Shown here in pieces: positions 1 to 64,000 of a DNA stretch of 64,000 nt (within the stretch, counting starts at the first letter, position 1; the number at the start of each line of letters is the position of its first letter). The position numbers and the translations under genes are program-made. Origin of the DNA: Cryobacterium sp. PH31-O1 (GTDB lineage: Bacteria > Actinomycetota > Actinomycetes > Actinomycetales > Microbacteriaceae); assembly GCF_030063455.1 (NCBI RefSeq), contig NZ_JASITB010000003.1:327726-391725 (forward strand), read 5' to 3'. The notes under the pieces are model-generated. The model had not been told where the DNA came from. It saw only the letters and a program-made list of their open reading frames with translations, and did no database searches.

Positions 1-853
1 CGGCTTCGCGGCGGTCAGCGATCCCTTCGGCCTCGAAGGCGAGCAGTTCGGATTCATGCACGAACTGGGCCTGAAGGCTCTTGAGACGAAACTGCTTCTG
101 CACGATGTACTCGCCGAAGTTGCCGGGGTACTCGTGCAGGTGAAAATTCTCGACCTCGATGATGCGGGTGACCACGGCGTCAAGAAACTTGCGGTCGTGC
201 GAGACCACCATGGCGGCGCCCTTGAAGCTCTTGAACCAGGCCTCCAGCCACTCCACGCCGGCCACGTCGAGGTAGTTGGTTGGCTCGTCGAGTAGCAGCA
301 CGTCGGGTGCCTCGAGCACGATCTTGGCCAGGGCCGCGCGGTTGCGCCAGCCGCCGGAGAGCTCGTCGATGGCCAGAACGCGGTGTGCCTCGTTGAAACC
401 GAGGGTGGTCAGGGCGGTATCGATATGGCGTTTGTAATCCCAGCCGTCCAGACGGTCCATCTCCTCGAACAGTTCGCCCTGGCGACTGATCAGCCGGTCG
501 AGTTCGGCGCTGGCCGAGGAATCACGGGCAATCGCCGCGTCGATCGCGGCGAGTTCAGCCTCAACGGCTTTCACGGCCCCGAACAGCTCGTCGAGAACCT
601 CGGTGATGGTCTGTGCGCCGTTGAGCTCGGAGAACTGGGAAAAGTAGCCGACCTTGATGCCGTCTTCGAGCGTGACCTCGCCGGTATCGGGCGAAACCTG
701 CTCGAGGATGAGCTTCAGAATGGTGGACTTGCCCGAGCCGTTTCTACCGATCAGGCCAACCCGGTCGCCCGGTTCGAGGCGAAAGAACGCTTCGCGCAGA
801 ATCTGCGTACTTTCAAAGCGGATGCTGACATCGTTCAGCCGGATCAGGCTCAT
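1..853 (-). CDS. ABC-F family ATP-binding protein (partial, C-terminus outside window)
   Basis: The first 284 residues of a soluble ABC-F ATPase are visible; the gene continues left of base 1. The first ABC domain has Walker A GRNGSGKST at residues 36-44, the signature LSGGWRNR near residue 165 and Walker B LLLDEPTN followed by the H-loop region VVSHDRKFL. A charged linker-like stretch follows (KQFRLKSLQAQF). No membrane segments are present, as expected for ABC-F proteins, which act on the ribosome E-site as translation factors or antibiotic-protection proteins rather than as transporters. The ATG start lies at 853 directly on the domain boundary (MSLIRLNDVS). Which ABC-F subfamily it belongs to cannot be decided without the second domain. 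Confidence 0.9.
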   Translation of the reverse strand, partial: MSLIRLNDVSIRFESTQILREAFFRLEPGDRVGLIGRNGSGKSTILKLILEQVSPDTGEVTLEDGIKVGYFSQFSELNGAQTITEVLDELFGAVKAVEAELAAIDAAIARDSSASAELDRLISRQGELFEEMDRLDGWDYKRHIDTALTTLGFNEAHRVLAIDELSGGWRNRAALAKIVLEAPDVLLLDEPTNYLDVAGVEWLEAWFKSFKGAAMVVSHDRKFLDAVVTRIIEVENFHLHEYPGNFGEYIVQKQFRLKSLQAQFVHESELLAFEAEGIADRREA

Positions 854-1064
854 GCGTGTTTCCTCTCGTGGCGCGCCCCGCGCGCGTGAGCGGGCATCCG
901 CTCGTAAAAACCCCAGCCATTAGTGTACGTGGCGGCCCGGCACGGCCCCCGGTGCGGCCACAAACTCCTCGTGCTGCACACGCGCTTGGCCTCCGGACGC
1001 GCCAGCAACCGCAGCCCGCTCGTGCAGCAAACGGCGCGCTGAGCAGGCCCCGTGTGCACGACGA

Positions 1065-1565
1065 TCAGCTCGGTGCGGGACCGTCACGCACGTCGCGCAC
1101 GAAGTTTCGCACGTGCTGCTGCAGTGACTCGATGCGATGCCGGCGTGCGGCCTCGACATCGAAGCCGATGTAGGCCACAGAGGGCCGTTTGCGCACGTTC
1201 GCCGAGCACTCGAAGTTGGCGCAGGCCAGGGTTCCCACGGTGTCGCCGTTGCGCCCTGCCGTTCCGGAACGCTTCACGCTGTAGAAGACAACGTCGTTGG
1301 GCAAAAGCACATCCTCACACCAGGAACACTGCGGCCGCGTCCGCATTCGACCCTTGCCCTGGCGCACGAGAATGCCGACCGGACCACTACCAAGATCGAT
1401 AACGACGTAGCCGAGGTCGGGAATCTTGCGGTCACGCCAGCCGAGATAGTCCAATTTGTCCCAGGCCAAGGATGCAAATCCGTCGGGCAAGGTGACGTTC
1501 TGCCGCTCGCGCAGCGACGCGTTCACGAACGAGGCTCGAACCTTATCTTCGCTGACCGGGAGCAT
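1065..1565 (-). CDS. FBP-domain protein (FusB/EF-G-binding-like, zinc-finger)
   Basis: A 166-residue cytoplasmic protein of the actinobacterial FBP-domain family, related to the C-terminal treble-clef zinc finger of FusB-type EF-G-binding proteins. It shows LPDGFASLAWDKLDYLGWRD, a CSWC pair followed about 40 residues later by CANFEC, giving four cysteines for a zinc site, and the family hallmark ECSANVRKRPSVAYIGFD. Binding of EF-G is known for FusB; for this actinobacterial branch it is inference. I chose the ATG at 1565 because the domain starts a few residues later (SEDKVRASFVNAS); a GTG at 1613 in the same frame would add 16 residues. It lies downstream of the tRNA-Thr gene on the same strand. 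Confidence 0.8.
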   Translation of the reverse strand: MLPVSEDKVRASFVNASLRERQNVTLPDGFASLAWDKLDYLGWRDRKIPDLGYVVIDLGSGPVGILVRQGKGRMRTRPQCSWCEDVLLPNDVVFYSVKRSGTAGRNGDTVGTLACANFECSANVRKRPSVAYIGFDVEAARRHRIESLQQHVRNFVRDVRDGPAPS

Positions 1566-1641
1566 TCTCTCGCTGCCTAACTCTGCCTGAGTGCGCCGAT
1601 GGCGCAGCGTCACAAGATCCCAGTGTTTACAAGGGTTGTGG

Positions 1642-1714
1642 GGCCGGCCACGGGACTTGAACCCGTAACCCCCACTTTACAAGAGTGGTGCGCTACCAAT
1701 TGCGCCAGGCCGGC
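1642..1714 (-). tRNA. tRNA-Thr (anticodon TGT)
   Basis: A full cloverleaf reads on the minus strand: acceptor GCCGGCC pairing with GGCCGGC, D-stem GCGC/GCGC around a loop containing AATTGGTA, anticodon stem CCACT/AGTGG with loop CTTGTAA (anticodon TGT, reading ACA), and a T-arm with loop TTCAAGT closed by ACGGG/CCCGT. The discriminator base appears to be C and no CCA is encoded. It stands alone between the DsbA-like gene and the FBP-domain gene. Confidence 0.95.
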
Positions 1715-1820
1715 ATGAGACCGTAGGCCTCGAAAGACCATCCTAAATGATTTCCACGCCACCTCGGGCAACAGCGAAGCGGATGCGCACGGCTGAGCCG
1801 GCGCATCCGTTCTGCAGGTA

Positions 1821-2735
1821 CTAGCCGCCGGGGGTCGGGGTGGGTGTCGGTGTCGACGTGGAATAGGTCTCGCCGAGGGCCTGCTGCACGAAGGAGGCGA
1901 ATTCTTTGGGGTCTTCGAGCGAACCGATGTAGGGCTTGCCGTTGACCAGGATGGTGGGGGTGCCGGTGATCGATTCCACTGACGAGTTGGGAATGGGGCC
2001 GTCGAGCGCGCGGTCGGTGGCCGCCTTGACCCACGATTCGTAGGTGCCATCGTCGATGCAGGAATTGATGCTGGAGCGGGCCGTGCTGACGCCCGCGTCG
2101 CTGACGACAGCCTTGATCTCATTGTTGCTGCGGCCGGGCGAGGTCTCGTCCGGCTGGTCGACGAACAGTGCGGAGCTGAAGTCGAAGAAATCATCGGGCG
2201 AATAGTTGGCGACGCAGGCCGCCGCGTTGGCTGCCCGCAAGGAGTATTTGGTGCCGGCAGACTTACTCGTGAGGATGGCTACCGGGTGAATTTCTACCGT
2301 CGCCGCGCCGGAGTCGACCCACTGGGCGATCTGCTCGGTGTTGGCGTCTTCGAAATCGCCGCAGAGGGGGCACAGATAGTCGACGTAGATGCGGATATTC
2401 GCAACGGCGCCGGTCGGGTCGGGTTCGGAGGAACGCGGCTTGGCGTCGGGCTGCAGCGCCGGAGTCAGTACGGTGATCATGCCCTCGCCGATCAGTGCGC
2501 CGTCGCTGGCCATATTTTTTGGGCCCGGGCCGGCAGGCTTGATCGAATTCACAATGATGACGGAGACCAGAACGACGATCGCAATGGCGGCGATGCCGAT
2601 GCCACCCTGCAGGAAGACCTTGTTGCGGCGATCCTTCTTTTTCTGGCTGACCCGAAGCTGCTTCGCCTTCACCCTGGCGGCATCACGCCGGCGGTTCCTT
2701 GATGGACTGCTGTCGCTTGGTCCGCCAATAGTCAT
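1821..2735 (-). CDS. DsbA-family thiol-disulfide protein, membrane anchored
   Basis: A 304-residue protein with a basic cytoplasmic N-terminus (residues 1-40, rich in K and R), one membrane segment at about 41-66 (GIAAIAIVVLVSVIIV) and an extracytoplasmic thioredoxin-fold domain. The redox motif is CPLC in DYLCPLCGDFE, and the cis-proline loop is TGTPTILVNG near the C-terminus, both typical of DsbA-like proteins that oxidise or isomerise disulfides in exported proteins. The tail ends in a low-complexity run of Thr-Pro repeats. The ATG at 2735 was chosen because no better start precedes the membrane segment. The specific partner is unknown; the fold assignment is secure. Confidence 0.88.
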   Translation of the reverse strand: MTIGGPSDSSPSRNRRRDAARVKAKQLRVSQKKKDRRNKVFLQGGIGIAAIAIVVLVSVIIVNSIKPAGPGPKNMASDGALIGEGMITVLTPALQPDAKPRSSEPDPTGAVANIRIYVDYLCPLCGDFEDANTEQIAQWVDSGAATVEIHPVAILTSKSAGTKYSLRAANAAACVANYSPDDFFDFSSALFVDQPDETSPGRSNNEIKAVVSDAGVSTARSSINSCIDDGTYESWVKAATDRALDGPIPNSSVESITGTPTILVNGKPYIGSLEDPKEFASFVQQALGETYSTSTPTPTPTPGG

Positions 2736-2944
2736 AAAGAATCGCTTTCGAGAAGGAAGGGGGCGCGTAAAGGCACCTTTGGAATATTAGGTCCCCTGAC
2801 TGGGAAACGACCAAACGGGCGCAGACCTGTGCCGGGGCATCCGTCGTGTAATAATGGAGAGGTCGTGCGCTTCGGCACGCGACGCACAAATCCTATTCAC
2901 AACGGATCGTCCGGCACGTTCCTGCCGGTGAAGGAGTAAAAATC

Positions 2945-4042
2945 ATGGCTTCAGTGACCTTTGACAAGGCAACCCGGCTCTATCCGGGTTCCACCCGACC
3001 GGCTGTTGACAAGCTCGACCTGCAGGTCGCTGATGGCGAATTCCTGGTTCTGGTTGGCCCGTCCGGCTGCGGCAAGTCCACCTCGTTGCGTATGCTCGCC
3101 GGCCTCGAAGAGGTCAACGAGGGCGACATCTTCATCGGTGAGCGCAACGTGACCGATGTTCCGCCGAAGGACCGCGACATTGCCATGGTCTTTCAGAACT
3201 ACGCGCTGTACCCGCACATGACCGTCGCCGAGAACATGGGCTTCGCGCTCAAGATCGCCGGAATCAACAAGGATGAGCGCGCCGCGCGCGTGCTCGAAGC
3301 CGCCAAGCTGCTCGACCTGGAGCCGTACCTCAGTCGCAAACCGAAAGCGCTCTCGGGAGGTCAGCGTCAGCGCGTGGCCATGGGTCGCGCGATCGTGCGT
3401 CAGCCGCAGGTGTTCCTGATGGATGAGCCGCTCTCGAACCTCGACGCCAAGCTGCGCGTGCAGACGCGTACGCAGATCGCGTCGCTGCAGCGCCGACTCG
3501 GCGTCACGACCGTCTACGTGACCCACGACCAGACCGAGGCACTTACCATGGGTGACCGGATTGCGGTGCTGAAGGACGGCATCCTGCAGCAGGTCGGTTC
3601 GCCTCGCGACCTGTACGCCAAGCCGCAGAACGTGTTCGTGGCCGGGTTCATCGGAAGCCCCGCGATGAACCTGTTCCTCGCTGACACCGTCGACGGCGGC
3701 ATCAAGTTCGGGACCGCGACCGTTCCCGTTCAGCGCGAGACACTCGCCAGCTCGACCGGCAAGAAGGTCACCGTAGGAATTCGCCCTGAGGACATCCAGA
3801 TGTCGTCCACCGCCGGTGAGGGCCTGCAGATCGAGGTCGACCTGGTCGAAGAACTCGGCGCTGACGGTTACCTCTACGGCCACTCCACGATCGAGGGCAA
3901 GCGCACCGACATCGTCGCTCGCGTCGACGGCCGCTCGCACCCGAACGCCGGCGAGACGGTGTACCTCACGGCCACCCCGAACCACCTGCACGTGTTCGAC
4001 GCCGAAAGCGGACTGCGCCTCGGCGGCGCCGTCACCGACTAG
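2945..4042 (+). CDS. Sugar ABC transporter ATPase, MsmK/UgpC type
   Basis: A 365-residue ATPase of the MalK/MsmK/UgpC family, which energises binding-protein-dependent sugar importers at the inner face of the membrane. Walker [10 protein letters not shown] is at residues 38-46, the Q-loop is MVFQNYALYPHMT, the signature LSGGQRQRVAMG is near 136, Walker B is VFLMDEPLSNLDAKLR and the switch histidine is YVTHDQTEA. The C-terminal third is the regulatory TOBE/OB-type domain (TVGIRPEDIQ). No permease or binding-protein gene is adjacent, so it probably serves several importers as a shared ATPase, a common arrangement in Actinobacteria. The ATG is preceded by a clear AAGGAG ribosome site. Confidence 0.93.
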   Translation: MASVTFDKATRLYPGSTRPAVDKLDLQVADGEFLVLVGPSGCGKSTSLRMLAGLEEVNEGDIFIGERNVTDVPPKDRDIAMVFQNYALYPHMTVAENMGFALKIAGINKDERAARVLEAAKLLDLEPYLSRKPKALSGGQRQRVAMGRAIVRQPQVFLMDEPLSNLDAKLRVQTRTQIASLQRRLGVTTVYVTHDQTEALTMGDRIAVLKDGILQQVGSPRDLYAKPQNVFVAGFIGSPAMNLFLADTVDGGIKFGTATVPVQRETLASSTGKKVTVGIRPEDIQMSSTAGEGLQIEVDLVEELGADGYLYGHSTIEGKRTDIVARVDGRSHPNAGETVYLTATPNHLHVFDAESGLRLGGAVTD

Positions 4043-4048
4043 TCGATT

Positions 4049-4079
4049 CGGTTGGAGGGGGTTCGCTCCCTCCAGCCGG
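4049..4079 (+). terminator. Hairpin after the sugar-ABC ATPase gene
   Basis: GGTTGGAGGG and CCCTCCAGCC can pair (one G-U) around a short loop just after the stop at 4042. There is no T-run. It ends 13 bases before the next start, so it could attenuate readthrough into the DUF4032 gene. Confidence 0.5.
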
Positions 4080-4092
4080 TTAGTCTCAAACT

Positions 4093-5403
4093 ATGAGCGG
4101 TTCTCTCAATATCACGTCGGCCACAGCCGACCCTGCCCTGCTTGACCTGCCATGGCAGCTGCCTCTCGACGCCTGGCCGAATGAGAACATCGCCTCGCTG
4201 CCCAAGGGCATCTCCCGTCACCTCGTGCGGTTCGCCCACCTGAGCGGGCGGGTGGTCGCCATTAAGGAGACCACGAGCGAGATGGCCAAGCGTGAGTACG
4301 ACATGCTGCGCACCCTGGCCCACCTGGAGATTCCCTGCGTCGAGCCGGTCGCCGTCATCACCAACAGAACGGACGCCTCTGAGGAGCCGCTCAATTCGGT
4401 TCTGGTCACGCGTCACCTCAAGTTCTCCCTCCCCTACCGGGCCCTGTATTCGCATGCCCTGCGCCCGGATACCGCCACCCGGCTGGTCGACGCCCTCGCC
4501 GTGCTGCTCGTGCGGCTGCATATGATCGGCTTTTTTTGGGGCGATGTGTCGCTCTCGAACACCCTGTTCCGGCGCGACGCCGGGGCGTTTGCCGCTTACC
4601 TCGTCGATGCGGAAACGGGGCAGTTGTACTCCGGCGGGCTGTCGAACGGCCAGCGTGAAAATGACCTCGAAATTGCCAGGGTGAACATCGCCGGCGAGCT
4701 GATGGACCTCGAGGCCGGCGGCCGGGTCGCCGACGAACTCGACCCGATTCGAGTCAGCAACGGGATCGTTGCCGCATACCGGCTGCTGTGGAAGGAACTC
4801 ACCGGTTCGGAGTCGTTCTCCAATTCCGAACGCTGGCGCATCACCCAGCGTGTGCAGCGCCTCAACGACCTGGGTTTCGACATCGAGGAACTCGCTATTA
4901 AGACCGACAGCGCCGGGTCGAGCGTGCGCATCCAGCCCAAGGTCGTCGACGCCGGGCATCACCAACGCCGGCTGTTGCGTCTGACCGGCCTCGACGCCGA
5001 GGAGAACCAGGCCCGTCGCCTGCTGAATGACCTCGACTCCTATCGGGCCGCCTACGGCGATCCACGGGCTGACGAAGAAATGGTCGCGCACGAGTGGCTC
5101 GTGCGGGTGTTCGAGCCGGTGGTGCGGGCAATTCCCGAGGAACTACAGGGCAAGCTTGAGCGGGCACAGGTGTTCCATCAGCTGCTCGATCACCGCTGGT
5201 ACATGGCCCAAAACCAGTCGCGGGATATTCCGCTCGCCGAGGCCGTAACCTCCTACGTGCAGGATGTGCTGCGGCACCGCCGCGACGAGGCGACCGTGAT
5301 CGATCCTCTCACCGGAGCCATCACCCTGCCGATTCGGGTGCAGCTCGGCGATAACACGTCGGCCGACCCCGACGATGCCGACGACTGGAAGCTCAAGGTC
5401 TAG
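4093..5403 (+). CDS. DUF4032 / lipopolysaccharide-kinase-like protein
   Basis: A 436-residue cytoplasmic protein matching the actinobacterial DUF4032 family. The N-terminal half resembles a small kinase fold of the LPS-kinase/RIO type: VVAIKETTSEMAKREYDMLRTL supplies the likely ATP-binding lysine and helix-C glutamate, and GFFWGDVSLSNTLF with AYLVDAETGQ resembles a catalytic HxDxxxxN-like loop and a metal-binding aspartate. The C-terminal half (from about residue 230) is the DUF4032 part, ending in an acidic tail. Substrate and physiological role are not known. The ATG follows 50 bases after the sugar-ABC ATPase. Family assignment is firm; kinase activity is inference from motifs. Confidence 0.8.
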   Translation: MSGSLNITSATADPALLDLPWQLPLDAWPNENIASLPKGISRHLVRFAHLSGRVVAIKETTSEMAKREYDMLRTLAHLEIPCVEPVAVITNRTDASEEPLNSVLVTRHLKFSLPYRALYSHALRPDTATRLVDALAVLLVRLHMIGFFWGDVSLSNTLFRRDAGAFAAYLVDAETGQLYSGGLSNGQRENDLEIARVNIAGELMDLEAGGRVADELDPIRVSNGIVAAYRLLWKELTGSESFSNSERWRITQRVQRLNDLGFDIEELAIKTDSAGSSVRIQPKVVDAGHHQRRLLRLTGLDAEENQARRLLNDLDSYRAAYGDPRADEEMVAHEWLVRVFEPVVRAIPEELQGKLERAQVFHQLLDHRWYMAQNQSRDIPLAEAVTSYVQDVLRHRRDEATVIDPLTGAITLPIRVQLGDNTSADPDDADDWKLKV

Positions 5404-5441
5404 CCTCCATCCCCTGCGCTTCCCCGGGGCACTTCCCTTTC

Positions 5442-5508
5442 GGACGGGGCCCGGGCCCCGTCCACGGGCCCAGCTTATAAACTGGGCCCCGGGCCACAAG
5501 GTGGGCCC
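5442..5508 (+). repeat. 67-bp double-palindrome repeat, copy A
   Basis: First of six copies of a 67-bp element (others at 5589, 6830, 17402, 17543 and 30310). It consists of a 22-bp GC-only palindrome (GGACGGGGCCC and its complement), then a second palindrome built on GGGCCCAG, TTATAA and CTGGGCCC, then CCACAAGGTGGGCCC. It lies in the 313-base gap between the converging DUF4032 and AbiEi-like genes, which otherwise holds only copy B and unremarkable GC-rich sequence. Confidence 0.9.
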
Positions 5509-5588
5509 AAGCCGGTCGCGCGCGGTCGGCATCCGCTCGGGCATCCGCTCACCGGTGCGGAGCGGTGGCCCTCACGCGCAGTGTATGC

Positions 5589-5655
5589 GGACGGGGCCCG
5601 GGCCCCGTCCACGGGCCCAGCTTACAAACTGGGCCCCGGGCCACAAGGTGGGCCC
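5589..5655 (+). repeat. 67-bp double-palindrome repeat, copy B
   Basis: Same length and orientation as copy A, 80 bp further on. One base differs in the central TTATAA (here TTACAA), which slightly breaks the second palindrome. Confidence 0.9.
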
Positions 5656-5716
5656 AGTAGCCGAGGCGACGGAAACGGCGTGGTCGGAGTGCGCACGGGA
5701 CGCATCCGCTGCCTGG

Positions 5717-6703
5717 TTAGGCGCGCGGAACGTCGTGCTGGATCATGAATTCGTAGAATAGGCGGGGAGAGTAAGCCGTGTCCCAGTCCCAGCGGTCGAA
5801 GCTGGTGACTTCTGGACGCAGTACGTTTTCTCGATCCTTCTCGGCGATGACCACATCGCCCGGATGCCGGTCGCCCAGTATCACGCCCCGGGAGTACTTG
5901 ATTTTGCCGTCGAATTCGCCGATTTTACGCACACCGCGCCAGAAGAAGTTGACCCAGTACTCCCGGCCCTGCACGACGAAGCGCACCTGAAGTTCGGGAA
6001 TCTCGAAGCCCAACTCGGCCATGCGCACCCGGCTCAACGACTCGCCAGGATTGGCAGACAGACCATTTGCGAAGTCGATGACCCGACGCACCTTCGGACT
6101 TCCACGGCGCGGATGCACCATCGCCAGTTCCGTGTAGAGATCGTCTTTGGAAAGTGCGGGCGCAATGAGACCACCCTGCCAACACTCCCGCTGCGCGCGC
6201 TCCTGCTCCACCCGCAGGGCGTGGTCCATCATAGTGACCCCGACGAGAAAGCTGGAGGTGGCCGCCACATCGATGAGCGTGCGCCTGAGGGTGGTGGCGG
6301 CGCATCCGTTTATCGTGACCGGCTCCGGCTCGACCACGCTTCGATGGCTCGTGGTGAATCGGGCGCTGCTACCCCCGGCTGTGTCGTTGTTGATCGCGTG
6401 CACGACTTTCGGCCAGGGTCCGATAATGGGCAGATTGTGCAGCGCTGCCGCAGACAGGTGAGAGAGCAGAAGCGGTTGCTCGGCCGTGACCACGGCGGCG
6501 CGAACGAATAGTCGATAGTGGTCGGCGCTCTCGGCCCTGCGCCAGGTGTCCCCCAAGGTATAAACTCCGCGGCGGATGCGCACCAGCTCACCATTCGCAA
6601 GTAGCGCGCGCACGGCACGGGTGTTCAGACCCGCAGCCCACAGGGACTCGGCAAGAATCAGACCGCCGTTGGGGGCGCTGGGAACATCCAGAATCTCAAG
6701 CAT
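5717..6703 (-). CDS. AbiEi-antitoxin-like / DUF559-type protein
   Basis: A 328-residue protein with an N-terminal winged-helix region like that of type IV antitoxin AbiEi (AESLWAAGLNTRAVRALLANGELVRIRRGVYTLG), a central segment with LLSHLSAAALHNLPI, and a C-terminal half resembling the DUF559/Vsr-like nuclease fold found in many actinobacterial relatives (REYWVNFFWRGVRKIGEFDGKIKY with D and K residues, then a REN/RPEV region). No AbiEii nucleotidyltransferase toxin lies next to it, so it is an orphan of the kind common in Actinobacteria. I use the ATG at 6703, where similarity to the family starts; a GTG at 6811 would add 36 residues of poor composition. Function is not established. Confidence 0.65.
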   Translation of the reverse strand: MLEILDVPSAPNGGLILAESLWAAGLNTRAVRALLANGELVRIRRGVYTLGDTWRRAESADHYRLFVRAAVVTAEQPLLLSHLSAAALHNLPIIGPWPKVVHAINNDTAGGSSARFTTSHRSVVEPEPVTINGCAATTLRRTLIDVAATSSFLVGVTMMDHALRVEQERAQRECWQGGLIAPALSKDDLYTELAMVHPRRGSPKVRRVIDFANGLSANPGESLSRVRMAELGFEIPELQVRFVVQGREYWVNFFWRGVRKIGEFDGKIKYSRGVILGDRHPGDVVIAEKDRENVLRPEVTSFDRWDWDTAYSPRLFYEFMIQHDVPRA

Positions 6704-6829
6704 GGCCAATTGTCGCCATGCTCGAGAGGGGGATGCTGGGACGTCGACGGATCTGGGGAAAACGGGCGGAAGCATCCGCTGTGGAGGACGGGCACTGGTC
6801 GGAACATTCACGCAATCGTGGTGGCCGCC

Positions 6830-6896
6830 GGGCCCACCCTATGACCACGGGCCCAGTCTATAAACTGGGCCCGTGGACGGGGCCCGGGCCCCGTCC
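6830..6896 (-). repeat. 67-bp double-palindrome repeat, copy C (inverted)
   Basis: Same 67-bp unit as copies A and B but in the opposite orientation. It ends 19 bases past the stop of rlmB, so it may also act as that operon's terminator; the two palindromes can form strong hairpins on either strand. Confidence 0.9.
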
Positions 6897-6915
6897 AAAG
6901 AAAGAGCGGCGGAGG

Positions 6916-8055
6916 CTAGAGCTTGGCGGCGGCCTTGGCCTGCTTGATCTGGGCGCGGAGACGGGCCACCTCGTAGAGGGTGACTCCGGCGGCGATTCCG
7001 GCGTTGAGCGACTCGGTCGCCGCGCTGATGGGAATCGAGACTATTGCGTCGCAGGTCTCGGTGACGAGGCGGGACAAGCCCTTGCCCTCACTGCCAACAA
7101 CGATCACGATGGGGCGCTCGGCGAAGCCGGTGCCGAGATCGGGCAGCGACACGTCGCCGTCTCCGTCGAGGCCGAGCACGAACACTCCCTGCGCCTTGAG
7201 CGCCTTGAGCGTCTGGGTGAGGTTGCTCGCCATGGCAACGGGCGTGCGTGCCGCGGCTCCGGCGCTGGTCTTCCAGGCCGAAGCGGTGACACCGACCGAG
7301 CGACGCTGCGGCACGATGATTCCGTGGCCGCCGAACGCAGCGGTCGAGCGGATGATCGCGCCCAGGTTACGCGGGTCGGTGATGCCGTCCAGGGCCACGA
7401 ACAACGGCTTGTGGCCGCGGCTGATGGTGAGTTCGAGCAGCTCCATCGGGTGCGCGTACTCATAGGCGGGCACCTTGAGCGCGAGTCCCTGGTGCACGGC
7501 GTCGCGACCGGCGAGGCGGTCGAGTTCGGGGCGCATGACCTCGAGGATGGGGATGTTGCGGCTCGTCGCCATGAGCAGCACCTCTTTGACCCGCTCATCC
7601 ATTTCGATGCGCGCGGCAATGTAGAGAGTCAGCGCGGGAATCTTCGCGCGCAGCGCCTCGAGCACCGAGTTGCGCCCGGTGACGATCTCGTGCTCGTCGA
7701 TCTGCTTCGCGCGACGGGTTGAGGATCCGCCGCCGCCGCTGTTGCCGGTGCCGCGCTGGGGGGCCTGCGAGGCTCCGCGGGCGCCGCCGCGAGGCGTGCC
7801 GCCACGACCGCCGGCCGAACCGCCACGGTTGGCGGAGGCATCCGCTGCGGGGCGGGAGTTGAAACCACCGGCGGCGGTGAACCGCTCGGCCGCCGCCTTA
7901 CGCTTGCCGGCGGGGTGATACGGACGGTCTTCAGCCTTGGGGGTGGGCTTTTTGCCCTCGAGCGCCTGGCGGCCCTGGCCGCCAGAGCCGACCTGGGCCC
8001 CGCGGCTGCCCTTGCGCACCGCTCCGGTACGCGATTTGCGGTCTAGATTCTTCAT
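6916..8055 (-). CDS. rlmB: 23S rRNA 2'-O-ribose methyltransferase RlmB
   Basis: A SpoU/TrmH-family methyltransferase (379 residues) that methylates G2251-type guanosine of 23S rRNA. Residues 1 to about 125 are a disordered, Gly/Arg/Ala-rich basic extension; the RNA-binding domain starts near [17 protein letters not shown], and the SPOUT knot motifs are [16 protein letters not shown] (motif 1), [10 protein letters not shown] (motif 2) and [17 protein letters not shown] (motif 3). The start ATG overlaps the cysS stop codon by one base, so the two are translationally coupled. The long basic N-terminal extension is typical of actinobacterial homologues. Last gene of the ispDF-cysS-rlmB run. Confidence 0.93.
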
Positions 8056-9470
8056 CAGTCAAAGCTCCAATGGGCACCCGACGGGGTGTCTTCGATGGTG
8101 ATTCCGGCGGCGACGAGTTCGTCCCGGATTCGGTCTGCGGCCGCGTAGTCGCGGTTGTCCCTGGCGCGGGTGCGGTCGCCGAGCAGTCGCTCGACCAACG
8201 CGCTCAGGGCCACCATGGCCGGTTCGTCTGTTGCCACGGCCCAGCCGGGCGACAAAGGGTTGATTCCCAGCACTTCGCTCATCGCGAGTACTTCACTGCG
8301 AGCGGATGCTGCAGCGTGAAGGTCTTCGGCATCCAGCGCGGCGTTGCCGGCACGCACGGTGTCGTGAAGCACGCCGAGCGCCTGCGGAACGGCGAGGTCG
8401 TCGTCCATGGCCGTGGCGAAATCCTCGGGCACAACCTCGACGCCGCTCCCGGCGAACCGGGTGCCGGTTAACCGGCGGTCCGCGCGGTCGAGAAAGCTTT
8501 CGACACGCTCGAGGGCTGCTTCAGCCTCGGCGAGCGATCCGTCGTTGTAGTCGATGGTCGAGCGATAGTGCGCGGCGCCGAGAAAATAGCGCACGACGAT
8601 GGCGCGGGCCTGGTCGAGAAGTTCGGCCGCGAAGACCGAGTTGCCGAGCGACTTGGACATTTTCTGCCCGTTCACGTTGACCAGGCCGTTGTGCACCCAA
8701 TAGTTCGCGAAGTCGCTGCCGGCCGCGTTCGACTGCGCGAGTTCGTTCTCGTGGTGCGGAAACCGCAGGTCGAGTCCGCCACCGTGAATGTCGAAGTGGT
8801 CGCCGAGGTAGCGGGCGGCCATGGCCGAGCACTCGATGTGCCAGCCGGGGCGGCCCCGGCCCCACGGCGAGGGCCAGGCGGCCGAGGCCGGTTCGCCCTC
8901 CTTCGCGCCCTTCCACAGGGCGAAGTCGCGCGGGTCGCGTTTGGCGCGCGGGGAGGCATCCGTTGCCGCCTCCATATTGCCGGGCGACTGGTGGGTGAGC
9001 GCGCCATAGGCCGCCCAGCTCGCGCTGTCGAAGTAGACGTCGCCGGACGCGTCGGGGGCAACGTAAGCGTGACCGCGCTCGATCAGAGTGGCGATGATGG
9101 TCTGCATCTCGGAGATGCTCGCCGTGGCGCGCGGCTCGTAGCTGGGAGCAAGAATGCCGAGGCGCTGGTAGCCGGCGGTGAACTCGAGCTCGAAGCGATA
9201 GGCGAGGGCCCACCACTGCTCGCTCGAGCCCTGCGCGTTGATCAGGATCTTGTCGTCGATGTCGGTGACGTTGCGCACGAAGGTGACGTTGAGGCCGCGG
9301 TAGCTGAGCCAGCGACGCAACTGGTCGTAGACCAGGGCGCTGCGCAGGTGACCGATGTGCGGGCTGGACTGCACGGTGGGTCCACACACGTACATTGAGA
9401 CCTGTCCCGCTTCGAGGGGCACAAAATCACGCAAGGCCTGGGCCTTCGAATCGTACAGTTGCATGGTCAC
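8055..9470 (-). CDS. cysS: Cysteinyl-tRNA synthetase
   Basis: Class I aminoacyl-tRNA synthetase of 471 residues that charges tRNA-Cys. The HIGH-type motif is [10 protein letters not shown] near residue 40, preceded by the zinc ligand in YVCGPTV; further zinc ligands are in WHIECSAM and [14 protein letters not shown]; the KMSKS motif is exact in [12 protein letters not shown]. Length agrees with the family. It overlaps the upstream ispDF stop by 4 bases and the downstream rlmB start by 1 base. The ATG at 9470 is followed by a second one two codons later (MTMQLYDS); either may be used. A related enzyme, MshC, exists in mycothiol producers, but the C-terminal domain and the context beside ispDF/rlmB fit CysS. 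Confidence 0.93.
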
Positions 9471-10771
9471 GCCTCCCAGTTTAGGTCAGGGGTCTGACCC
9501 GTCCCTGGCGCAGCAGATGGCGCAGCAGATGGTGCCGGGTAGAGCAGCGCGGTCGCCGTCGCGGCGATGCCTTCGCCGCGCCCGGTAAAGCCCAGCGCAT
9601 CCGTTGTGGTCGCGGCGAGATTGACCGGAGCCGAGAGGATGCCGGACAGTCGCGCTTCGGCCTCAGCCCGACGCGGCGAAAACTTGGGGCGGTTGCCGAT
9701 GATCTGCACCGAGACATTGCCGACGAGGTAGCCGGCGGCGCGCACCAGGCGCAGGGTCTCGATGAGAAAGACGTCGCCGTGGGCGCCGCTGAATCGGGGG
9801 TCGGCCGTGCCGAAGATGCTGCCGATGTCGCCGAGTCCGGCCGCGCCGAGCAGGGCGTCGCAGATGGCGTGGGCGGCGACATCGCCGTCGCTGTGTCCGC
9901 TGAGGCCCTTCTCCCCCGGCCAGAACAGGCCAGCCAGCCAGAGTTCGGTCGAGTCGTCAGCGGCGAAGGCGTGCACGTCGAGGCCGGTGCCGATGCGCGG
10001 CAGCAGCACGGGCGGCGGCGTTGCCGCGTGCAGAATCAGGTCGGCGCGTTCGAGGTCTTCGGGCGTCGTGATCTTGAAGGCGAGCGGATGCCCAGCGATG
10101 ACGGTCACCGGGTGCCCGGCGTCGGCGACGAGCGCTGCATCGTCGGTGAGGGCTTCGAACCGGCCGTTCGCCGCAGCCCAGGTGCGGGCGGCCTCGAACA
10201 TGGCGCGCGGAAACCCCTGCGGGGTCTGTACGGCGGAGAGTTCGGATCGGTCGACGGTTCCGAGGATGGCACCGGAGGCGGCGACGCGCTTGATGGTGTC
10301 GACCACGGGCAGCCCGGGAATGATGCCGTGCCTGGTGGCGCGCACGGCCGCGACGACCTGGTCGCAGAGGGCTGCGGGCGTGAGGGCGCGAGCGGCATCG
10401 TGCACGAGCACGACGTCAATGCTCGGCAGCAGGGCGCTCAGGCCGTGGTCGACCGATTCCTGGCGGGTGCGTCCGCCGGCGACGATTGACAGCGCCGAGG
10501 CGAAGGTGACGTGGCGGGCGGCAGTGTGGCGGGCGGCAGCGTGGGCGGCGATGGCGCGGGCATCCGCTACCCGGTCGCCGGGGGCGACGACGATGATCTG
10601 CGCCGGTTCGTTCATGTCGAAAATGGAATCTAAGGCGTGCTCGAGCAGCGGGCGCATATGCAGCAAAACGAATGCTTTGGGTTCTGCGTGGCCGAGGCGG
10701 CTGCCGCTGCCGGCAGCGACGACGATGACGGCGACCTTGGGCGCTGCGGGTAATGCGGGGGAAACAGTCAT
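9467..10771 (-). CDS. ispDF: Bifunctional IspD/IspF isoprenoid enzyme
   Basis: A fusion (434 residues) of two enzymes of the methylerythritol phosphate pathway. Residues 1 to about 235 are IspD, the MEP cytidylyltransferase ([11 protein letters not shown] near the start, [10 protein letters not shown], and VDTIKRV). Residues from about 250 on are IspF, the MEcPP synthase, with [11 protein letters not shown] and [14 protein letters not shown] carrying the metal-binding Asp/His residues and [17 protein letters not shown] near the end. The fusion skips the intervening IspE step, as in other IspDF enzymes. It overlaps cysS by 4 bases. carD lies upstream on the same strand, a conserved actinobacterial order. 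Confidence 0.95.
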
Positions 10772-10819
10772 GACTTGAGGGTATCTATCTGGGGATCAGG
10801 CGATGGGAAACGAACATGC

Positions 10820-10846
10820 AAAAGGCGGCACCTTGCGGCGCCGCCC
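10820..10846 (-). terminator. Rho-independent-like terminator of carD
   Basis: Read on the minus strand, GGCGGC and GCCGCC pair around a 10-base loop and are followed by TTTTG. It lies 18-44 bases past the carD stop and before ispDF, so carD may be mainly monocistronic. Confidence 0.6.
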
Positions 10847-10863
10847 CTCACGAAAAGAAGTGG

Positions 10864-11346
10864 TCAGGAGGCGAGGACCTCGTCGAGAACAATGGATGCC
10901 TTCTCTTCGTCGGTCTTCTCGGCGAGGGCCAACTCGCTGATGAGAATCTGGCGGGCCTTGGCCAGCATGCGCTTCTCGCCGGCTGACAGTCCACGGTCCT
11001 GATCGCGGCGCCACAGGTCGCGCACGACCTCCGACACCTTGATCACGTCACCGCTGGCCAGCTTCTCAAGATTGGCTTTGTACCGGCGAGACCAGTTGGT
11101 TGGCTCTTCGGTGAATGGTGCGCGCAGCACTTCGAAGACCTTGTCGAGGCCTTCTTTGCCGATCACATCGCGCACGCCGACCAGGTCAACGTTTTCGGCG
11201 GGAACCTCAATGGTGAGATCGCCCTGGGTGACATTCAGCTTGAGGTACAGCTTCTCTTCGCCCTTGATGATGCGGGTTTTCACCTCGGTGATCATCGCAG
11301 CGCCGTGGTGGGGATATACGACGGTTTCGCCAACCTCAAACAGCAT
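10864..11346 (-). CDS. carD: CarD-family RNA polymerase-binding regulator
   Basis: A 160-residue CarD/CdnL protein. The N-terminal RNA-polymerase-interacting domain starts at once ([19 protein letters not shown], typical of all CarD proteins) and the rest is the helical DNA-binding domain ([21 protein letters not shown] and [15 protein letters not shown]). Members stabilise the open promoter complex at rRNA and housekeeping promoters. I set the start at the ATG at 11346; the frame is open further upstream but those residues are not part of the family. It is divergent from the lipoprotein gene, with 169 bases between. Confidence 0.93.
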
Positions 11347-11515
11347 GGATGTGATCCCTTCAGCAAATTCTAGGATACCACAGCTTAGAGGTGCTACAGT
11401 ACGCGCGCCCCCGCGAGGCCCGCCGACGACAATCGCGCGCCCAAACACGCCGCTAAGCTAGTGACAAAGAGAATTTCTGCAGCGCCGAGCGCTGCTTTTA
11501 GTAAGTGGAGGTCTT

Positions 11516-12067
11516 GTGAGAGCGCGCATCGCTGCATCCGTTGTATTGGCGGCTGGCATTCTGTTGGGCACGAGCGCGTGCGGGTTTTTCGCACCGCAGG
11601 CCACCCTGATTCAGTACAACGCGAGTGACGGAGTCAGCGGCGACGTGGGCGACATTCACATTCGTAACGCTCTGCTGCTCTCGAGTGACGGTGAACTGGC
11701 CAACCTCGTCGTCTCCGTCGTGAACCCGACCGACACCCTGCAAAGCCTGCTCGTGCAGTACGAGTCGAGCACCGGCAAGGTGTCGCAAAACGTCCCGGTC
11801 GAGGCCAACACAACGGTGACCTTCGGAACCGACGGCGCGGCCTCGGTCGTTCTGGAGAATATCGACAGCCAGCCCGGCTCGTTGTTCCCGGTGTTCTTCC
11901 AATACGGCGAGGAGACCGGCGTCGAGCTGCTGCTGCCCGTGCTCTCCGGCACGCAGGACGAATATTCGTCCCTGCTGCCGACGATCGCGCCGTCAGAGGC
12001 GCCTTCAGAGGCGCCTTCGGAAACGCCTTCAGAAACGCCGACCCCGACGGCCACGCCCGCCGCGTAA
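11516..12067 (+). CDS. Predicted lipoprotein of unknown function
   Basis: A 183-residue exported protein. The signal peptide ends in a lipobox (LLGTSAC) with the acylated cysteine at residue 22. The mature part is a small beta-rich domain (DVGDIHIRNALLLSSDGELANLV is typical of a conserved actinobacterial lipoprotein family seen near carD) and the last 30 residues are a Pro/Ser/Glu/Thr repeat (SEAPSE, SETPSE), probably a flexible wall-spanning tail. The GTG start is supported by GGAGG 6 bases upstream. Binding partner and role are unknown. It converges on regX3 across a strong terminator. Confidence 0.75.
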   Translation: MRARIAASVVLAAGILLGTSACGFFAPQATLIQYNASDGVSGDVGDIHIRNALLLSSDGELANLVVSVVNPTDTLQSLLVQYESSTGKVSQNVPVEANTTVTFGTDGAASVVLENIDSQPGSLFPVFFQYGEETGVELLLPVLSGTQDEYSSLLPTIAPSEAPSEAPSETPSETPTPTATPAA

Positions 12068-12082
12068 CCGCCGGGCACCGAT

Positions 12083-12122
12083 CAGGCCGCCATCCCCTCG
12101 GGGACGGCGGCCTGAGTTGTTT
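12083..12122. terminator. Bidirectional terminator between lipoprotein gene and regX3
   Basis: CAGGCCGCC and GGCGGCCTG form a long stem with TCCCC/GGGGA inside, followed by a T-rich stretch (AGTTGTTTCT) on the plus strand. It sits exactly between two converging genes. Confidence 0.8.
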
Positions 12123-12806
12123 CTACGCTTCGAAGCGGTAGCCGAGGCCGCGCACGGTGACCAGCATGACCGGCTCCGACGGCGCCGCTTCAATGCGTGA
12201 GCGGATGCGTTTGATGTGCACGTCGAGCGTTTTCGTGTCACCGAAGTAGTCGGTTCCCCAGACCCGGTCGATGAGCTGGCCGCGGGTGAGCACCCGCCCG
12301 GCGTTGCGCAGCAAAAATTCGAGCAGTTCGAACTCTTTCAAAGGCATGTTCACGAGCTCGCCGGACACCGTCACGGCGTGCCGCTCCACGTCCATGCGCA
12401 CCGTGCCGGCGGCAAGCATGCTGTCGGCCTCGGTCGTGCTCTGGTCTTCATGCCGGCGCAGCACCGCGCGGATACGGGCGACGAGTTCTCGGGTGGAATA
12501 CGGCTTGGTGACGTAGTCGTCTGCACCGAGTTCGAGCCCCACGACGATGTCGATTTCGGAATCCTTCGCGGTGAGCATGATGATGGGCACGGCCGCGCGG
12601 GTGCGAATCTCCCGGCACACCTCGGTGCCCGGAATACCCGGCAGCATGAGATCAAGCAGGATCAGGTCGGTGCCGTTCTGGTCGAATTCGCTGATCGCGC
12701 TCGGTCCGTCTTCGGCAACGACGACCTCATAGCCCTCACGTTCGAGCAGAAAGCTCAACGGCTCGCTTAAAGCGCTCTCGTCTTCAACCAAGAGGATGCG
12801 TGTCAT
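12123..12806 (-). CDS. regX3: Response regulator RegX3 (phosphate response)
   Basis: An OmpR/PhoB-type response regulator of 227 residues. The receiver has the acidic pair in LLVEDES, the phosphoacceptor D52 in LLDLMLPG, the switch Thr in IMLTAKD and the Lys in DDYVTKPYS. The C-terminal winged helix ends with VMLVTVRGLGYRFEA. It overlaps the senX3 gene by 4 bases, so the two are coupled. The pair next to divergent phoU and near pstSCAB identifies it as the phosphate-starvation regulator; it would bind the PHO-box-like repeats noted in front of phoU and pstS. Confidence 0.93.
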   Translation of the reverse strand: MTRILLVEDESALSEPLSFLLEREGYEVVVAEDGPSAISEFDQNGTDLILLDLMLPGIPGTEVCREIRTRAAVPIIMLTAKDSEIDIVVGLELGADDYVTKPYSTRELVARIRAVLRRHEDQSTTEADSMLAAGTVRMDVERHAVTVSGELVNMPLKEFELLEFLLRNAGRVLTRGQLIDRVWGTDYFGDTKTLDVHIKRIRSRIEAAPSEPVMLVTVRGLGYRFEA

Positions 12807-13993
12807 AGTGTGTCTCCTGCGGCCGCACGGGCGACCGGTCGCGTTTTTTTCGGACGTGGTTCGATAACGGGCTCTGCCGCCTCGGGGAGGCGGATGGTAA
12901 AAGTGGATCCGCTGCCGGGCTGCGACCAGACGCGGATGTCGCCGCCGTGGTTCTGCACGACGTGCTTGACGATGGAGAGGCCAAGACCGGTGCCTCCGGT
13001 GTGCCGGGAGCGGGCCTGATCGACCCGGAAGAACCGCTCGAACACCCGGTCGAGGTCGGCCTCCGCGATGCCGACGCCCTGGTCGGTCACGGTGATCTCG
13101 ACGATCCCCTTCTGCAGACGCACACCGACGCCGACCCGTGACCCCTCGGCCGAGTAGTTCACCGCGTTGGCGACGAGGTTGTGCACGGCCACGGTGAGTA
13201 AGGCTTCGTCGCCGAAGACCCGGGCGCCGGACTTCTTGCCGATGACGATGGTGATGCGTTCGGCCTCGGCGACGACCCGGCTCTGGTCCACCGCGGCGGC
13301 GACGATGTCGTCGACATTGAGATTCTCCGGCTCGGCCAGGGCGTCCTGCGCCTGGAGCCGCGACAGTTCGATGATCTCCTGGGTGAGGCGACCGAGCCGT
13401 GCCGACTCTGTCGTCAACCGGTTGGCGAAACGGCGAACCTGCGCCGGCTCATCCGCTGCCTTGTCGAGCGCCTCGGCGAGCAGCCCGACGGAGGCGATGG
13501 GGGTTTTCAACTCGTGGCTGATGTTGGCCACGAAGTCGCGGCGCACCTCGTCGAGGCGGAAGGCCTCGGTGCGGTCCTCGGCCAGCAGCAGCACGTAGCG
13601 GGTTCCCAGCCGGGCCAGACGCACCCGAAAGCGCATGCTGGCGTCGCCGAACGGGCCGCGGGACAACACGAGGTCTTCGCTGATCGGTTCGCCGGTCTGC
13701 CGCACTTGGCGGGCGAGTTCGAGCAGTTCCGGGTGCACGAGTTGCTGATTCCAGACCAGGCCGAGGGTGAGCGCACCCGGGCTGGTCTTGATGACGTTGT
13801 TGGACGGGTCGAGTACGACGCCGGCGGTCTCGAGGGCGTCGAGCACCTGATCGATGCCGTCGGGCACGGCCGGATTGACCACCTCGGACGCGCGGCGCCC
13901 GTGACGCTCGGCCACGTGCAGCAGCGACACGAACCCGGCACCGACACCGAGTCCCAGTGCCAGCGACAGCAACACCAGCCACGTCGATTCCAT
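12803..13993 (-). CDS. senX3: Sensor histidine kinase SenX3
   Basis: A 396-residue membrane kinase that phosphorylates RegX3. One N-terminal membrane segment (WLVLLSLALGLGVGAGFVSL) is followed by a PAS-like domain (residues about 45-140, DQVLDALETAGVVLDPSNNV), the HisKA box with the phosphoacceptor His in NISHELKTPIAS near residue 160, and the HATPase_c domain with N-box HNLVANAVNYS, G1 DQGVGI and G2 GGTGLGLSIVKHV. The single membrane segment with a PAS-like domain matches mycobacterial SenX3. It is transcribed away from phoU; the intergenic region holds a candidate PHO box. Confidence 0.93.
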   Translation of the reverse strand: MESTWLVLLSLALGLGVGAGFVSLLHVAERHGRRASEVVNPAVPDGIDQVLDALETAGVVLDPSNNVIKTSPGALTLGLVWNQQLVHPELLELARQVRQTGEPISEDLVLSRGPFGDASMRFRVRLARLGTRYVLLLAEDRTEAFRLDEVRRDFVANISHELKTPIASVGLLAEALDKAADEPAQVRRFANRLTTESARLGRLTQEIIELSRLQAQDALAEPENLNVDDIVAAAVDQSRVVAEAERITIVIGKKSGARVFGDEALLTVAVHNLVANAVNYSAEGSRVGVGVRLQKGIVEITVTDQGVGIAEADLDRVFERFFRVDQARSRHTGGTGLGLSIVKHVVQNHGGDIRVWSQPGSGSTFTIRLPEAAEPVIEPRPKKTRPVARAAAGDTL

Positions 13994-14065
13994 CTCTACA
14001 GATTACTGACAGTCCTTGGTTGTCGTTTGCAGCGGAGCCCGCCTGCGCCCTGTACTTTAGAAAGT

Positions 14066-14094
14066 GTTCAAGTGAGCGGCACCTGCCGTTAACC
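14066..14094 (+). promoter_or_regulatory. Candidate PHO box between senX3 and phoU
   Basis: Three 7-mers spaced 11 bases apart: GTTCAAG at 14066, CGGCACC at 14077 and GTTAACC at 14088. The outer two fit the actinobacterial PhoP/RegX3 direct-repeat consensus (GTTCACC-like, 11-bp period); the middle one is weak. It could serve either divergent gene. Confidence 0.45.
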
Positions 14095-14174
14095 TGAATT
14101 CGACATCATAAACCGGTAGCCAAGGCTGGCTACTTAGCTCGTGCGTGTTCGCGCGGCAAGGAAGGACCACCCCC

Positions 14175-14831
14175 ATGCGCGACGTTTTCCAACAAGAACT
14201 CGCTGAAGTTCAGCAACGTCTCGTCGACATTTCGCGCCTCGTCGCCATCTCGATGGACAAGGCCACCCGCGCGTTTAACGAGAGCGACGTCAGCCTCGCC
14301 GAAGAGGCCATCACCGAAGACGAGAAGATCGACGAACTCTCGGTGGAACTCGACGAGCTCGCCATCACCATTCTGGCCCGTCAGCAGCCGGTGGCCCGCG
14401 ACCTGCGCATCGTGGTTAGCGCCTTGCGGATCAGCGCCTCCCTCGAGCGGATGGGCGACCTCGCCACCCACATCGCCCAGCTGGCCCGCTACCGTTTTCC
14501 CGACAAGGTCATTCCCAAGGGACTGCGCGCCACCTTCGCCGAGATGGGCGCGCTCGACGTCGTCATCGCGAACATGCTCACCGAACTGCTCACCCACCAG
14601 GACCTGCAGCTTGCCGAGACCATTCGCAACGAAGATGACAAGGTGGATGCCCTGCACCTGAGCGTGTTCGACGCCGTGCTCGGTGAAACCTGGAAGGGTC
14701 TCGCCGCCGACACCGTCGACGCGACCCTCGCCAGCCGGTACCACGAGCGTTTCGCCGACCACGCGGTCTCGATCGCCAAGAAGGTGCAATACCTCGGCAC
14801 CGGAGCCTGGCACCAGGACGACAACGCCTGA
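14175..14831 (+). CDS. phoU: Phosphate-signalling protein PhoU
   Basis: A 218-residue all-helical protein with two PhoU repeats; the metal-binding E/D-rich motifs include SVELDELAITILARQQPVA and the mirror ETIRNEDDKVDALH. PhoU connects the Pst importer to the SenX3 kinase and keeps the regulon off when phosphate is plentiful. The start is the ATG at 14175 (MRDVFQQELAEVQQ) behind AAGGA; the open frame extends 10 codons further upstream without support. The protein is acidic, cytoplasmic and of usual length. Confidence 0.94.
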   Translation: MRDVFQQELAEVQQRLVDISRLVAISMDKATRAFNESDVSLAEEAITEDEKIDELSVELDELAITILARQQPVARDLRIVVSALRISASLERMGDLATHIAQLARYRFPDKVIPKGLRATFAEMGALDVVIANMLTELLTHQDLQLAETIRNEDDKVDALHLSVFDAVLGETWKGLAADTVDATLASRYHERFADHAVSIAKKVQYLGTGAWHQDDNA

Positions 14832-14881
14832 GTTCTTCACGGCGGATGCGCGCGCCCGGGTGAATTAACGGCGGTCGCGCG

Positions 14882-14975
14882 CGCATAACTCCTGCAATTT
14901 GCGTGCACATAATTTTTCAGGCCCGGAACTACGCGAAACTTGAATCGACGTTCGAGAATTTGCAGGAGTTATGCG
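14882..14975. repeat. 94-bp inverted-repeat-bounded intergenic element, copy 1
   Basis: Bounded by about 18-bp inverted repeats (CGCATAACTCCTGCAA and complement). Read on the minus strand it aligns without gaps to the element at 20744-20837, sharing the ends, TTCTCNAACG, CAAGTTTCGCGT and TGAAAAA. It sits in the 217-base gap after phoU. Confidence 0.85.
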
Positions 14976-14996
14976 GCCTGAGCGGGTGCGGACATG

Positions 14997-15040
14997 ACGT
15001 GTAAGGCCCCCGGAGAATGAGTTCCGGGGGCCTTACACGT
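14997..15040. terminator. Perfect 18-bp stem terminator after gpmA
   Basis: ACGTGTAAGGCCCCCGGA pairs perfectly with its complement around an 8-base loop, ending 9 bases from the gpmA stop. The strong symmetric hairpin can stop transcripts from both sides. Confidence 0.85.
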
Positions 15041-15048
15041 GGCGGGGC

Positions 15049-15801
15049 CTACTTCTTGTTGCCCTGGGCGGCGACGGCGGCCGCGCCGGCCGCTGCGGCC
15101 TCTGGATCGAGGTACTGGGCGGGGGCAAGCGGCATCAAGTCTTCGCCGAGCTGGTAGACCAGCGGGATTCCGGTGGGGATGTTCAGCTCGGCGATGTCGG
15201 CGTCGCTGATGCCGTCGAGGTGCTTGACCAGCGCGCGCAGGGAATTGCCGTGTGCCGTGACCAGTACCGTCTTGCCCGCGCGGAGATCTGGTGCGATGTC
15301 GGACTGCCAGTAGGGCAGCATCCGCTCGACGACGTCCTTGAGGCATTCGGTGCGAGGAAGGTCGGGGCCGAGGTCGGCGTAGCGCGGGTCGTGCGCCTGC
15401 GAGAACTCGCTCGAGTCGTCGAGCACGGGCGGCGGGGTGTCGTAGGAACGGCGCCAGAGCATGAACTGTTCCTGGCCAAATTTGGCCTGGGTGGCGGCCT
15501 TGTCGAGGCCCTGCAGCCCCCCGTAGTGGCGTTCATTGAGGCGCCAGGAACGCTTGACCGGGATCCACATGCGGTCGGCTTCATCGAGCGCGAGGTTGGC
15601 GGTCTGAATAGCGCGGGAGAGCAGGCTGGTGTGCAGAACGTCGGGCAGCAGGCCAGCGTCTTTCAGCAATACGCCGGCGCGGGCGGCTTCGGTCGTGCCC
15701 TGTTCGCTGAGGCGAACGTCGACCCAGCCGGTGAACAGGTTCTGCTGGTTCCACGTGCTTTGGCCGTGACGGAGGAGGACGAGTGTGTAGGGGGCAGACA
15801 T
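15049..15801 (-). CDS. gpmA: 2,3-bisphosphoglycerate-dependent phosphoglycerate mutase
   Basis: A 250-residue glycolytic mutase interconverting 3- and 2-phosphoglycerate. The catalytic [18 protein letters not shown] is at residues 9-26 (phosphohistidine in RHG), [11 protein letters not shown] carries the general-acid Glu and substrate arginines, and the second His is in [15 protein letters not shown]. The tail is Ala/Gly-rich ([16 protein letters not shown]). Length and order of motifs fit dPGM. Single gene on the minus strand with a strong terminator behind it. Confidence 0.95.
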
Positions 15802-15932
15802 GTGCCCACTCTATCGAGGGTGGTCTGCAAAGCACGCTCACGCACGGAGGCCAATGCAGGAAAACCGACCGAAACGGATGCCGCCGCCCGCGTTTTCGCG
15901 CGCGCGGCAGCATCCATACGGCGCGGGGCGTG

Positions 15933-16011
15933 CAGAACTGCGGAGATTTCACTGCTGTCGGCCGAAATAGCTGAATTCGGGGGCTCCCGCGCCAGAATTT
16001 CCGCAGTTCTG
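15933..16011. repeat. Inverted-repeat-bounded intergenic element
   Basis: Arms CAGAACTGCGGAGATT and AATTTCCGCAGTTCTG (16 bp, one mismatch) enclose about 47 bp. Similar in architecture, though not in sequence, to the 94-bp elements. It occupies the 283-base gap between gpmA and the YgfZ-like gene. Confidence 0.7.
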
Positions 16012-16084
16012 AACGCGGCCTCCGGTACCCCGGCAGTTTTGCAGCCGTGAGGAGCCCCTTCACGCCGAGAATGCCGCGTGCCGG

Positions 16085-17302
16085 CTAGTGCCCGGGGGTG
16101 CGAATTCCGAGGCGTGGCAGGCGGGGGATGTCAGCGACGGACCCGGCCGACTGCGGAACGATGATCTCCTGGCTGGCCGAGATGGCGATGCCCTCGGACT
16201 GCACGTAGAGCGTCGACGCGGCCGGAATGGTGCGCTTGATCACCGCGAGCGCGATGGGACCGAGCTCGTAGTGGATGGCGCTCGACGTGATGGTGCCGAC
16301 CGTGACACGTTCGGCCTCCTGCTCGGGCCGCACGCGGTCGGCCTGCACCGGGTCGCCGGGGGCGGGCAGCACGCCCTCTGACCCGTCGAGGTGCAGCATG
16401 ACCAGGCGGCGCGGCGGGTGACCGAGGTTGTGCACCTTGGCCACGGTTTCCTGCCCGCGGTAGCACCCCTTGTTCAGATGCACGGCGGTTCGCAGCCAGT
16501 CCAGCTCGTGCGGCAGAGTCTTCTCGTCGACCTCCCGGGCCTGGCGTGGACGCCAGGCGGCGATGCGCAGGGCTTCGAGCGCGAGCAGTCCGGCGGGGGT
16601 AATTCTCACGGATGAAGCGGATGCGGGGGCCGGTGCGGACTCTGTGGCCAGGGTTCCGGAGGCGATGGCGTCACGCAGGGCGGGCAGGCTCGATCGCGGT
16701 ACGAGGGTCTCGGTGTAGGTCCAGAGGGTTCCGGGGTGCACCGGGGTTTCGGCGTACTGGTAGCCACCGCGGGCGACGGCTGCCCAGGGATCCAGCCAGG
16801 TCAGCGGCACGTCGTTCGGGGCGGCGGCGGCGAGGCCGACGGTGGCGGGGGCATCCGTCATGGCGCCGATTGTGGCGTAGGCGAGGGTGCGGTCGACGAC
16901 CTGAACGCGCAGCATGAACTTCATGCGGTCGAGGAATTTGTGCAGGCCGGGGAGCTCGGCGGCTTCAACCAGGAGCCAGGTTTCCACGCCGTCGTCGAGC
17001 AAACGGATGGCGTATTCGAGGTGTCCGGTGGGGTCGAGCAGCAGCATCTCGGTGGATTCACCGGGGTTCACACTTTTCAGTTCCTGGCTGGCGATGGAGT
17101 TGAGCCAGGTGAGGCGGTCGGGGCCAGCGACAGAAAGCACGCCGCGGTGCGAGAGGTCGACGATGGCACGGCCGGCGGCGAGTGAACGCTGCTCGATCAT
17201 GGGGTTGCCGTAGTGGGCGGCGACGCCCGCGTCGATTCCTTCGGCCTGAACCGCGCCTGGCAATTCGAGCAGCGGGGAGGAGATCAGTGCCGGGTCAGTC
17301 AT
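16085..17302 (-). CDS. ygfZ: YgfZ/GcvT-domain folate-binding protein
   Basis: A folate-binding protein of about 405 residues related to the glycine-cleavage T-protein, in the YgfZ/IBA57 branch that helps repair or mature Fe-S clusters. The diagnostic motif KGCYRGQE is present in HLNKGCYRGQETVAKVHNLG, with LPHELDWL before it. N-terminal GcvT-like features are MIEQRSLAAGRAIVDLSHRGVL. I chose the ATG at 17302 since the conserved part starts soon after; ATG 17350 or TTG 17359 in the same frame would add 16-19 residues. It lies alone, followed upstream by two 67-bp repeats. Confidence 0.85.
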   Translation of the reverse strand: MTDPALISSPLLELPGAVQAEGIDAGVAAHYGNPMIEQRSLAAGRAIVDLSHRGVLSVAGPDRLTWLNSIASQELKSVNPGESTEMLLLDPTGHLEYAIRLLDDGVETWLLVEAAELPGLHKFLDRMKFMLRVQVVDRTLAYATIGAMTDAPATVGLAAAAPNDVPLTWLDPWAAVARGGYQYAETPVHPGTLWTYTETLVPRSSLPALRDAIASGTLATESAPAPASASSVRITPAGLLALEALRIAAWRPRQAREVDEKTLPHELDWLRTAVHLNKGCYRGQETVAKVHNLGHPPRRLVMLHLDGSEGVLPAPGDPVQADRVRPEQEAERVTVGTITSSAIHYELGPIALAVIKRTIPAASTLYVQSEGIAISASQEIIVPQSAGSVADIPRLPRLGIRTPGH

Positions 17303-17401
17303 GTCGCTCAATTCTGCCGGCCCGGGTTGAGGGGCGGCTGCGTGGTTCATCAGTACCAACAGTACGGCCGCGCGATTTATTCGGGGCGGCCGGGATTGTC
17401 G

Positions 17402-17468
17402 GGGCCCACCATATGAACACGGGCCCAGTTTATAAACTGGGCCCCGGGACGGGGCCTGGGCCCCGTCC
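17402..17468 (-). repeat. 67-bp double-palindrome repeat, copy D (inverted)
   Basis: Same unit as copies A-C, oriented like C. The central palindrome GGGCCCAGTTTA/TAAACTGGGCCC is perfect; the GC palindrome has one change (GGCCTGGGCC). It lies in the 323-base gap between the YgfZ-like and nitrobindin-like genes, which contains nothing else but copy E. Confidence 0.9.
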
Positions 17469-17542
17469 GAAGGTGGGGCGGAACATGCATGCGGGACGCG
17501 GCGGTTCCGCGGAACGCGTGCGGCGGACGTGTCCGCGCGACG

Positions 17543-17609
17543 GGGCCCACCTTATGAACACGGGCCCAGTTTATAAACTGGGCCCCGGGACGGGGCCTGG
17601 GCCCCGTCC
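17543..17609 (-). repeat. 67-bp double-palindrome repeat, copy E (inverted)
   Basis: Nearly identical to copy D, 74 bp further on in the same orientation and sharing its single change, so D and E probably arose by local duplication. It ends 17 bases from the stop of the nitrobindin-like gene. Confidence 0.9.
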
Positions 17610-17625
17610 GAAAAAGAGGGGCGGA

Positions 17626-18609
17626 CTACTCGACCCGGGCTAGGCGGCCGGAGGCGTGCGTGCGCAGGTCCTGGCCGAGGGCGGCGATGTCCCAGGCCCA
17701 GAGCAGATGGTTGTCGACGAGGCCGTACAGGCGAGTAGCGGCCGCGTACGGCTTCGCACCCGCGGTGCGGAGTACGGCGTCGGTGGCGAGGTCGATACGT
17801 GGCCCCTTCACCTGACCCAGATAGAGCTCAGCGACACCGCCGGGGTGCACGAGGGTCACCTCGATATCGAAGCCGCCATCACGGTTGCGCAGCGTTTCCA
17901 CGGCCGCGGCCGAGGTGAACGGGCGCTCGCCGGTGCCGGGCAGCATGCCGGGGCCAGGGTCGCCGTCCCCCTGGTGCCGGCTCAGGCGCCAATAGCCGGT
18001 TTCGGTGACCAGCGGAATTCTCTCGTCCGACAACATCTCGGGCGGCAGGATCGACGCGCGTGCTTCAGCGGATGCCGCGGCATGCGTTCCGGACGCGGCA
18101 TGCGTCCCGGCGGAAGCGTCAGTCCCGGCGGTGCCATCCGTCCCGGAGGCGTCAGTCCCGGAGGCGTCAGTCCCGGAGGCGGCAGTCCCGGCGGCGGCCG
18201 TCCCGGAGGCATCAGTCCCGGAGGCATCAGTCCCGGAGGCATCAGTCCCGGAGGCGGCAGTCCCGGACGCGGCATGCGTCCCGGCAGAAGCGTCCGTCCT
18301 GGCGGAAGGGGGTGTCGGCAGGGAAGCATCCGCTTCGGACGCGGCATCCATCCCGGCGGCGGCATCCGTCCCGGCGGCATCCGTTTCTGGGGCGGCGGTA
18401 TCAGACGGGCCGGCGGGCTCAAGCCAGGTGTAGGAGCTGTAATTCAGGTGCGGCAGGCCGTCATGGCTGAAGCTGATGCGGTGGCCGAAGGTGCGGCTGA
18501 CCGATTCGTCGCCGATCTTGTACTCAAGCACGCCCGAGCCTTCCCAGACTCCGATCAGCCAAGAGAGTGGAACAAGTTCGGACGGCAAACCGACCGGGAG
18601 GTCAAACAT
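17626..18609 (-). CDS. Nitrobindin/FABP-like protein with large repeat insertion
   Basis: A 327-residue member of the heme-binding nitrobindin-like (DUF1794, FABP-like) beta-barrel family, which is normally about 200 residues long. The N-terminal part is typical: PLSWLIGVWEGSGVLEY (the GxWxGxG motif) and SFSHDGLPHLNYSSYTWLEP; the C-terminal part resumes with VTETGYWRLS and ends ALGQDLRTHASGRLARVE. Between residues about 66 and 188 lies a low-complexity insertion rich in A, S, T, D and G with tandem GTDAS pentapeptides. The insertion replaces the loop between two barrel strands without breaking the frame. The protein may still fold; its ligand is unknown. Confidence 0.82.
   Translation of the reverse strand: MFDLPVGLPSELVPLSWLIGVWEGSGVLEYKIGDESVSRTFGHRISFSHDGLPHLNYSSYTWLEPAGPSDTAAPETDAAGTDAAAGMDAASEADASLPTPPSARTDASAGTHAASGTAASGTDASGTDASGTDASGTAAAGTAASGTDASGTDASGTDGTAGTDASAGTHAASGTHAAASAEARASILPPEMLSDERIPLVTETGYWRLSRHQGDGDPGPGMLPGTGERPFTSAAAVETLRNRDGGFDIEVTLVHPGGVAELYLGQVKGPRIDLATDAVLRTAGAKPYAAATRLYGLVDNHLLWAWDIAALGQDLRTHASGRLARVE
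18130..18264 (-). repeat. 15-bp tandem repeat inside the nitrobindin-like gene
   Basis: About nine units of a 15-bp repeat (plus-strand form GGAGGCATCAGTCCC with variants) encode (GTDAS)n and GTAAS. The unit length is a multiple of three, so gain or loss of units keeps the frame. The wider low-complexity insertion spans about 18046-18414. Confidence 0.85.
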
Positions 18610-18615
18610 GCGGAC

Positions 18616-18729
18616 TTACCGCTGCCCCCGGAATAGCTTGAACACAACGATGCCGGAAACCCAGGCGATCGACAGGCTGGCCAGTCCGAGCAGGCCGAGG
18701 AAGAAAAGTTCTAGCGCTAACAGATCCAT
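18616..18729 (-). CDS. Small single-pass membrane protein (37 aa)
   Basis: A 37-residue open frame, MDLLALELFF followed by a hydrophobic core (LGLLGLASLSIAWVSGIVVF) and a basic end KLFRGQR. This is a convincing single-span membrane protein with a positive cytoplasmic C-terminus. It stops 7 bases before the nitrobindin-like start and so probably forms an operon with it. No function recognised. Confidence 0.65.
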   Translation of the reverse strand: MDLLALELFFLGLLGLASLSIAWVSGIVVFKLFRGQR

Positions 18730-18751
18730 GCTGCGAGTCTAGCGGGAGCGG

Positions 18752-19006
18752 TCAGACCAGGGCGACGATGACGGTTGCGACCACGAGAATGACCAGTGCC
18801 CCGGTGACACTCATCGTGACCCGCTTCACGTAGCCCTCTTTACTACCGGTAGCAATCTGCAGGCCGAGCGTGACGAGAGTGCAGACGGCGAGGGTGAGGC
18901 CGATCCAGCCGATCGCGGAGGCAGCAGTGGCCAGAATCGCGGTGAGAACGGCGCCCACAATCGCGAGTATCCACACGGTTGCAATCGTTTTCCAGTGCCA
19001 GTTCAC
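18752..19006 (-). CDS. Small two- or three-pass membrane protein (84 aa)
   Basis: An 84-residue, strongly hydrophobic protein starting at a GTG (VNWHWKTIATVWIL). Membrane segments lie at about 8-28, 30-52 and 66-84, separated by one polar turn (ATGSKEGYVKR). The frame is open much further upstream, but that part runs antisense through the glnR-like gene and is not credible. It resembles small uncharacterised actinobacterial membrane proteins; I do not recognise a function. It is divergent from the GlnR-like gene, with 72 bases between. Confidence 0.6.
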   Translation of the reverse strand: MNWHWKTIATVWILAIVGAVLTAILATAASAIGWIGLTLAVCTLVTLGLQIATGSKEGYVKRVTMSVTGALVILVVATVIVALV

Positions 19007-19078
19007 GTCTCTATTGTGCCTGACCGGGCGCATTCCATGGCACGCTAGTATGAAATTCGAGATACTTGGAGGGCGCCC

Positions 19079-19771
19079 GTGGCGCAGTTGTTGATCCTGA
19101 CCTCGGCGGCCAACAATGACGTGCTCCCCGCCCTGGCATTGCTTTCGCACAGCGCACGGCTCATTCCGGCCCAGGCAGACCAGCTCATTAAAGCCCCCGA
19201 TTCGGACCTCATTCTCGTCGATGCGCGCAGCAATCTCGCCGCGGCCAAGTCGCTCTGCCAGATTTTGCGCACCATGGGCAGCTCCACTCCCCTGCTGCTC
19301 GTGATCACCGAAGGCGGCCTCGCCGCGGTCAGCCCCGACTGGGGCGTCGACGATGTCATCCTCGACACGGCCGGGCCCGCCGAAGTGGATGCACGCATCC
19401 GCTTGAACGCTGGCCGCCTCGCCCGCACCGAGCCGTCGAACACGATTCGCGCGGCCGGAGTCGTCATCGACGAGGCGAGCTACTCGGCGAAGGTGCACGG
19501 CAAACCGCTCGACCTCACCTATAAGGAATTCGAGCTGCTGCGCTTTCTGGCGGCGCACCCGTCCCGCGTTTTCACCCGCGAACAGCTGCTAAGTGAGGTT
19601 TGGGGCTACGACTACTTCGGCGGCACCCGCACGGTCGACGTGCACGTGCGGCGCCTGCGGGCCAAGCTCGGCGACCAGGAGTCACTCATCGGCACCGTAC
19701 GTAACGTGGGGTACCGGTTTAATGTGCATGAGGAGAACGATGAGCGGGTTCCTAATTCTTTCCGCGCTTGA
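19079..19771 (+). CDS. glnR: GlnR-like winged-helix response regulator
   Basis: A 230-residue OmpR-type regulator with an atypical receiver. The first 110 residues keep the fold and an Asp at about 48 (LILVDARS) but lack the usual acidic pair ([11 protein letters not shown]), the pattern of orphan regulators such as GlnR that work without phosphorylation. The DNA-binding domain is canonical: [55 protein letters not shown] (given here by its start and end: residues about 143-198). Position directly before mshD matches mycobacterial glnR-mshD. GlnR controls nitrogen genes there; nitrogen control here is inference from synteny. GTG start. Confidence 0.75.
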
Positions 19772-20696
19772 GTCAGCGGATGCCGCGGCGCTGGCCGACT
19801 TTCACCGCGTCGCCGCCGCGGCGCTCGCGTTCGACGGGTACGCGCCGTTCAATGAGCAGGCGCTGTACGACCTGCAGAGCGGCTTGCGCACCGCCTATTT
19901 GGTTCTGACGGAGGAGATCGTCGTTGGGGCTGCGCTCGGTGGGCGCGGAGAGATCGACCTTGTGATCAGCCCGGAATTTCGGCGCCGCGGGTATGGCCGT
20001 GAGGCTTTTCGCGAACTGGCCGCGACCGAACCGAACGGCCTGACCGCCTGGTCGCACGGCGATCACCCGGCAGCCCGGGCGCTCGCGACCGAACTGCGGT
20101 TCGTCGCCGCCCGCACATTGTTGGAGCTGCGCAAGCCGTTGGTTGCGGCGGGCGAAGCAATGATCGGGGCCGGGGACGGCATCGAAACGGCGGCGGGAAC
20201 TGCCCAAACCACGACCGGAACGACCCCGACAGGAACCGCGGCGGGGGCATCCGCTTTGGCGGGGGGCGAGACGATTTCGGCGTTTCGAGTTGGGATCGAC
20301 GACGCCGAATGGGTGGCGCTCAACGCGCTCGTGTTTGCGACACACCCGGAGCAGGGCGCGATCACCGCGGCCGACCTCACGGCGCGGCAGGCCGAATCGT
20401 GGTTCAACGCCGACGATTTTCTGCTGCTGCGCGATGCTGCCGGCCGCCTGATCGGCTACAACTGGCTCAAGGTCGAGGGAACGATTGGCGAGATCTACGT
20501 GGTCGGGGTGCATGCGGATGCCGCCGGCCGCGGACTCGGGCGCGCGCTCATGCAGGCCGGACTGCAGCGTCTGGTCGCCGCCGGCTGCACCGGGGCCGCG
20601 CTCTACGTGGAGGCCGACAGCCTCGGCCCGGTGCACCTGTATCGAAACCTCGGTTTCGCCGATCACACCGTGGATGTGCAGTACCGGCGCCTCTGA
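19740..20696 (+). CDS. mshD: Mycothiol synthase MshD
   Basis: A tandem GNAT acetyltransferase of 318 residues that acetylates Cys-GlcN-Ins with acetyl-CoA in the last step of mycothiol synthesis. The first GNAT copy has [16 protein letters not shown]; the second, catalytic one has [25 protein letters not shown] and ends [20 protein letters not shown], with a low-complexity linker at about 150-180. The start ATG at 19740 has AGGAGA just upstream and lies inside the end of the glnR-like gene (32-base overlap), so translation is probably coupled. Mycothiol is restricted to Actinobacteria. Confidence 0.9.
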
Positions 20697-20743
20697 AATT
20701 CGAGGCTGACGCGCTATCCAGCTGCCAGCACACAGGGCACGGG

Positions 20744-20837
20744 CGCATAACTCCTGCAAATTCTCTAACGCCGCAGCAAGTTTCGCGTGATTGCGCGGGT
20801 GAAAAACTTTACGGCCGCAAATTGCAGGAGTTATGCG
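20744..20837. repeat. 94-bp inverted-repeat-bounded intergenic element, copy 2
   Basis: Same length and ends as the element at 14882-14975 and aligned to it over its whole length when that copy is read on the minus strand. It sits 47 bases after mshD in a 395-base gap before ppk. Confidence 0.85.
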
Positions 20838-20852
20838 CCACAAAGGGGGGGG

Positions 20853-20937
20853 AATTCAGAGAATCGGCCGGCTGCCTCGCCCCTGGGGCCCGAAAACTGT
20901 GGCATCCCGACTGTCGACGCCCGAATTTTTCTGAATT
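20853..20937. repeat. Inverted-repeat-bounded intergenic element next to copy 2
   Basis: Arms AATTCAGAGAATCGG and a complement-like CCGAATTTTTCTGAATT (imperfect) enclose about 55 bp. It begins 15 bases after the 94-bp element. The remainder of the gap before ppk holds only a single GTTCACC word at 21042, a possible half PHO box. Confidence 0.5.
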
Positions 20938-21091
20938 AGCCAGCAGCGCGCCCGCACCGACGACTCCGGAGGCGTAACACGGGGCAAATTTCCGGGCCGC
21001 CACGCCGAAAAAGCAAGGACACTGAGAATATTTCGTGTGACGTTCACCCGGTTCGTCGCGGTGGCATGACCAAGGATGTCAGGATGGACAG

Positions 21092-23263
21092 ATGGACGGC
21101 GAAACTACCCAAGCAGACTCGGGTCTCACAGACTTCGACGACGATTTTGAACCCCTGATCGAGAAACTCGACCCGGCCCTGCCAGACGACCGCTACCTCG
21201 ACCGCGAGCTGAGCTGGCTCGCCTTCAACCAGCGGGTTTTGGAACTAGCCGAGGACGAGTCGCTGCCGGTGCTCGAACGCACCAACTTTCTCGCCATCTT
21301 CGCCAGCAACCTCGACGAATTTTTCATGGTGCGAGTCGCTGGCTTGAAGCGTCGTATTCTCACCGGCCTGGCCGTACCGACCAACGTGGGCCGGGCCCCG
21401 CAAGACGTGTTGAGCGACATCTCGGCGGCCGCCCACGCCCTGCAGGACCGTCACGCGCTCGCCTTCCAGAACCTGGTGCGCCCCGCACTCGCCGCGGCCG
21501 GCGTTGACGTCGTCGACTGGCAGAGCCTCGGTGACGCCGACCGCCGCTCGCTGCGCACGTACTTCTCCAACCAGATCTTTCCGGTGCTGATGCCTCTCGC
21601 TGTCGACCCGGCGCATCCGTTCCCCTACATCTCTGGCCTGTCGCTCAACCTGGCCGTGCGTGTGCGCAACACCAAGACCGGCAAGCAGGAGTTCGCCCGA
21701 CTCAAGGTGCCGCCGATGCTGCCGCGTTTTGTGCGGGTGGATCGCAGCGAGTCCGTCGAGCGCATCCGCTATATCGCGCTCGAAGATCTCATCGCAAACC
21801 AGCTCGGCGACCTGTTTCCGGGCATGGAGATTCTGGAACACCACGTGTTTCGGGTCACCCGCAACGAAGACGTCGAGATCGACGAAGACGAGACCGAGAA
21901 CCTGATTAAAGCGCTCGAGAAGGAGCTGCTGCGCCGCCGGTTCGGCCCGCCCATTCGCCTCGAAATTACCGAGGATATGGACGAAGTCACCCTCGGCTTG
22001 CTGGTGCGCGAACTCGACGTGACCGAGCAGGAGGTCTACCACCTGCCGGCGCCGCTCGACCTCGGCGGGCTGTTCGACCTGCGCATCGACCGGCCCGACC
22101 TGCACTTCGTCAAGCACGTACCGACGACGGCCGCCCAGCTGCTGCCAAGCGAGCCAAACGCCGAACAAGACATCTTTGCCGCCGTCGCTCGCGGTGATGT
22201 GCTGCTGCACCACCCCTACGAGTCGTTTGCGACGAGCGTGCAGGCGTTTCTGGAGCAGGCCGCGGCCGACCCGAACGTGCTCGCCATCAAGCAGACGTTG
22301 TACCGCACGAGTGGCGACAGCCCCATCGTCGAGGCGCTCATCGCCGCCGCCGACAGCGGCAAGCAGGTGCTCGCACTGGTCGAGATTAAGGCCCGCTTCG
22401 ACGAGCAGGCCAATATCACCTGGGCGCGCAAGCTCGAAAAGGCCGGTGTGCACGTGGTCTACGGGCTGGTCGGTCTGAAAACACACTGCAAGCTCGCTCT
22501 CGTGGTGCGCTACGAGAAGGGTGTGCTGCGCCACTACAGCCACATCGGCACCGGAAACTACAACCCGAAAACCAGCCGCATCTACGAAGACCTCGGCCTT
22601 CTTACAGCGGATGCCCAGGTTGGCAAGGACCTCACCCGCCTGTTCAACGAGTTGTCGGGTTACGCGATTGAGAAGAAGTTCAAGCGTCTGCTGGTGGCTC
22701 CGCTGCACCTGCGAAAGGCCCTGCTCAAGCAGATCGCCATGGAGACCGCCAACGCGCTGGAGGGCAAGACCAGCGGAATCCGCATCAAGGTCAACTCCAT
22801 GGTCGACGAGGACATCATCGACGCGCTGTACCGCGCCAGCCAGGCCGGCGTGCACGTCGACGTCTGGGTGCGCGGCATCTGCAGCCTCAAGCCGGGCGTC
22901 GCGGGCATGAGTGAAAACATCAGGGTGCGATCGATTCTCGGCCGCTACCTGGAACACTCCCGCATCTTCTCCTTTCACAACCTTGGCGAAACGCAGGTGT
23001 ATATCGGCAGCGCCGACATGATGCACCGCAACCTCGACCGCCGGGTCGAGGCGCTCGTGCGACTGGTCGATCCGGAACATCTGGTCGAGATTGAGGCGCT
23101 GTTCGAACGGGCCATGGACGATCGCACGTCGAGCTGGTGGCTCGACGAGACCGGCCACTGGACCCGGCATGACGTCGATGAGAACGGCGTGCACCTGAGC
23201 GACATGCAGAACAAGTTGATGCAGCAGATCAGTGCGCGCAAACGGTCCGCCGGGCGTCGCTGA
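21092..23263 (+). CDS. ppk: Polyphosphate kinase 1
   Basis: A 723-residue PPK1 that reversibly polymerises the gamma-phosphate of ATP into polyphosphate. The N-terminal domain starts with [21 protein letters not shown]; the head domain follows, and the catalytic phospholipase-D-like domains contain the autophosphorylated His in [22 protein letters not shown] (about residue 479) and the second His in [28 protein letters not shown] regions. Length is normal. Its stop overlaps the following Nudix gene start by one base. Position between mshD and pstSCAB, near phoU, ties polyphosphate storage to phosphate control. Confidence 0.95.
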
Positions 23264-24204
23264 TGCCTGTGAAGTCGACCGACGTGTACGCCGCCGGAGC
23301 CGTCTGCTGGCGCCTGATCGACGGCCGCATGCACGTGCTGCTGATTCACCGCACCGTGCACGGCGACGTCACCATTCCCAAGGGCAAGGTGGATCCGGGC
23401 GAGTCGCTGCCCCGCACAGCAGTGCGCGAGGTCGAGGAAGAGACCGGGCTGGCCGTGGCGCTCGGGGTTCCGCTGGGGGTGTCGCACTATGCCATGCCCG
23501 ACGGTCGCACCAAGATCGTGCACTACTGGGCCGCCGAGATCACCCCGGAGGCGATCGCAAAGTCGACCTTCGTGCCCAACGGCGAGGTCGCCGCGATCGA
23601 ATGGGTCACCATCAAGAAGGCCCGCACCTATCTGAGCTACCCAGCGGATGTCGGGATTCTCGAGACGTTCTCGTCGTTGGTCGATGCCGGGGTGACCCGC
23701 ACGTTCGCGGTCATCGCACTGCGGCACGGCAAGGCTGCGCCGCGCACCGGCGCCGGGCCCGACGCGCGTCGTCCGCTGACCGCCCGCGGGGTGTCGCAGG
23801 CAGCGAGCCTGGTTGACACGGTCACCGCGTGGCGCCCGCTGCGCATTATTTCCAGCACGGCAACCCGGTGCGTCACGACGGTAGCTCCGCTGGCTGCCGC
23901 CACGGGCATCCCGATTAAGCAGACCGAACTCATCAGCCAGGACGCCCTTGAAAGCGGCGAAGCGGATGTTCGCACCGTCGTCGGCAAGCGCGTGCGGGCC
24001 CGCAAGACGGCCGTGCTGTGCAGCCACGGACCGGTGCTGCCGGAGATCATGCGCGAGATCGCGCTGGCCACCGGGAGTCAGACGTCGACGGCGCTGTTCG
24101 ACGCCGCGGATCTGGACACCGGCGGGTTCTCGATCGTGCACCTGTCGTCGGAGAACCCGGCCGCAGGCATCCTGGCCATAGAGACGTACCCCGCGACGGC
24201 CTAA
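23263..24204 (+). CDS. MutT1-like Nudix hydrolase fused to histidine phosphatase
   Basis: A 313-residue two-domain enzyme of the mycobacterial MutT1 type. Residues 1 to about 140 are a Nudix domain with the box GKVDPGESLPRTAVREVEEETGL written here by its ends (residues about 44-66). Residues from about 147 form a histidine-phosphatase domain with the active RHG in FAVIALRHGKAAP and a second His in LCSHGPVLPEI. MutT1 removes oxidised guanine nucleotides and can act on dinucleoside polyphosphates; the coupling to ppk (1-base overlap) is a conserved actinobacterial arrangement. Exact substrate here is not proven. Confidence 0.88.
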   Translation: MPVKSTDVYAAGAVCWRLIDGRMHVLLIHRTVHGDVTIPKGKVDPGESLPRTAVREVEEETGLAVALGVPLGVSHYAMPDGRTKIVHYWAAEITPEAIAKSTFVPNGEVAAIEWVTIKKARTYLSYPADVGILETFSSLVDAGVTRTFAVIALRHGKAAPRTGAGPDARRPLTARGVSQAASLVDTVTAWRPLRIISSTATRCVTTVAPLAAATGIPIKQTELISQDALESGEADVRTVVGKRVRARKTAVLCSHGPVLPEIMREIALATGSQTSTALFDAADLDTGGFSIVHLSSENPAAGILAIETYPATA

Positions 24205-24304
24205 TTTACGCAGACCGTTCGCGGGAGGGCGCTGGCGGTCTCGACGAACTCGACCAGCGGATGCTGCGCGGCTCTGCACGAGCGCGCCAGCGGAACGCGG
24301 GAAG

Positions 24305-24333
24305 CGTTATCTCGCGTTTACCTTCCGTTTACC
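24305..24333 (+). promoter_or_regulatory. PHO box upstream of pstS
   Basis: Three 7-mers exactly 11 bases apart: GTTATCT at 24305, GTTTACC at 24316 and GTTTACC at 24327. The last two are identical and fit the actinobacterial PHO-box direct repeat. It is 107 bases before the pstS start. RegX3 would be the expected binder. Confidence 0.75.
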
Positions 24334-24439
24334 AGCAGGACGGAGGCGCGTTACTTCGTGTGCCTAGCCTCTTTCATGGGCCAGCACCTGGCTTGCATCA
24401 GCAAACACAGTCTTGTCAAACCCTCGAAAGGGACTACAC

Positions 24440-25528
24440 GTGAACTTTAAGCGTTTCGGCCGCCCCGCGGTCATCGCCATTGCCGCAGGCCTCGCACTCT
24501 CGTCCTGTGCAGCAAACGAGGGCGCCACCCCCGCCGACGACGCATCGGCCTCAACGCTCACCGGCACGCTCAACGGCGCCGGCGCCTCCTCGATGGATGC
24601 CGCCCAGCAGGCTTGGATCGCCGGCTTCCAGACGGCCAACACCGGCGTCACGATCAACTACGAGCCCTCCGGCTCCGGCGGCGGCCGTGAAGCCTTCATC
24701 GCCGGCGGCACCGACTTCGCCGGCAGCGACTCCTACATGAGCGAAGAAGAACTCGCCGGCACCTTCGCGTCCTGCGCTCCCGACAGCAAGGCCGTCGACC
24801 TCCCGGTCTACATCTCTCCCATCGCCGTGATCTTCAACGTCGACGGCGTTGACGAACTCAACATGGATGCTGACACGCTCGCCAAGATCTTCTCCGGCGC
24901 GATCACCACCTGGGACGACGAGGCCATCGTGGCGCTGAACCCCGACGCAACGCTTCCCTCCGAAACGATCAACGCCGTGCACCGCTCGGACGACTCGGGA
25001 ACCACCAAGAACTTCACCGACTACCTCGGCCAGGCCGCGGCTGACGTGTGGACCGAAAAGGCCTCTGACACCTTCCCGTTCGGCGGCGAAGGCGCCAAGG
25101 GCACCTCCGGCGTTGTTGACGCTGTTACCAACGGCACGAACATGATCGGCTACGCCGACGCTTCGCAGGCCGGCTCACTCAGCACCGCCAAGCTCAAGGT
25201 CGGCGACGAGTTCGTTGCATACACCCCCGAGGCTGCCGCCGAGGTTGTCGCCGGATCGCCCCTCGTCGAAGGCCGCGCAGCGGATGACCTCGCGCTCGAC
25301 CTGAACCGCAAGACCACCAACCCGGCGGAATACCCGCTGGTTCTGGTGAGCTACGCGATCGTCTGCAACGAGTACGCCGATCCCGCCCAGGGCGAGCTCG
25401 TCAAGGCCTACATCGAGTACATCGCCAGCGCTGCCGGCCAGACCGTCGCTGAAGAAGCTGCCGGTGTTGCCCCGCTGACGGCCGAACTCGAAGCCAACGT
25501 CGCCGCGGTTCTCGCGACCGTCAAGTAG
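24440..25528 (+). CDS. pstS: Phosphate-binding lipoprotein PstS
   Basis: The extracytoplasmic phosphate receptor of the Pst importer, about 362 residues. The signal peptide ends in a lipobox LALSSC, so the protein is membrane-anchored by lipid. Phosphate ligands are in GAGASSM, the SGSGGGREAF loop, TDFAGSDSYM and RSDDSGTTKNFTDYL, the family's standard sites. I use the GTG at 24440 (VNFKRFGRP) with AAAGGG upstream; a TTG nine codons earlier is possible. It heads pstSCAB, follows a PHO box, and is separated from pstC by a hairpin that likely makes pstS the most abundant product. Confidence 0.94.
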   Translation: MNFKRFGRPAVIAIAAGLALSSCAANEGATPADDASASTLTGTLNGAGASSMDAAQQAWIAGFQTANTGVTINYEPSGSGGGREAFIAGGTDFAGSDSYMSEEELAGTFASCAPDSKAVDLPVYISPIAVIFNVDGVDELNMDADTLAKIFSGAITTWDDEAIVALNPDATLPSETINAVHRSDDSGTTKNFTDYLGQAAADVWTEKASDTFPFGGEGAKGTSGVVDAVTNGTNMIGYADASQAGSLSTAKLKVGDEFVAYTPEAAAEVVAGSPLVEGRAADDLALDLNRKTTNPAEYPLVLVSYAIVCNEYADPAQGELVKAYIEYIASAAGQTVAEEAAGVAPLTAELEANVAAVLATVK

Positions 25529-25542
25529 CACCCGAACACACC

Positions 25543-25584
25543 TGCCCGGTCCGTTCTCGCACAACTGCGGGGGCGGATCGGGCA
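25543..25584 (+). terminator. Hairpin between pstS and pstC (attenuator)
   Basis: TGCCCGGTCCG and CGGATCGGGCA pair with one G-T mismatch around a 20-base loop, 15 bases after the pstS stop, with no T-run. Hairpins at this place commonly give excess pstS mRNA over pstCAB. Confidence 0.6.
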
Positions 25585-25685
25585 GACTGGGGTGTACGGC
25601 CATTTGCGTCCAGCCGTCACACACCCCGTTTTCGCACAACTTCACGAAGACGACGCTACAGTCCGACCCTATTTAGGAGACCGGC

Positions 25686-26627
25686 ATGACCACAGCTGCC
25701 GCCACGACCATCAAGGCCAGGCAACGCCCGGGCGACCGCATCTTCTCCTCGGCCACCCTCATTGCCGGCGGCCTGATTCTGGCCGTGCTCGCCGCCGTCG
25801 CGATCTTTCTGCTGGTCGAGAGCCTGCCGGCTTTTATCGCCGACCCGGGCGAATTCAGCGGAGACACGACGAACTTCTGGTCCTACGTCGGTCCGCTCGT
25901 CTTCGGAACGATCTACTCGGCCATTCTGGCCCTGATCATGGCCGTTCCGGTCGCCATCGGCATCGCGCTGTTCATCTCGCACTTCGCTCCGCGCAAGCTG
26001 GCGCAGGGCCTCGGTTACCTGGTGGACCTGCTCGCCGCCGTACCGTCGGTCGTATTCGGCCTCTGGGGCATCGGCGTGCTGGCGCCGCTCGTGCAGCCCT
26101 TCTACTCCAACCTCGTGGACTGGTTCGGCTGGTTCCCCCCGTTCGCCGGCCCGGTGTCGGGCACCGGGCGCACCATCTTCACGGTGGCCATCGTGCTCGC
26201 CGTCATGATTTTGCCCATCATCACCGCCATCTGCCGCGAGATTTTTCTGCAGACCCCGCTGCTGCACGAGGAAGCTGCTCTGGCTCTCGGTGCCACCCGC
26301 TGGGAGATGATACGCATGGCCGTGCTGCCGTTCGGACTGCCCGGCATCATCTCGGCGTCGATGCTCGGCCTCGGCCGAGCCCTCGGCGAGACCATGGCCG
26401 TGGCCATGGTGCTCTCGCCCAGTCGCGAGGTCATCTTCCAACTGCTGACCTCACAGAATTCCAACACGATCGCCTCGAACATCGCCCTGAACTTTCCCGA
26501 GGCGCACGGCGTCGGCGTCAACATCTTGCTCGCGACCGGCCTGATGCTTTTCGTGGTCACCCTGCTCGTGAACATGCTGGCCCGCACCATCATCAACAGC
26601 CGTAAGGCATTTTCGGGAGCCAACTGA
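25686..26627 (+). CDS. pstC: Phosphate ABC transporter permease PstC
   Basis: A 313-residue membrane protein with six expected spans; the first is at about 27-48 (LIAGGLILAVLAAVAIFLLV). The permease coupling loop (EAA motif) is LLHEEAALALGATRWEMIRMAVLPFGLPGI. PstC pairs with PstA to form the phosphate channel. ATG with AGGAGA upstream. Its stop overlaps the pstA start by one base. Confidence 0.94.
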   Translation: MTTAAATTIKARQRPGDRIFSSATLIAGGLILAVLAAVAIFLLVESLPAFIADPGEFSGDTTNFWSYVGPLVFGTIYSAILALIMAVPVAIGIALFISHFAPRKLAQGLGYLVDLLAAVPSVVFGLWGIGVLAPLVQPFYSNLVDWFGWFPPFAGPVSGTGRTIFTVAIVLAVMILPIITAICREIFLQTPLLHEEAALALGATRWEMIRMAVLPFGLPGIISASMLGLGRALGETMAVAMVLSPSREVIFQLLTSQNSNTIASNIALNFPEAHGVGVNILLATGLMLFVVTLLVNMLARTIINSRKAFSGAN

Positions 26628-27715
26628 TGACATCCGTTCTGGACGCCGCCCCGCTCACCAACTCGCTCACCGCCGGCAAACTACCCCGGCGTTCATCGCT
26701 GTGGATTCTGCTGGGCAGCTGGGCCGTGTCGGCCGCCATCTTCGCCATGCTCTATCTCTCGGGCAGCGTCGACGGTTTCAACATCGTCGGCACGGTCGTG
26801 TTCGGTACCGTGCTGTACTGCGTTGCCATCTACGTGCTCTCCCGCCTGGTCGAGGGCTCACGCAAGGCCAAGGACCGGCTGATGACGGCGCTCGTCACCG
26901 CAGCGTTCATCATTGCCCTGCTGCCGCTCATCTCGATCATCTACACCACGGTGGTCAACGGGCTGCCCGCTTTTCTGACGCCGACGTTCTTCACCGAATC
27001 GCAGCGCAACGTGGTGGGCGCGGGCGGCGGCGTGCTGCACGCCATTGTGGGCACGCTCATGGTCACCGGCATGGCCACGCTCATCTCGGTGCCGATCGGC
27101 CTGCTCGCCTCGATCTACCTGGTGGAATACGGTCGCGGCCGGCTCGCCAAGGCCATCACCTTCTTCGTCGACGTGATGACCGGCATCCCCTCGATCGTTG
27201 CCGGGCTGTTCGCCTTCGCACTGTTCGCGCTGTTGTTTGACGACCCGGGCATCCGCTTTGGATTCGGTGGGTCGATTGCGCTGTCGGTGCTGATGATTCC
27301 GGTGGTCGTGCGCTCGAGCGAAGAGATGCTCAAACTCGTGCCGAACGAGCTGCGCGAGGCCGCTTTTGCACTCGGGGTGCCGAAGTGGCTGACCATTCTC
27401 AAGGTGGTGCTGCCAACATCCATTGCCGGAATCGTCACCGGTGTGATGCTGTCGATCGCCCGCGTGATCGGCGAGACCGCTCCGCTGCTGATCATCGCCG
27501 GCTTCACGTCGAGCATGAACTACGACCTCTTCGGTGAGCGCATGATGACGCTGCCGGTGTTCGTGTACACGCAGTACGCCAACCAGGGCGCAGATTCGCA
27601 GGCATACATCGACCGGGCCTGGGCCGGAGCGCTCACCCTGATCGTGATCGTCATGCTGCTCAACGGACTCGCACGCCTGATCGCCCACTGGTTCTCGCCC
27701 AAGCTGGGCCGCTAA
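26627..27715 (+). CDS. pstA: Phosphate ABC transporter permease PstA
   Basis: A 362-residue permease, longer than the usual 280-300 because of an extra N-terminal segment with two predicted spans (about 22-45 and 50-73) before the conserved core that starts near LMTALVTAAFIIALLPLISIIY (given by its ends). The EAA loop is LREAAFALGVPKWLTILKVVLP. The added N-terminal spans are common in actinobacterial PstA. Translationally coupled to pstC; 21 bases before pstB. Confidence 0.93.
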   Translation: MTSVLDAAPLTNSLTAGKLPRRSSLWILLGSWAVSAAIFAMLYLSGSVDGFNIVGTVVFGTVLYCVAIYVLSRLVEGSRKAKDRLMTALVTAAFIIALLPLISIIYTTVVNGLPAFLTPTFFTESQRNVVGAGGGVLHAIVGTLMVTGMATLISVPIGLLASIYLVEYGRGRLAKAITFFVDVMTGIPSIVAGLFAFALFALLFDDPGIRFGFGGSIALSVLMIPVVVRSSEEMLKLVPNELREAAFALGVPKWLTILKVVLPTSIAGIVTGVMLSIARVIGETAPLLIIAGFTSSMNYDLFGERMMTLPVFVYTQYANQGADSQAYIDRAWAGALTLIVIVMLLNGLARLIAHWFSPKLGR

Positions 27716-27736
27716 CTCTTCTTAGAAAGGACTTAA

Positions 27737-28516
27737 ATGTCTAAGCGCATCGAAGTCAACGACCTCAACGTGTATTACAGCAATTTTCTGGCCGTCGAGG
27801 GCGTCTCGATCGTGATTGAGCCGCGCACGGTGACCGCGTTCATCGGGCCGAGTGGTTGCGGAAAGAGCACCTTCATTCGCACGCTCAACCGCATGCACGA
27901 AGTCATCCCCGGCGCGCGCGTTGAGGGTGAAGTGCTCATCGACGGTAACAACCTGTACGGCCCCGGCGTTGACCCGGTGCTGGTGCGCCGCCAGGTGGGC
28001 ATGGTCTTTCAGCGGCCCAACCCGTTTCCGACCATGTCGATTCAGGACAACGTGCTGGCCGGCGTGAAGCTCAACAACCGTCGCATGAGCAAAACGGATG
28101 CCGACGACCTCACCGAAAAAGCCCTCCGCGGCGCCAACCTCTGGAACGAGGTCAAGGACCGCCTGGCGCGTCCCGGATCGGGGTTGTCTGGTGGGCAGCA
28201 GCAGCGCCTCTGCATCGCGCGGGCGATTGCGGTCGAGCCCGACGTGATTTTGATGGACGAGCCCTGCTCGGCGCTCGACCCGATCTCGACGCTCGCCATC
28301 GAGGACCTGATCGAGGAGATGAAGAGCGAATACACGATCGTGATCGTGACACACAACATGCAGCAGGCCTCGCGGGTGTCGGACCGCACCGCGTTCTTCA
28401 ACATTGCGGGCACCGGCAAGCCGGGCAAGCTCATTGAGTACGACGACACAACCACCATCTTCTCGAACCCGAGAGTGCAGGCGACCGAGGACTACGTGTC
28501 GGGGCGGTTCGGGTAG
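27737..28516 (+). CDS. pstB: Phosphate ABC transporter ATPase PstB
   Basis: A 259-residue ATPase that powers phosphate uptake. Walker A is [19 protein letters not shown], a PstB signature; the ABC signature is [19 protein letters not shown], Walker B is [15 protein letters not shown] and the switch His is in [16 protein letters not shown]. Length is exact for the family. AGAAAGGACTT precedes the ATG. Last gene of the operon; an inverted-repeat element follows. Confidence 0.96.
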
Positions 28517-28528
28517 GGGTAACAGGTG

Positions 28529-28586
28529 CCGAGGTGTGAGTTTCAGGCGATTTCAACGACTTAATGGCCCAAGATTCACACCTCGG
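28529..28586. terminator. Inverted-repeat hairpin between pstB and amidohydrolase gene
   Basis: Arms CCGAGGTGTGAGT and the complement-like ATTCACACCTCGG (one mismatch) enclose about 30 bp between two converging genes. It can act as a bidirectional terminator; its layout also resembles the other inverted-repeat-bounded elements. Confidence 0.55.
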
Positions 28587-28610
28587 TGACGCGAGCGAGT
28601 GCGAGCCGGG

Positions 28611-30128
28611 TCAGGGGGCCAGCAGAGCGGCGCCGTGGGTGGGGCGACCGGCTAGCAGGGTGGCGGCCACGGGCATCCGCTCGAAGACGGCGTCGGAGAC
28701 CGTGAGCGGATCGCCGTCGAGCACCGCAATGTCGGCCACGTCGCCGACGTGTAAGCGGGTGCGACCGCGGGCGGATGCGGCGAGGGCCTGACTGCGGGTG
28801 ATGACCTGATCGGGGCGCCAGGGTTCGCGCGAGTCGCTACGGGCGCGGGACGACGCGGCGCTCATGGCGGTGAAGGGATCGAGCGGGGCGACGGGGGCGT
28901 CGGATCCGAAGGCGAGGGTGGCGCCCGCGTCGAGCAGGGAACGCAGGGCGAAGACGCGGTCGGCGCCGGCCGACCAGTTGAGCTCGACCGCGTCGCGGTC
29001 GTCGAGGGCATGCTCCGGCTGCACGCTCGCCGTGACGCCGAGGCGGGCGAAGCGGGCGAAATCCGCGGACTGCAAGAACTGGGCGTGTTCGATGCGGCCG
29101 GTGGTGTTCGAGCGCTCGAAGGCGTTCAGGGCGACCGTGTTGGCGGCGTCGCCGATGGCGTGCACGGCGGGCAGCAGCCCGGCCTCGCGCGCTTTCCGCA
29201 GAATCTCGGTGAGCTCGTCTTCACTCACGGTGAGCACGCCGTGCCCGCCGACCGGGTACTCGTCGACACAGAATGCGGTGCGGGTGTTCAGGGATCCGTC
29301 GATGAGAAGCTTGAGCGGCCCGACGGTGAGCAGGCCGTGGGTGTCTGCGATCTTCTGGCCGGTGTGCATGCGCTCGGCTATGGCGCGGTCGAGGTCGGCC
29401 AGGTAGACGCCGACGTCGACTCGGAGTGCGTCGAACCCGGCGGCGATGCGGCGTTGCCAGACGTCGCGGTTCCAGGTCATCTCGAAGTCGACGATGCCGA
29501 CCACGCCGCGGGCGGCGGCACGTTGGGCGGCCTGGGCGGCGAGCGCGTCGACCTCGGCGTTGGGCAGCTGGCCGAGCGCGATCGTGACGTTGAAGGCGGC
29601 TTGTTCGCGCAGCAGTCCGGATGCATCGACTTTCACGTTGAATCGCTCGGCCGCCGCGCTGTTCAGCCAAACACAGTGCAGGTCGTGGCTGATCAAAGCG
29701 GTCGGATGCCCGTGCGTCACCTCATCGAGACCGCGCAGGGTGGGTGCGTCGGCCCAGACGGCATCGCGAAAGCGCACTCCGATCAGCGGGGTTGGGCGGG
29801 CCGAGGGGTCGCGCTGCGAGGCCGGGCGGTCCGACGCGTCGACGGAAGTCCCCCGGTCGAGCGCGACCGCGTGCGAACGCATGAGTTCGAGAGCCTCGCG
29901 GGCCGAGGTTGCGGAGGACAGGTCGAACCGGGCGCCGGCGAGCGCCCACTGGGTCAGGTGCACGTGTTCGTCCCAGAGGCCGGGGATGACGGTGCGGCCG
30001 TCGAGGGTCGGGGCATCCGTTTGGGTGGTAGCCGGTGTGATGCGGGTGATGATGCCCGCAGCGATGTGCACGTCGGAGAGCATCGTGTCGCCGGGCTGCA
30101 TCACGGAGCGAAGAACGAGATCGGGCAT
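28611..30128 (-). CDS. Amidohydrolase family protein (YtcJ-like)
   Basis: A 505-residue metal-dependent hydrolase of the amidohydrolase 3 / YtcJ group. The metal-binding pair is in WDEHVHLTQW near residue 55; further ligands fit HAIGDAANTVALNAFE, GRIEHAQFL and FGSDAPVAPLDPF. The domain order (short N-terminal beta sandwich, TIM barrel, return to the sandwich in GRTRLHVGDVADIAVLDGDP) is typical. Substrates of this family are mostly unknown; some cleave amide or imide bonds. The gene stands alone, converging on pstB. Confidence 0.85.
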   Translation of the reverse strand: MPDLVLRSVMQPGDTMLSDVHIAAGIITRITPATTQTDAPTLDGRTVIPGLWDEHVHLTQWALAGARFDLSSATSAREALELMRSHAVALDRGTSVDASDRPASQRDPSARPTPLIGVRFRDAVWADAPTLRGLDEVTHGHPTALISHDLHCVWLNSAAAERFNVKVDASGLLREQAAFNVTIALGQLPNAEVDALAAQAAQRAAARGVVGIVDFEMTWNRDVWQRRIAAGFDALRVDVGVYLADLDRAIAERMHTGQKIADTHGLLTVGPLKLLIDGSLNTRTAFCVDEYPVGGHGVLTVSEDELTEILRKAREAGLLPAVHAIGDAANTVALNAFERSNTTGRIEHAQFLQSADFARFARLGVTASVQPEHALDDRDAVELNWSAGADRVFALRSLLDAGATLAFGSDAPVAPLDPFTAMSAASSRARSDSREPWRPDQVITRSQALAASARGRTRLHVGDVADIAVLDGDPLTVSDAVFERMPVAATLLAGRPTHGAALLAP

Positions 30129-30207
30129 GGTTCGTCTTTCGGTCGAGAGGGGTTCTTGCCACCCTACAGGCGGGTGAGTTCGGGCACTGTTCGGGGCCCG
30201 TGCGGGG

Positions 30208-30290
30208 TGCCTCCAGGCGTGAGTGACTCCGGGCTCGGTGCCTCCAGGCGTGAATGCCTCCGGGCGTGAATGCCTCCGGGCTCGGGGCCT
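30208..30290. repeat. Imperfect tandem repeat, unit GCCTCCGGGCGTGAAT
   Basis: About five imperfect units (GCCTCCAGGCGTGAAT, GCCTCCGGGCGTGAAT, GACTCCGGGCTCG and variants) lie 80-160 bases upstream of the amidohydrolase start and directly before repeat copy F. This 490-base gap also holds copy F and the purine-rich duplication at about 30456-30487. Confidence 0.7.
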
Positions 30291-30309
30291 GCGCGCGGGG
30301 CCTCATGGC

Positions 30310-30376
30310 GGACGGGGCCCGGGCCCCGTCCCCGGGCCCAGTTTAGAAACTGGGCCCGGGGCCATAAGGTGGGCCC
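30310..30376 (+). repeat. 67-bp double-palindrome repeat, copy F
   Basis: Sixth copy, oriented like A and B, with central TTTAGAAAC instead of TTTATAAAC. Same 67-bp length. It lies between the divergent amidohydrolase and secreted-protein genes, so it is not confined to gene ends. Confidence 0.9.
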
Positions 30377-30618
30377 GGGCGGGACCGACAATGAGCACGG
30401 GCGCGCCGGCGGCTCGATCAACGACATCGGGCGGACCGACAGCGGGCCGGCCGTGGCAGGAGGGAGGAGGCAGGAGGGAGGAGAGCCTAACAGGCATTAC
30501 GAAAAGGTGACAATTTGTCAAGAAACCGTAGATATCTACGGTGAAGGCCGCTACGGTATGGCCTTCGGTGCCAATTCGCGGCCCGCGCCCAATCGACCAT
30601 GCTGACAGGAATTCGCAA

Positions 30619-31152
30619 ATGGTAAAGAAGTTCTTCGCAATCACCGCCCTCGCCACTCTCGCCACTCTCGCCGTCTTTGCGGTCCCGGCGGCAGCAGCAT
30701 CCGCTGTCGATTATGTTCCCGGGGGCGACGTAAACGTGACGGTGACGGGGGTTCCCACTCCCGGAGCGTCCGTGACGGTGACGGCCGAACCGGGCTCCTT
30801 TCCCGACGACTCGAGCGCGGCCATCACTATCTCCGGCTCCCCCAAGGCCAGCGTCGGCGCGGTGAAGGCGCCGACCGGCGCCGTGAACAACACCGGTTCG
30901 GTGAGCTTTACCGTGGTGCTTCCCGCCACGGCCGCGGGGTCGCAGACCGCCACCATCTCCGGAGCCCAGACCGGCCGCTCGGGTTCGGCCGTCATCACCC
31001 TGGTCGTGGCAGACTCCGCCGCCGCCCGGCTCGCCTCCGCGGGCTATACGGCACCGACCGGGCTGATCTGGGGCGGCGGCGCCGCGCTGGTGCTCGGACT
31101 CGCCCTGGCCGCAGCGAGCGCGATGACGCGTCGGCGCGCATCCGCTAACTAG
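30619..31152 (+). CDS. Secreted cell-surface protein with C-terminal membrane anchor
   Basis: A 177-residue protein: signal peptide at residues 1-27 (KKFFAIT, hydrophobic core, AAAASA), an Ig-like beta domain with VNVTVTGVPTPGASVTVTAEPG, and a C-terminal span (LIWGGGAALVLGLALAAASA) followed by TRRRAS. The arrangement is that of a surface protein held by a membrane tail, without LPXTG. Start at ATG 30619 with AGGA upstream; the open frame extends further but lacks support. No function recognised. It precedes a two-component system on the same strand. Confidence 0.65.
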   Translation: MVKKFFAITALATLATLAVFAVPAAAASAVDYVPGGDVNVTVTGVPTPGASVTVTAEPGSFPDDSSAAITISGSPKASVGAVKAPTGAVNNTGSVSFTVVLPATAAGSQTATISGAQTGRSGSAVITLVVADSAAARLASAGYTAPTGLIWGGGAALVLGLALAAASAMTRRRASAN

Positions 31153-31279
31153 ACAACCAACCGCCCGAGATAGTGCTGTCGCCCACGGTCTGGCCAACCG
31201 CAGGATTCTGTCCAGTTTCCATAACCCCCATAGTGGGCTAAACCGTCGTGAGGGCCGTGTAAAACCCTAGGCTGAGGCC

Positions 31280-32524
31280 ATGGTGACAGGTGAGGCACTC
31301 CGCGACACGGGCCGAACCCTGCTCGATTTTCAGGGCGTCATGTTCGGGGCGCTGGTGATCGTGGGCACGGCGGTACTGCTCAGCCAACCGGATGCCCTCA
31401 ACCCTGTTCTCTACGCCGTCGGCGCCGGCCTCATTGCCCTGATCACCCTGATCACCGGCATCTGGCGCAATCACCCCACCCTGCAACGGTTTTCGGTACT
31501 GCTGCCGCTCGCCGACCTAATTGGAATTCGGGTGACCGCCTACGCGGAGGGAGCGACGCTGTCGGGCGGGGCCCTGCTGCTGATTCTGCCTATCATCTGG
31601 ATCGCCTACTCCTACGGACTGCGCGCTGTGCTGGCCGCCATCGCCCTCATTCTGGTCACGAGCCCCGCGGGATTGTTGTCCCAGTACAGCGAAGAACTCG
31701 ACCCCGACAACTTCACCCGCATCGTGGCATACCCGCTGACGCTGCTTATTTTGGCGGGGGCTGCGGGGGTGTCGGGCGCGCGCATCCGTCGTAAGAGGGT
31801 GCAGCTGGCCGCGCAAACCGTGCTGACCGCGCAGGCGGTACGCGCCCGCGACGACCTGATCGAGGCCGTCACCCACGAGTTGCGCACTCCGCTCACCTCC
31901 ATTCTGGGCAATGCCGAGCTGGTGTTGCGCACGAGCGAGCCGCAGACGGTGGCGCGGCGGGCCGGAGTGATCCTACGCAACGCCGAGCAGATGGAAGCCA
32001 TTCTCACCGATCTGCTGCTCGCCCGCAGCACGGGAACGGTGCTGCTCGGGCTGCACCGCGCAGACATCGACCTGCGCGCGCTCATCGAGACGAGCCTGGC
32101 GGCGAGCCGGGCGGCGGCCGATGCGCGCGGTGTGACGCTCGACGTGCTCGCTTCTGACCCGCTTCACGCCGACGTCGACCCCGGCCGCATTCGGCAGGTG
32201 CTCGACAATATGCTGACCAATGCCATTAAATACAACCGGGTCGGCGGCACGGTGGTCGTGAGCGAGACCCGCACGGTCGACACGGTGACATTCGCCGTCA
32301 CCGACAGCGGATGCGGGATCGCCCCGCACGAACGCGCGCGGGTATTCGAGCCGTACTATCGCACCGAGTCGGCGCGGCGGTCTGCGCAGGAGGGCTCGGG
32401 GCTGGGCCTTGGCATCAGCCGGGACATCGCGCGGCGGCACGGTGGTGACCTGCGCCTGGTCGCATCGTCGTCGCGCGGAAGCAGGTTTGAGCTGACCCTA
32501 CCGCTCGCGCTTTCTGAGCGCTGA
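31280..32524 (+). CDS. Sensor histidine kinase
   Basis: A 414-residue kinase with about five or six predicted membrane spans in residues 18-165 and no obvious extracytoplasmic domain, so it may sense a membrane-associated signal. HisKA phosphoacceptor His lies near residue 198 in EAVTHELRTPLTSILGNAEL; the ATPase part has DNMLTNAIKYNRVGG (N-box), DSGCGI and GSGLGLGISRDIARRHGG. The response regulator follows 127 bases later. Signal and regulon are unknown. Confidence 0.9.
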   Translation: MVTGEALRDTGRTLLDFQGVMFGALVIVGTAVLLSQPDALNPVLYAVGAGLIALITLITGIWRNHPTLQRFSVLLPLADLIGIRVTAYAEGATLSGGALLLILPIIWIAYSYGLRAVLAAIALILVTSPAGLLSQYSEELDPDNFTRIVAYPLTLLILAGAAGVSGARIRRKRVQLAAQTVLTAQAVRARDDLIEAVTHELRTPLTSILGNAELVLRTSEPQTVARRAGVILRNAEQMEAILTDLLLARSTGTVLLGLHRADIDLRALIETSLAASRAAADARGVTLDVLASDPLHADVDPGRIRQVLDNMLTNAIKYNRVGGTVVVSETRTVDTVTFAVTDSGCGIAPHERARVFEPYYRTESARRSAQEGSGLGLGISRDIARRHGGDLRLVASSSRGSRFELTLPLALSER

Positions 32525-32651
32525 AGTTGCTGCGCCGATGCAGCCGTTGGGCGCGAGAGCGGTGGCGCAGGTAGGTTTCGGCGCAACATTTTTTCAACTC
32601 TCCCTGGCTGTGGGGCTTGGGTAGAGTGAGGGGACAGGGCAAGGGGGCACC

Positions 32652-33389
32652 GTGAATTCTGACCGCATCGCGGTGGTCATCGAAGACGACGCCGATGTGG
32701 GCGAGGTGATCGAGTCCATTCTCATCGAGGCCGGCTTCGAGGTGAAGCTCGCCGGCACCGGGGCCGAGGGAGTCGAACTCGTACGGGCCCATGCCCCGAC
32801 GCTCACGACCCTCGACGTGAACATGCCCGGCATGGACGGCTTCGAAACACTCAAACGCATTCGCCTACTCACCGCGAGCAGCATCATCATGATCTCGGCA
32901 CGCTTTGACGAGGTCGACGTCGTGCGCGGCCTCAGCGCCGGCGCCGACGACTTCGTCGCCAAACCCTTTCGCACCGGCGAGCTGCGCGCCCGCATCGACG
33001 CGGTGCTGCGGCGAGCGCCGACCGTGTTCGACGCCACACAGCCCAGCTCGGTCCCGAGACTCGAACCAAACGGATGGTTGCACCACGACGGTCTGCGCCT
33101 CGATCCGGCGCGGCGCGTGGTGGAGGTGGATGGGGCATCCGTTCTGCTGACCCGCAGTGAATTCGATCTGCTCGCGCGGCTGCTGCAGCGAGTCGATCAG
33201 GTGCACAGCAAGGGGGAACTCATTCTCGAACTGCGCGGCGACAGCTATGCCAGCGGCCTCGTGACGCTTGCCGACAAGCGCTCCCTCGAGGTGCACGTGG
33301 CGAACCTGCGCAGAAAGATCGGGCCCGCCGACCGCATCGAAACGGTGCGCGGTGTGGGCTACCGTCTGCGCCGCCTGGGCACAATCTAG
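32652..33389 (+). CDS. OmpR-type response regulator
   Basis: A 245-residue regulator; receiver with EDD at 11-13, phosphoacceptor D55 in LTTLDVNMPGMDG and the Lys in DDFVAKPFRTGEL, then a winged helix from about residue 145 (VLLTRSEFDLLARLLQRVDQV and IETVRGVGYRLRRL). GTG start with AAGGGGG upstream. Partner of the kinase before it. The priming sugar-transferase gene starts 150 bases downstream, so exopolysaccharide genes are candidate targets, but only by position. Confidence 0.9.
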   Translation: MNSDRIAVVIEDDADVGEVIESILIEAGFEVKLAGTGAEGVELVRAHAPTLTTLDVNMPGMDGFETLKRIRLLTASSIIMISARFDEVDVVRGLSAGADDFVAKPFRTGELRARIDAVLRRAPTVFDATQPSSVPRLEPNGWLHHDGLRLDPARRVVEVDGASVLLTRSEFDLLARLLQRVDQVHSKGELILELRGDSYASGLVTLADKRSLEVHVANLRRKIGPADRIETVRGVGYRLRRLGTI

Positions 33390-33539
33390 GCCCCAGTCGC
33401 CTACCTCGCCGCTCAAACAAGCGGATGCGGATAGTCACGTTCCGCAGGCAGCCCTCGACCCCTCAATGGGGAAAACCCACTTCGGTATACTGGTCCGGCG
33501 GACGATTCCGCACACACACTCGGGGGGGGTGACCACGAC

Positions 33540-34999
33540 GTGTCGAACACGACGCTCGCACAAAAACAGATCAAACCGACCCGCGACTGGCACGCCATCT
33601 ACTCGGCCCGCCTCACGCTCACCGACCTGCTCGTGCTCATCTGGGTCGTCTTCGGCGTGCAGATCGCCTGGTTCGGGTTTGACAGCGCCAACCTCGCCGT
33701 GCGGTCCTCCGACCTAGCCGTGAGCTACACCACGGTCTCCGTGATTCTGATCGTGAGCTGGATGGCCGTGCTCAGCATCTACGGAACCCGCACCGACGCG
33801 TGCTCGGAACCGGTTTTGACGAGTACAAGCTGATCGCGGGGGCATCCGTTCGGCTGTTCGGTCTGCTGGCCATTGTGGCTTATCTCATGAAAATTGACGT
33901 GGCCCGCGGCTACATTCTGCTGGCGTTTCCGCTCGGCACGGTCGTGCTCGTGTTCTCGCGCTGGATGTGGCGCCAGTGGCTGGTCTCCCAGCGTGCCGGC
34001 GGCCACTTCACCTCCCGCGTCATTCTGGTCGGCACCCTCGCGTCGTCCACCCATATCGCCCGCGAACTGAACACCCGCCTCGGAGCCGGCTATCTGGTGG
34101 TCGGCGCCTGCGTCACTGCTGGCGAGGTCAGCTCCCATCTGCCGGAGGGCACCGTTCCCGTGCTCGGCGGCATCGACGACGTGCACACCGCCCTCGACTC
34201 GCAAGCCGCCGACACGGTCGTCATTACCAGCAGCGACTCCATCTCCCCCACCCGCATGCGCGAACTCAGCTGGAGCCTCGAACCCGGCCGCCACCACCTC
34301 ATCATGGTGCCGCGCCTCATCGACGTTGGCGGTCCGCGCATTCACACCCGGCCGGTCGCGGGGCTGCCGCTCATCCACGTTGAGACCCCCCGCTATGAAG
34401 GACGCACCCAATTCACCAAGCGCGCGTTCGACATCATCGTGTCGACCCTGCTCCTCGTGCTGCTCTCGCCCGTGCTGCTCGCTATCGCCCTCGCGGTGCG
34501 CATGAGCGGGGCCGGCCGGGTGCTCTTCACCCAGCAACGCGTCGGCTTCAACGGCAACCGCTTTCACATGATCAAGTTTCGCTCGATGGTGGTCGACGCC
34601 GAAGCCCGCCTCGCCGATCTGAAGGCCAGTGCCGGCAACTCGGTGATGTTCAAGATGAAGAACGACCCCCGCGTCACCCGGGTGGGCCGCGTGCTGCGCC
34701 GGTTCAGCCTCGACGAACTCCCCCAGCTATTCAACGTGCTGCGCGGAAACATGTCACTCGTCGGACCCCGCCCGCCGCTCGAGACCGAGGTGAACGAGTA
34801 CGCGCACCACGTGCACCGCCGTTTTCTGGTGAAGCCCGGCGTCACCGGACTCTGGCAGGTCAGCGGCCGCTCCAACCTCTCCTGGGACGAAACCGTGCGC
34901 CTCGACCTCTATTACGTCGAGAACTGGTCGCTCACCGGCGACTTGGTCATCCTTTGGCGCACAGCCCGCGCGGTACTGGCCCGAGACGGCGCCTTCTAG
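33540..34999 (+). pseudogene. Priming sugar transferase (exopolysaccharide) with frameshift
   Basis: A polyprenyl-phosphate sugar-1-phosphate transferase of the WbaP/CpsE type broken by a one-base deletion. The first part, 33540 to about 33799, encodes two membrane spans and ends in YGTRTDACSEP; the second part, open from 33800, resumes at LGTGFDEYKLIAGASVRLFG, where homologues read TDRVLGTGFDE. A missing C in GACCGCGTGC near 33798 restores the frame. The rest is complete: NAD-binding-like CoA fold (VILVGTLASS) and the C-terminal transferase domain (KRAFDIIVSTLLLV, MFKMKNDPRVTRVG, MSLVGPRPP). It would attach the first sugar to undecaprenyl phosphate. Whether the shift is real, phase-variable or a sequencing error cannot be told. 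GTG start. Confidence 0.85.
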
Positions 35000-35150
35000 C
35001 TTTCGTCAAGCAGAGAAAATCTCAAGAAACCTCGCTAATCGACGGTGACTAGGCTACGTTCGCACTACGGAAGCGCGCTTACCCTCGCGAATCCGTCGTG
35101 TGTCGCCGCCCGCGCAGCGCACGTACCCGCCGGCTTGAAGGTGCACCCGC

Positions 35151-35261
35151 ATGCGCTCACCCCTGTACTACATCCGCCGGTGGCTCGACCGGCACCTGGG
35201 CGCTCCCCTCGACGCCATGTACGAGCGCATCGACGCGAACCTGCAGGGCGACGGCCGCTAG
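35151..35261 (+). CDS. Possible small ORF (36 aa)
   Basis: ATG at 35151 behind GAAGGTG opens a 36-codon frame (MRSPLYYIRRWLDRHLG, then APLDAMYERIDANLQGDGR) with an amphipathic, helical look. It resembles the N-terminus of a longer coiled-coil or methyltransferase-like protein, so it may be a gene remnant. The 373 bases between the sugar transferase and hicA contain nothing else. Confidence 0.3.
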   Translation: MRSPLYYIRRWLDRHLGAPLDAMYERIDANLQGDGR

Positions 35262-35336
35262 CCCGCTTTCAGCCAGCGGATACGGGGTGGCAGGGATTCG
35301 CCGACAGCCCGCGCCACCAAGCCCGTCAAGTTGCCC

Positions 35337-35366
35337 TTGAAGTATACTGTCTATCTCGTCTAGACT
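35337..35366 (+). promoter_or_regulatory. Candidate hicAB promoter with two 8-bp palindromes
   Basis: TTGAAG (35337) and TAGACT (35361) are separated by 18 bases. Two palindromes, AGTATACT (35341-35348) and GTCTAGAC (35358-35365), are centred 17 bases apart and overlap the promoter, a layout suited to autorepression by the HicB protein. Confidence 0.4.
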
Positions 35367-35372
35367 GCGTGC

Positions 35373-35567
35373 ATGAAGAGCGCGGAACCTACCTGAAAGA
35401 TGGTCAAAGTGCTGCGACAAGCGGGGTGAACTCCCGGTAAAACAGTCGGAAGCCACACCAAATGGTACTCACCGACCGGCCGCACCCTATCCATCCCTGA
35501 CGGTCACACCATGATGTCGCCGGGGCTTGTACGTCAGGTTCTGAAGGCAATTGAGGACACGAAATGA
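35373..35567 (+). pseudogene. hicA: HicA-type mRNA interferase toxin, broken by two TGA codons
   Basis: Reading through two in-frame TGA codons (codons 8 and 19) gives a 64-codon HicA-like double-stranded-RNA-binding protein: MKSAEPT, KMVKVLRQAG, then TPGKTVGSHTKWYSPTGRTL and SIPDGHTMMSPGLVRQVLK. The catalytic His of HicA proteins lies in GSH (here GSHTKW) and the PDGH turn is typical. Codon 19 falls where homologues have Trp (AGW), so TGG to TGA is likely. The last codons overlap the hicB start (ATGA), as in intact hicAB operons. As written the toxin cannot be made, while the antitoxin is intact. Confidence 0.75.
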
Positions 35568-35947
35568 GCAGCTACATTGCAACGGTCTCCCGCGAGGGTA
35601 AATGGTGGATGGTGCGGGTGGCCGGACTGCACGGCCTCACCCAGGCGCGTCATCTGGGCGAGGCGAATCAGATGGCCCGTGAATTCATCGCCGTCTCGCT
35701 CGACGAACCGCTTGAGAACATCGACGTCGTTGTCACGGTCGGGTCCGCAGGAAAGGTCACAGACATCGACGGTGCGCTCAAACGCATCCGGGCCGAACGC
35801 GCCGCCGGTGCCGATTTGGAGCGTAAGGCCCAGCAAGCCACCATTGAGCTGGCCCGCGCTCTCGTCGCCGAAGACATTCCGTTGCGTGACATCGGGTCGG
35901 TGCTCGGCCTGTCGCACCAACGAGTGCACCAGCTCGTCAACAGCTAG
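35564..35947 (+). CDS. hicB: HicB-like antitoxin
   Basis: A 127-residue antitoxin. Residues 1-55 form the partial RNase H-like HicB domain (YIATVSREGKWWMVRVAGLHGL, TQARHLGEANQMAREFIAVSL); the C-terminal part (IELARALVAEDIPLRDIGSVLGLSHQRVHQLV) is a helix-turn-helix that would bind the operon promoter. The ATG overlaps the hicA stop by 4 bases. It ends 2 bases before the stop of the converging membrane-protein gene. Intact despite the broken toxin gene. Confidence 0.85.
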   Translation: MSSYIATVSREGKWWMVRVAGLHGLTQARHLGEANQMAREFIAVSLDEPLENIDVVVTVGSAGKVTDIDGALKRIRAERAAGADLERKAQQATIELARALVAEDIPLRDIGSVLGLSHQRVHQLVNS

Positions 35948-35949
35948 CG

Positions 35950-36816
35950 CTACGACCCCGCGCGGTGCAGCAGCGACAGGTCGATGATGACCACGGCGTC
36001 GCGCGCGTCACGCGAGAGGCGGTCCTGCTCCTTCTTGTATCGTGCGTCGGCGGCCTGCTGCTGCTCCGCAGACAGGGTCTTGGTATCTTGCGCCGGCGCC
36101 GCCCGCAGGTAGAGCGCGGCCCGCGCGCACAGGTAGCGCGTGGTGCCGCGGTCGAGAACCAGTTCGATGGAATCCGTCGCGGACCCGGTTGCCGACGGCC
36201 CGGTCTCGCCCCAGTACACGGATCGACCAGCAGCACCCTCGACGTGCTTACTGACGAGCGAGTCGCGGCACCAGTCGAGTGTCGTGCCGCCGGCGCCCGC
36301 GTCGATGGTCTTCACGTCGAGCAGCATCTTCTCGTTGGCCTTCAGCGTGGAGCTCGAGGCGTCGGCCGACAGGTGCACGCTGCCGTCGGCTGCGATCGTC
36401 GCGGTGAGATTCACGACCGGCTGGTCGCGCAGGGCGAGGCTCTCCGACCCGATCCAGACCATCCACGAGACCCCGATCAGCAGCAGCAGGGCGCCGAGCG
36501 CCGCCCCGATGCGGGTCAGCACGGGCCGCTTCCAGAGGGCACCGATAAAAGGAAGCACCCCGCCCAGCAGCACGACCACGATCGCCCACGGAAACAGCTG
36601 GGACTGGTTGCGAATGAGCCGGCCGAGCACGTCACCCTGAATGCCGATCGCGGCCAGCACGCCGAGGGCGAGGGTGATGGATCCGTAGAGGGCGACCCGC
36701 GCCGAGACGGGAAGATCGCCGTCGGCCGGCTTCGTCGCCGGGTCTGGGTCGGGGGCCTTCGGCGGTGGCACCGCGTCGGCCGCGGTGACCGCAGCTCTGC
36801 GCGACGAACGAGGCAT
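35950..36816 (-). CDS. Membrane protein of unknown function
   Basis: A 288-residue protein with a Pro/Ala/Asp-rich cytoplasmic N-terminus (residues 1-35), three predicted spans (about 40-62, 75-95 and 104-124) and a 160-residue extracytoplasmic domain containing VNLTATIAADGSVHLSADASS, two cysteines (DWCRDSLV and RYLCARAAL) that may form a disulfide, and a helical end (LSAEQQQAADARYKKEQDRL). No family recognised. It may act in the envelope; its end abuts hicB. Confidence 0.65.
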   Translation of the reverse strand: MPRSSRRAAVTAADAVPPPKAPDPDPATKPADGDLPVSARVALYGSITLALGVLAAIGIQGDVLGRLIRNQSQLFPWAIVVVLLGGVLPFIGALWKRPVLTRIGAALGALLLLIGVSWMVWIGSESLALRDQPVVNLTATIAADGSVHLSADASSSTLKANEKMLLDVKTIDAGAGGTTLDWCRDSLVSKHVEGAAGRSVYWGETGPSATGSATDSIELVLDRGTTRYLCARAALYLRAAPAQDTKTLSAEQQQAADARYKKEQDRLSRDARDAVVIIDLSLLHRAGS

Positions 36817-36926
36817 CAGCGGCCGTTCTGTTGGGGGGTCGCCGAAACCCTATCGCCACACCGCCGGTGCCGCTAGGCACTGCCCAGAGCGGATGCGGGA
36901 CGGCCGGCCGCGCCTCCCGGCCCGCG

Positions 36927-37844
36927 CTACCCGAGCAGGTCGTCGCTCCACGGAATCGGGTCGATGATGCTGCCGACGAAGACCCCGTCGACCTCGTTGG
37001 TGAACCCCATGAGCGCCCACTCCTCCCGGTCGCGCACGAACTGGGCCGCGTACAAAGACGGCAACTGCACTGGGCGTGCCCCGGCCATATCCCACGGACC
37101 CAGCAGCGTCTCGCCCCGGGCAACCCAGGTAGCCGTGGCCCGGTCTCCGAACGCGGCCGACACCGAGGCATCCGCTGCGCCGCAGCTAAACAGCAGCGAC
37201 GGCGTGCCGTTCACGATGCGTGCCTGCACGACCTCCATCTGGCCGAACCCGGCCGGGTTCGTGAGGGGTTCGAGCACGGTCCAGGTGTCGAGATCGGGGC
37301 TCGTGGCGTGCCCCACCACGCCACGCCCGTCAGGGTCACCCAGATTCGACCGCGCGGTGATGAACATGTGAAAGAGGCCCTCGTGCTCGAACACGAACGG
37401 ATCCCGCCAGGCCTCATCGGGCCAGGTGCCCTCCCCGAGCGTCTCGTACCAGCGCGGGTCGGCCTCGAGGGCGGGCGACGTCATGCGCGTCCACTCGATG
37501 AGGTCGGGCGACGTCGCCCAGCCGATACGCTGCGTGAGCCCCCGCTCGGCCCGGCTGATGCCGGTGTAGAAGAGCCGCCAGGTGCCATCCGGCGCCTGAA
37601 TCACCGACCCGGTCCAGGTGGCCAGGTCATCAAACGCCGGCCCGTCGGAGTGCACGAGGGCATCGGGCAGCAGGGTCCAGGTGCGCAGGTTCTGCGACAC
37701 CGCATGACCGATGGCGGCCCGGTGATGGCGTCGATCGGGGTCGATGAGCGCCCGCGACGCCCGCAGAAAGAACAGGTGCTGGTCGTCGCCGTTGTGCGCG
37801 ACCCAGTTGTCCCACACCCAATGATCAGAAAGTTCAAGAGTCAT
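36927..37844 (-). CDS. GH32/GH43-like five-bladed beta-propeller glycosidase
   Basis: A 305-residue enzyme with the features of the fructosidase-like clan: WDNWVAHNGDDQHLFFLRA at the first blade (nucleophile region), DLATWTGSVIQAPDGTWRLFYTG in the second, WRDPFVFEHEGLFHMFITA (the RDP motif with the conserved Asp) in the third and IVNGTPSLLFSCG later. There is no signal peptide, so it is intracellular. Which fructan, sucrose or arabinose-type substrate it uses cannot be read from sequence. ATG at 37844; a slightly longer form from 37853 or 37916 is possible. Confidence 0.8.
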   Translation of the reverse strand: MTLELSDHWVWDNWVAHNGDDQHLFFLRASRALIDPDRRHHRAAIGHAVSQNLRTWTLLPDALVHSDGPAFDDLATWTGSVIQAPDGTWRLFYTGISRAERGLTQRIGWATSPDLIEWTRMTSPALEADPRWYETLGEGTWPDEAWRDPFVFEHEGLFHMFITARSNLGDPDGRGVVGHATSPDLDTWTVLEPLTNPAGFGQMEVVQARIVNGTPSLLFSCGAADASVSAAFGDRATATWVARGETLLGPWDMAGARPVQLPSLYAAQFVRDREEWALMGFTNEVDGVFVGSIIDPIPWSDDLLG

Positions 37845-37926
37845 ACCGATCATTTCATCACAGCGGATGCGCGATGGCCGGCCGCGTCCCCACAACTCAC
37901 TCTCTTGAATTGTCAATCAAGCCGCC

Positions 37927-38235
37927 CTAGAAAGATGCGTCCACTTCGTCGGTGTCCGGGGGCATCCGCTTGACCAGGTCTGCGATGCGATGCTCCATCA
38001 GCGCGACGCGCTTCTTGCGGCCCCACTTCTGCAGCTGCTTTTCGCGGCCGTAGGCGTCGATCATCAGTTCGTACTCCTCGAAGTAGACGAGCACGACAGG
38101 ACGGCGCTTGGCCGTATAGCTGGCGCCGCCCTCCTCCGTGCCGTGGTTGTGCTGCCAGATTCGCAGTTCGAGGTTCCACGTGCTGCCGATGTAGAAGGAT
38201 CCGTCAAAGCACTTGACCATGTAGGTGTAGGGCAT
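37927..38235 (-). CDS. GIY-YIG nuclease-domain protein
   Basis: A 102-residue single-domain GIY-YIG protein of the UPF0213/YhbQ-like group: YTYMVKCFDGSFYIGST (GIY and YIG equivalents), the Arg in LELRIWQHNHG, the Tyr/Lys-rich YTAKRRPVVLVYFEEY and the catalytic-type Glu in GREKQLQKWGRKKRVAL. Such small proteins are widespread, have DNA-repair-like or unknown roles, and are not homing endonucleases. Cytoplasmic, basic. Confidence 0.88.
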   Translation of the reverse strand: MPYTYMVKCFDGSFYIGSTWNLELRIWQHNHGTEEGGASYTAKRRPVVLVYFEEYELMIDAYGREKQLQKWGRKKRVALMEHRIADLVKRMPPDTDEVDASF

Positions 38236-38423
38236 ACCGCAGAGACTGGCACCGAACGCCCCGGCGAGTGAAAGTTATCCACAGGCTGCAAGCGGACGCG
38301 GGATGGCCGGGTTTCGCAGACCGCCCGCGACTTCCGGTGGTGGTCTCGGCAAGCTCGACCAACGGGTTTGGGCGATCGAGCTGCGTGACGACGGCGGCGC
38401 CTGCACGTCCGGCCCCGAGCCGC

Positions 38424-38526
38424 TGATCGAGCTTGCCGAGATCGCAGTTGACCAACGCGAGGCGGCCTGCAAAAGACGACAATGTCGTTGATCGAGCTTG
38501 CCGAGATCGCAGTCGACCAACGCGAG
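38424..38526 (+). repeat. 38-bp direct repeat in the 38.2-38.7 kb gap
   Basis: TGATCGAGCTTGCCGAGATC and the following 18 bases occur at 38424-38461 and again at 38489-38526 with one difference; an inverted partial copy (TCTCGGCAAGCTCGACCA) lies at about 38343-38360. The 464-base gap between the GIY-YIG and the GAF-like genes contains no credible gene. Confidence 0.85.
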
Positions 38527-38699
38527 CCTGTCTGCGGAACGCAAGTATCGGGCTGCCCGTTTCGCAAGCGGATGCGAGATGGCCGGGTTTTTTCCCGAGT
38601 CACCGCTGGATGCCATGGCCGACGAGGTCACGGCTTAGGCCACAACGAAGCTCGGCTACGCCGCGCTCTAGTCGATCGACCTCAGAATCTACAGAGCAA

Positions 38700-39551
38700 C
38701 TATGTACTCCTGTGTCTAACAGGCCTCGTGGTCGTTTCAGACCTGAGCGCGTGCGCCACTGCAGGAAAGTGGTCGGTCGCGGTAGCTAGACAGGCGACAA
38801 GAATGCGCCACGCGGGAAGTCCCCGGATCCGGTCCAAGTGTGTGGAGTTCACGCCACGTGCACTGACGGATTCGATAACAAGAACACCGATGGGCGTTCC
38901 ATCGAGCTTGTCGACGCGAATCGCCATGAGCGATCTGCTCTGCATGGACATACCCGCAACTTCAGCCCTACTGAAACCATGTTCCTCTACTAATTTTGAC
39001 TCCCAAGCTTCCCGAGCCTCAGGAAACCCTGTTATGACCGTCTCGCCTTCATCCCAAGCTTTCCAAATAGAGCCCTGCTTCTCGGGGTAAGTTAATCGCC
39101 CGAACTTCTGGAGCTCAGGACTAGATGACACCCTGCTGAGAAGCATGAACTCTTCGTTTGAGTGACAATAAAAGCTGGTCCGCATACCCGACTGGTAAAC
39201 GGCCAGTTCTGTGGAGATATCAAAAATTAGGACTTTGATCATCGAGTTGATGGCCTTTGCCCTGTCAGTGGAAATCACCACCGCATCGTCGTGCTTATCG
39301 AGCAGTTCCCCGTAAGTGGGTTTCTGGCTCAAACGACCTACCAATCCGACGAGGACACATATTCCCCCGGAGCACAGAGCCCAGACAGGGAAATCTCCGC
39401 CGAAAAAGGTGTTCAACTTTTCAAGGAGATTGGCCGCGCCGGCACCGGCCAGGAGCACGGTGCCCACGTAGTTGAAAATATGATGCCAATACTGGCCTAC
39501 CCAACGAACCAAGCGATCCGCTCGGCTCCGTTGCGGAACATGCGGTTGCAC
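38700..39551 (-). CDS. Two-pass membrane protein with GAF-like domain
   Basis: A 283-residue protein, GTG start immediately after the TAA of the preceding gene. Two membrane spans lie at about residues 27-47 and 53-74 (FNYVGTVLLAGAGAANLL and VWALCSGGICVLVGLVG). Residues about 95-250 look like a GAF sensory fold: KVLIFDISTELAVYQ, GSIWKAWDEGETVI, and the closing strands SLMAIRVDKLDGTPIGVLVI. No enzymatic domain follows. Final product of an apparent three-gene operon; I do not recognise the system. Confidence 0.6.
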   Translation of the reverse strand: MQPHVPQRSRADRLVRWVGQYWHHIFNYVGTVLLAGAGAANLLEKLNTFFGGDFPVWALCSGGICVLVGLVGRLSQKPTYGELLDKHDDAVVISTDRAKAINSMIKVLIFDISTELAVYQSGMRTSFYCHSNEEFMLLSRVSSSPELQKFGRLTYPEKQGSIWKAWDEGETVITGFPEAREAWESKLVEEHGFSRAEVAGMSMQSRSLMAIRVDKLDGTPIGVLVIESVSARGVNSTHLDRIRGLPAWRILVACLATATDHFPAVAHALRSETTTRPVRHRST

Positions 39552-39905
39552 TTAAGCGGGTACCAGTTCGGTTGTCTGGACACTTGCGAACAACGAATTA
39601 GCAGACGCCAAACTTGGATCAGACCGATCCGTCTCTAGGGCGTCCGCGATAACTTGACCTCCTACGCTCTCAATCGCTTGGGCGCAAAAGGCGATCGCCT
39701 TGTGTTCAGCATCAGCCCAGCTGGATCCATTTATCACCACAGAGATGTTGACCAAGCGTGATGAAAGAACCGCAGACAGGTCAGCCTCTGTTGCCCACGA
39801 GGTTTCTCTCTCCAAAAGTAGCAGCGCGTCCTGGAGATGATCCGTTTGAAGGTCGAGATCGCTGTCGCCTGACACTTGAAATTGAGATGTAACCCGAATC
39901 TTCAT
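39552..39905 (-). CDS. Hypothetical protein, middle gene of unrecognised cassette
   Basis: A 117-residue soluble acidic protein starting MKIRVTSQFQVSGDSDLDLQ. It has alternating strands and helices (LQDALLLLERET, SSRLVNISVVINGSS, AIAFCAQAIESVGG) but no motif I know. AAGGGTGAG precedes the ATG and its TAA touches the GTG of the GAF-like gene, so the two must be co-translated. Three hydrophilic domains, no signal sequence. Confidence 0.6.
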   Translation of the reverse strand: MKIRVTSQFQVSGDSDLDLQTDHLQDALLLLERETSWATEADLSAVLSSRLVNISVVINGSSWADAEHKAIAFCAQAIESVGGQVIADALETDRSDPSLASANSLFASVQTTELVPA

Positions 39906-39917
39906 GGACTCACCCTT

Positions 39918-40190
39918 CTAGTCTTCACTGTAGCAAGTTTCGCGAAAGAGCCAGGAGATTTTCTCCCGAACATAGCTCTGAGTTAAATTTCCTGCCCTGA
40001 TGAATGTCTTGTGTCTGTCTAGGCATACGCATCGCGCTGCCAATCTGTCGCCCGCGCCCGAGATCGTCCATCCAGCTTCTCGAAATTCTCCTATGAGGTG
40101 CTTTCGGTACCCTTCAGCAAGCGGTTTACGTGCGATCACTGTTCCCCTGCCGAGCCATTTGCGTTTTGTGCAGACTACTCCAAAGTCCAA
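39918..40190 (-). CDS. Hypothetical protein, first gene of unrecognised cassette
   Basis: A 90-residue basic protein if the TTG at 40190 (behind AAGAAGAGG) is the start; the frame is open further upstream, into the 3' end of fcl, but without support there. Sequence features: RKWLGRGTVIARKPLAEGYR, FREAGWTISGAGDRLAARC, and the aromatic C-terminal SYVREKISWLFRETCYSED. It stops 12 bases before the next gene. No family recognised. It could be the 3' remnant of a longer gene truncated by whatever brought fcl next to it. Confidence 0.5.
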   Translation of the reverse strand: MDFGVVCTKRKWLGRGTVIARKPLAEGYRKHLIGEFREAGWTISGAGDRLAARCVCLDRHKTFIRAGNLTQSYVREKISWLFRETCYSED

Positions 40191-40263
40191 GACCTCTTCT
40201 TGGACGCCTCGCCGCGAATTCCACCAATCGGGCGTCTGGGGCAAACCGGTTGCGAGCCAGCCG

Positions 40264-41250
40264 CTACTCCCGCAGCGACCCCGCGTTCGCGTGGTACCAG
40301 TCCACCGTCGACCGCAGCCCGGCATCGAGCTCGATACCGGCCCTCCACCCCGCACCGGCCAGCTTCGACACATCGAGCAGCTTCTGCGGCGTACCGTCGG
40401 GCTTCGTCGTGTCCCACAAAGTAGTCCCCGTGAACCCGACCACGTCAGCCACCACCGCAGCGATCTCAGCAATCGTCACGTCGCGGCCGGTGCCCACGTT
40501 CACCTGCTGGGGCCCGTCATAGTGCTCCAGCAGGTGCAGGCACGCCTCGGCCATGTCGTCCACGTGCAGAAACTCTCGCCGCGGCGTTCCACTCCCCCAG
40601 TTCGTCACCGACGCAGCGCCAGTCGACACCGCATCGTCATACCGACGAATCAACGCCGGCAGCACGTGCGAGCCTTGAACCGAGAAGTTGTCCCCCGGCC
40701 CATATAGGTTGGTCGGCATCGCCGAGATCCAGGCCAGGCCGTGCTGGCGTCGCACCGCCTGAATCTGCAGAATGCCCGCGATTTTGGCGATGGCGTACGC
40801 GTCGTTCGTGGGTTCCAGATGCCCGGTGAGCAGGGCATCCTCTGTGATGGGCTGCGCGGCCAGCTTGGGGTAGATGCACGAGGATCCCAGAAACAGCAGG
40901 CGCTCCACCCCGTGCTCGAGCGCGGCATCGAGCACGTTCACCTGAATGCGCAGGTTGTCGCTGAGAAATTCCACCGGGTAGGTGCTGTTGGCCAGAATGC
41001 CGCCCACCTTCGCCGCCGCCAACACCACATACCGCGGCTTGGTCTCGGCGAAAAACGCGAACACCGCGTCGCGATCCTTCAAATCAAGCTCAGCGGATGC
41101 CCGCCCCACCAGATCGGTAAACCCCTCGCCCTGCAGGCGCCGCCAGATAGCCGACCCCACCAGGCCGCGATGCCCAGCCACATAGAACCGCGCCGAACGA
41201 TCCAACGGCCCCGGCGTGAACTTCACCCGGTCGCGGTCGTCGAAAGTCAC
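40264..41250 (-). CDS. fcl: GDP-L-fucose synthase
   Basis: An extended short-chain dehydrogenase of 328 residues converting GDP-4-keto-6-deoxy-mannose to GDP-L-fucose with NADPH. The Rossmann motif is [17 protein letters not shown], a serine-containing loop [13 protein letters not shown] and the catalytic Tyr-Lys pair in [13 protein letters not shown] are all typical. GTG at 41250 overlaps the gmd stop by 3 bases (GTGA). With gmd it supplies GDP-fucose for the glycan cluster. Confidence 0.94.
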
Positions 41251-42299
41251 GCGCCGACTCCCACGGGTTCGAGCGTGCCCCAGCTGGCGAGCTTCACCTG
41301 GTCGATCCATTTGCCGCCGGCATACTCGAGAGCGGCGATGTCGGCGTCGACCATGATGCGCGCCAGTTCGGCGGTGTCGACGGTGGCCTTCCAGCCCAGC
41401 TTGTCTTCCGCGTGCGAGGCGTCGCCCACCAGGGCATCCACCTCGGTGGGGCGCAGGTAGCGTTCGTCGAAGCGCACGTGCTTCTCCCACTCCAAGCCCG
41501 CGTGCTCGAACGCGGTAGCCACGAAGTCGCGCACCGAAAAGTTACCGCCCGTGGCCAGGACGAAGTCGTCGGGCTCATCCGCTTGCAGCATGCGCCACAT
41601 GCCCTCGACATACTCGGCGGCGTAACCCCAGTCACGAATACTGTCCAGGTTGCCCAGGTACACGTGGTCTTGCGTGCCGGCCTTGATCGCGGCGACGGCG
41701 CGGGTGATCTTGCGCGTCACGAAGGTCTCACCGCGGCGGGGCGATTCGTGGTTGAACAGAATGCCGTTGACGGCGAACATGCCGTAGGCCTCACGGTAAT
41801 TCTTGGTGATCCAGTAGCTGTACACCTTCGCGGCGCCATACGGCGAACGCGGGTAGAACGGGGTCTGCTCGTTCTGCGGCGGTGGGGTGGCGCCGAACAT
41901 CTCCGACGACGACGCCTGGTAGAACCGGCACTGGATGCCGGCCATGCGCACCGCTTCGAGCAGGCGGATGGTCCCCATGCCGGTGGTGTCGGCGGTGTGC
42001 TCAGGCTCGTCGAACGAGACGCGCACGTGTGACTGCGCCGCCAGGTTGTACACCTCATCGGGCTGAATCTGCGCCAGCAGGGTGACCAGACGTGAGCCGT
42101 CGCTCAGGTCGCCGTAGTGCAGAAACAACGTCGCGGCCTCGTCGTGCGGATCCACATAGAGGTGATCGATGCGCAACGTGTTGAAAGTGGACGCCCGGCG
42201 GATCAGCCCGTGCACCTCGTAGCCCTTGCTGAGGAGTAGCTCAGCAAGGTATGACCCGTCCTGGCCCGTAATACCGGTGATAAAAGCGCGTTTGGTCAT
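41247..42299 (-). CDS. gmd: GDP-mannose 4,6-dehydratase
   Basis: A 350-residue NADP-dependent dehydratase that makes GDP-4-keto-6-deoxymannose. Motifs: [18 protein letters not shown] at the N-terminus, SSSEMFG and the Tyr-Lys pair in [20 protein letters not shown], and [19 protein letters not shown] for the nucleotide sugar. ATG at 42299 with AGGGGGAA upstream; a start further up at 42347 is not supported. Directly upstream of fcl. Confidence 0.95.
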
Positions 42300-42543
42300 G
42301 GAGTTCCCCCTGCTGTGTGGCTGCGCTCGTGGCGACAGCCAGTCCACGAGGCTTCCAGCCTACAGAACGAATATTTCAAGCGGGTGCCCAGCCAACCCGC
42401 TGCGTGAACTGGAACTCCCCACTTCGGGGCGCTTGACACCGCATTCGCGTCAGATCGCGGTGGAAAATTGCTTTTCGGCCGGGCAGCCGCCTGAACCTTA
42501 GATGGACAAAAAACGCTCCAGTGCGGGAAGCTGTGCGAAGGAG

Positions 42544-43842
42544 CTACCTCGCAGCGTGAGTACGCGAACTCTCCGCGGCCAGACGCCGCAACCAACTCGC
42601 ATACCGATCGATCGCCGCATCTTCTCCCAGTACCTCGTGCCGATATCGCAGACCGTTGGCACCAAGTTCAGCTGCGGAAACCGAGTCGCCAGCCAAACGC
42701 ATGGCCGCATCGACAAGGGCCTGCGCATCCCCCGCCTCGACGACCAGCCCCGCCTGGGCCGCCTCGATCTCGCCTGCCGTGATTCCGGTCAGGTCGGTCG
42801 CTGCCAGCACCGGCCGGCCGGCGTTGAAGTACGACGTGAGCTTGCTGGGAACCGCCATCTCTGACACCCCAGGTTTCTCGTTCACCAACAAGATGTCTGC
42901 GGCACTGAGCGCTCCCTGAAATCCCGCGTCCTCGAGCGAGTCGATGAAGTCCAAACGCTCGACGCCGCTGGACAGGTCCCGCAGCTCGTCACGCTGGCTG
43001 CCGTTACCCAGAAGCACGAACCGCAGTGGCAGCTGGTGTTCGTCAGCGAGCCGAGCAGCGTTCACGACATTTTCAAGCCCCTGCTTCACACCCATGTTGC
43101 CTGCGTGTAGCACGACGGTCTCGTCAGCGGCCCAACCGTGCGCGATACGGATTGCCGGCAGGTGTGCCACGGGCGCCGCGTCGAGGTGAGTCCAGTTGCG
43201 CACGACCTCGACGCGATCCGCGTCGACCCCGAGCTTGTCACTCACGTAGTCCGCAAAGCGCGAGTGGATGACAACGACCCCCGCCGCCGCATTTAGCGTC
43301 TTCTTTTCAACCCACGTAATTATGCGAGCAACCAGACCGCCGCCCATGCCGGTCTCGGTGATACCCAGGCTGTAGATGTCCTGCAGCCACACGTTCACGG
43401 CAGGCTTGCGCCACCCCAAACGGATGCGCAGGGTCGCGATAGCGCTTGCAAACAACGCTGGCGAGACCATAACCACCACATCTGGCGTACCCCAGCGCGA
43501 GAACGCGAGCCGCAGCCCGAACGAGATCTCGGAGATCAAGCGCTTCACTCCGCTGGGCTGCGCTGGCACATAGTGGCGCAGCCGCCGTACCGCAACACCG
43601 TCGACGGTGTCGTGTTTTGTCCAGACGCCGAACCCCGGGTGGATCTTCCACTCCGGGTAGTGCGGGTGCGCCGAAAAGACGTCGATCTGCATTCCACGCG
43701 CCTGAAGGCCCCGCGCAAGGGCGCTAGTGTACGGAGCAATTCCTGTCTGCTCAGGGAAATAGTTGAGGCCGAGAACGAGCACGCGGAATGGACGCGAACC
43801 AGGCACCGCCGACCCAGACTTCCTAGGCTTGATGAGCGTCAT
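42544..43842 (-). CDS. Glycosyltransferase, WcaI-like (GT4)
   Basis: A 432-residue GT-B glycosyltransferase resembling colanic-acid WcaI. N-terminal part: VLVLGLNYFPEQTGIAPYTSALA and YPEWKIHPGF; C-terminal nucleotide-binding part: VVLHAGNMGVKQGLENVV and a loop with the E-x7-E region (VNEKPGVSEMAVPSK). Cytoplasmic face, using an NDP-sugar donor to extend the lipid-linked repeat unit; donor unknown. Same strand and close to gmd-fcl, whose GDP-fucose it could use. The N-terminal extension KPRKSGSAVPG is not part of the domain. Confidence 0.85.
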   Translation of the reverse strand: MTLIKPRKSGSAVPGSRPFRVLVLGLNYFPEQTGIAPYTSALARGLQARGMQIDVFSAHPHYPEWKIHPGFGVWTKHDTVDGVAVRRLRHYVPAQPSGVKRLISEISFGLRLAFSRWGTPDVVVMVSPALFASAIATLRIRLGWRKPAVNVWLQDIYSLGITETGMGGGLVARIITWVEKKTLNAAAGVVVIHSRFADYVSDKLGVDADRVEVVRNWTHLDAAPVAHLPAIRIAHGWAADETVVLHAGNMGVKQGLENVVNAARLADEHQLPLRFVLLGNGSQRDELRDLSSGVERLDFIDSLEDAGFQGALSAADILLVNEKPGVSEMAVPSKLTSYFNAGRPVLAATDLTGITAGEIEAAQAGLVVEAGDAQALVDAAMRLAGDSVSAAELGANGLRYRHEVLGEDAAIDRYASWLRRLAAESSRTHAAR

Positions 43843-44107
43843 TCGTGAGCCATATTCACAATAGAAATATTTTCAAGAACGTGACTGGCCACGGACGAAA
43901 CAAAACTAGGTGTCAGCCCCACGAACGCCCCCAATGTGTGTCGCGATAGTTCGCGTCAGGCCGCGATGTGATCTGTCTCGATGAATAGCCCGCACTCGCT
44001 TATTCCACTCGCCATCCTACTGTCGAAAGAATTCAACCGCGAAAGCACAAAACGTAAGCGCCGTATACTCTGAAAGCAAGGTTTCAGACGCGTGGTGGGC
44101 GCGGCTT

Positions 44108-44662
44108 GTGGAACGAAAAATTACGGGGCCATCGGCCATGGAAAATCATCCGGCTGAGTATTCGTCTCCGATTCCAGTCATAAACCTCGCCGACACTCCA
44201 AAGAAGCACACCGCAAGGGACAGACCAAAGGTTGAGATTTATCTGCGGACAACTTGCGAACTTCTGTTCGTCACAGACGCTTGGCAAATAGGTTCCTCTC
44301 TTCGAGTGCGATTTCAACCATTTTTCGGCGATGAAAGTGACGATGATGTGATCCTTTGCCCACGAACGCGCGTGAAATCTTCGTGAAAACTGCACTTCAG
44401 CGACCGCTTTCGAATAGGCGATGGCGTCAGTTTTCAGAATGAAAACGATACTCGCTTGGACAGCGCCGTTGTTGTTTCGCAGGACAACTTTCTAGCCTCC
44501 CGCATTAAGGTACAACAGCGAAACGTTGCCTTGCTCGTTAGACCAATTCGCATTTCAAATGGTGGGTGGAAAAGTCCTAATGTAGACTACTCGGCGGCAT
44601 TTCCATCGACAAGTCACCTCCTTTTTGAAGTGTACCTACGGCTTCAAGGCCTGATTAAATGA
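44108..44662 (+). pseudogene. Decayed WcaF-like acetyltransferase
   Basis: Reading from 44108 through one TGA (44384-44386) gives a protein matching the intact acetyltransferase at 45636: CELLFVTDAWQIGSSLRVRF versus FELLFISNPWQISSRLRVLV, PRTRVK at the same place, and the TGA where the intact copy has Trp in PWKLH. Downstream VVVSQDNFLASR and VRPIRISNGGW still align, but hexapeptide turns are lost and the C-terminus (SPNVDYSAAF) no longer matches. No active enzyme would be made. Upstream 265 bases contain a TATACT box and no gene. Confidence 0.75.
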
Positions 44663-44688
44663 CCATTGTTCCGAGCAAAGAGGTTCAA

Positions 44689-45330
44689 ATGAATATTGCT
44701 AAACTGACTCGACTAGCCTTCAGCGAATTTCGTCCTTCGGTGTGGCGCACATTCAGGGCGCTGCCCTACCAAGGGCGATGTGTTGTCGGCCAACGGTTTC
44801 GGCTTGTTGGGGGCAACAACATCCGCGCGACGAGAAACGCTCGCATAAAATTGGGCGTCGGGTACTACGGTTTCGTTGACAGTCGTGTGGGAGGTCTGCT
44901 TCGGATCGGCGGACGCCTTGAGGTGAATGGCACTGTTTCCGTCGCCAGCGGAAATCGCTGGGATATTGGACAGAATTCGACCATGGCTGTCGGTGACGGC
45001 ACTCATTTTTCACCGTTTGTCCTGATAATTACGTCAATAGGACTGACCGTTGGTAAAAATTGCGCAATCGGCTGGAACGTGCAGATTCTGGACGATGATT
45101 TTCACAGTCTCAGTGTAAATGGCACTCTTCCGGGGCCCACGAGCAAAGCCATCCAAATTGGCAATCGAGTCTGGATCGGGAGCCACGCGAAAATCTTCAA
45201 GGGTGTGCAGATAGCAAATGGCTGCGTTGTGGCGGGGAACGCGACGGTCACAAGAAGTTTTTCTGAGGAAAACTGTCTCATTGCGGGATCTCCTGCGACT
45301 GTAATCCGTCGCAATGTTGCGTGGCATTAG
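44689..45330 (+). CDS. Acyltransferase with left-handed beta-helix (hexapeptide repeats)
   Basis: A 213-residue sugar O-acetyltransferase-like protein. Hexapeptide turns include LTVGKNCAIGWNVQILDDD, IQIGNRVWIGSHAKIFKGVQ and IANGCVVAGNATVT; the active His is in DDDFHSL. ATG 44689 is supported by AAAGAGG; ATG 44659 would add 10 residues. It would acetylate a sugar of the repeat unit. The next 305 bases up to 45636 contain no credible gene. Confidence 0.8.
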   Translation: MNIAKLTRLAFSEFRPSVWRTFRALPYQGRCVVGQRFRLVGGNNIRATRNARIKLGVGYYGFVDSRVGGLLRIGGRLEVNGTVSVASGNRWDIGQNSTMAVGDGTHFSPFVLIITSIGLTVGKNCAIGWNVQILDDDFHSLSVNGTLPGPTSKAIQIGNRVWIGSHAKIFKGVQIANGCVVAGNATVTRSFSEENCLIAGSPATVIRRNVAWH

Positions 45331-45635
45331 TTCATGTCGGTCGAAATATCCACTCACAGCTGACCGGTACACGGACAGGATGTTGAGCAACGACTTTCGA
45401 TTGCACATCGTCGTCGGGTGGAGCGCTAAGTGGGTTGGTCGTCGCCCAAATTGGGACAAGCGTACAAGAATACCAGTTGAACCTAATCACTGCGAGCGAT
45501 ACACCACCTAGGTCAGCGCCGAACGACCCGGGGCTGACCGGTGCGCTACGGCAGAGAAATTTAAGTGCACTCGGCGGCCTTTAGCCGTCAATCCATTGAC
45601 TAGAATTGAAACACGTGGCAGGTATCGGGGGAACC

Positions 45636-46241
45636 GTGAAAGACACAAATAATGCAAATCATTCTGTGCCCGTCTTGAGCCTAAAGTCGGCCCCAGGGCA
45701 ACACGAGGCGTGGGACCGATCTCGACTCACGGTGTATTCGTGGGCAATTTTCGAACTGCTCTTTATCTCGAACCCGTGGCAGATCAGTTCACGACTCAGG
45801 GTCTTAGTGCTCCGAATGTTTGGTGCCGAAATAGGCCACGGTGTGATATTTCGGCCCAGAACGCGCGTAAAATTCCCGTGGAAGCTCCATATTGGTCAGG
45901 ATTCCTGGATCGGTGAGGGTGTTTGGTTTCACAATCAGGACCATATCTACGTCGGACACGACGTCGCAATATCCCAGGAATCATTTCTGACAACTGGTAG
46001 CCACGCCTACCGGCAGGACATGGCTCTAATCACACGCCCAATCGTAATCGAGGACGGTGTTTGGGTAACCGCGAGGTGCATTATTCTCGGCGGTGCTCAC
46101 ATCATGCGATCTGCTGTCGTTGCTCCATACAGCGTGGTGAACGGCAAAATTCCATGTAACGTAATCGTTCACGGCCCGAATAGACTAGACCGCGAAATTC
46201 GCTTTTCGATAACCACGACCGATGCACCACCCGCGGAATAA
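45636..46241 (+). CDS. WcaF-like colanic-acid-type acetyltransferase
   Basis: A 201-residue hexapeptide acetyltransferase of the WcaF/CysE-like group: WAIFELLFISNPWQISSRLR, GVIFRPRTRVKFPWKLHIG, WIGEGVWFHNQDHIYVGHD and the active-site region TGSHAYRQDMALITRPI. GTG at 45636 with GGGGG upstream; the TTG at 45606 would add 10 residues. Intact counterpart of the pseudogene at 44108. The next glycosyltransferase starts within 6 bases, so the two are likely co-transcribed. Confidence 0.85.
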   Translation: MKDTNNANHSVPVLSLKSAPGQHEAWDRSRLTVYSWAIFELLFISNPWQISSRLRVLVLRMFGAEIGHGVIFRPRTRVKFPWKLHIGQDSWIGEGVWFHNQDHIYVGHDVAISQESFLTTGSHAYRQDMALITRPIVIEDGVWVTARCIILGGAHIMRSAVVAPYSVVNGKIPCNVIVHGPNRLDREIRFSITTTDAPPAE

Positions 46242-46246
46242 GATAC

Positions 46247-47479
46247 TTGGCGACAGATCAATTGCCTGTGCCTAATCCACCGGACGTATCCCTTACCGGC
46301 CCATTCCAAATAGTTCAAATTGTCGCCGCAATATCACCAACATACGGTGGACCGTCGATCAGCTCGGTGGCACTCCATCGTGCCCTGCTGAAAAGAGGAG
46401 TCAACGCAAGACTTCTCTCAACGTCGTATCAGGACGACTCTGGCAAGAGTCTGACGTCCCAAGACGCGCTCGAGCTAACAGGGCGCGGAACTAACATATG
46501 GCTCGGAACTCCCTCGCGGCCGTTAAAGATGAAGAACAGCCTCAAGCTCCTTTACCGCGTGTTGCGTGATACTCGCAACGCCAACCTTATTCACATCGAA
46601 GGTCACTATCTTCTACCAAATGTATATGGGTACCTATTTGCACGACTGTGGCGCGTACCATATGGTCTCCAACCACACGGGGCCCTAGAAAATCAAGATC
46701 ATTGGTCCATGAGCAAAAAGGGCATCTTCAATCTTCTGATTGGCAACGCCATGATACGCCATGCTCGTTACGTAGCCTTTGCTTCAGCAAACGAGGCATC
46801 CAGCGCCTCAAGTTTTGTCCGCGCCGATCAGGCCGCTATTCGGATCCTGGGCGCGGAATTGTCCATTCCTTGCGCGCCAGTGGGTAGCGAAACCAACGAT
46901 CAAATAGATCTCGCAGCTAGGGTTGCTGCGCTCCCCCGAAACAGTTGTTTCCTGTATTTGGGCAGGCTCGCATCCGTAAAACGTCCCGACCTACTATTAA
47001 GGGCTTGGTCGAAGTCGATCGCCGCCAACTATGGTCTGCTGATAGTTGCCGGTCCCGACGGCTCGTTTACGATTGACGATCTCAGGCAATTAGCTCAATC
47101 ACTCGCCGTGGAAGATAGCGTCGTCTTCATTGGCCCCGTTGCCGGGCCCGAAAAGTCCTGGCTTTATCAGCATGCCGGTACCTTCGTAGTCTCCTCAGAA
47201 CACGAAAGTTTTGGGCTTACTATTTGTGAGTCCATGCTCGCTGGCTGCCATGTCATCGCCAATCCGGAGGTAGCGGCCTCAGTCCTACTTCACGAAGCCA
47301 ACGCCGGCGATGTGATTTCTCCCATGAACGAAGTGACGCTCGCCGCCTCCTTGAACTCCGCCTTCACCAATCAACTTCACGTCAGCCAATCGGGTGAGCG
47401 GGCACGTACGTACGCCCAGACGCATGTCACTTGGACGCCAATGGTGGAACTACTAACACATCATGCACATATACAGTGA
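46247..47479 (+). CDS. Glycosyltransferase family 4
   Basis: A 410-residue GT-B glycosyltransferase. N-terminal: IVQIVAAISPTYGGPSISSV, with PHGALENQD as the donor-proximal loop; C-terminal: FLYLGRLASVKRPDLLLRAW and the E-x7-E motif SSEHESFGLTICESML. TTG start, 5 bases after the acetyltransferase stop; the exact start is uncertain. Codon use and GC content are lower than in the housekeeping genes. It overlaps or abuts the next GT2 gene. Confidence 0.83.
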   Translation: MATDQLPVPNPPDVSLTGPFQIVQIVAAISPTYGGPSISSVALHRALLKRGVNARLLSTSYQDDSGKSLTSQDALELTGRGTNIWLGTPSRPLKMKNSLKLLYRVLRDTRNANLIHIEGHYLLPNVYGYLFARLWRVPYGLQPHGALENQDHWSMSKKGIFNLLIGNAMIRHARYVAFASANEASSASSFVRADQAAIRILGAELSIPCAPVGSETNDQIDLAARVAALPRNSCFLYLGRLASVKRPDLLLRAWSKSIAANYGLLIVAGPDGSFTIDDLRQLAQSLAVEDSVVFIGPVAGPEKSWLYQHAGTFVVSSEHESFGLTICESMLAGCHVIANPEVAASVLLHEANAGDVISPMNEVTLAASLNSAFTNQLHVSQSGERARTYAQTHVTWTPMVELLTHHAHIQ

Positions 47480-47492
47480 AAGAAGACAATTA

Positions 47493-48332
47493 GTGAAGAT
47501 TCAGGCGTCGATTATCATTCTGACAAAAAACGAAACGTTGCATATCAAACGGGCTGTTAACAGCGCCCACGATTTTGCTGAAGTCTTGGTAGTTGATTCC
47601 AGCAGCACGGACGACACCTGCAGACTTGCCGAGAATGCAGGAGCAAAGATCATCCAGTTCGATTGGAATGGGGCCTATCCAAAAAAGAAAGAATGGGCTT
47701 TAACTAAAGCAGCCTACGACTGGGTTATATATCTCGACGCGGATGAATACCTGACTGAGAGCCTCGTGGCAGAAATACGATCAACTATAAGCGCTGAAAT
47801 TTCTACCGCCTTCGAAGTCCCTTTGAAGTACTTCTGGCTGGGTAAGGAACTTCGACACGGGCATCGGGTGAGCAAACGCATCGGGATCAGGACAAGCCAA
47901 AGTACTTGGCCGCGGCCTGATGATTTAGATGTAAAGAACATGTGGGAGGTCGAAGGACACTACCAGCCAGAAGTGCTTGGTAACGTAGCAAAATTGTCAT
48001 CACCCCTTGGGCACGATGATCAAGATGGTCTCTACGACTATTTTTCTCGACACAATCGATACAGTGATTGGGAGGCTTCGATGTTAACGAAGAAAGATCA
48101 GGAGTCCCTTTCCAATAGATCATACCTAGGCAGGATCGCCGCAAACCTTCCAGCCAAATCCACTCTGTTCTTGATCTACTCCTATATATTAAGAGGTGGA
48201 TTTCTTGACGGCCGATCCGGCTGGGAATACGCCCGGGCGCTGTCCTTCTATTATTGGCAAATTGAAGTTAAGCGTCGTGAACTCACCCTGGCAGCCTCAA
48301 GTCACTCCAATTTAGACGCCGCTACTAGTTGA
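47493..48332 (+). CDS. Glycosyltransferase family 2 (WaaE/KdtX-like)
   Basis: A 279-residue GT-A enzyme: SIIILTKNETLHIKRAV, VVDSSSTDDT and the metal-binding DXD in IYLDADEYLT, then a helical C-terminal part with a hydrophobic stretch (STLFLIYSYILRGG). This resembles the KDO/heptose GT2 branch (LpsE-like) that transfers to lipid-linked glycans. GTG at 47493 has AAGAAG upstream; an ATG at 47463 in the same frame is possible. Confidence 0.82.
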   Translation: MKIQASIIILTKNETLHIKRAVNSAHDFAEVLVVDSSSTDDTCRLAENAGAKIIQFDWNGAYPKKKEWALTKAAYDWVIYLDADEYLTESLVAEIRSTISAEISTAFEVPLKYFWLGKELRHGHRVSKRIGIRTSQSTWPRPDDLDVKNMWEVEGHYQPEVLGNVAKLSSPLGHDDQDGLYDYFSRHNRYSDWEASMLTKKDQESLSNRSYLGRIAANLPAKSTLFLIYSYILRGGFLDGRSGWEYARALSFYYWQIEVKRRELTLAASSHSNLDAATS

Positions 48333-48361
48333 GAAAAGTTTAGGCAGACGAATAGTGACGT

Positions 48362-49732
48362 CTAGGCATGAGAGGATATTCTGACCTGGCTATCCGCAGG
48401 ACGGAGGACCCTCAACGCCCATAGAACGGTCAACCATCCAACCGTGAGGCTATGCGAAATCAGGCTGCCGTAGAGGGGTCCTGCTAGACCGATCTGCTGG
48501 GTCAAATAGATGCTGAGTGGAACATTTATCCCCGCCATGATCAACGCGGGAATCGCCTGTGACCATACTTTCCCAGCACCATTCAGCAGAAAACTAAACT
48601 GCATCATGGCAAAGTTGTATGTGTTCCAGACTGCGAAGGCAAGAAAGAGATCCCAAGATGGGGAAATTGAGGAACCTACCCAAATTGGGACTAGCGACGG
48701 GCCCAATAACACGGCCAGGCCAGCTGCAACAACAAACAGCGTCATAGTTATCGAAAAAGTATGCCAAAATTTCCGACGCACCCATTCTTTATCATCCTCA
48801 GCTAGCGCATGAGCTACCGATGCCCACATCTGCTGCAGACCACCAGCAAACAATTGAATAAGGGACGAAAATATGCGCGTCAGAACAGCAAAGACAGCGG
48901 CACCCGCTGAGCCCAGAACGTATGCAACAACGAGAATATCCGTTTGATAAGCAATCGCTCCGGCGATTCCCATAACGAGAAATGGCAAACCTCTTAGGAC
49001 CATATTCAAAGCCCCCGAAAAACTTAGCAGACTCCACTTCGGTAGAACATACCTTTTATGCCGAATAAATAGGTAGATTGTCACAGCAAAATTGGTAATA
49101 CCAGGCACACCCACGAATATGAGAACAAAGTAACTGAGCGACAGATCGAACGAGACACCTATCGCGACTAAAACGAGCACCATCACCCCGCTGACTAGAT
49201 TTACTATGCCAGTCAATAGTCCAAATTGTAAGGACAGAGCTATCCGCGGTCCCACGTTGAATGGAAGCGTCACGCCAGTCGCAACCACGTACAATAACAG
49301 GGAAAGTCTGATCTCAGTTGCATTCACGCCTGGAGCGTCAAAGAGTAGTTCACTCGGCAAGTTTAGAACAATGGGACAACCTAAAACTACGACCAGTCCA
49401 CCAATTACTGATAAGGCAGCATATGAATTTGTGACCGCAGTGCGCATATCGCGGACCGTCCTGCGCGCATACGACCGGGCAAGGTCACTCACGAGAGATC
49501 CGCCAATGCCGAAGTCAAGAAACCCAAATAGACCAGTTAGCCCCACAATGATTGCCACTACGCCGTAGGCGTTAGCGCCCAAGTGTCTAGTCGCAGCCCC
49601 AATCGCGGCGAGACCGAGCAGAATTGTTAGTACTTTTGCGCCAGCACCGGACACGAACGCCCGCCGAATTGCCATATCTCGAATATTTTCACTGGGACGC
49701 GGGCATCGAATAGACCGTCGAGATGCCATCAT
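48362..49732 (-). CDS. Polysaccharide flippase, Wzx-like
   Basis: A 456-residue MATE/Wzx-type membrane protein with about 14 spans (first: VLTILLGLAAIGAATRHLG; others: LVVVLGCPIVL, VMVLVLVAIGVSF, TVGWLTVLWALRVL). It would flip undecaprenyl-linked repeat units. Its ATG overlaps the TGA of the upstream glycosyltransferase (ATGA), so translation is coupled. A later ATG at 49675 gives a more usual N-terminus (MAIRRAFVSGAG). Confidence 0.85.
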   Translation of the reverse strand: MMASRRSIRCPRPSENIRDMAIRRAFVSGAGAKVLTILLGLAAIGAATRHLGANAYGVVAIIVGLTGLFGFLDFGIGGSLVSDLARSYARRTVRDMRTAVTNSYAALSVIGGLVVVLGCPIVLNLPSELLFDAPGVNATEIRLSLLLYVVATGVTLPFNVGPRIALSLQFGLLTGIVNLVSGVMVLVLVAIGVSFDLSLSYFVLIFVGVPGITNFAVTIYLFIRHKRYVLPKWSLLSFSGALNMVLRGLPFLVMGIAGAIAYQTDILVVAYVLGSAGAAVFAVLTRIFSSLIQLFAGGLQQMWASVAHALAEDDKEWVRRKFWHTFSITMTLFVVAAGLAVLLGPSLVPIWVGSSISPSWDLFLAFAVWNTYNFAMMQFSFLLNGAGKVWSQAIPALIMAGINVPLSIYLTQQIGLAGPLYGSLISHSLTVGWLTVLWALRVLRPADSQVRISSHA

Positions 49733-50814
49733 CCAAGGACCTGTTGATACGCATTCCTTGTGAGTTCGGCCGTCTTCTGCCAGCTGAATTCAGCCACCCG
49801 ATTCAGCCCGAGTGCCTGGAGAACCTGAGTGCGTTCAGCGTGATCAACCACTGACAACATTTCCGCTGCTAGGGCACGCTCGTCGCCACGCGGAAAGACC
49901 CGTGCGGCGTCACCGGCAACCTCGAGCAACGCTGGGGCGTTCGAAATAACGATTGGACAACTGCACGCGAGCGCTTCAAGGATTGGAAGACCGAAACCCT
50001 CGTAGAACGAAGGGTAGACAAACACTGTTGCGCGTCGATATATCGTCGCAAGATCTGCATCCGTGGGGCTGCAGTGAAGAAAATTTTTCCCGAGATTCAA
50101 AGCACGAATTTGCTGCCGTTCCAAGTTATCCAGCGGATTGCCACCCACGAGAACTAATCCAACATCTAGGTCTTCACGAAGCAGAGCAAAGGCTTTGAGG
50201 AACACATCGAATCCTTTGTACGAAAATCGCGCGCCCACAAAGAGTACAAAGGTACGTGGGGTCTCCAACATCGAGGTAACAGTTGGAAGTTCCCCAAGAA
50301 AGGGATCTCCCACGGCGAGTGGCGTTACGAAGATTGGAGCGGATATTTTCGGGAAGTATGACAACAGATCATTCTTCGTGGTTTCTGAAACGCACAAAAT
50401 TGCATCAGCCTCAGTGACCTGCTGGGCCTTGTACTTATGCGCATCGCCGAGTGCAAACTTGTCTGGCAAAATTTCCGGTGACATATCATGGACCGTCATG
50501 ACTCTCTTATGGCCCTTAGCCAAATGGCGAGAATTGTAGTATGTGGAATGGACTAGGTCAGGTCTCAGGCGCGGACTCCGCGCGAGACCATTGGCAAATG
50601 ACAATATTCGTGGTCGATTTAGAATGTTGATCGGGAACGGTCTCGAGCCGAGCGCATCGTGGGCGCCCGAAGTCTTCGAAAAGACCGGCAAGCCGGTAAC
50701 TTCTACGTTGTAGCACGCGTTGGATCGAAACTCACGTACCAACCAAGCGAAGTAAGAACTAATTCCCCCACGAACTTGACTTACGAATATCTGATCGTCA
50801 AATTTGACGCGCAT
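49729..50814 (-). CDS. Glycosyltransferase family 4
   Basis: A 361-residue GT-B enzyme resembling mannosyl/glucosyl transferases of capsule clusters: HSTYYNSRHLAKGHKRVMTVHDMSPEIL, the loop VLFVGARFSYKGFDVFLKAF and the E-x7-E motif PSFYEGFGLPILEALA. N-terminal GGISSYFAWLVREF fits the acceptor side. Coupled to the flippase. GC content low, consistent with the surrounding island. Confidence 0.87.
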   Translation of the reverse strand: MRVKFDDQIFVSQVRGGISSYFAWLVREFRSNACYNVEVTGLPVFSKTSGAHDALGSRPFPINILNRPRILSFANGLARSPRLRPDLVHSTYYNSRHLAKGHKRVMTVHDMSPEILPDKFALGDAHKYKAQQVTEADAILCVSETTKNDLLSYFPKISAPIFVTPLAVGDPFLGELPTVTSMLETPRTFVLFVGARFSYKGFDVFLKAFALLREDLDVGLVLVGGNPLDNLERQQIRALNLGKNFLHCSPTDADLATIYRRATVFVYPSFYEGFGLPILEALACSCPIVISNAPALLEVAGDAARVFPRGDERALAAEMLSVVDHAERTQVLQALGLNRVAEFSWQKTAELTRNAYQQVLG

Positions 50815-50881
50815 GAGTCCTCGAACTCCTCACTCTTGTTCATATTTGACCTCAACTAATAGCATGATCCGATTTTTGATT

Positions 50882-50923
50882 ATTGAGTTGGCGTATATGG
50901 GGTGATCATACGAAAAACTCAAT
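50882..50923. promoter_or_regulatory. Nested inverted repeat between two glycosyltransferase genes
   Basis: ATTGAGTT (50882) and AACTCAAT (50916) form an outer pair and GTAT/ATAC an inner pair around ATGGGGTGATC. It lies in the 206-base gap upstream of the GT4 gene; it could be a terminator for the GT2 gene or an operator. No other feature seen. Confidence 0.35.
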
Positions 50924-51020
50924 CACTGAACCCGTCGGGCCAGAGCCTTGAGTAACACTTATATTCTATTGCACAGAGCCATTCGGACATAAGCGCGGCG
51001 GGCAAATGCTACCTTTCGTC

Positions 51021-51827
51021 TCATACATTGGAAAACCTGTTTCGTGTATCCCGATACATCTTCGTTTGTCTCAATCGATGAGTTCCCGCCGTAAGCGCAT
51101 GCCTGAAGGTCTCGCCGCCGGATGCGAGGAGGAGCCATCGGTCTCCGATAAGAGAACGGCGAGCCTTACGCGCTTCCCAAAAAAAACTCCATGGGGCCGA
51201 TGAAGTTTTTGTTCCCGGATGAATTCGTAAAGCCCCAATTTGACACGTCATACGAGTACCGCGAAAGCTTTCCATACTCCATAACCTCAGGTACAATTCG
51301 TAGTCCATGCAATACTGGTATTCTTTTGAAAATCCTCCGGCACGATTGAGGTCACATCGACGAACAAAGAATGAACCGCTAAAAACCCCACAACCTTTCA
51401 GAGCCAGGGTCTTGAGAGATATTTCCGGCACATTCTTACGGTAGATGACCGAGCCTTCGGCATCAATTACGCTGAAATTGCCATATAGTGCGTTCATGCC
51501 GGCGTCTGAATCAGCTGCGCTTCGGATTGAGTTCAACGCCCCATCAAAATACACATCATCGGCGTTGAGCCATCCGACCCAGTCGTTGCTTGCGCGAAGA
51601 AGTGCTTTATTCAGCGCGTCTGCCTGCCCTTCGTCCGGCTCGCTTACGATTTTCACCCGGGAGTCATCAAGCTTCATAACGTCAGCTAGCCAACCATCAG
51701 TCGAATTCCCATCTTGGATAACTATCTCATCCGCCGGGCCAAGTTGCTGGAGGACACTTTCAACTGCCTGAATTCCGTACTGGCCTGGATTGTAGGACGG
51801 CATAAGAATAGAAATAGCCACGTTCAC
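51021..51827 (-). CDS. Glycosyltransferase family 2
   Basis: A 268-residue GT-A transferase: VAISILMPSYNPGQYG, EIVIQDGNSTDGW and the DXD region WVGWLNADDVYFD; AIRSLRS-type C-terminal helices follow, with GSFFVRRCDL typical of the WcaA-like group. GTG at 51827 has GGAG at good spacing and matches the family N-terminus; ATG at 51851 or 51860 would add residues. It ends near an unassigned low-GC gap. Confidence 0.83.
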   Translation of the reverse strand: MNVAISILMPSYNPGQYGIQAVESVLQQLGPADEIVIQDGNSTDGWLADVMKLDDSRVKIVSEPDEGQADALNKALLRASNDWVGWLNADDVYFDGALNSIRSAADSDAGMNALYGNFSVIDAEGSVIYRKNVPEISLKTLALKGCGVFSGSFFVRRCDLNRAGGFSKEYQYCMDYELYLRLWSMESFRGTRMTCQIGALRIHPGTKTSSAPWSFFWEARKARRSLIGDRWLLLASGGETFRHALTAGTHRLRQTKMYRDTRNRFSNV

Positions 51828-51918
51828 GAGTTTCTCCATAGGTTTGTTCATGCAAAACACCGGTGGACCCGTGGATTGCGGTTCTTTGAACTCCAGAAAT
51901 TGATTTACTTCCTTGGTG

Positions 51919-53235
51919 CTAACGTATTGGTCTTCTCATCGCTGACGCCTCGATGAATCTGGCAGATTGAACCGGAAGAGACCTCTGTATCGAGTAGATG
52001 GACCATGCGATCGTTGCCGCAGTTAAAAAGCGAGCCGACCCACCGAACGGAGAGAACGCCATATTCCAGAGGAGCATCAACGTGAGGAACCCTGGCAGAA
52101 CCCATTTATGCTCTAGAGACGCCACCACTACTGAGAATCCGCGAATTATCACCTGCGAGATGTATATCCATACTGCCAGTCCCAGAACGCCAGCACTTAT
52201 CCATGCGCCCATGATCGTGGAGTGAACGGGCAGGTTGCCTTCCGCCCGCTCCTGCGTTGCAAGTTCGCTCAAGCCAATACTCGCGAGACTCATTCTTGCT
52301 TGGTCAGATATTTGTCTGGATATCTCCGCAGCGGGGCCGTAGCCCAACAATGGACTGTTCAGTGCAGCGGGAATGCTGTAGAAGATCTCGTTTCTACCCC
52401 CCAACAACATGACTAGGGCTGATCCTCCACCCTGCATGCGAGATCGAACTTCCGCTGATGCTCCGAGAATTCCAGCATTTGCAAGCCCTGTATACACCAT
52501 CGACAGCAGGGTCCCGACGGAAACAGCGATGATTATCACAGTGATTAGGAAGCGTGTCCGGTCACTGCGCGATCGAAGTCTTTTCTGAAAAGCTAAGCGA
52601 GCAATGTCAACGCAGAGAACAATGACTACTATCAGGGCCATGGATCGAAAGTCACCAAGGATGTTGATCGCTGCCAGGACGGCGAGGACAACCCACCGCA
52701 AAAGGAAGTTCCGCAGCCGCGATGCAATCCAGACCGCTAGAAGTGTCACTGGGACTGCGTAGCCGAACTTCCAAGGGGATGCGCTAAAAAATATTCCTGG
52801 TTGGACAATACATGCAAGCAGATATCCAAGGGCAACGCCCATAAACAGGTTGCGGAAATCCGATTCTGAGGCGCACAGATTTAAGATGAATTGAATGCTT
52901 AGAAGTAAGAATAGTACAGCAGAAAAGTCGGTTACGAATGATGAAATGTCTGCTTGATTCCATAGGGAACTGAGCATCAGCCCGAAGCCCCATAAAATGA
53001 TAAGCAATGTCGTGAGTCGAAGTTCTTTCGAACAGAACCTATTTCGTGTAAGCAAAACCGAAACGAACAGGACGATAACGACGATTTCCGCCAAATAGAG
53101 CTGTCCAAAGACAGGGATGTAGAAGGCTGAAAGAAGGCCGAGGATAAAGGGCCCTGTGCGACGTGTTTGGAATCGCTCCAGTTTCGCCCCCCTATTGGTT
53201 GTCTTCATGGTTCGAAGCTGATCGATTTGCATCAA
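51919..53235 (-). CDS. O-antigen ligase / polymerase-like membrane protein
   Basis: A 438-residue protein with about 11 membrane spans (FILGLLSAFYIPVFGQLYLAEIVVIVL, FSAVLFLLLSIQFILNL and others) and a large loop near residues 270-345 containing GGRNEIFYSIPAALNSPLLGYGPAAEI, a hallmark of the Wzy/WaaL fold. It would polymerise or transfer the repeat unit outside the membrane. Start at 53235 or ATG 53208 (MKTTNRG). Last known step in the Wzx/Wzy pathway; no Wzz/BY-kinase gene is visible in the window. Confidence 0.82.
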   Translation of the reverse strand: MMQIDQLRTMKTTNRGAKLERFQTRRTGPFILGLLSAFYIPVFGQLYLAEIVVIVLFVSVLLTRNRFCSKELRLTTLLIILWGFGLMLSSLWNQADISSFVTDFSAVLFLLLSIQFILNLCASESDFRNLFMGVALGYLLACIVQPGIFFSASPWKFGYAVPVTLLAVWIASRLRNFLLRWVVLAVLAAINILGDFRSMALIVVIVLCVDIARLAFQKRLRSRSDRTRFLITVIIIAVSVGTLLSMVYTGLANAGILGASAEVRSRMQGGGSALVMLLGGRNEIFYSIPAALNSPLLGYGPAAEISRQISDQARMSLASIGLSELATQERAEGNLPVHSTIMGAWISAGVLGLAVWIYISQVIIRGFSVVVASLEHKWVLPGFLTLMLLWNMAFSPFGGSARFLTAATIAWSIYSIQRSLPVQSARFIEASAMRRPIR

Positions 53236-53441
53236 TCCTGCAATCCTGAAACTTTGATTTTTCCTGACCCCCTCCAGTATCTTAGGTCAAAAATTCCAGG
53301 TGAGCGCCCAACCGTTGAGATGACTTCTCCCGGACCCTAGACGTCACGTCTTCGGGTTACGCCGAATGTTTCACGTCGGTCCATCTGAAGTCCTTTGGCC
53401 ACACTCGCTTCCAAACTGGGTCATGTCTGGACATGGGCCGA

Positions 53442-54575
53442 CTAGTCGGCCGAGCGCAGCACGGCACTTATGCGCACCGCCAATTTGGCAGCCCGACCTC
53501 GAAGAAATGCTGTGAGAGGACGCTCAAGGAGTCGAAAAAACAAGAAACCTGACGCCAGCCCAACTACCATGCACGCAAGAAAGATCACGTCTGCCGGTAC
53601 GTTATACGGAAGCCGCCTCAACAAAAAAGTTACGCAAGCTAAAGCCGGGACGTGAATTAGATAGACGGAATATGAAGCGTCACCCAGACTGGCACAGAGC
53701 CTTGAGAACCGCCCAGCCCGCTGCCAATCGAATGCAAGAACCGCGGCAAAGATGAAGAACGTCGGTACGCCCCAAAGAATGACTCGATCAAGGCTCATGG
53801 AGCCATCCATTATAGATTCCATCTTTGCCATAGGAATGTCCCCAGACACGGCCACCGGAATCAACGCCGCTATGCTCACGACCCCGGCACAAGCCCAAAA
53901 CCATTTGTATTGGATTAGGAGCCCACGCTTCCAAATCACGTAAGCGAGGATTCCTAGCGTGAACTCTAAGAGGATTGGGTTTGTAAACCACCGGACCAAG
54001 AACGGTGCCCCTGTGAAGAGTTGACCTAAGGCAACCATGACGACCATCGCCACACCAAGCCATCCGATTTTCCGAGACAAGCCAGAAGAAACTGTTATGG
54101 CTACAAGTAGGTAAAACGAAACCTCAAATGATAGCGTCCAGCCGAGATATAAGACGGGAACGCTGTACTCGGCTGAATCTAGCCATGGGACGAACGAAAT
54201 AGCGTTGAAGAGCGCGAGTCCTGTCGGCGGCATGTTCTGAAATATGGCGATTGGCAACATTATCAAACTTGCGATTATGTAGGGCGGGGCCACGCGGACC
54301 CACCGCATGCCAAGAAAGCCAGCAGCTGGCCCTACTCCCGACCTGTCAGCAACTGCGTAAGCCATGACGAATCCGCTGATTATGAAGAACAGGTCGACGC
54401 CGATGGCCCCGAATTCATCGAAGTTGAATACATCGCGCAGAGTGAACCAACCCGTAGACGTATCGGCTGCGATGCCGATGGCGTGGGTGGCTAGGACCAG
54501 AGTCGCTGCCACGCCTCGCATGCTTTGAATGCTGGAGATCCGTGGCCTGGGTATTCCGTTGTGTCTGGTAATCAT
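53442..54575 (-). CDS. Acyltransferase 3 family (OafA/YrhL-like)
   Basis: A 377-residue integral membrane acyltransferase with about 10 spans that O-acylates surface sugars. The family motif RGVAATLVLATHA with the essential His, ISGFVMAY and a loop VRWFTNPILLEF are present. Start at ATG 54575 with AGGGGGA upstream; an upstream start at 54620 is less likely. Ends the exopolysaccharide block. Confidence 0.87.
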   Translation of the reverse strand: MITRHNGIPRPRISSIQSMRGVAATLVLATHAIGIAADTSTGWFTLRDVFNFDEFGAIGVDLFFIISGFVMAYAVADRSGVGPAAGFLGMRWVRVAPPYIIASLIMLPIAIFQNMPPTGLALFNAISFVPWLDSAEYSVPVLYLGWTLSFEVSFYLLVAITVSSGLSRKIGWLGVAMVVMVALGQLFTGAPFLVRWFTNPILLEFTLGILAYVIWKRGLLIQYKWFWACAGVVSIAALIPVAVSGDIPMAKMESIMDGSMSLDRVILWGVPTFFIFAAVLAFDWQRAGRFSRLCASLGDASYSVYLIHVPALACVTFLLRRLPYNVPADVIFLACMVVGLASGFLFFRLLERPLTAFLRGRAAKLAVRISAVLRSAD

Positions 54576-55298
54576 AAGTCCCCCTGCCGCTGAGCGTAGC
54601 CGAACCCGCGCCAGTTTCATTCACGAATTACGACACGTGTCCGCTCTCTTTGTAGAGAAACCGCTCCGCGCTTTCCTATTTGGGTGTGCTCAGCCTCATT
54701 GAAGAACGAGTGACACTGCAGAGATATGGCATTCTGTTTCAACACATATTATTCGCCGTAGCGGTCCGTCAGTCGGGCTCGGTCATATTGGCTCTGAAGC
54801 TGGCACCATTGTGCCGACGGCATCCGCTGTGGTGTTTCGACGACGACCGGTCGCTCACCTGACTTACGACTCGGCGCCCGAGCGACTCACGAGGAGTCTC
54901 CTCGTAGACCGGTTGAGCGTCTCCTCGCCGCCCGGTTGAGCATCTCCTGACCGGGCGCTCCCGACCCGCAGGCATTCCCTCGGGCACGTCGTTCATGACG
55001 GCTATTCGGCGCATGTAGAGCAAGTTCTGCTAAACGTTTAACACCACGCAGTAGAGTGTCAAGATGTTGTCGTAGGTTTGCTAGGCAGTGTGACGGCCGT
55101 ATTCGAGGCGGCGCTGGGAGGGTGAGCGCGGGCATCCGCTCGAGAAGGCGCCACGGCGCGAACCGGGCAATGTACTGGGACTCTCGGGACCGGCGGCCCA
55201 GGGCGCCACAGCGGGTGTAGAACTCTTTCGACCAGACTCTGCGCCGCGCTGCTGTGACCGGCCGTGACGCATTCCGCCCTGACGAAAGGAACCCTCCT
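54576..55298. other. Intergenic region without a credible gene
   Basis: About 720 bases. I see no gene here. An imperfect duplication, CCGGTTGAGC(G/A)TCTCCT, occurs at about 54909 and 54934, and CTCACGAGGAGTCTCCTCGT at 54887 forms a small inverted repeat. GC content returns to the chromosome average from about 54800 on. Confidence 0.5.
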
Positions 55299-55907
55299 GT
55301 GCCTGCTCTCACCGCTCTTGCCCTGGTGTGCACGCTGACCCCCTCCCCCGCACCGTCGAGCAGTGAGTTGCTGGCGCGACTCATTCTCGACGAGCTCGAG
55401 AAACACGGTGTCGAGACCTCCTCGGTGCGCGTGGTCGACCACGATGTGAAACGCGGCGTGCTCGCCGATATGGGCAACGGCGACGAATGGCCGGCCCTGC
55501 GGGAGCGCATTCTCGCGGCCGACATCATTGTGCTCAGCACTCCCATCTGGATGGGACACCCCTGCAGCGTGGCCCAGCAAGTGATGGAACGCCTCGACGC
55601 CGACCTCGCCGAAACGGATGCCCAGGGCCGCCCGATCATGTACGACAAGGTGGCCACGGTGGCCGTCGTCGGCAACGAAGACGGCGCCCACAAGGCCATC
55701 GCAGACATGATGCAGGCGATGAATGACATCGGCTTCAGCATCCCCGCGCAGGGCGGCACCTACTGGGTGGGCGAGGCCATGCAGACCGTCGACTTCCAAG
55801 ACCTCGACGAGGTGCCGGAGGCTATCGCAACGGCCAATGCCCGCCTCGCCCGGAACGCCGCGCATTTGGCCCGGATGCTGAAGGCGGAGGGGTATCCGGC
55901 CGAGTAG
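55299..55907 (+). CDS. Flavodoxin-like NAD(P)H-dependent oxidoreductase
   Basis: A 202-residue flavodoxin-fold protein of the NAD(P)H-dependent FMN reductase group: an FMN-phosphate loop TPSPAPSSSELLARLIL, ADIIVLSTPIWMGHPCSVAQQVMERLD, and VATVAVVGNEDGAHKAI with Gly-Gly-Thr in PAQGGTYWVG. It probably binds FMN; the electron acceptor is unknown. GTG at 55299 behind AAAGGA; longer reading without site at 55254. Confidence 0.83.
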   Translation: MPALTALALVCTLTPSPAPSSSELLARLILDELEKHGVETSSVRVVDHDVKRGVLADMGNGDEWPALRERILAADIIVLSTPIWMGHPCSVAQQVMERLDADLAETDAQGRPIMYDKVATVAVVGNEDGAHKAIADMMQAMNDIGFSIPAQGGTYWVGEAMQTVDFQDLDEVPEAIATANARLARNAAHLARMLKAEGYPAE

Positions 55908-55934
55908 GGCGCAGCGGTGCGTTGACCGTGACCT

Positions 55935-56690
55935 AGTCAACGAGCGGCATCGGGGTGCGTTTCGTCGACCGCCGACGTGACCGTGAAGGCGATGTGGACT
56001 GATGTCGCTCATGTCGTGAAGCCTGGAGATTCTGCGCGGAGCTTGACGTTGGAACTCGGCCTGACCGGGAACAATACTGCCGCCGGCTGGACCGTGACCT
56101 TGTCGAGTTCCGGGTTGAAGCCGGAATCGGCGTATGACCTGGTCGTCCGATCGACGCCATCCACGATCGCCTTCGGGTCGGCCAATATTCACATCAAAAT
56201 CGTGACTCGATACCTGGAAGACGTACGCGGCATAGGAACCCACTCGCGTAGGGCTGTGCCTGCAACAGGTAGACAGGGACGCCAGGAAGTCCCAGGTCCG
56301 CTGCATCCGTTGTGGAGCACTAAATGCCACGATTGTGCGGCCGGGATTTGCGTCGACTGCGCTGTTCTGACTGTCATCAATCGTGGAAGTTGGTTGCATT
56401 CCTCGGCTTAGAGCGGGTCGGCTGTTGTCGTGTCGGTTGCCGCGACACCCTGATAAGACAACCTCGACAAATGCACCAAACTGACGGAATTCGGGCTGGA
56501 TGCGGGCGTCACCTCGCCCACCTGGTTGGGGTATAAGACAGTGGTCGATTCGGTCATGTCGTTCGACCTGGGCGGGCACGGAAGGGCTGACAGGCAGCGA
56601 TTGGCCCTGCGGACTCTGGCCGTAGCCCCGACGCCGACCGCGTCAGGCTGGGTGTTCGGCGGATGGTTTAACGACGACTACTGGGGCTGA
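55935..56690 (+). pseudogene. Remnants of a large secreted surface protein
   Basis: Two fragments of coding sequence in different frames. At 55935-56200 one frame reads TADVTVKAMWTDVAHVVKPG and GLTGNNTAAGWTVTLSSSGL, like repeat domains of Microbacteriaceae surface proteins. At 56469-56690 another reads SFDLGGHGRADRQRLALRTL, then GWVFGGWFNDDYWG before a stop, like an InlB B-repeat. No continuous frame or signal peptide remains. Confidence 0.4.
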
Positions 56691-56866
56691 CGGAGGATGA
56701 ATGCGGCCATGCCGGGCACTGTGCATGCAACGACACCGTGCTCCGGTGCATAGATCAGTCCCTTAGATATCAGGTTGGCACGATTTGGACCGAGACTTGC
56801 CGGCGAGCGGCGCATGCGCACGGCAATTTCGCCCGACGAGCTGCCGCTATCGCCATCGTCGGCCAT
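56678..56866 (-). pseudogene. C-terminal fragment of an AAA ATPase-type protein
   Basis: A short frame, MADDGDSGSSSGEIAVRMRR, then SPASLGPNRANLISKGLIYA, PEHGVVACTVPGMAAFILRQ. This is the winged-helix end common to actinobacterial archaeal-type AAA ATPases; the ATPase part is missing. It may be a remnant, or a small stand-alone DNA-binding protein. Confidence 0.5.
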
Positions 56867-56880
56867 AGAGCGCCTCATAT

Positions 56881-56940
56881 CTAGTGAAATCTAGCTGACT
56901 CTACCTCAAAGCTAGAGTGACGTAGATATTACTAGATTTC
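56881..56940. promoter_or_regulatory. CTAG-rich inverted repeat region
   Basis: GAAATCTAG (56886-56894) and CTAGATTTC (56932-56940) form an inverted repeat, and CTAG occurs four times in 56 bases although it is rare in high-GC genomes. It lies upstream of the ATPase fragment and may be its operator. Confidence 0.4.
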
Positions 56941-57072
56941 TCGATTAGGGCACGTACGTTGCGTAGTACGTATCTCTCATTGGGTCGGCCGTCGGCGCGT
57001 CAGGAGCGGGTGGCATCCGCTTGTATTGGGGCGGCGGACTGCCGGGGGCGAGTAGATTTGGCTCCTGCCGGG

Positions 57073-57468
57073 TCAGTTCGCGGCAAATGTGTGCACGCCG
57101 CTCAGGGATTGGAACGTGGCATCCGCCGTTACCAGGGTGAGCGATTCCAACATGCTTTGCGCCGCCAGAATGCGGTCAAAAGGGTCACGGTGGTGCCAGT
57201 CCAGTTGACCGGCAGCGAGTGCGTGCCGCGATGTGATCGCTAATTCCACGGCCCCCAGGCGCTGCAGGTACTCGGCATAGGCGATCAGTATCGGCGAGGC
57301 ATCCGGCAGCTTTCCGATTCGGTGCTTGGTCGCAATCTCCCACGCCGTCGCCGCTGACACGATGAGTTCGTTGGAGGGATCGCGAATTAGCGCGGTGGCC
57401 TCGGCGGACAACTGGGCCGGGTCACGGAGCGCCCAGAGCAGCGCATGCGTGTCGAGGAGGAGCCTCAC
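57073..57468 (-). CDS. vapC: PIN-domain toxin VapC
   Basis: A 131-residue PIN-domain ribonuclease. Acidic active-site residues are in LLLDTHALLWAL, SAATAWEIATK and HHRDPFDRILAAQ, in the order of VapC. GTG start at 57468 overlaps the antitoxin stop (GTGA), so the pair is translated as one. VapC toxins cleave tRNA or rRNA; the target here is unknown. Confidence 0.92.
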   Translation of the reverse strand: MRLLLDTHALLWALRDPAQLSAEATALIRDPSNELIVSAATAWEIATKHRIGKLPDASPILIAYAEYLQRLGAVELAITSRHALAAGQLDWHHRDPFDRILAAQSMLESLTLVTADATFQSLSGVHTFAAN

Positions 57469-57698
57469 GCCCCGCCCCACAAAGCCAGCTCGTCAGCGGA
57501 GAGGGGGTCAGAGAACGATGCAGGGATCGAGCCTCCAGGCACAAAACCCAATTCACGCATCGGGGCGGCCTGCAAGGCTGAGAGGCGTGCGATCGGGCTT
57601 CCCCCGCGCGCAATGATTATCTCTTCACCGCGCTCGACCCGCGCCAACAACTCGGAGAGCCGCGTTTTCGCATCCTGAACATTCACCTGCTCGCTCAT
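57465..57698 (-). CDS. vapB: Phd/YefM-type antitoxin (VapB role)
   Basis: A 77-residue antitoxin: MSEQVNVQDAKTRLSELLAR, VERGEEIIIARGGSPIARL, and an acidic toxin-binding tail. Start at ATG 57698. Two TTGGTCAAC words 14 bases apart lie directly before the ATG, a likely autoregulatory operator. The next gene upstream is the divergent recombinase. Confidence 0.9.
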   Translation of the reverse strand: MSEQVNVQDAKTRLSELLARVERGEEIIIARGGSPIARLSALQAAPMRELGFVPGGSIPASFSDPLSADELALWGGA

Positions 57699-57699
57699 G

Positions 57700-57721
57700 T
57701 TGACCAAGTTTAGTTGACCAA
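57700..57721 (-). promoter_or_regulatory. Direct repeats before the antitoxin start
   Basis: TTGACCAA at 57700-57707 and 57714-57721 (plus strand; TTGGTCAA in the reading direction), period 14 bases, ending next to the antitoxin ATG. Typical position for antitoxin binding. Confidence 0.5.
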
Positions 57722-57964
57722 CCCGGATCTGGGTAGGCAAGGGGGCGGAATACGCCCCGCCGATCTATTTGTCACCTGTGCTCGACAGCACTTACCTCGC
57801 CCGCCTTCTCCACAGCCAGGAGTATTGACGTTGTCCACACTTTTTCCGCTTGCTGCGGCAGCGCGTTGGGGCAGGTGCATAGCCTTCTAATACCGCACAG
57901 TGCGATGACCCCGTCGCGTCGTGCCGGCAGGAGCCACCCTTCTCTTGGCATCTGGAGGTCGACT

Positions 57965-58879
57965 ATGTTGAGGCCCGGCCCGATCGAGCCCATGTTCAAC
58001 GCCCAGATGACCGCCGAAGAGATGGCCGCCACGGCATTTCTCGCCAGGTACAAAGGCGCCACCCGGGTGCTGTACCTGGGCGATCTACGCATCTTCTTCG
58101 AATGGTGCGCGGTGAACGGAATCCGGCCCCTCGGGGCTGAGCGGGTGCATATCGAATTCTTCGCTCGCTACCTGGAGGAAGTGCGCGGCAATGGTGCCGC
58201 GGCCACCTTTCGCCGATTGTCGGTCATCAAGGGCTTCTACCGCATAGCGGAGGCCGACGGCCGCATCAGCCACTCGCCCATGACGTTCGTGCGCATGCCG
58301 AAGGTAGTCTGGGACGAAAATGCGGCAATGGGCCTTGACCGCTCACAGCTGAGGCAGCTTATTCAAACGGCTCGAACGAAGTCGACCACCGACGCCGCGC
58401 TCGTTATTCTCATGGGCATGCTGGGCCTTCGCGTGAGCGAGGCCTGCAGCGTACAGATTGAAGATTTTGCTGAGACAAAGAGCGGACATCGAGTGCTTCG
58501 AGTCATGGGCAAAGGCGGGAAGCCGGCCACGATCCCCCTCCCGCCGCCCGTATTACAGGCCCTTGAGAACTGCGCGGGAGACCGCACGGTCGGCCAGCTT
58601 CTCGTCACGAACATCGGCACGGCCATGGAGCGTGGATCGGCCTATAGGCGCATCAAATCTCTCGGCAAGCTGGCCGGTTTACCCGCCGGACTGCACCCGC
58701 ATACGCTGCGACACAGTGCGATTACCGCTGCGCTCGACGGCGGGGCCACGTTGCGCGACGCGCAGATCTTTGCTCGGCATGCCGACCCTCGAATGACCGT
58801 GCGTTACGACCGCAACCGTGGAAACCTCGACCGGCACGCCGCACACGGTCTCGCCGCCTACCTCGACGACGAGGCATAA
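57965..58879 (+). CDS. Tyrosine recombinase / phage-type integrase
   Basis: A 304-residue recombinase with an N-terminal SAM-like core-binding domain (RYKGATRVLYLGDLRIFFEW) and a catalytic domain whose five key residues can be seen: Arg in GMLGLRVSEAC, Lys in MGKGGKPATI, His-x-x-Arg in HPHTLRHSAITAAL, His in FARHADPRMTV and Tyr in RYDRNRGN. ATG at 57965 with GGAGG six bases upstream; earlier in-frame codons back to 57866 are unsupported. It has no visible excisionase or attachment site here. Likely the relic or active integrase of a small mobile element. Confidence 0.9.
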   Translation: MLRPGPIEPMFNAQMTAEEMAATAFLARYKGATRVLYLGDLRIFFEWCAVNGIRPLGAERVHIEFFARYLEEVRGNGAAATFRRLSVIKGFYRIAEADGRISHSPMTFVRMPKVVWDENAAMGLDRSQLRQLIQTARTKSTTDAALVILMGMLGLRVSEACSVQIEDFAETKSGHRVLRVMGKGGKPATIPLPPPVLQALENCAGDRTVGQLLVTNIGTAMERGSAYRRIKSLGKLAGLPAGLHPHTLRHSAITAALDGGATLRDAQIFARHADPRMTVRYDRNRGNLDRHAAHGLAAYLDDEA

Positions 58880-58888
58880 ATGCCACTG

Positions 58889-59578
58889 TTAGGGCAGGAG
58901 CGGGGTGGCGATCGTCGCCTGGGGGCCGGCCTCACCGCCCAGGGCGGCGACCAGGCGCTCGCGGGCTCGGCCCAGGTGGTCGTCGAGCAACTGGGCGGCG
59001 GCCTCGCCGTCGCCGGCCTCGAGCAGTTCGAGAATGCGCTGGTGTTCGGCATGGATGAGGCCGGGGGCGAGCAAATTGAGGGATTGCACTCGGGTCATGC
59101 AGAGGCGCACCTCACTCATGAGCGAGCGATACATTTTGGTCACCCTCTCGTTGCCGATGGCCTCAATGAGGCCGAGGTGAAAGCGCATGTCGGGCTCAAT
59201 GAGATCCATCGGTGAGCCCGCCGTGAGGTGGGCAATTTCTTGGTTGGCCGCCACGGCCTGCGCTGGCACCAGTTTTTGGGCAGCTAACCGGCGCAAAATT
59301 TCGCTCTCGAGGTAGGCGCGCGCCAGGTAGATGTCGCGCACTGCCTCGGGACCGAGCACCGCCACCCGGGCGGTTTTATGCGGCCCGCGCACCAGAAGCC
59401 CCTCGGCAACGAGACGCTCGATCGCAGCCTTGGCGGTGGGCCGCGCCACGTCGTAGCTGGCGGCAATGTCGGTTTCGGTGAGCGCCGCGTCTGGGGTGAG
59501 CTTGCCGGCGAACAGGCGTGTGCGCAGATCGGTGGTGATGGCGTCGACGATGGAGATCGCTGCAACGGGGATGGGCAC
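58889..59578 (-). CDS. GntR-family regulator with FCD domain (lactate-type)
   Basis: A 229-residue FadR-like regulator: winged helix at residues 10-70 (TRLFAGKLTPDAALTETDIA, VARPTAKAAIERLVAEGLL), then a helical FCD ligand domain with metal-type residues (LIEPDMRFHLGLIEAIGN, HAEHQRILELLEAGD). It is divergent from the lactate permease gene and a consensus operator overlaps that promoter, so it is probably the lactate-responsive repressor (LldR role). It could also sense another organic acid. Confidence 0.88.
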   Translation of the reverse strand: MPIPVAAISIVDAITTDLRTRLFAGKLTPDAALTETDIAASYDVARPTAKAAIERLVAEGLLVRGPHKTARVAVLGPEAVRDIYLARAYLESEILRRLAAQKLVPAQAVAANQEIAHLTAGSPMDLIEPDMRFHLGLIEAIGNERVTKMYRSLMSEVRLCMTRVQSLNLLAPGLIHAEHQRILELLEAGDGEAAAQLLDDHLGRARERLVAALGGEAGPQATIATPLLP

Positions 59579-59636
59579 GTGGGCTCACCTTTCAACGGGG
59601 GTGCCTATATCATCCCAGACCGTACAACCCGTAATG

Positions 59637-59665
59637 TTGACTTACTTGAACACTTGTTAGACAAT
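59637..59665 (+). promoter_or_regulatory. Lactate permease promoter with FCD-type operator
   Basis: TTGACT (59637) and GACAAT (59660) are separated by 17 bases. The 11-bp palindrome TTGTTAGACAA (59654-59664), which fits the FadR-family consensus TNGTNNNACNA exactly, overlaps the -10 box. Binding of the GntR regulator there would block transcription. Confidence 0.7.
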
Positions 59666-59709
59666 CGACTAGTCGTTGCGCCTGTGACGCGTTCTCAGTG
59701 TGGAGACCA

Positions 59710-61443
59710 ATGTTGTTACCCCGTTCAGACCTCTTTGTGCAGATCACCGACCCCATCTTTGGCAATCTGCTGTTGTCGGCCCTGTGCGCCGCCCTCCCCC
59801 TCGTGCTGTTGTTTGTGCTGCTCGGCGTGTTTCGCATGAAGGCGCATAAGGCCGCTCTCGCCAGCCTGCTGCTCTCGATCGTGCTGGCCATCGTGGGCTG
59901 GCAGATGCCGGTGGGCCAGGCTCTCAGCGCCGCCGCGGCCGGAGCCTTCTACGGCCTGTTCCCCATCCTCTGGATTTTGGTCAACGCGCTGTGGATCTAC
60001 AAGCTCACCGTGGCCACGCCGTGGTTTGAGGTGCTGGGCCGCACCATTCGCTCCATCACCAATGACCTGCGCATTCTCTCTATTCTCATTGCGTTCTGCT
60101 TCGGCGCCCTGCTCGAATCGCTCGCCGGCTTTGGCGCCCCGGTGGCCATCTCGGCCGCCATGCTCATGGCCGCCGGCATGAAACCGCTGAAGTCGGCGCT
60201 CGTCTCCCTGCTCGCCAACACCGCCCCGGTGGCCTTCGGCGCTATGGCAGCACCGATCATTGCCCTCAACGGCGTCACCGGCCTACCCATTCACGACCTC
60301 GCCCAGATGGCCGGCCGCCAGACGCCGTTCATTGCCGTGCTCGTTCCGCTCATTCTGGTGTTCATGGTTGACGGCAAGCGCGGCCTCAAACAGACCTGGC
60401 CGGTAGCCCTCGTGGCCGGGCTGGTGTTTGGCCTGGCCCAGTTCGTCACCTCAAACTACCTTGCCGTTGAACTCACCGACGTTGTGGCCGCCGTCGTTAC
60501 CGTTGCCGCGGTACTCACCATGCTGCGGTTCTGGCAGCCCAGAGAGATCATCGGTGTGACGGATGCTGCCAGCCACGATTCCGCCGTTGCTTCCGCCGGT
60601 CCGACCGGCCGTCGCACGGCATCCGTCTCAGCCTCGTCCGTCACCTCTACCGCCCCGGTGACCGGCTCGACTGCCGTTATGGAGAAAACCACCCGCCCCC
60701 CGGCCCGTCAGGTGTGGAAGGCCATCGCGCCGTACCTGATCATTATGGGCATCTTCTCGATCGCCCAGATTCCCGCCGTCAAGGCCTGGCTGGGCGCCGT
60801 GGGCAGCGTGACCTTCGCCTGGCCCGGGCTCGACGTGGTCACCGCCGCCGGAGACCCCGTTGCCGCCCAGAGCTTTAAGCTTGACCACATCAAGGCCACC
60901 GGTACCCTGCTGATGCTCTCGGGCATCGTCACCATGATCATGTATCGCATGTCGATTCGCCGCGGCCTCGCCATTTACTGGCAGACGCTCGTGCAGCTGC
61001 GCTGGACCATTGTCACCGTCACGAGCGTGCTCAGTCTCTCGTTCGTCATGAACCTTTCGGGTCAGACCAACAGCCTCGGCGTTGCACTCGCCACCACCGG
61101 CGTGTTCTTTGCCGTGCTCTCCCCCGTCATTGGCTGGCTCGGCGTGGCGCTTACCGGCAGCGACACCTCATCGAACTCACTGTTTGGCCAGCTGCAGGTC
61201 GCCGCCGCGACCCAGACCGGCCTTTCGCCGGTGCTGATGGCCGCCGCCAACTCCTCGGCCGGTGTTCTCGGCAAGATGCTCAGCGTGCAGAACCTGGCCG
61301 TGGCCGCCGCAGCCGTGGGCATGGCCGGCGAAGAAGGCACGCTGTTTCGCAAACTGATCGGCTGGAGCCTGGGCCTGCTGGTACTCATCACCGCTTTGAT
61401 CGTGCTGCAGTCAACGCCCATTCTCGGCTGGATGGTTCCGTAA
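59710..61443 (+). CDS. lldP: L-lactate permease
   Basis: A 577-residue transporter of the LctP/GlcA family that imports lactate (and often glycolate) with protons. About 12-14 spans are expected; typical sequences are GAFYGLFPILWILVNALWIY, FGALLESLAGFGAPVAISAA, and ANSSAGVLGKMLSVQNL. A polar loop at about 290-330 rich in Ser/Thr/Val is in the middle. ATG 59710 has GGAG upstream. The following D-lactate dehydrogenase starts at the next base after the stop. Confidence 0.93.
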   Translation: MLLPRSDLFVQITDPIFGNLLLSALCAALPLVLLFVLLGVFRMKAHKAALASLLLSIVLAIVGWQMPVGQALSAAAAGAFYGLFPILWILVNALWIYKLTVATPWFEVLGRTIRSITNDLRILSILIAFCFGALLESLAGFGAPVAISAAMLMAAGMKPLKSALVSLLANTAPVAFGAMAAPIIALNGVTGLPIHDLAQMAGRQTPFIAVLVPLILVFMVDGKRGLKQTWPVALVAGLVFGLAQFVTSNYLAVELTDVVAAVVTVAAVLTMLRFWQPREIIGVTDAASHDSAVASAGPTGRRTASVSASSVTSTAPVTGSTAVMEKTTRPPARQVWKAIAPYLIIMGIFSIAQIPAVKAWLGAVGSVTFAWPGLDVVTAAGDPVAAQSFKLDHIKATGTLLMLSGIVTMIMYRMSIRRGLAIYWQTLVQLRWTIVTVTSVLSLSFVMNLSGQTNSLGVALATTGVFFAVLSPVIGWLGVALTGSDTSSNSLFGQLQVAAATQTGLSPVLMAAANSSAGVLGKMLSVQNLAVAAAAVGMAGEEGTLFRKLIGWSLGLLVLITALIVLQSTPILGWMVP

Positions 61444-64000
61444 ATGTCTGACACCCTGGCGCGGCGCGCGGCATCCGCTTCGCCGCAGTTGAACGTGCCG
61501 CTCGTGCGCGAGCTGCAGACGTCCGTGGCCGACCCGACCCGGGTATTGACCCGGGATATTGACCTGCACGCCAATGCGCACGATGCCTCGCACTTTCTGC
61601 TCATTCCGCAGGCGGTCGTGGTGGCCGGTGACGCGCACGAAGTGGGCCAGCTGCTGGCGGCGAGCGCCGCGCAGGGTGTTCCACTCACCTTTCGCTCGGG
61701 AGGTACCAGCCTCAGCGGCCAGGCCCTCACCGACGGCGTACTGGTAGACGTGCGCCGCAACTTTAAGAAGATCGAGGTGCTCGATGGCGGAGCCCGCGTG
61801 CGCGTGCAGCCCGGCGTCACCGTGCGTGCGCTCAACAACCGGCTGGCCCGCTACGGCCGCAAGTTTGGGCCCGACCCGGCCAGCGAAATAGCCTGCACCG
61901 TGGGCGGCGTCATCGCCAACAACTCCTCGGGCATGGCCTGCGGCACCACAGACAACACCTACCAAACCCTCGAATCGCTCACCGTGGTGTTGCCGAGCGG
62001 CACGGTGATCGACACCGGGGCAGCGGATGCCGACGAGCGGCTTCGCGCGCTCGAACCCGCACTGCACGCGGGGCTCGTGCGGCTGAGGCAGCGTGTGCGC
62101 GGCAACCCGGCATCCGTCGCCACGATTAAGCACCAGTTTTCGATGAAGAACACCATGGGTTACGGCGTGAACAGCCTGCTCGACCATGAGCGGCCGGTCG
62201 ATATTCTCGCGCACCTCATAGTGGGCAGCGAGGGCACGCTGGGTTTTGTGGCCGACGCCGTGTTTCGCACCGTTCCGAAGCTCGCCCACGTAACGACCAG
62301 CCTCATGGTCTTTGACGACCTCGAAGCCGCCAACGCCGCCCTGCCCGCGCTCGTTTCTACCGGCGCGGCCACCCTCGAACTGATGGACGCCCTGTCGCTG
62401 AAGGTAGGGCAGGGCCTGCCAGATGCCCCGCCGATAATTGCTGATTTGGCCGTGCGCTCGCACGCGGCACTGCTGGTGGAATATCACGCCGACAGCGCCG
62501 AGCTACTGGCCGAGCTGCAGGGCACGGGCTCGCAGCTCGCTGCCGGGCTGGGGCTCTCGAGCCCGGCACGGTTCAGCACCGACGCGGCCGCGCGCACCCA
62601 GATGTGGCATCTGCGCAAGGGCCTTTACGCCGCCGTGGCCGGGGCGCGGCCGCGGGGAACCACCGCGCTGCTCGAAGACGTGGTGGTGCCGGTTCCCGCG
62701 CTGGGACGCACCTGCATCGAGCTGATCTCTTTGTTCGACAAGTATTCCTACCGCGACAGCGTGATCTTTGGACATGCCAAAGACGGCAACATTCACTTCA
62801 TGCTCACCGACAGCTTTGCCGAGGCTGCCTCTCTGGACCGCTACCGCGATTTCACCGAAGACATGGTGTCGCTGGTGCTCGGCGAGGGCGGATCGCTGAA
62901 GGCCGAACACGGCACCGGCCGCGTGATGGCGCCCTACGTGCGCCGGCAGTACGGCGACGAACTCTACGACGTGATGCGGCAGATCAAACTGCTCTGCGAC
63001 CCCGCCGGCCTGCTCAACCCCGGCGTGCTCATGAACGATGACGCCGAGGTGCACCTGCGCGACATCAAGAGCACCCCGGCCGTGGCCGAACAAGTGGACC
63101 GCTGCGTGTCGTGCGGCTACTGCGAACCGGTCTGCCCGAGCCGCGAGATCACGCTGACGCCCCGGCAACGCATCGTCACCCTGCGCGCCATTGAGCAAGC
63201 GCGCCTCGACGGCAACACTGCTTTGGCAGCTTCACTCACCAAGGACTACGACTACAACGCCGTGCAAACCTGCGCGGTCGACGGAATGTGCCAAACGGCC
63301 TGCCCGGTGAACATCGACACCGGCCTGCTCGTAAAGAGCCTGCGGGCAGCGGATGCGAATCCGGTGGCCGGCGCGGTCTGGAACGCTGCCGCCCAGAACT
63401 GGGGCACCGTCACCCGCGGCGCCGGCCTGGCCCTCACCGTCGTGAAAAAGGTGCCGACTCCGCTCGTGCTCGGGCCGAACAAGCTCGCCCGCGCGATGCT
63501 CGGGGCCGACACGGTGCCCCTCTACTCGGGCGAGCTGCCGGCCGGCGGGGTGTCGCGGGCGCGCGCTGTTCCGGTTTCTGCGGCATCCGTTGTGTACTTT
63601 CCAGCCTGCGTCAGCACCATGTTTGGGGCAGCGGATGCCGCCACCTCCGGCGTGCAACTGAGCTTCGAGGAGCTCTGCGACCGTGCGAACATCACCCTGC
63701 TCGTGCCGCCGGCCATCGACAGCCTGTGTTGCGGAACCCCGTGGGCGTCGAAGGGTATGGCGGCCGGACAGGCCAGCATGCGCGCCCGCACCCTGGCGGC
63801 GCTGCACGCTGCCACCAACGACGGCGAGCTCACGATTATCTGCGATGCCTCCTCGTGCACCGAGGGGCTGCGGCAGACCATTGAGAGCGACACGAGCAAG
63901 AACCGGCTGACCGTTATGGACGCGGTGGAGTTTGCTGCCCTGAACATTTTGCCCTCGCTGCCCGCCTACGCGAAGCTCGACTCGCTGGCCCTGCACCCGA
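61444..64000 (+). CDS. FAD/Fe-S D-lactate dehydrogenase (partial)
   Basis: The first 852 residues of a large FAD- and 4Fe-4S-containing oxidoreductase (Dld II / GlcD-GlcF fusion type); it continues beyond 64000. The FAD PCMH part has TFRSGGTSLSGQALTDGVLV and the C-terminal oxidase end HGTGRVMAPYV and NPGVLMND. Two ferredoxin clusters follow: CVSCGYCEPVCPS and CAVDGMCQTACPV, then a CCG-type domain beginning near FPACVSTMFG. It passes electrons from lactate to the respiratory chain. ATG directly follows the permease TAA; both are in one operon. Confidence 0.93.
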   Translation, partial: MSDTLARRAASASPQLNVPLVRELQTSVADPTRVLTRDIDLHANAHDASHFLLIPQAVVVAGDAHEVGQLLAASAAQGVPLTFRSGGTSLSGQALTDGVLVDVRRNFKKIEVLDGGARVRVQPGVTVRALNNRLARYGRKFGPDPASEIACTVGGVIANNSSGMACGTTDNTYQTLESLTVVLPSGTVIDTGAADADERLRALEPALHAGLVRLRQRVRGNPASVATIKHQFSMKNTMGYGVNSLLDHERPVDILAHLIVGSEGTLGFVADAVFRTVPKLAHVTTSLMVFDDLEAANAALPALVSTGAATLELMDALSLKVGQGLPDAPPIIADLAVRSHAALLVEYHADSAELLAELQGTGSQLAAGLGLSSPARFSTDAAARTQMWHLRKGLYAAVAGARPRGTTALLEDVVVPVPALGRTCIELISLFDKYSYRDSVIFGHAKDGNIHFMLTDSFAEAASLDRYRDFTEDMVSLVLGEGGSLKAEHGTGRVMAPYVRRQYGDELYDVMRQIKLLCDPAGLLNPGVLMNDDAEVHLRDIKSTPAVAEQVDRCVSCGYCEPVCPSREITLTPRQRIVTLRAIEQARLDGNTALAASLTKDYDYNAVQTCAVDGMCQTACPVNIDTGLLVKSLRAADANPVAGAVWNAAAQNWGTVTRGAGLALTVVKKVPTPLVLGPNKLARAMLGADTVPLYSGELPAGGVSRARAVPVSAASVVYFPACVSTMFGAADAATSGVQLSFEELCDRANITLLVPPAIDSLCCGTPWASKGMAAGQASMRARTLAALHAATNDGELTIICDASSCTEGLRQTIESDTSKNRLTVMDAVEFAALNILPSLPAYAKLDSLALHP

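Follow-up and report, generated by a model that had tools for sequence, protein, structure and literature searches.

The stretch of DNA analysed here, referred to as the window, spans 64,000 nucleotides of Cryobacterium sp. PH31-O1 (G000:C11:327726-391725; the source genome, G000, comprises 3.64 Mb in 17 contigs) and carries six copies of a palindromic element together with a gene encoding a 328-aa protein (Table 1). The starts of all six copies, their exact length of 67 bp and their occurrence in both orientations (read from P22), as given in a preliminary description of this DNA, were verified, and so was an anatomy of two palindromes and a third GGGCCC box, namely P22, P24 and a 17-bp third box whose last bases are GGGCCC, with 2 bp between successive parts. 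In the layout with P22 first, P22 is a 22-bp palindrome in which two matching 5-nt arms enclose GGGCCCGGGCCC, P24 is a 24-bp palindrome of the form GGGCCC-12-GGGCCC with 2 nt on either side, and the third box consists of 11 nt followed by GGGCCC. A second form of the element is 72 bp long and carries P22 at both ends (P22-P24-P22). The geometry of the GGGCCC boxes is exactly kept.

Table 1. Coordinates of the 67-bp elements, the candidate partner gene and its flanking genes in the window
Feature	Position	Strand	Remarks
Flanking gene, DUF4032	4093..5403	+	stop 38 bp before copy 1; included in species tree
67-bp element copy 1	5442..5508	+	P22 5442-5463, nn 5464-5465, P24 5466-5489, nn 5490-5491, third box 5492-5508
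67-bp element copy 2	5589..5655	+	tandem to copy 1, start-to-start 147 bp; 3' of gene 5717-6703(-)
Candidate partner gene, 328 aa	5717..6703	-	between copies 5589 and 6830; N-terminal AbiEi-type winged helix
67-bp element copy 3	6830..6896	-	inverted relative to copies 1 and 2; upstream of gene 5717-6703(-), 3' of SpoU gene
Flanking gene, SpoU methylase	6916..8055	-	gene end 19 bp from copy 3; included in species tree
67-bp element copy 4	17402..17468	-	slot orthologous across the clade
67-bp element copy 5	17543..17609	-	tandem to copy 4 (141 bp); 3' of gene 17626-18609
67-bp element copy 6	30310..30376	+	right-hand neighbour gene uncertain

An Rfam search of the whole window at gathering score returned only a tRNA at 1642-1714(-) and an msiK cis-regulatory RNA at 2885-2942(+), just upstream of the ABC-transporter ATPase gene 2945-4042, and the elements match no described Rfam family. 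Several further features of the window were recorded. The gene at 17626-18609 encodes a THAP4-like heme-binding domain and contains arrays of 15- and 18-bp repeats at 18062-18411, and a 98-nt inverted repeat with 82% complementarity occupies 14881-14978 and 20741-20838, 5.8 kb apart. Positions 44000-56000 have a G+C content of 50-56% versus 62-68% elsewhere, with almost no genes called by our own simple caller, and are probably an acquired island.

The family extends genome-wide beyond the six copies. Allowing up to 3 mismatches, P24 was found at 67 sites of the 3.64-Mb genome versus 2 for a reversed control pattern, and P22 at 85 sites versus 0; a motif scan of the window and the stretches around these sites then yielded 64 element sites, none within genes called by our simple caller. 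The earlier statement that copies are always intergenic thus agrees with the census, except that the context of copy 30310 is uncertain, both candidate genes on its right, 30487-31197(-) and 30619-31152(+), having no Pfam match. Contigs C10, C12, C13 and C17 of the source genome begin or stop about 10-510 bp from an element, as if the assembly broke there. A geometry-only pattern (GGGCCC geometry, 30 fixed bases, up to 3 mismatches) matched in 17 of 57 Cryobacterium genomes and in none of the remaining 40, and a sample from the same family, Microbacteriaceae, outside the genus (388 of 398 genomes) gave one poor match, a 3-mismatch site in G119. Among the named matches listed, the element pattern occurred in Cryobacterium records alone. 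In protein trees of the two flanking genes, which cover 29 and 28 of the 57 Cryobacterium genomes, the carriers present and the element-free G014 formed one group, supported at 98/93 with G026 and at 100/99 in the tree without G026.

The elements lie predominantly behind genes. Of 279 pooled sites, 239 had at least 700 bp on both sides, and their neighbouring genes were convergent in 88 cases, co-directional in 136 and divergent in 7 (one of these, at window position 30272, being a false duplicate of copy 30310); the other 8 sites fell inside called genes, several of them near called gene ends. Gaps of at least 110 bp at the same loci, element-bearing ones included (n=545), comprised 101 convergent, 317 co-directional and 127 divergent cases, so that the elements avoid divergent gaps (p 3e-14) and favour convergent ones (p 2e-8; 231 placed sites versus 545 gaps). 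The median distance from stop codon to element was 26 nt, and in co-directional settings the P22 end of the 67-form pointed towards the stop in 75 of 107 cases. In several relatives devoid of the element, another hairpin was seen by eye in the same slot. This positional pattern, close 3' of genes and avoided between divergent ones, is that of a terminator. It would suit a reading of the elements as terminators or mRNA 3'-end stabilisers held by structural selection and homogenised by ordinary RecA gene conversion, with the AbiEi-like gene a bystander flanked by two of them by chance, a reading to which we give a low probability. No U-tract followed in either direction, T making up 0.10-0.12 of the 12 nt that follow the third box and, for the opposite strand, A 0.09-0.12 of the 12 nt that precede P22, where the sequence is pyrimidine-rich regardless of gene direction. 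A canonical intrinsic terminator, a hairpin followed by a U-tract, was accordingly rejected, and the gene-end placement together with the missing U-tract suggests a terminator or mRNA 3'-end location lacking the canonical signal. The terminator reading can appeal to GC-rich Streptomyces terminators, whose U-tracts are weak too according to PMC12207403; it leaves unexplained three observations described below, namely dialects that agree with the phylogeny of a single gene and conflict with the local species tree, few and decayed elements in genomes lacking that gene, and paralogues with palindromes of their own.

Folding and covariation point to paired structure within the elements. The 72-form folded into one long hairpin in all 119 strand records, and the 67-forms folded mostly as two hairpins or one longer stem. 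The P24 stem covaries, and the 2-bp spacers on its two sides show an excess of complementarity, with complementary pairs in 94 of 217 distinct 67-forms versus a mean of 30 and a maximum of 48 in shuffles. By genome, this excess is clear in G000, G011, G053 and G038 and absent from G020 (5/25, expected 3.2) and G035 (3/22, expected 2.4); the spacers of the 72-form are complementary at chance level (8/60). No strand preference emerged from wobbles in the P24 stem (T-G 77 versus C-A 68 over four pairs), and since single pairs disagree in direction (35 to 14 for pair 24-49, 5 to 25 for pair 33-40), no strand can be assigned to the elements.

The preliminary description had read the constant length and few substitutions as a sign of recent spread or selection; recent spread was not supported. 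Slots are orthologous between species, and of 479 orthologous 67-67 pairs, 470 have both members in the same orientation. These pairs are not independent, tandem copies having been paired crosswise, and 7 of the 9 flipped pairs involve false elements. Target-site duplications were absent from the 67-forms at k=5 to 9 (k=4, 1/219, expected 0.25) and from about 120 72-forms at k=3 to 9. A MITE with target duplications is thereby ruled out, and recent transposition into new sites is contradicted by the orthologous slots and orientation. Low substitution among copies does not imply recent spread, since the slots are old and their sequences homogenised. Twenty-seven tandem pairs were found, 18 of them at a spacing of 136-161 bp, and one neighbouring pair had opposite orientations; at L071, L182 and L088 the spacer between tandem copies repeats, by eye, the 3' end of the upstream gene, which suggests that some tandem pairs arose by local duplication.

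The paired hairpins had also been likened to REP sequences moved by RAYT proteins. A genome-wide REP-like family is indeed present, with many, almost exclusively intergenic copies as in REP/REPIN sequences, and RAYTs as its movers were rejected, given that the Y1_Tnp domain (PF01797) was found in none of the 57 Cryobacterium genomes including the source, with 5 of 14 control genomes positive. REP/REPIN sequences carry a 5' GT[AG]G tetranucleotide followed by a palindrome, as set out in PMC3686654. No such foot is conserved in the elements: the inner foot of P22 reads GTGG only with the left spacer AC, in at least 46 of 206 67-forms (25 combinations listed), and where GTGG occurs in the third box, all that comes after it is the 6-bp GGGCCC. 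We consider a mobile family of the REP/REPIN or MITE kind, driven by a transposase, very improbable and largely refuted. The abundance of the elements between genes, the single REPIN-like hairpin of the 72-form and tandem pairs such as those of REPIN clusters (PMC3116915) speak for it, and it is countered by the missing PF01797 and target duplications, the orthologous slots and orientation, and the unconserved foot.

The absence of "such a protein" from the window, as previously stated, holds for RAYTs, yet a likely partner of another family is encoded between copies 5589 and 6830. Its start is the ATG at 6703, which is common to 14 genomes, the upstream frame being interrupted in most. The 328-aa protein matched Pfam AbiEi_4 at 25.7 bits (cut-off 25), and 31 of 32 members of the protein family matched at E<=1, several of them under the cut-off. 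Foldseek with a structure model that is good only for the N-terminal ~210 residues and poor in the C-terminal domain retrieved the AbiEi antitoxin (6y8q, E 1.9e-5) and Rv2827c (1zel, 1.5e-3). Profile searches gave no significant family match for the C-terminal domain, a PDB sequence search with the protein returned nothing significant, PHROGs and NCBIfam gave no match, and no relative was found among viral contigs. The neighbours of the gene encode the DUF4032 and SpoU proteins, and no adjacent nucleotidyltransferase toxin gene was found. Invariant in the C-terminal domain are E221, GEFDG at 262-266 and E288-K289, and this domain possibly resembles DUF559/Vsr-like (PD-(D/E)XK) nucleases, the DUF559 match of one distant homologue (from Collinsella) lying under the cut-off at E 0.022 and the model being poor there. 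Position 252 is N in the source-genome protein and D in the other 31 of 32 members, so the former is possibly inactive if this residue is catalytic.

The gene was found at its locus in 14 of the 18 clade loci searched and not in those of G014, G027, G037 and G046. These four genomes gave 0, 10, 13 and 9 element strand matches, respectively, versus 20-90 in the others (rank test p 0.002, with gene absence representing about three independent events). Box mismatches affected 7 of 8 67-form records in G027, G037 and G046 versus 67 of 221 elsewhere (p 0.0002).

Two dialects of the element were distinguished, type I with arms GGACG..CGTCC and core AGTTTATAAACT, and type II with arms TTTCC..GGAAA and core ATGATAGATCAT; the classifier calls the four G026 elements type I by core, although their arms and third box differ. 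Both types occupy the same slots in different species, and most genomes have one main dialect (mainly I in G011 and G053, mainly II in G048). Of the geometry-only matches, 28 rows after de-duplication, all 14 from type-II genomes were type II; type-I genomes gave 6 I and 1 II, and other genomes 3 I, 3 II and 1 mixed. Further rows (26 of 30 listed, reverse readings of 72-forms excluded, those of G048 overlapping the 28-row set) gave 9 II and 1 I in G048, 8 I in G053, and 5 II, 1 I and 2 mixed in G015. G029 showed type II in 3 of 3 geometry-only matches. Over all loci, the types coexist as 6 II, 4 I and 2 mixed in G029, 2 and 2 in G019, and 19 I, 6 II and 1 mixed in G020, many of these loci having been found with type-I queries.

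Dialect follows the partner protein and not the local species tree. In the protein tree, a branch supported at 97/97 separates the eight type-I genomes from the five type-II genomes, and none of 500 shuffles did as well; G026, which has arms of its own, was left ungrouped. The local species tree, built from four genes close to the locus, represents one neighbourhood and has weak support at some other nodes; it pairs G011 with G048 (100/100) and G029 with G053 (99.9/100), and forcing both pairs on the partner gene cost 314 lnL units (AU p 0.00018). Across 77 genome pairs, neighbouring genes were 89.4% identical within types and 89.6% across, and the partner gene 83.9% within and 76.7% across. 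Type-II proteins are 74-85% identical to each other and 75-81% to type I, and since they do not form a tight group, the signal comes mainly from the one tight protein clade of the type-I genomes. Elements close to the gene could have been carried along with it, and the weight therefore falls on distant sites, for which the geometry-only matches stand. On these grounds, and on those of the genomes lacking the gene and of the paralogues described below, the 328-aa protein and the 67/72-bp repeats are likely cognate partners.

At unchanged positions, the interior of the elements has been exchanged. Outside the boxes, orthologous copies were 46% identical between G000 and G048 (15 pairs) and 43% between G000 and G015 (9 pairs), and copies within G000 were 76% identical to one another; the orthologous pairs here, like those of the sister species below, are not independent. 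The neighbouring genes of the sister species are about 95% identical although the dialect switches. For G011 and G048, all 10 compared 67-67 rows (4 slots) were I versus II, with roughly half of the non-box positions differing at every compared slot and the neighbouring genes differing by 5%. For G029 and G053, dialects differed in 3 of 5 slots, and the 2 slots that were type I in both had been obtained with type-I queries. At the best slot (L310/L321), the two copies have a common tail (CCGAACAT; CCGAACATGGGCCC) and 95% identity over the 60 bp on the right, and the arms and core have been exchanged, which shows patchy replacement inside the element and not a new insertion. Several other switched slots have adjoining 60 bp only 62-80% alike, and longer replaced stretches are possible there. 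Slots at gene 3' ends have thus been inherited in fixed orientation while their interior was overwritten in place.

The same co-variation of gene and dialect would be produced by a protein that is merely a sequence-specific binder, either a nucleoid or a roadblock-terminator factor, whose sites adapt by selection and passive recombination with no nuclease involved. We regard this as unlikely, although only the DNA-binding half of the protein can be identified, because the divergence at about half of the non-box positions in the G011/G048 slots is fast for site-by-site adaptation and one switch tract (L310/L321) ends inside the element.

Beyond the clade, comparable palindromes accompany paralogues of the gene. 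Twenty paralogue loci (48-60% identical) were drawn from the weaker matches among those listed. Hairpins of -40 kcal/mol or lower occurred within 420 nt on both sides at 9 of the 20, versus 2 of 153 control genes; 3 had no strong hairpin on either side, and 10 passed a strict nested-palindrome test. Their outer boxes differ (GGCGCA.., GGCACTC..), and a likeness to the window element's third box is seen in the 60-bp plan and in motif CCATAAGGTG of G010. Box dialects scored by eye for 27 of 32 proteins fitted the protein tree with 2 changes, the lowest number possible, attained in 0 of 200 shuffles. Paralogue palindromes were counted in parts of several genomes: G010 had 5 (216 kb searched; 3 away from the gene), G009 had 3 (34 kb; 1 away) and G022 had 4 (93 kb; 1 away), and G007 had none in 40 kb; a control search of 200 kb of G000 gave four matches, all inside genes and not element-like. 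At L401 (G048) and L403 (G011), genomes of the GGGCCC family contain a second paralogue with GGCAC-box palindromes beside it, suggesting that a single genome may accommodate more than one pair of repeat and protein.

The Collinsella homologue is 28-31% identical over the C-terminal part and has palindrome arrays directly on both sides, found at 28 places in the record, a figure that possibly counts both strands. In Collinsella aerofaciens NZ_OY725717.1 (L445, 15742-35750), palindromes of about 60 bp form tandem arrays with a period of about 81 bp within about 10 kb of the AbiEi-like gene, with none in the next 50 kb. An IS200/IS605 tnpA adjoins another Collinsella array, and the Collinsella case is therefore suggestive only. 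The locus of a Tsukamurella plasmid homologue showed no nested palindrome.

Taken together, the explanation we lean towards is that the elements are dispersed cognate sites of the 328-aa protein, converted in place and kept at gene ends. To judge from its fold and the co-variation, the protein would bind the elements, and a new allele would arrive by horizontal exchange of the partner gene. Mismatched elements might then be cut or nicked and repaired from cognate copies, converting slots one by one in a homing-like, biased gene conversion; cutting is suggested by the in-place conversion and by the C-terminal invariants, in a domain that may be nuclease-like. Such protein-directed conversion in situ is the mechanism we favour, tentatively. 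The host may tolerate or keep the copies because a strong hairpin behind a stop would itself be, or would replace, the terminator or 3'-end stabiliser of element-free relatives, a benefit suggested by element position. A broader and equally tentative proposal is that AbiEi-winged-helix proteins with a nuclease-like tail each maintain private dispersed palindromes, that a foreign allele, once it has displaced the resident gene, cuts elements of the old dialect and, through repair from cognate copies, rewrites tens of gene-end sites across the chromosome, and that such a homing-like drive on terminator slots is widespread in Actinomycetota, the Collinsella homologue with its flanking palindromes being a distant example. 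If the pairing of protein and repeats is right, it would give a function to a group of "AbiEi-like" genes and would be a naturally occurring example of an entire repeat family replaced in place, in which sister species differ in the dialect of the whole family although the positions stay the same.

The familiar bacterial example of dispersed palindromes paired with a protein of their own is REP/RAYT. Open-licence full texts yielded no published description of the pairing reported here, and from sequence comparison the association of an AbiEi-type protein with palindromes looks new as a pairing, apparently independent of REP/RAYT. Like the REP/REPIN-RAYT systems described in PMC3116915 and PMC3686654, it has multicopy intergenic palindromes, a partner gene between inverted copies, dialects that go with the partner, tandem arrays in which the flanks are included, and compensatory stem changes. 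Unlike them, the partner here is an AbiEi-type winged-helix protein and not an HUH transposase, and the elements lack the GT[AG]G foot and occupy fixed slots with in-place switching in place of new insertions. The N-terminal fold of the protein is shared with the AbiEi/Rv2827c antitoxins of type IV toxin-antitoxin systems. According to PMC7319586, members of this group bind paired inverted repeats of about 23 bp with cognate specificity: AbiEi recognises two 23-bp inverted repeats separated by 3 bp and did not bind those of its relative Rv2827c. P22 and P24 are likewise inverted repeats, 22 and 24 bp long and 2 bp apart. Differences from AbiEi/Rv2827c are that no toxin gene adjoins, that a C-terminal domain is added, and that tens of dispersed sites replace one promoter. 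With GC-rich actinobacterial intrinsic terminators, the elements share stable GC hairpins just after stops, often between convergent genes, and they differ in having no U-tract and a fixed 67/72-bp multi-palindrome geometry genome-wide with one main dialect. Homing endonucleases or biased gene conversion would account for the in-place overwriting of homologous sites; in contrast to those systems, the putative targets here are dispersed repeats and not one allelic site.
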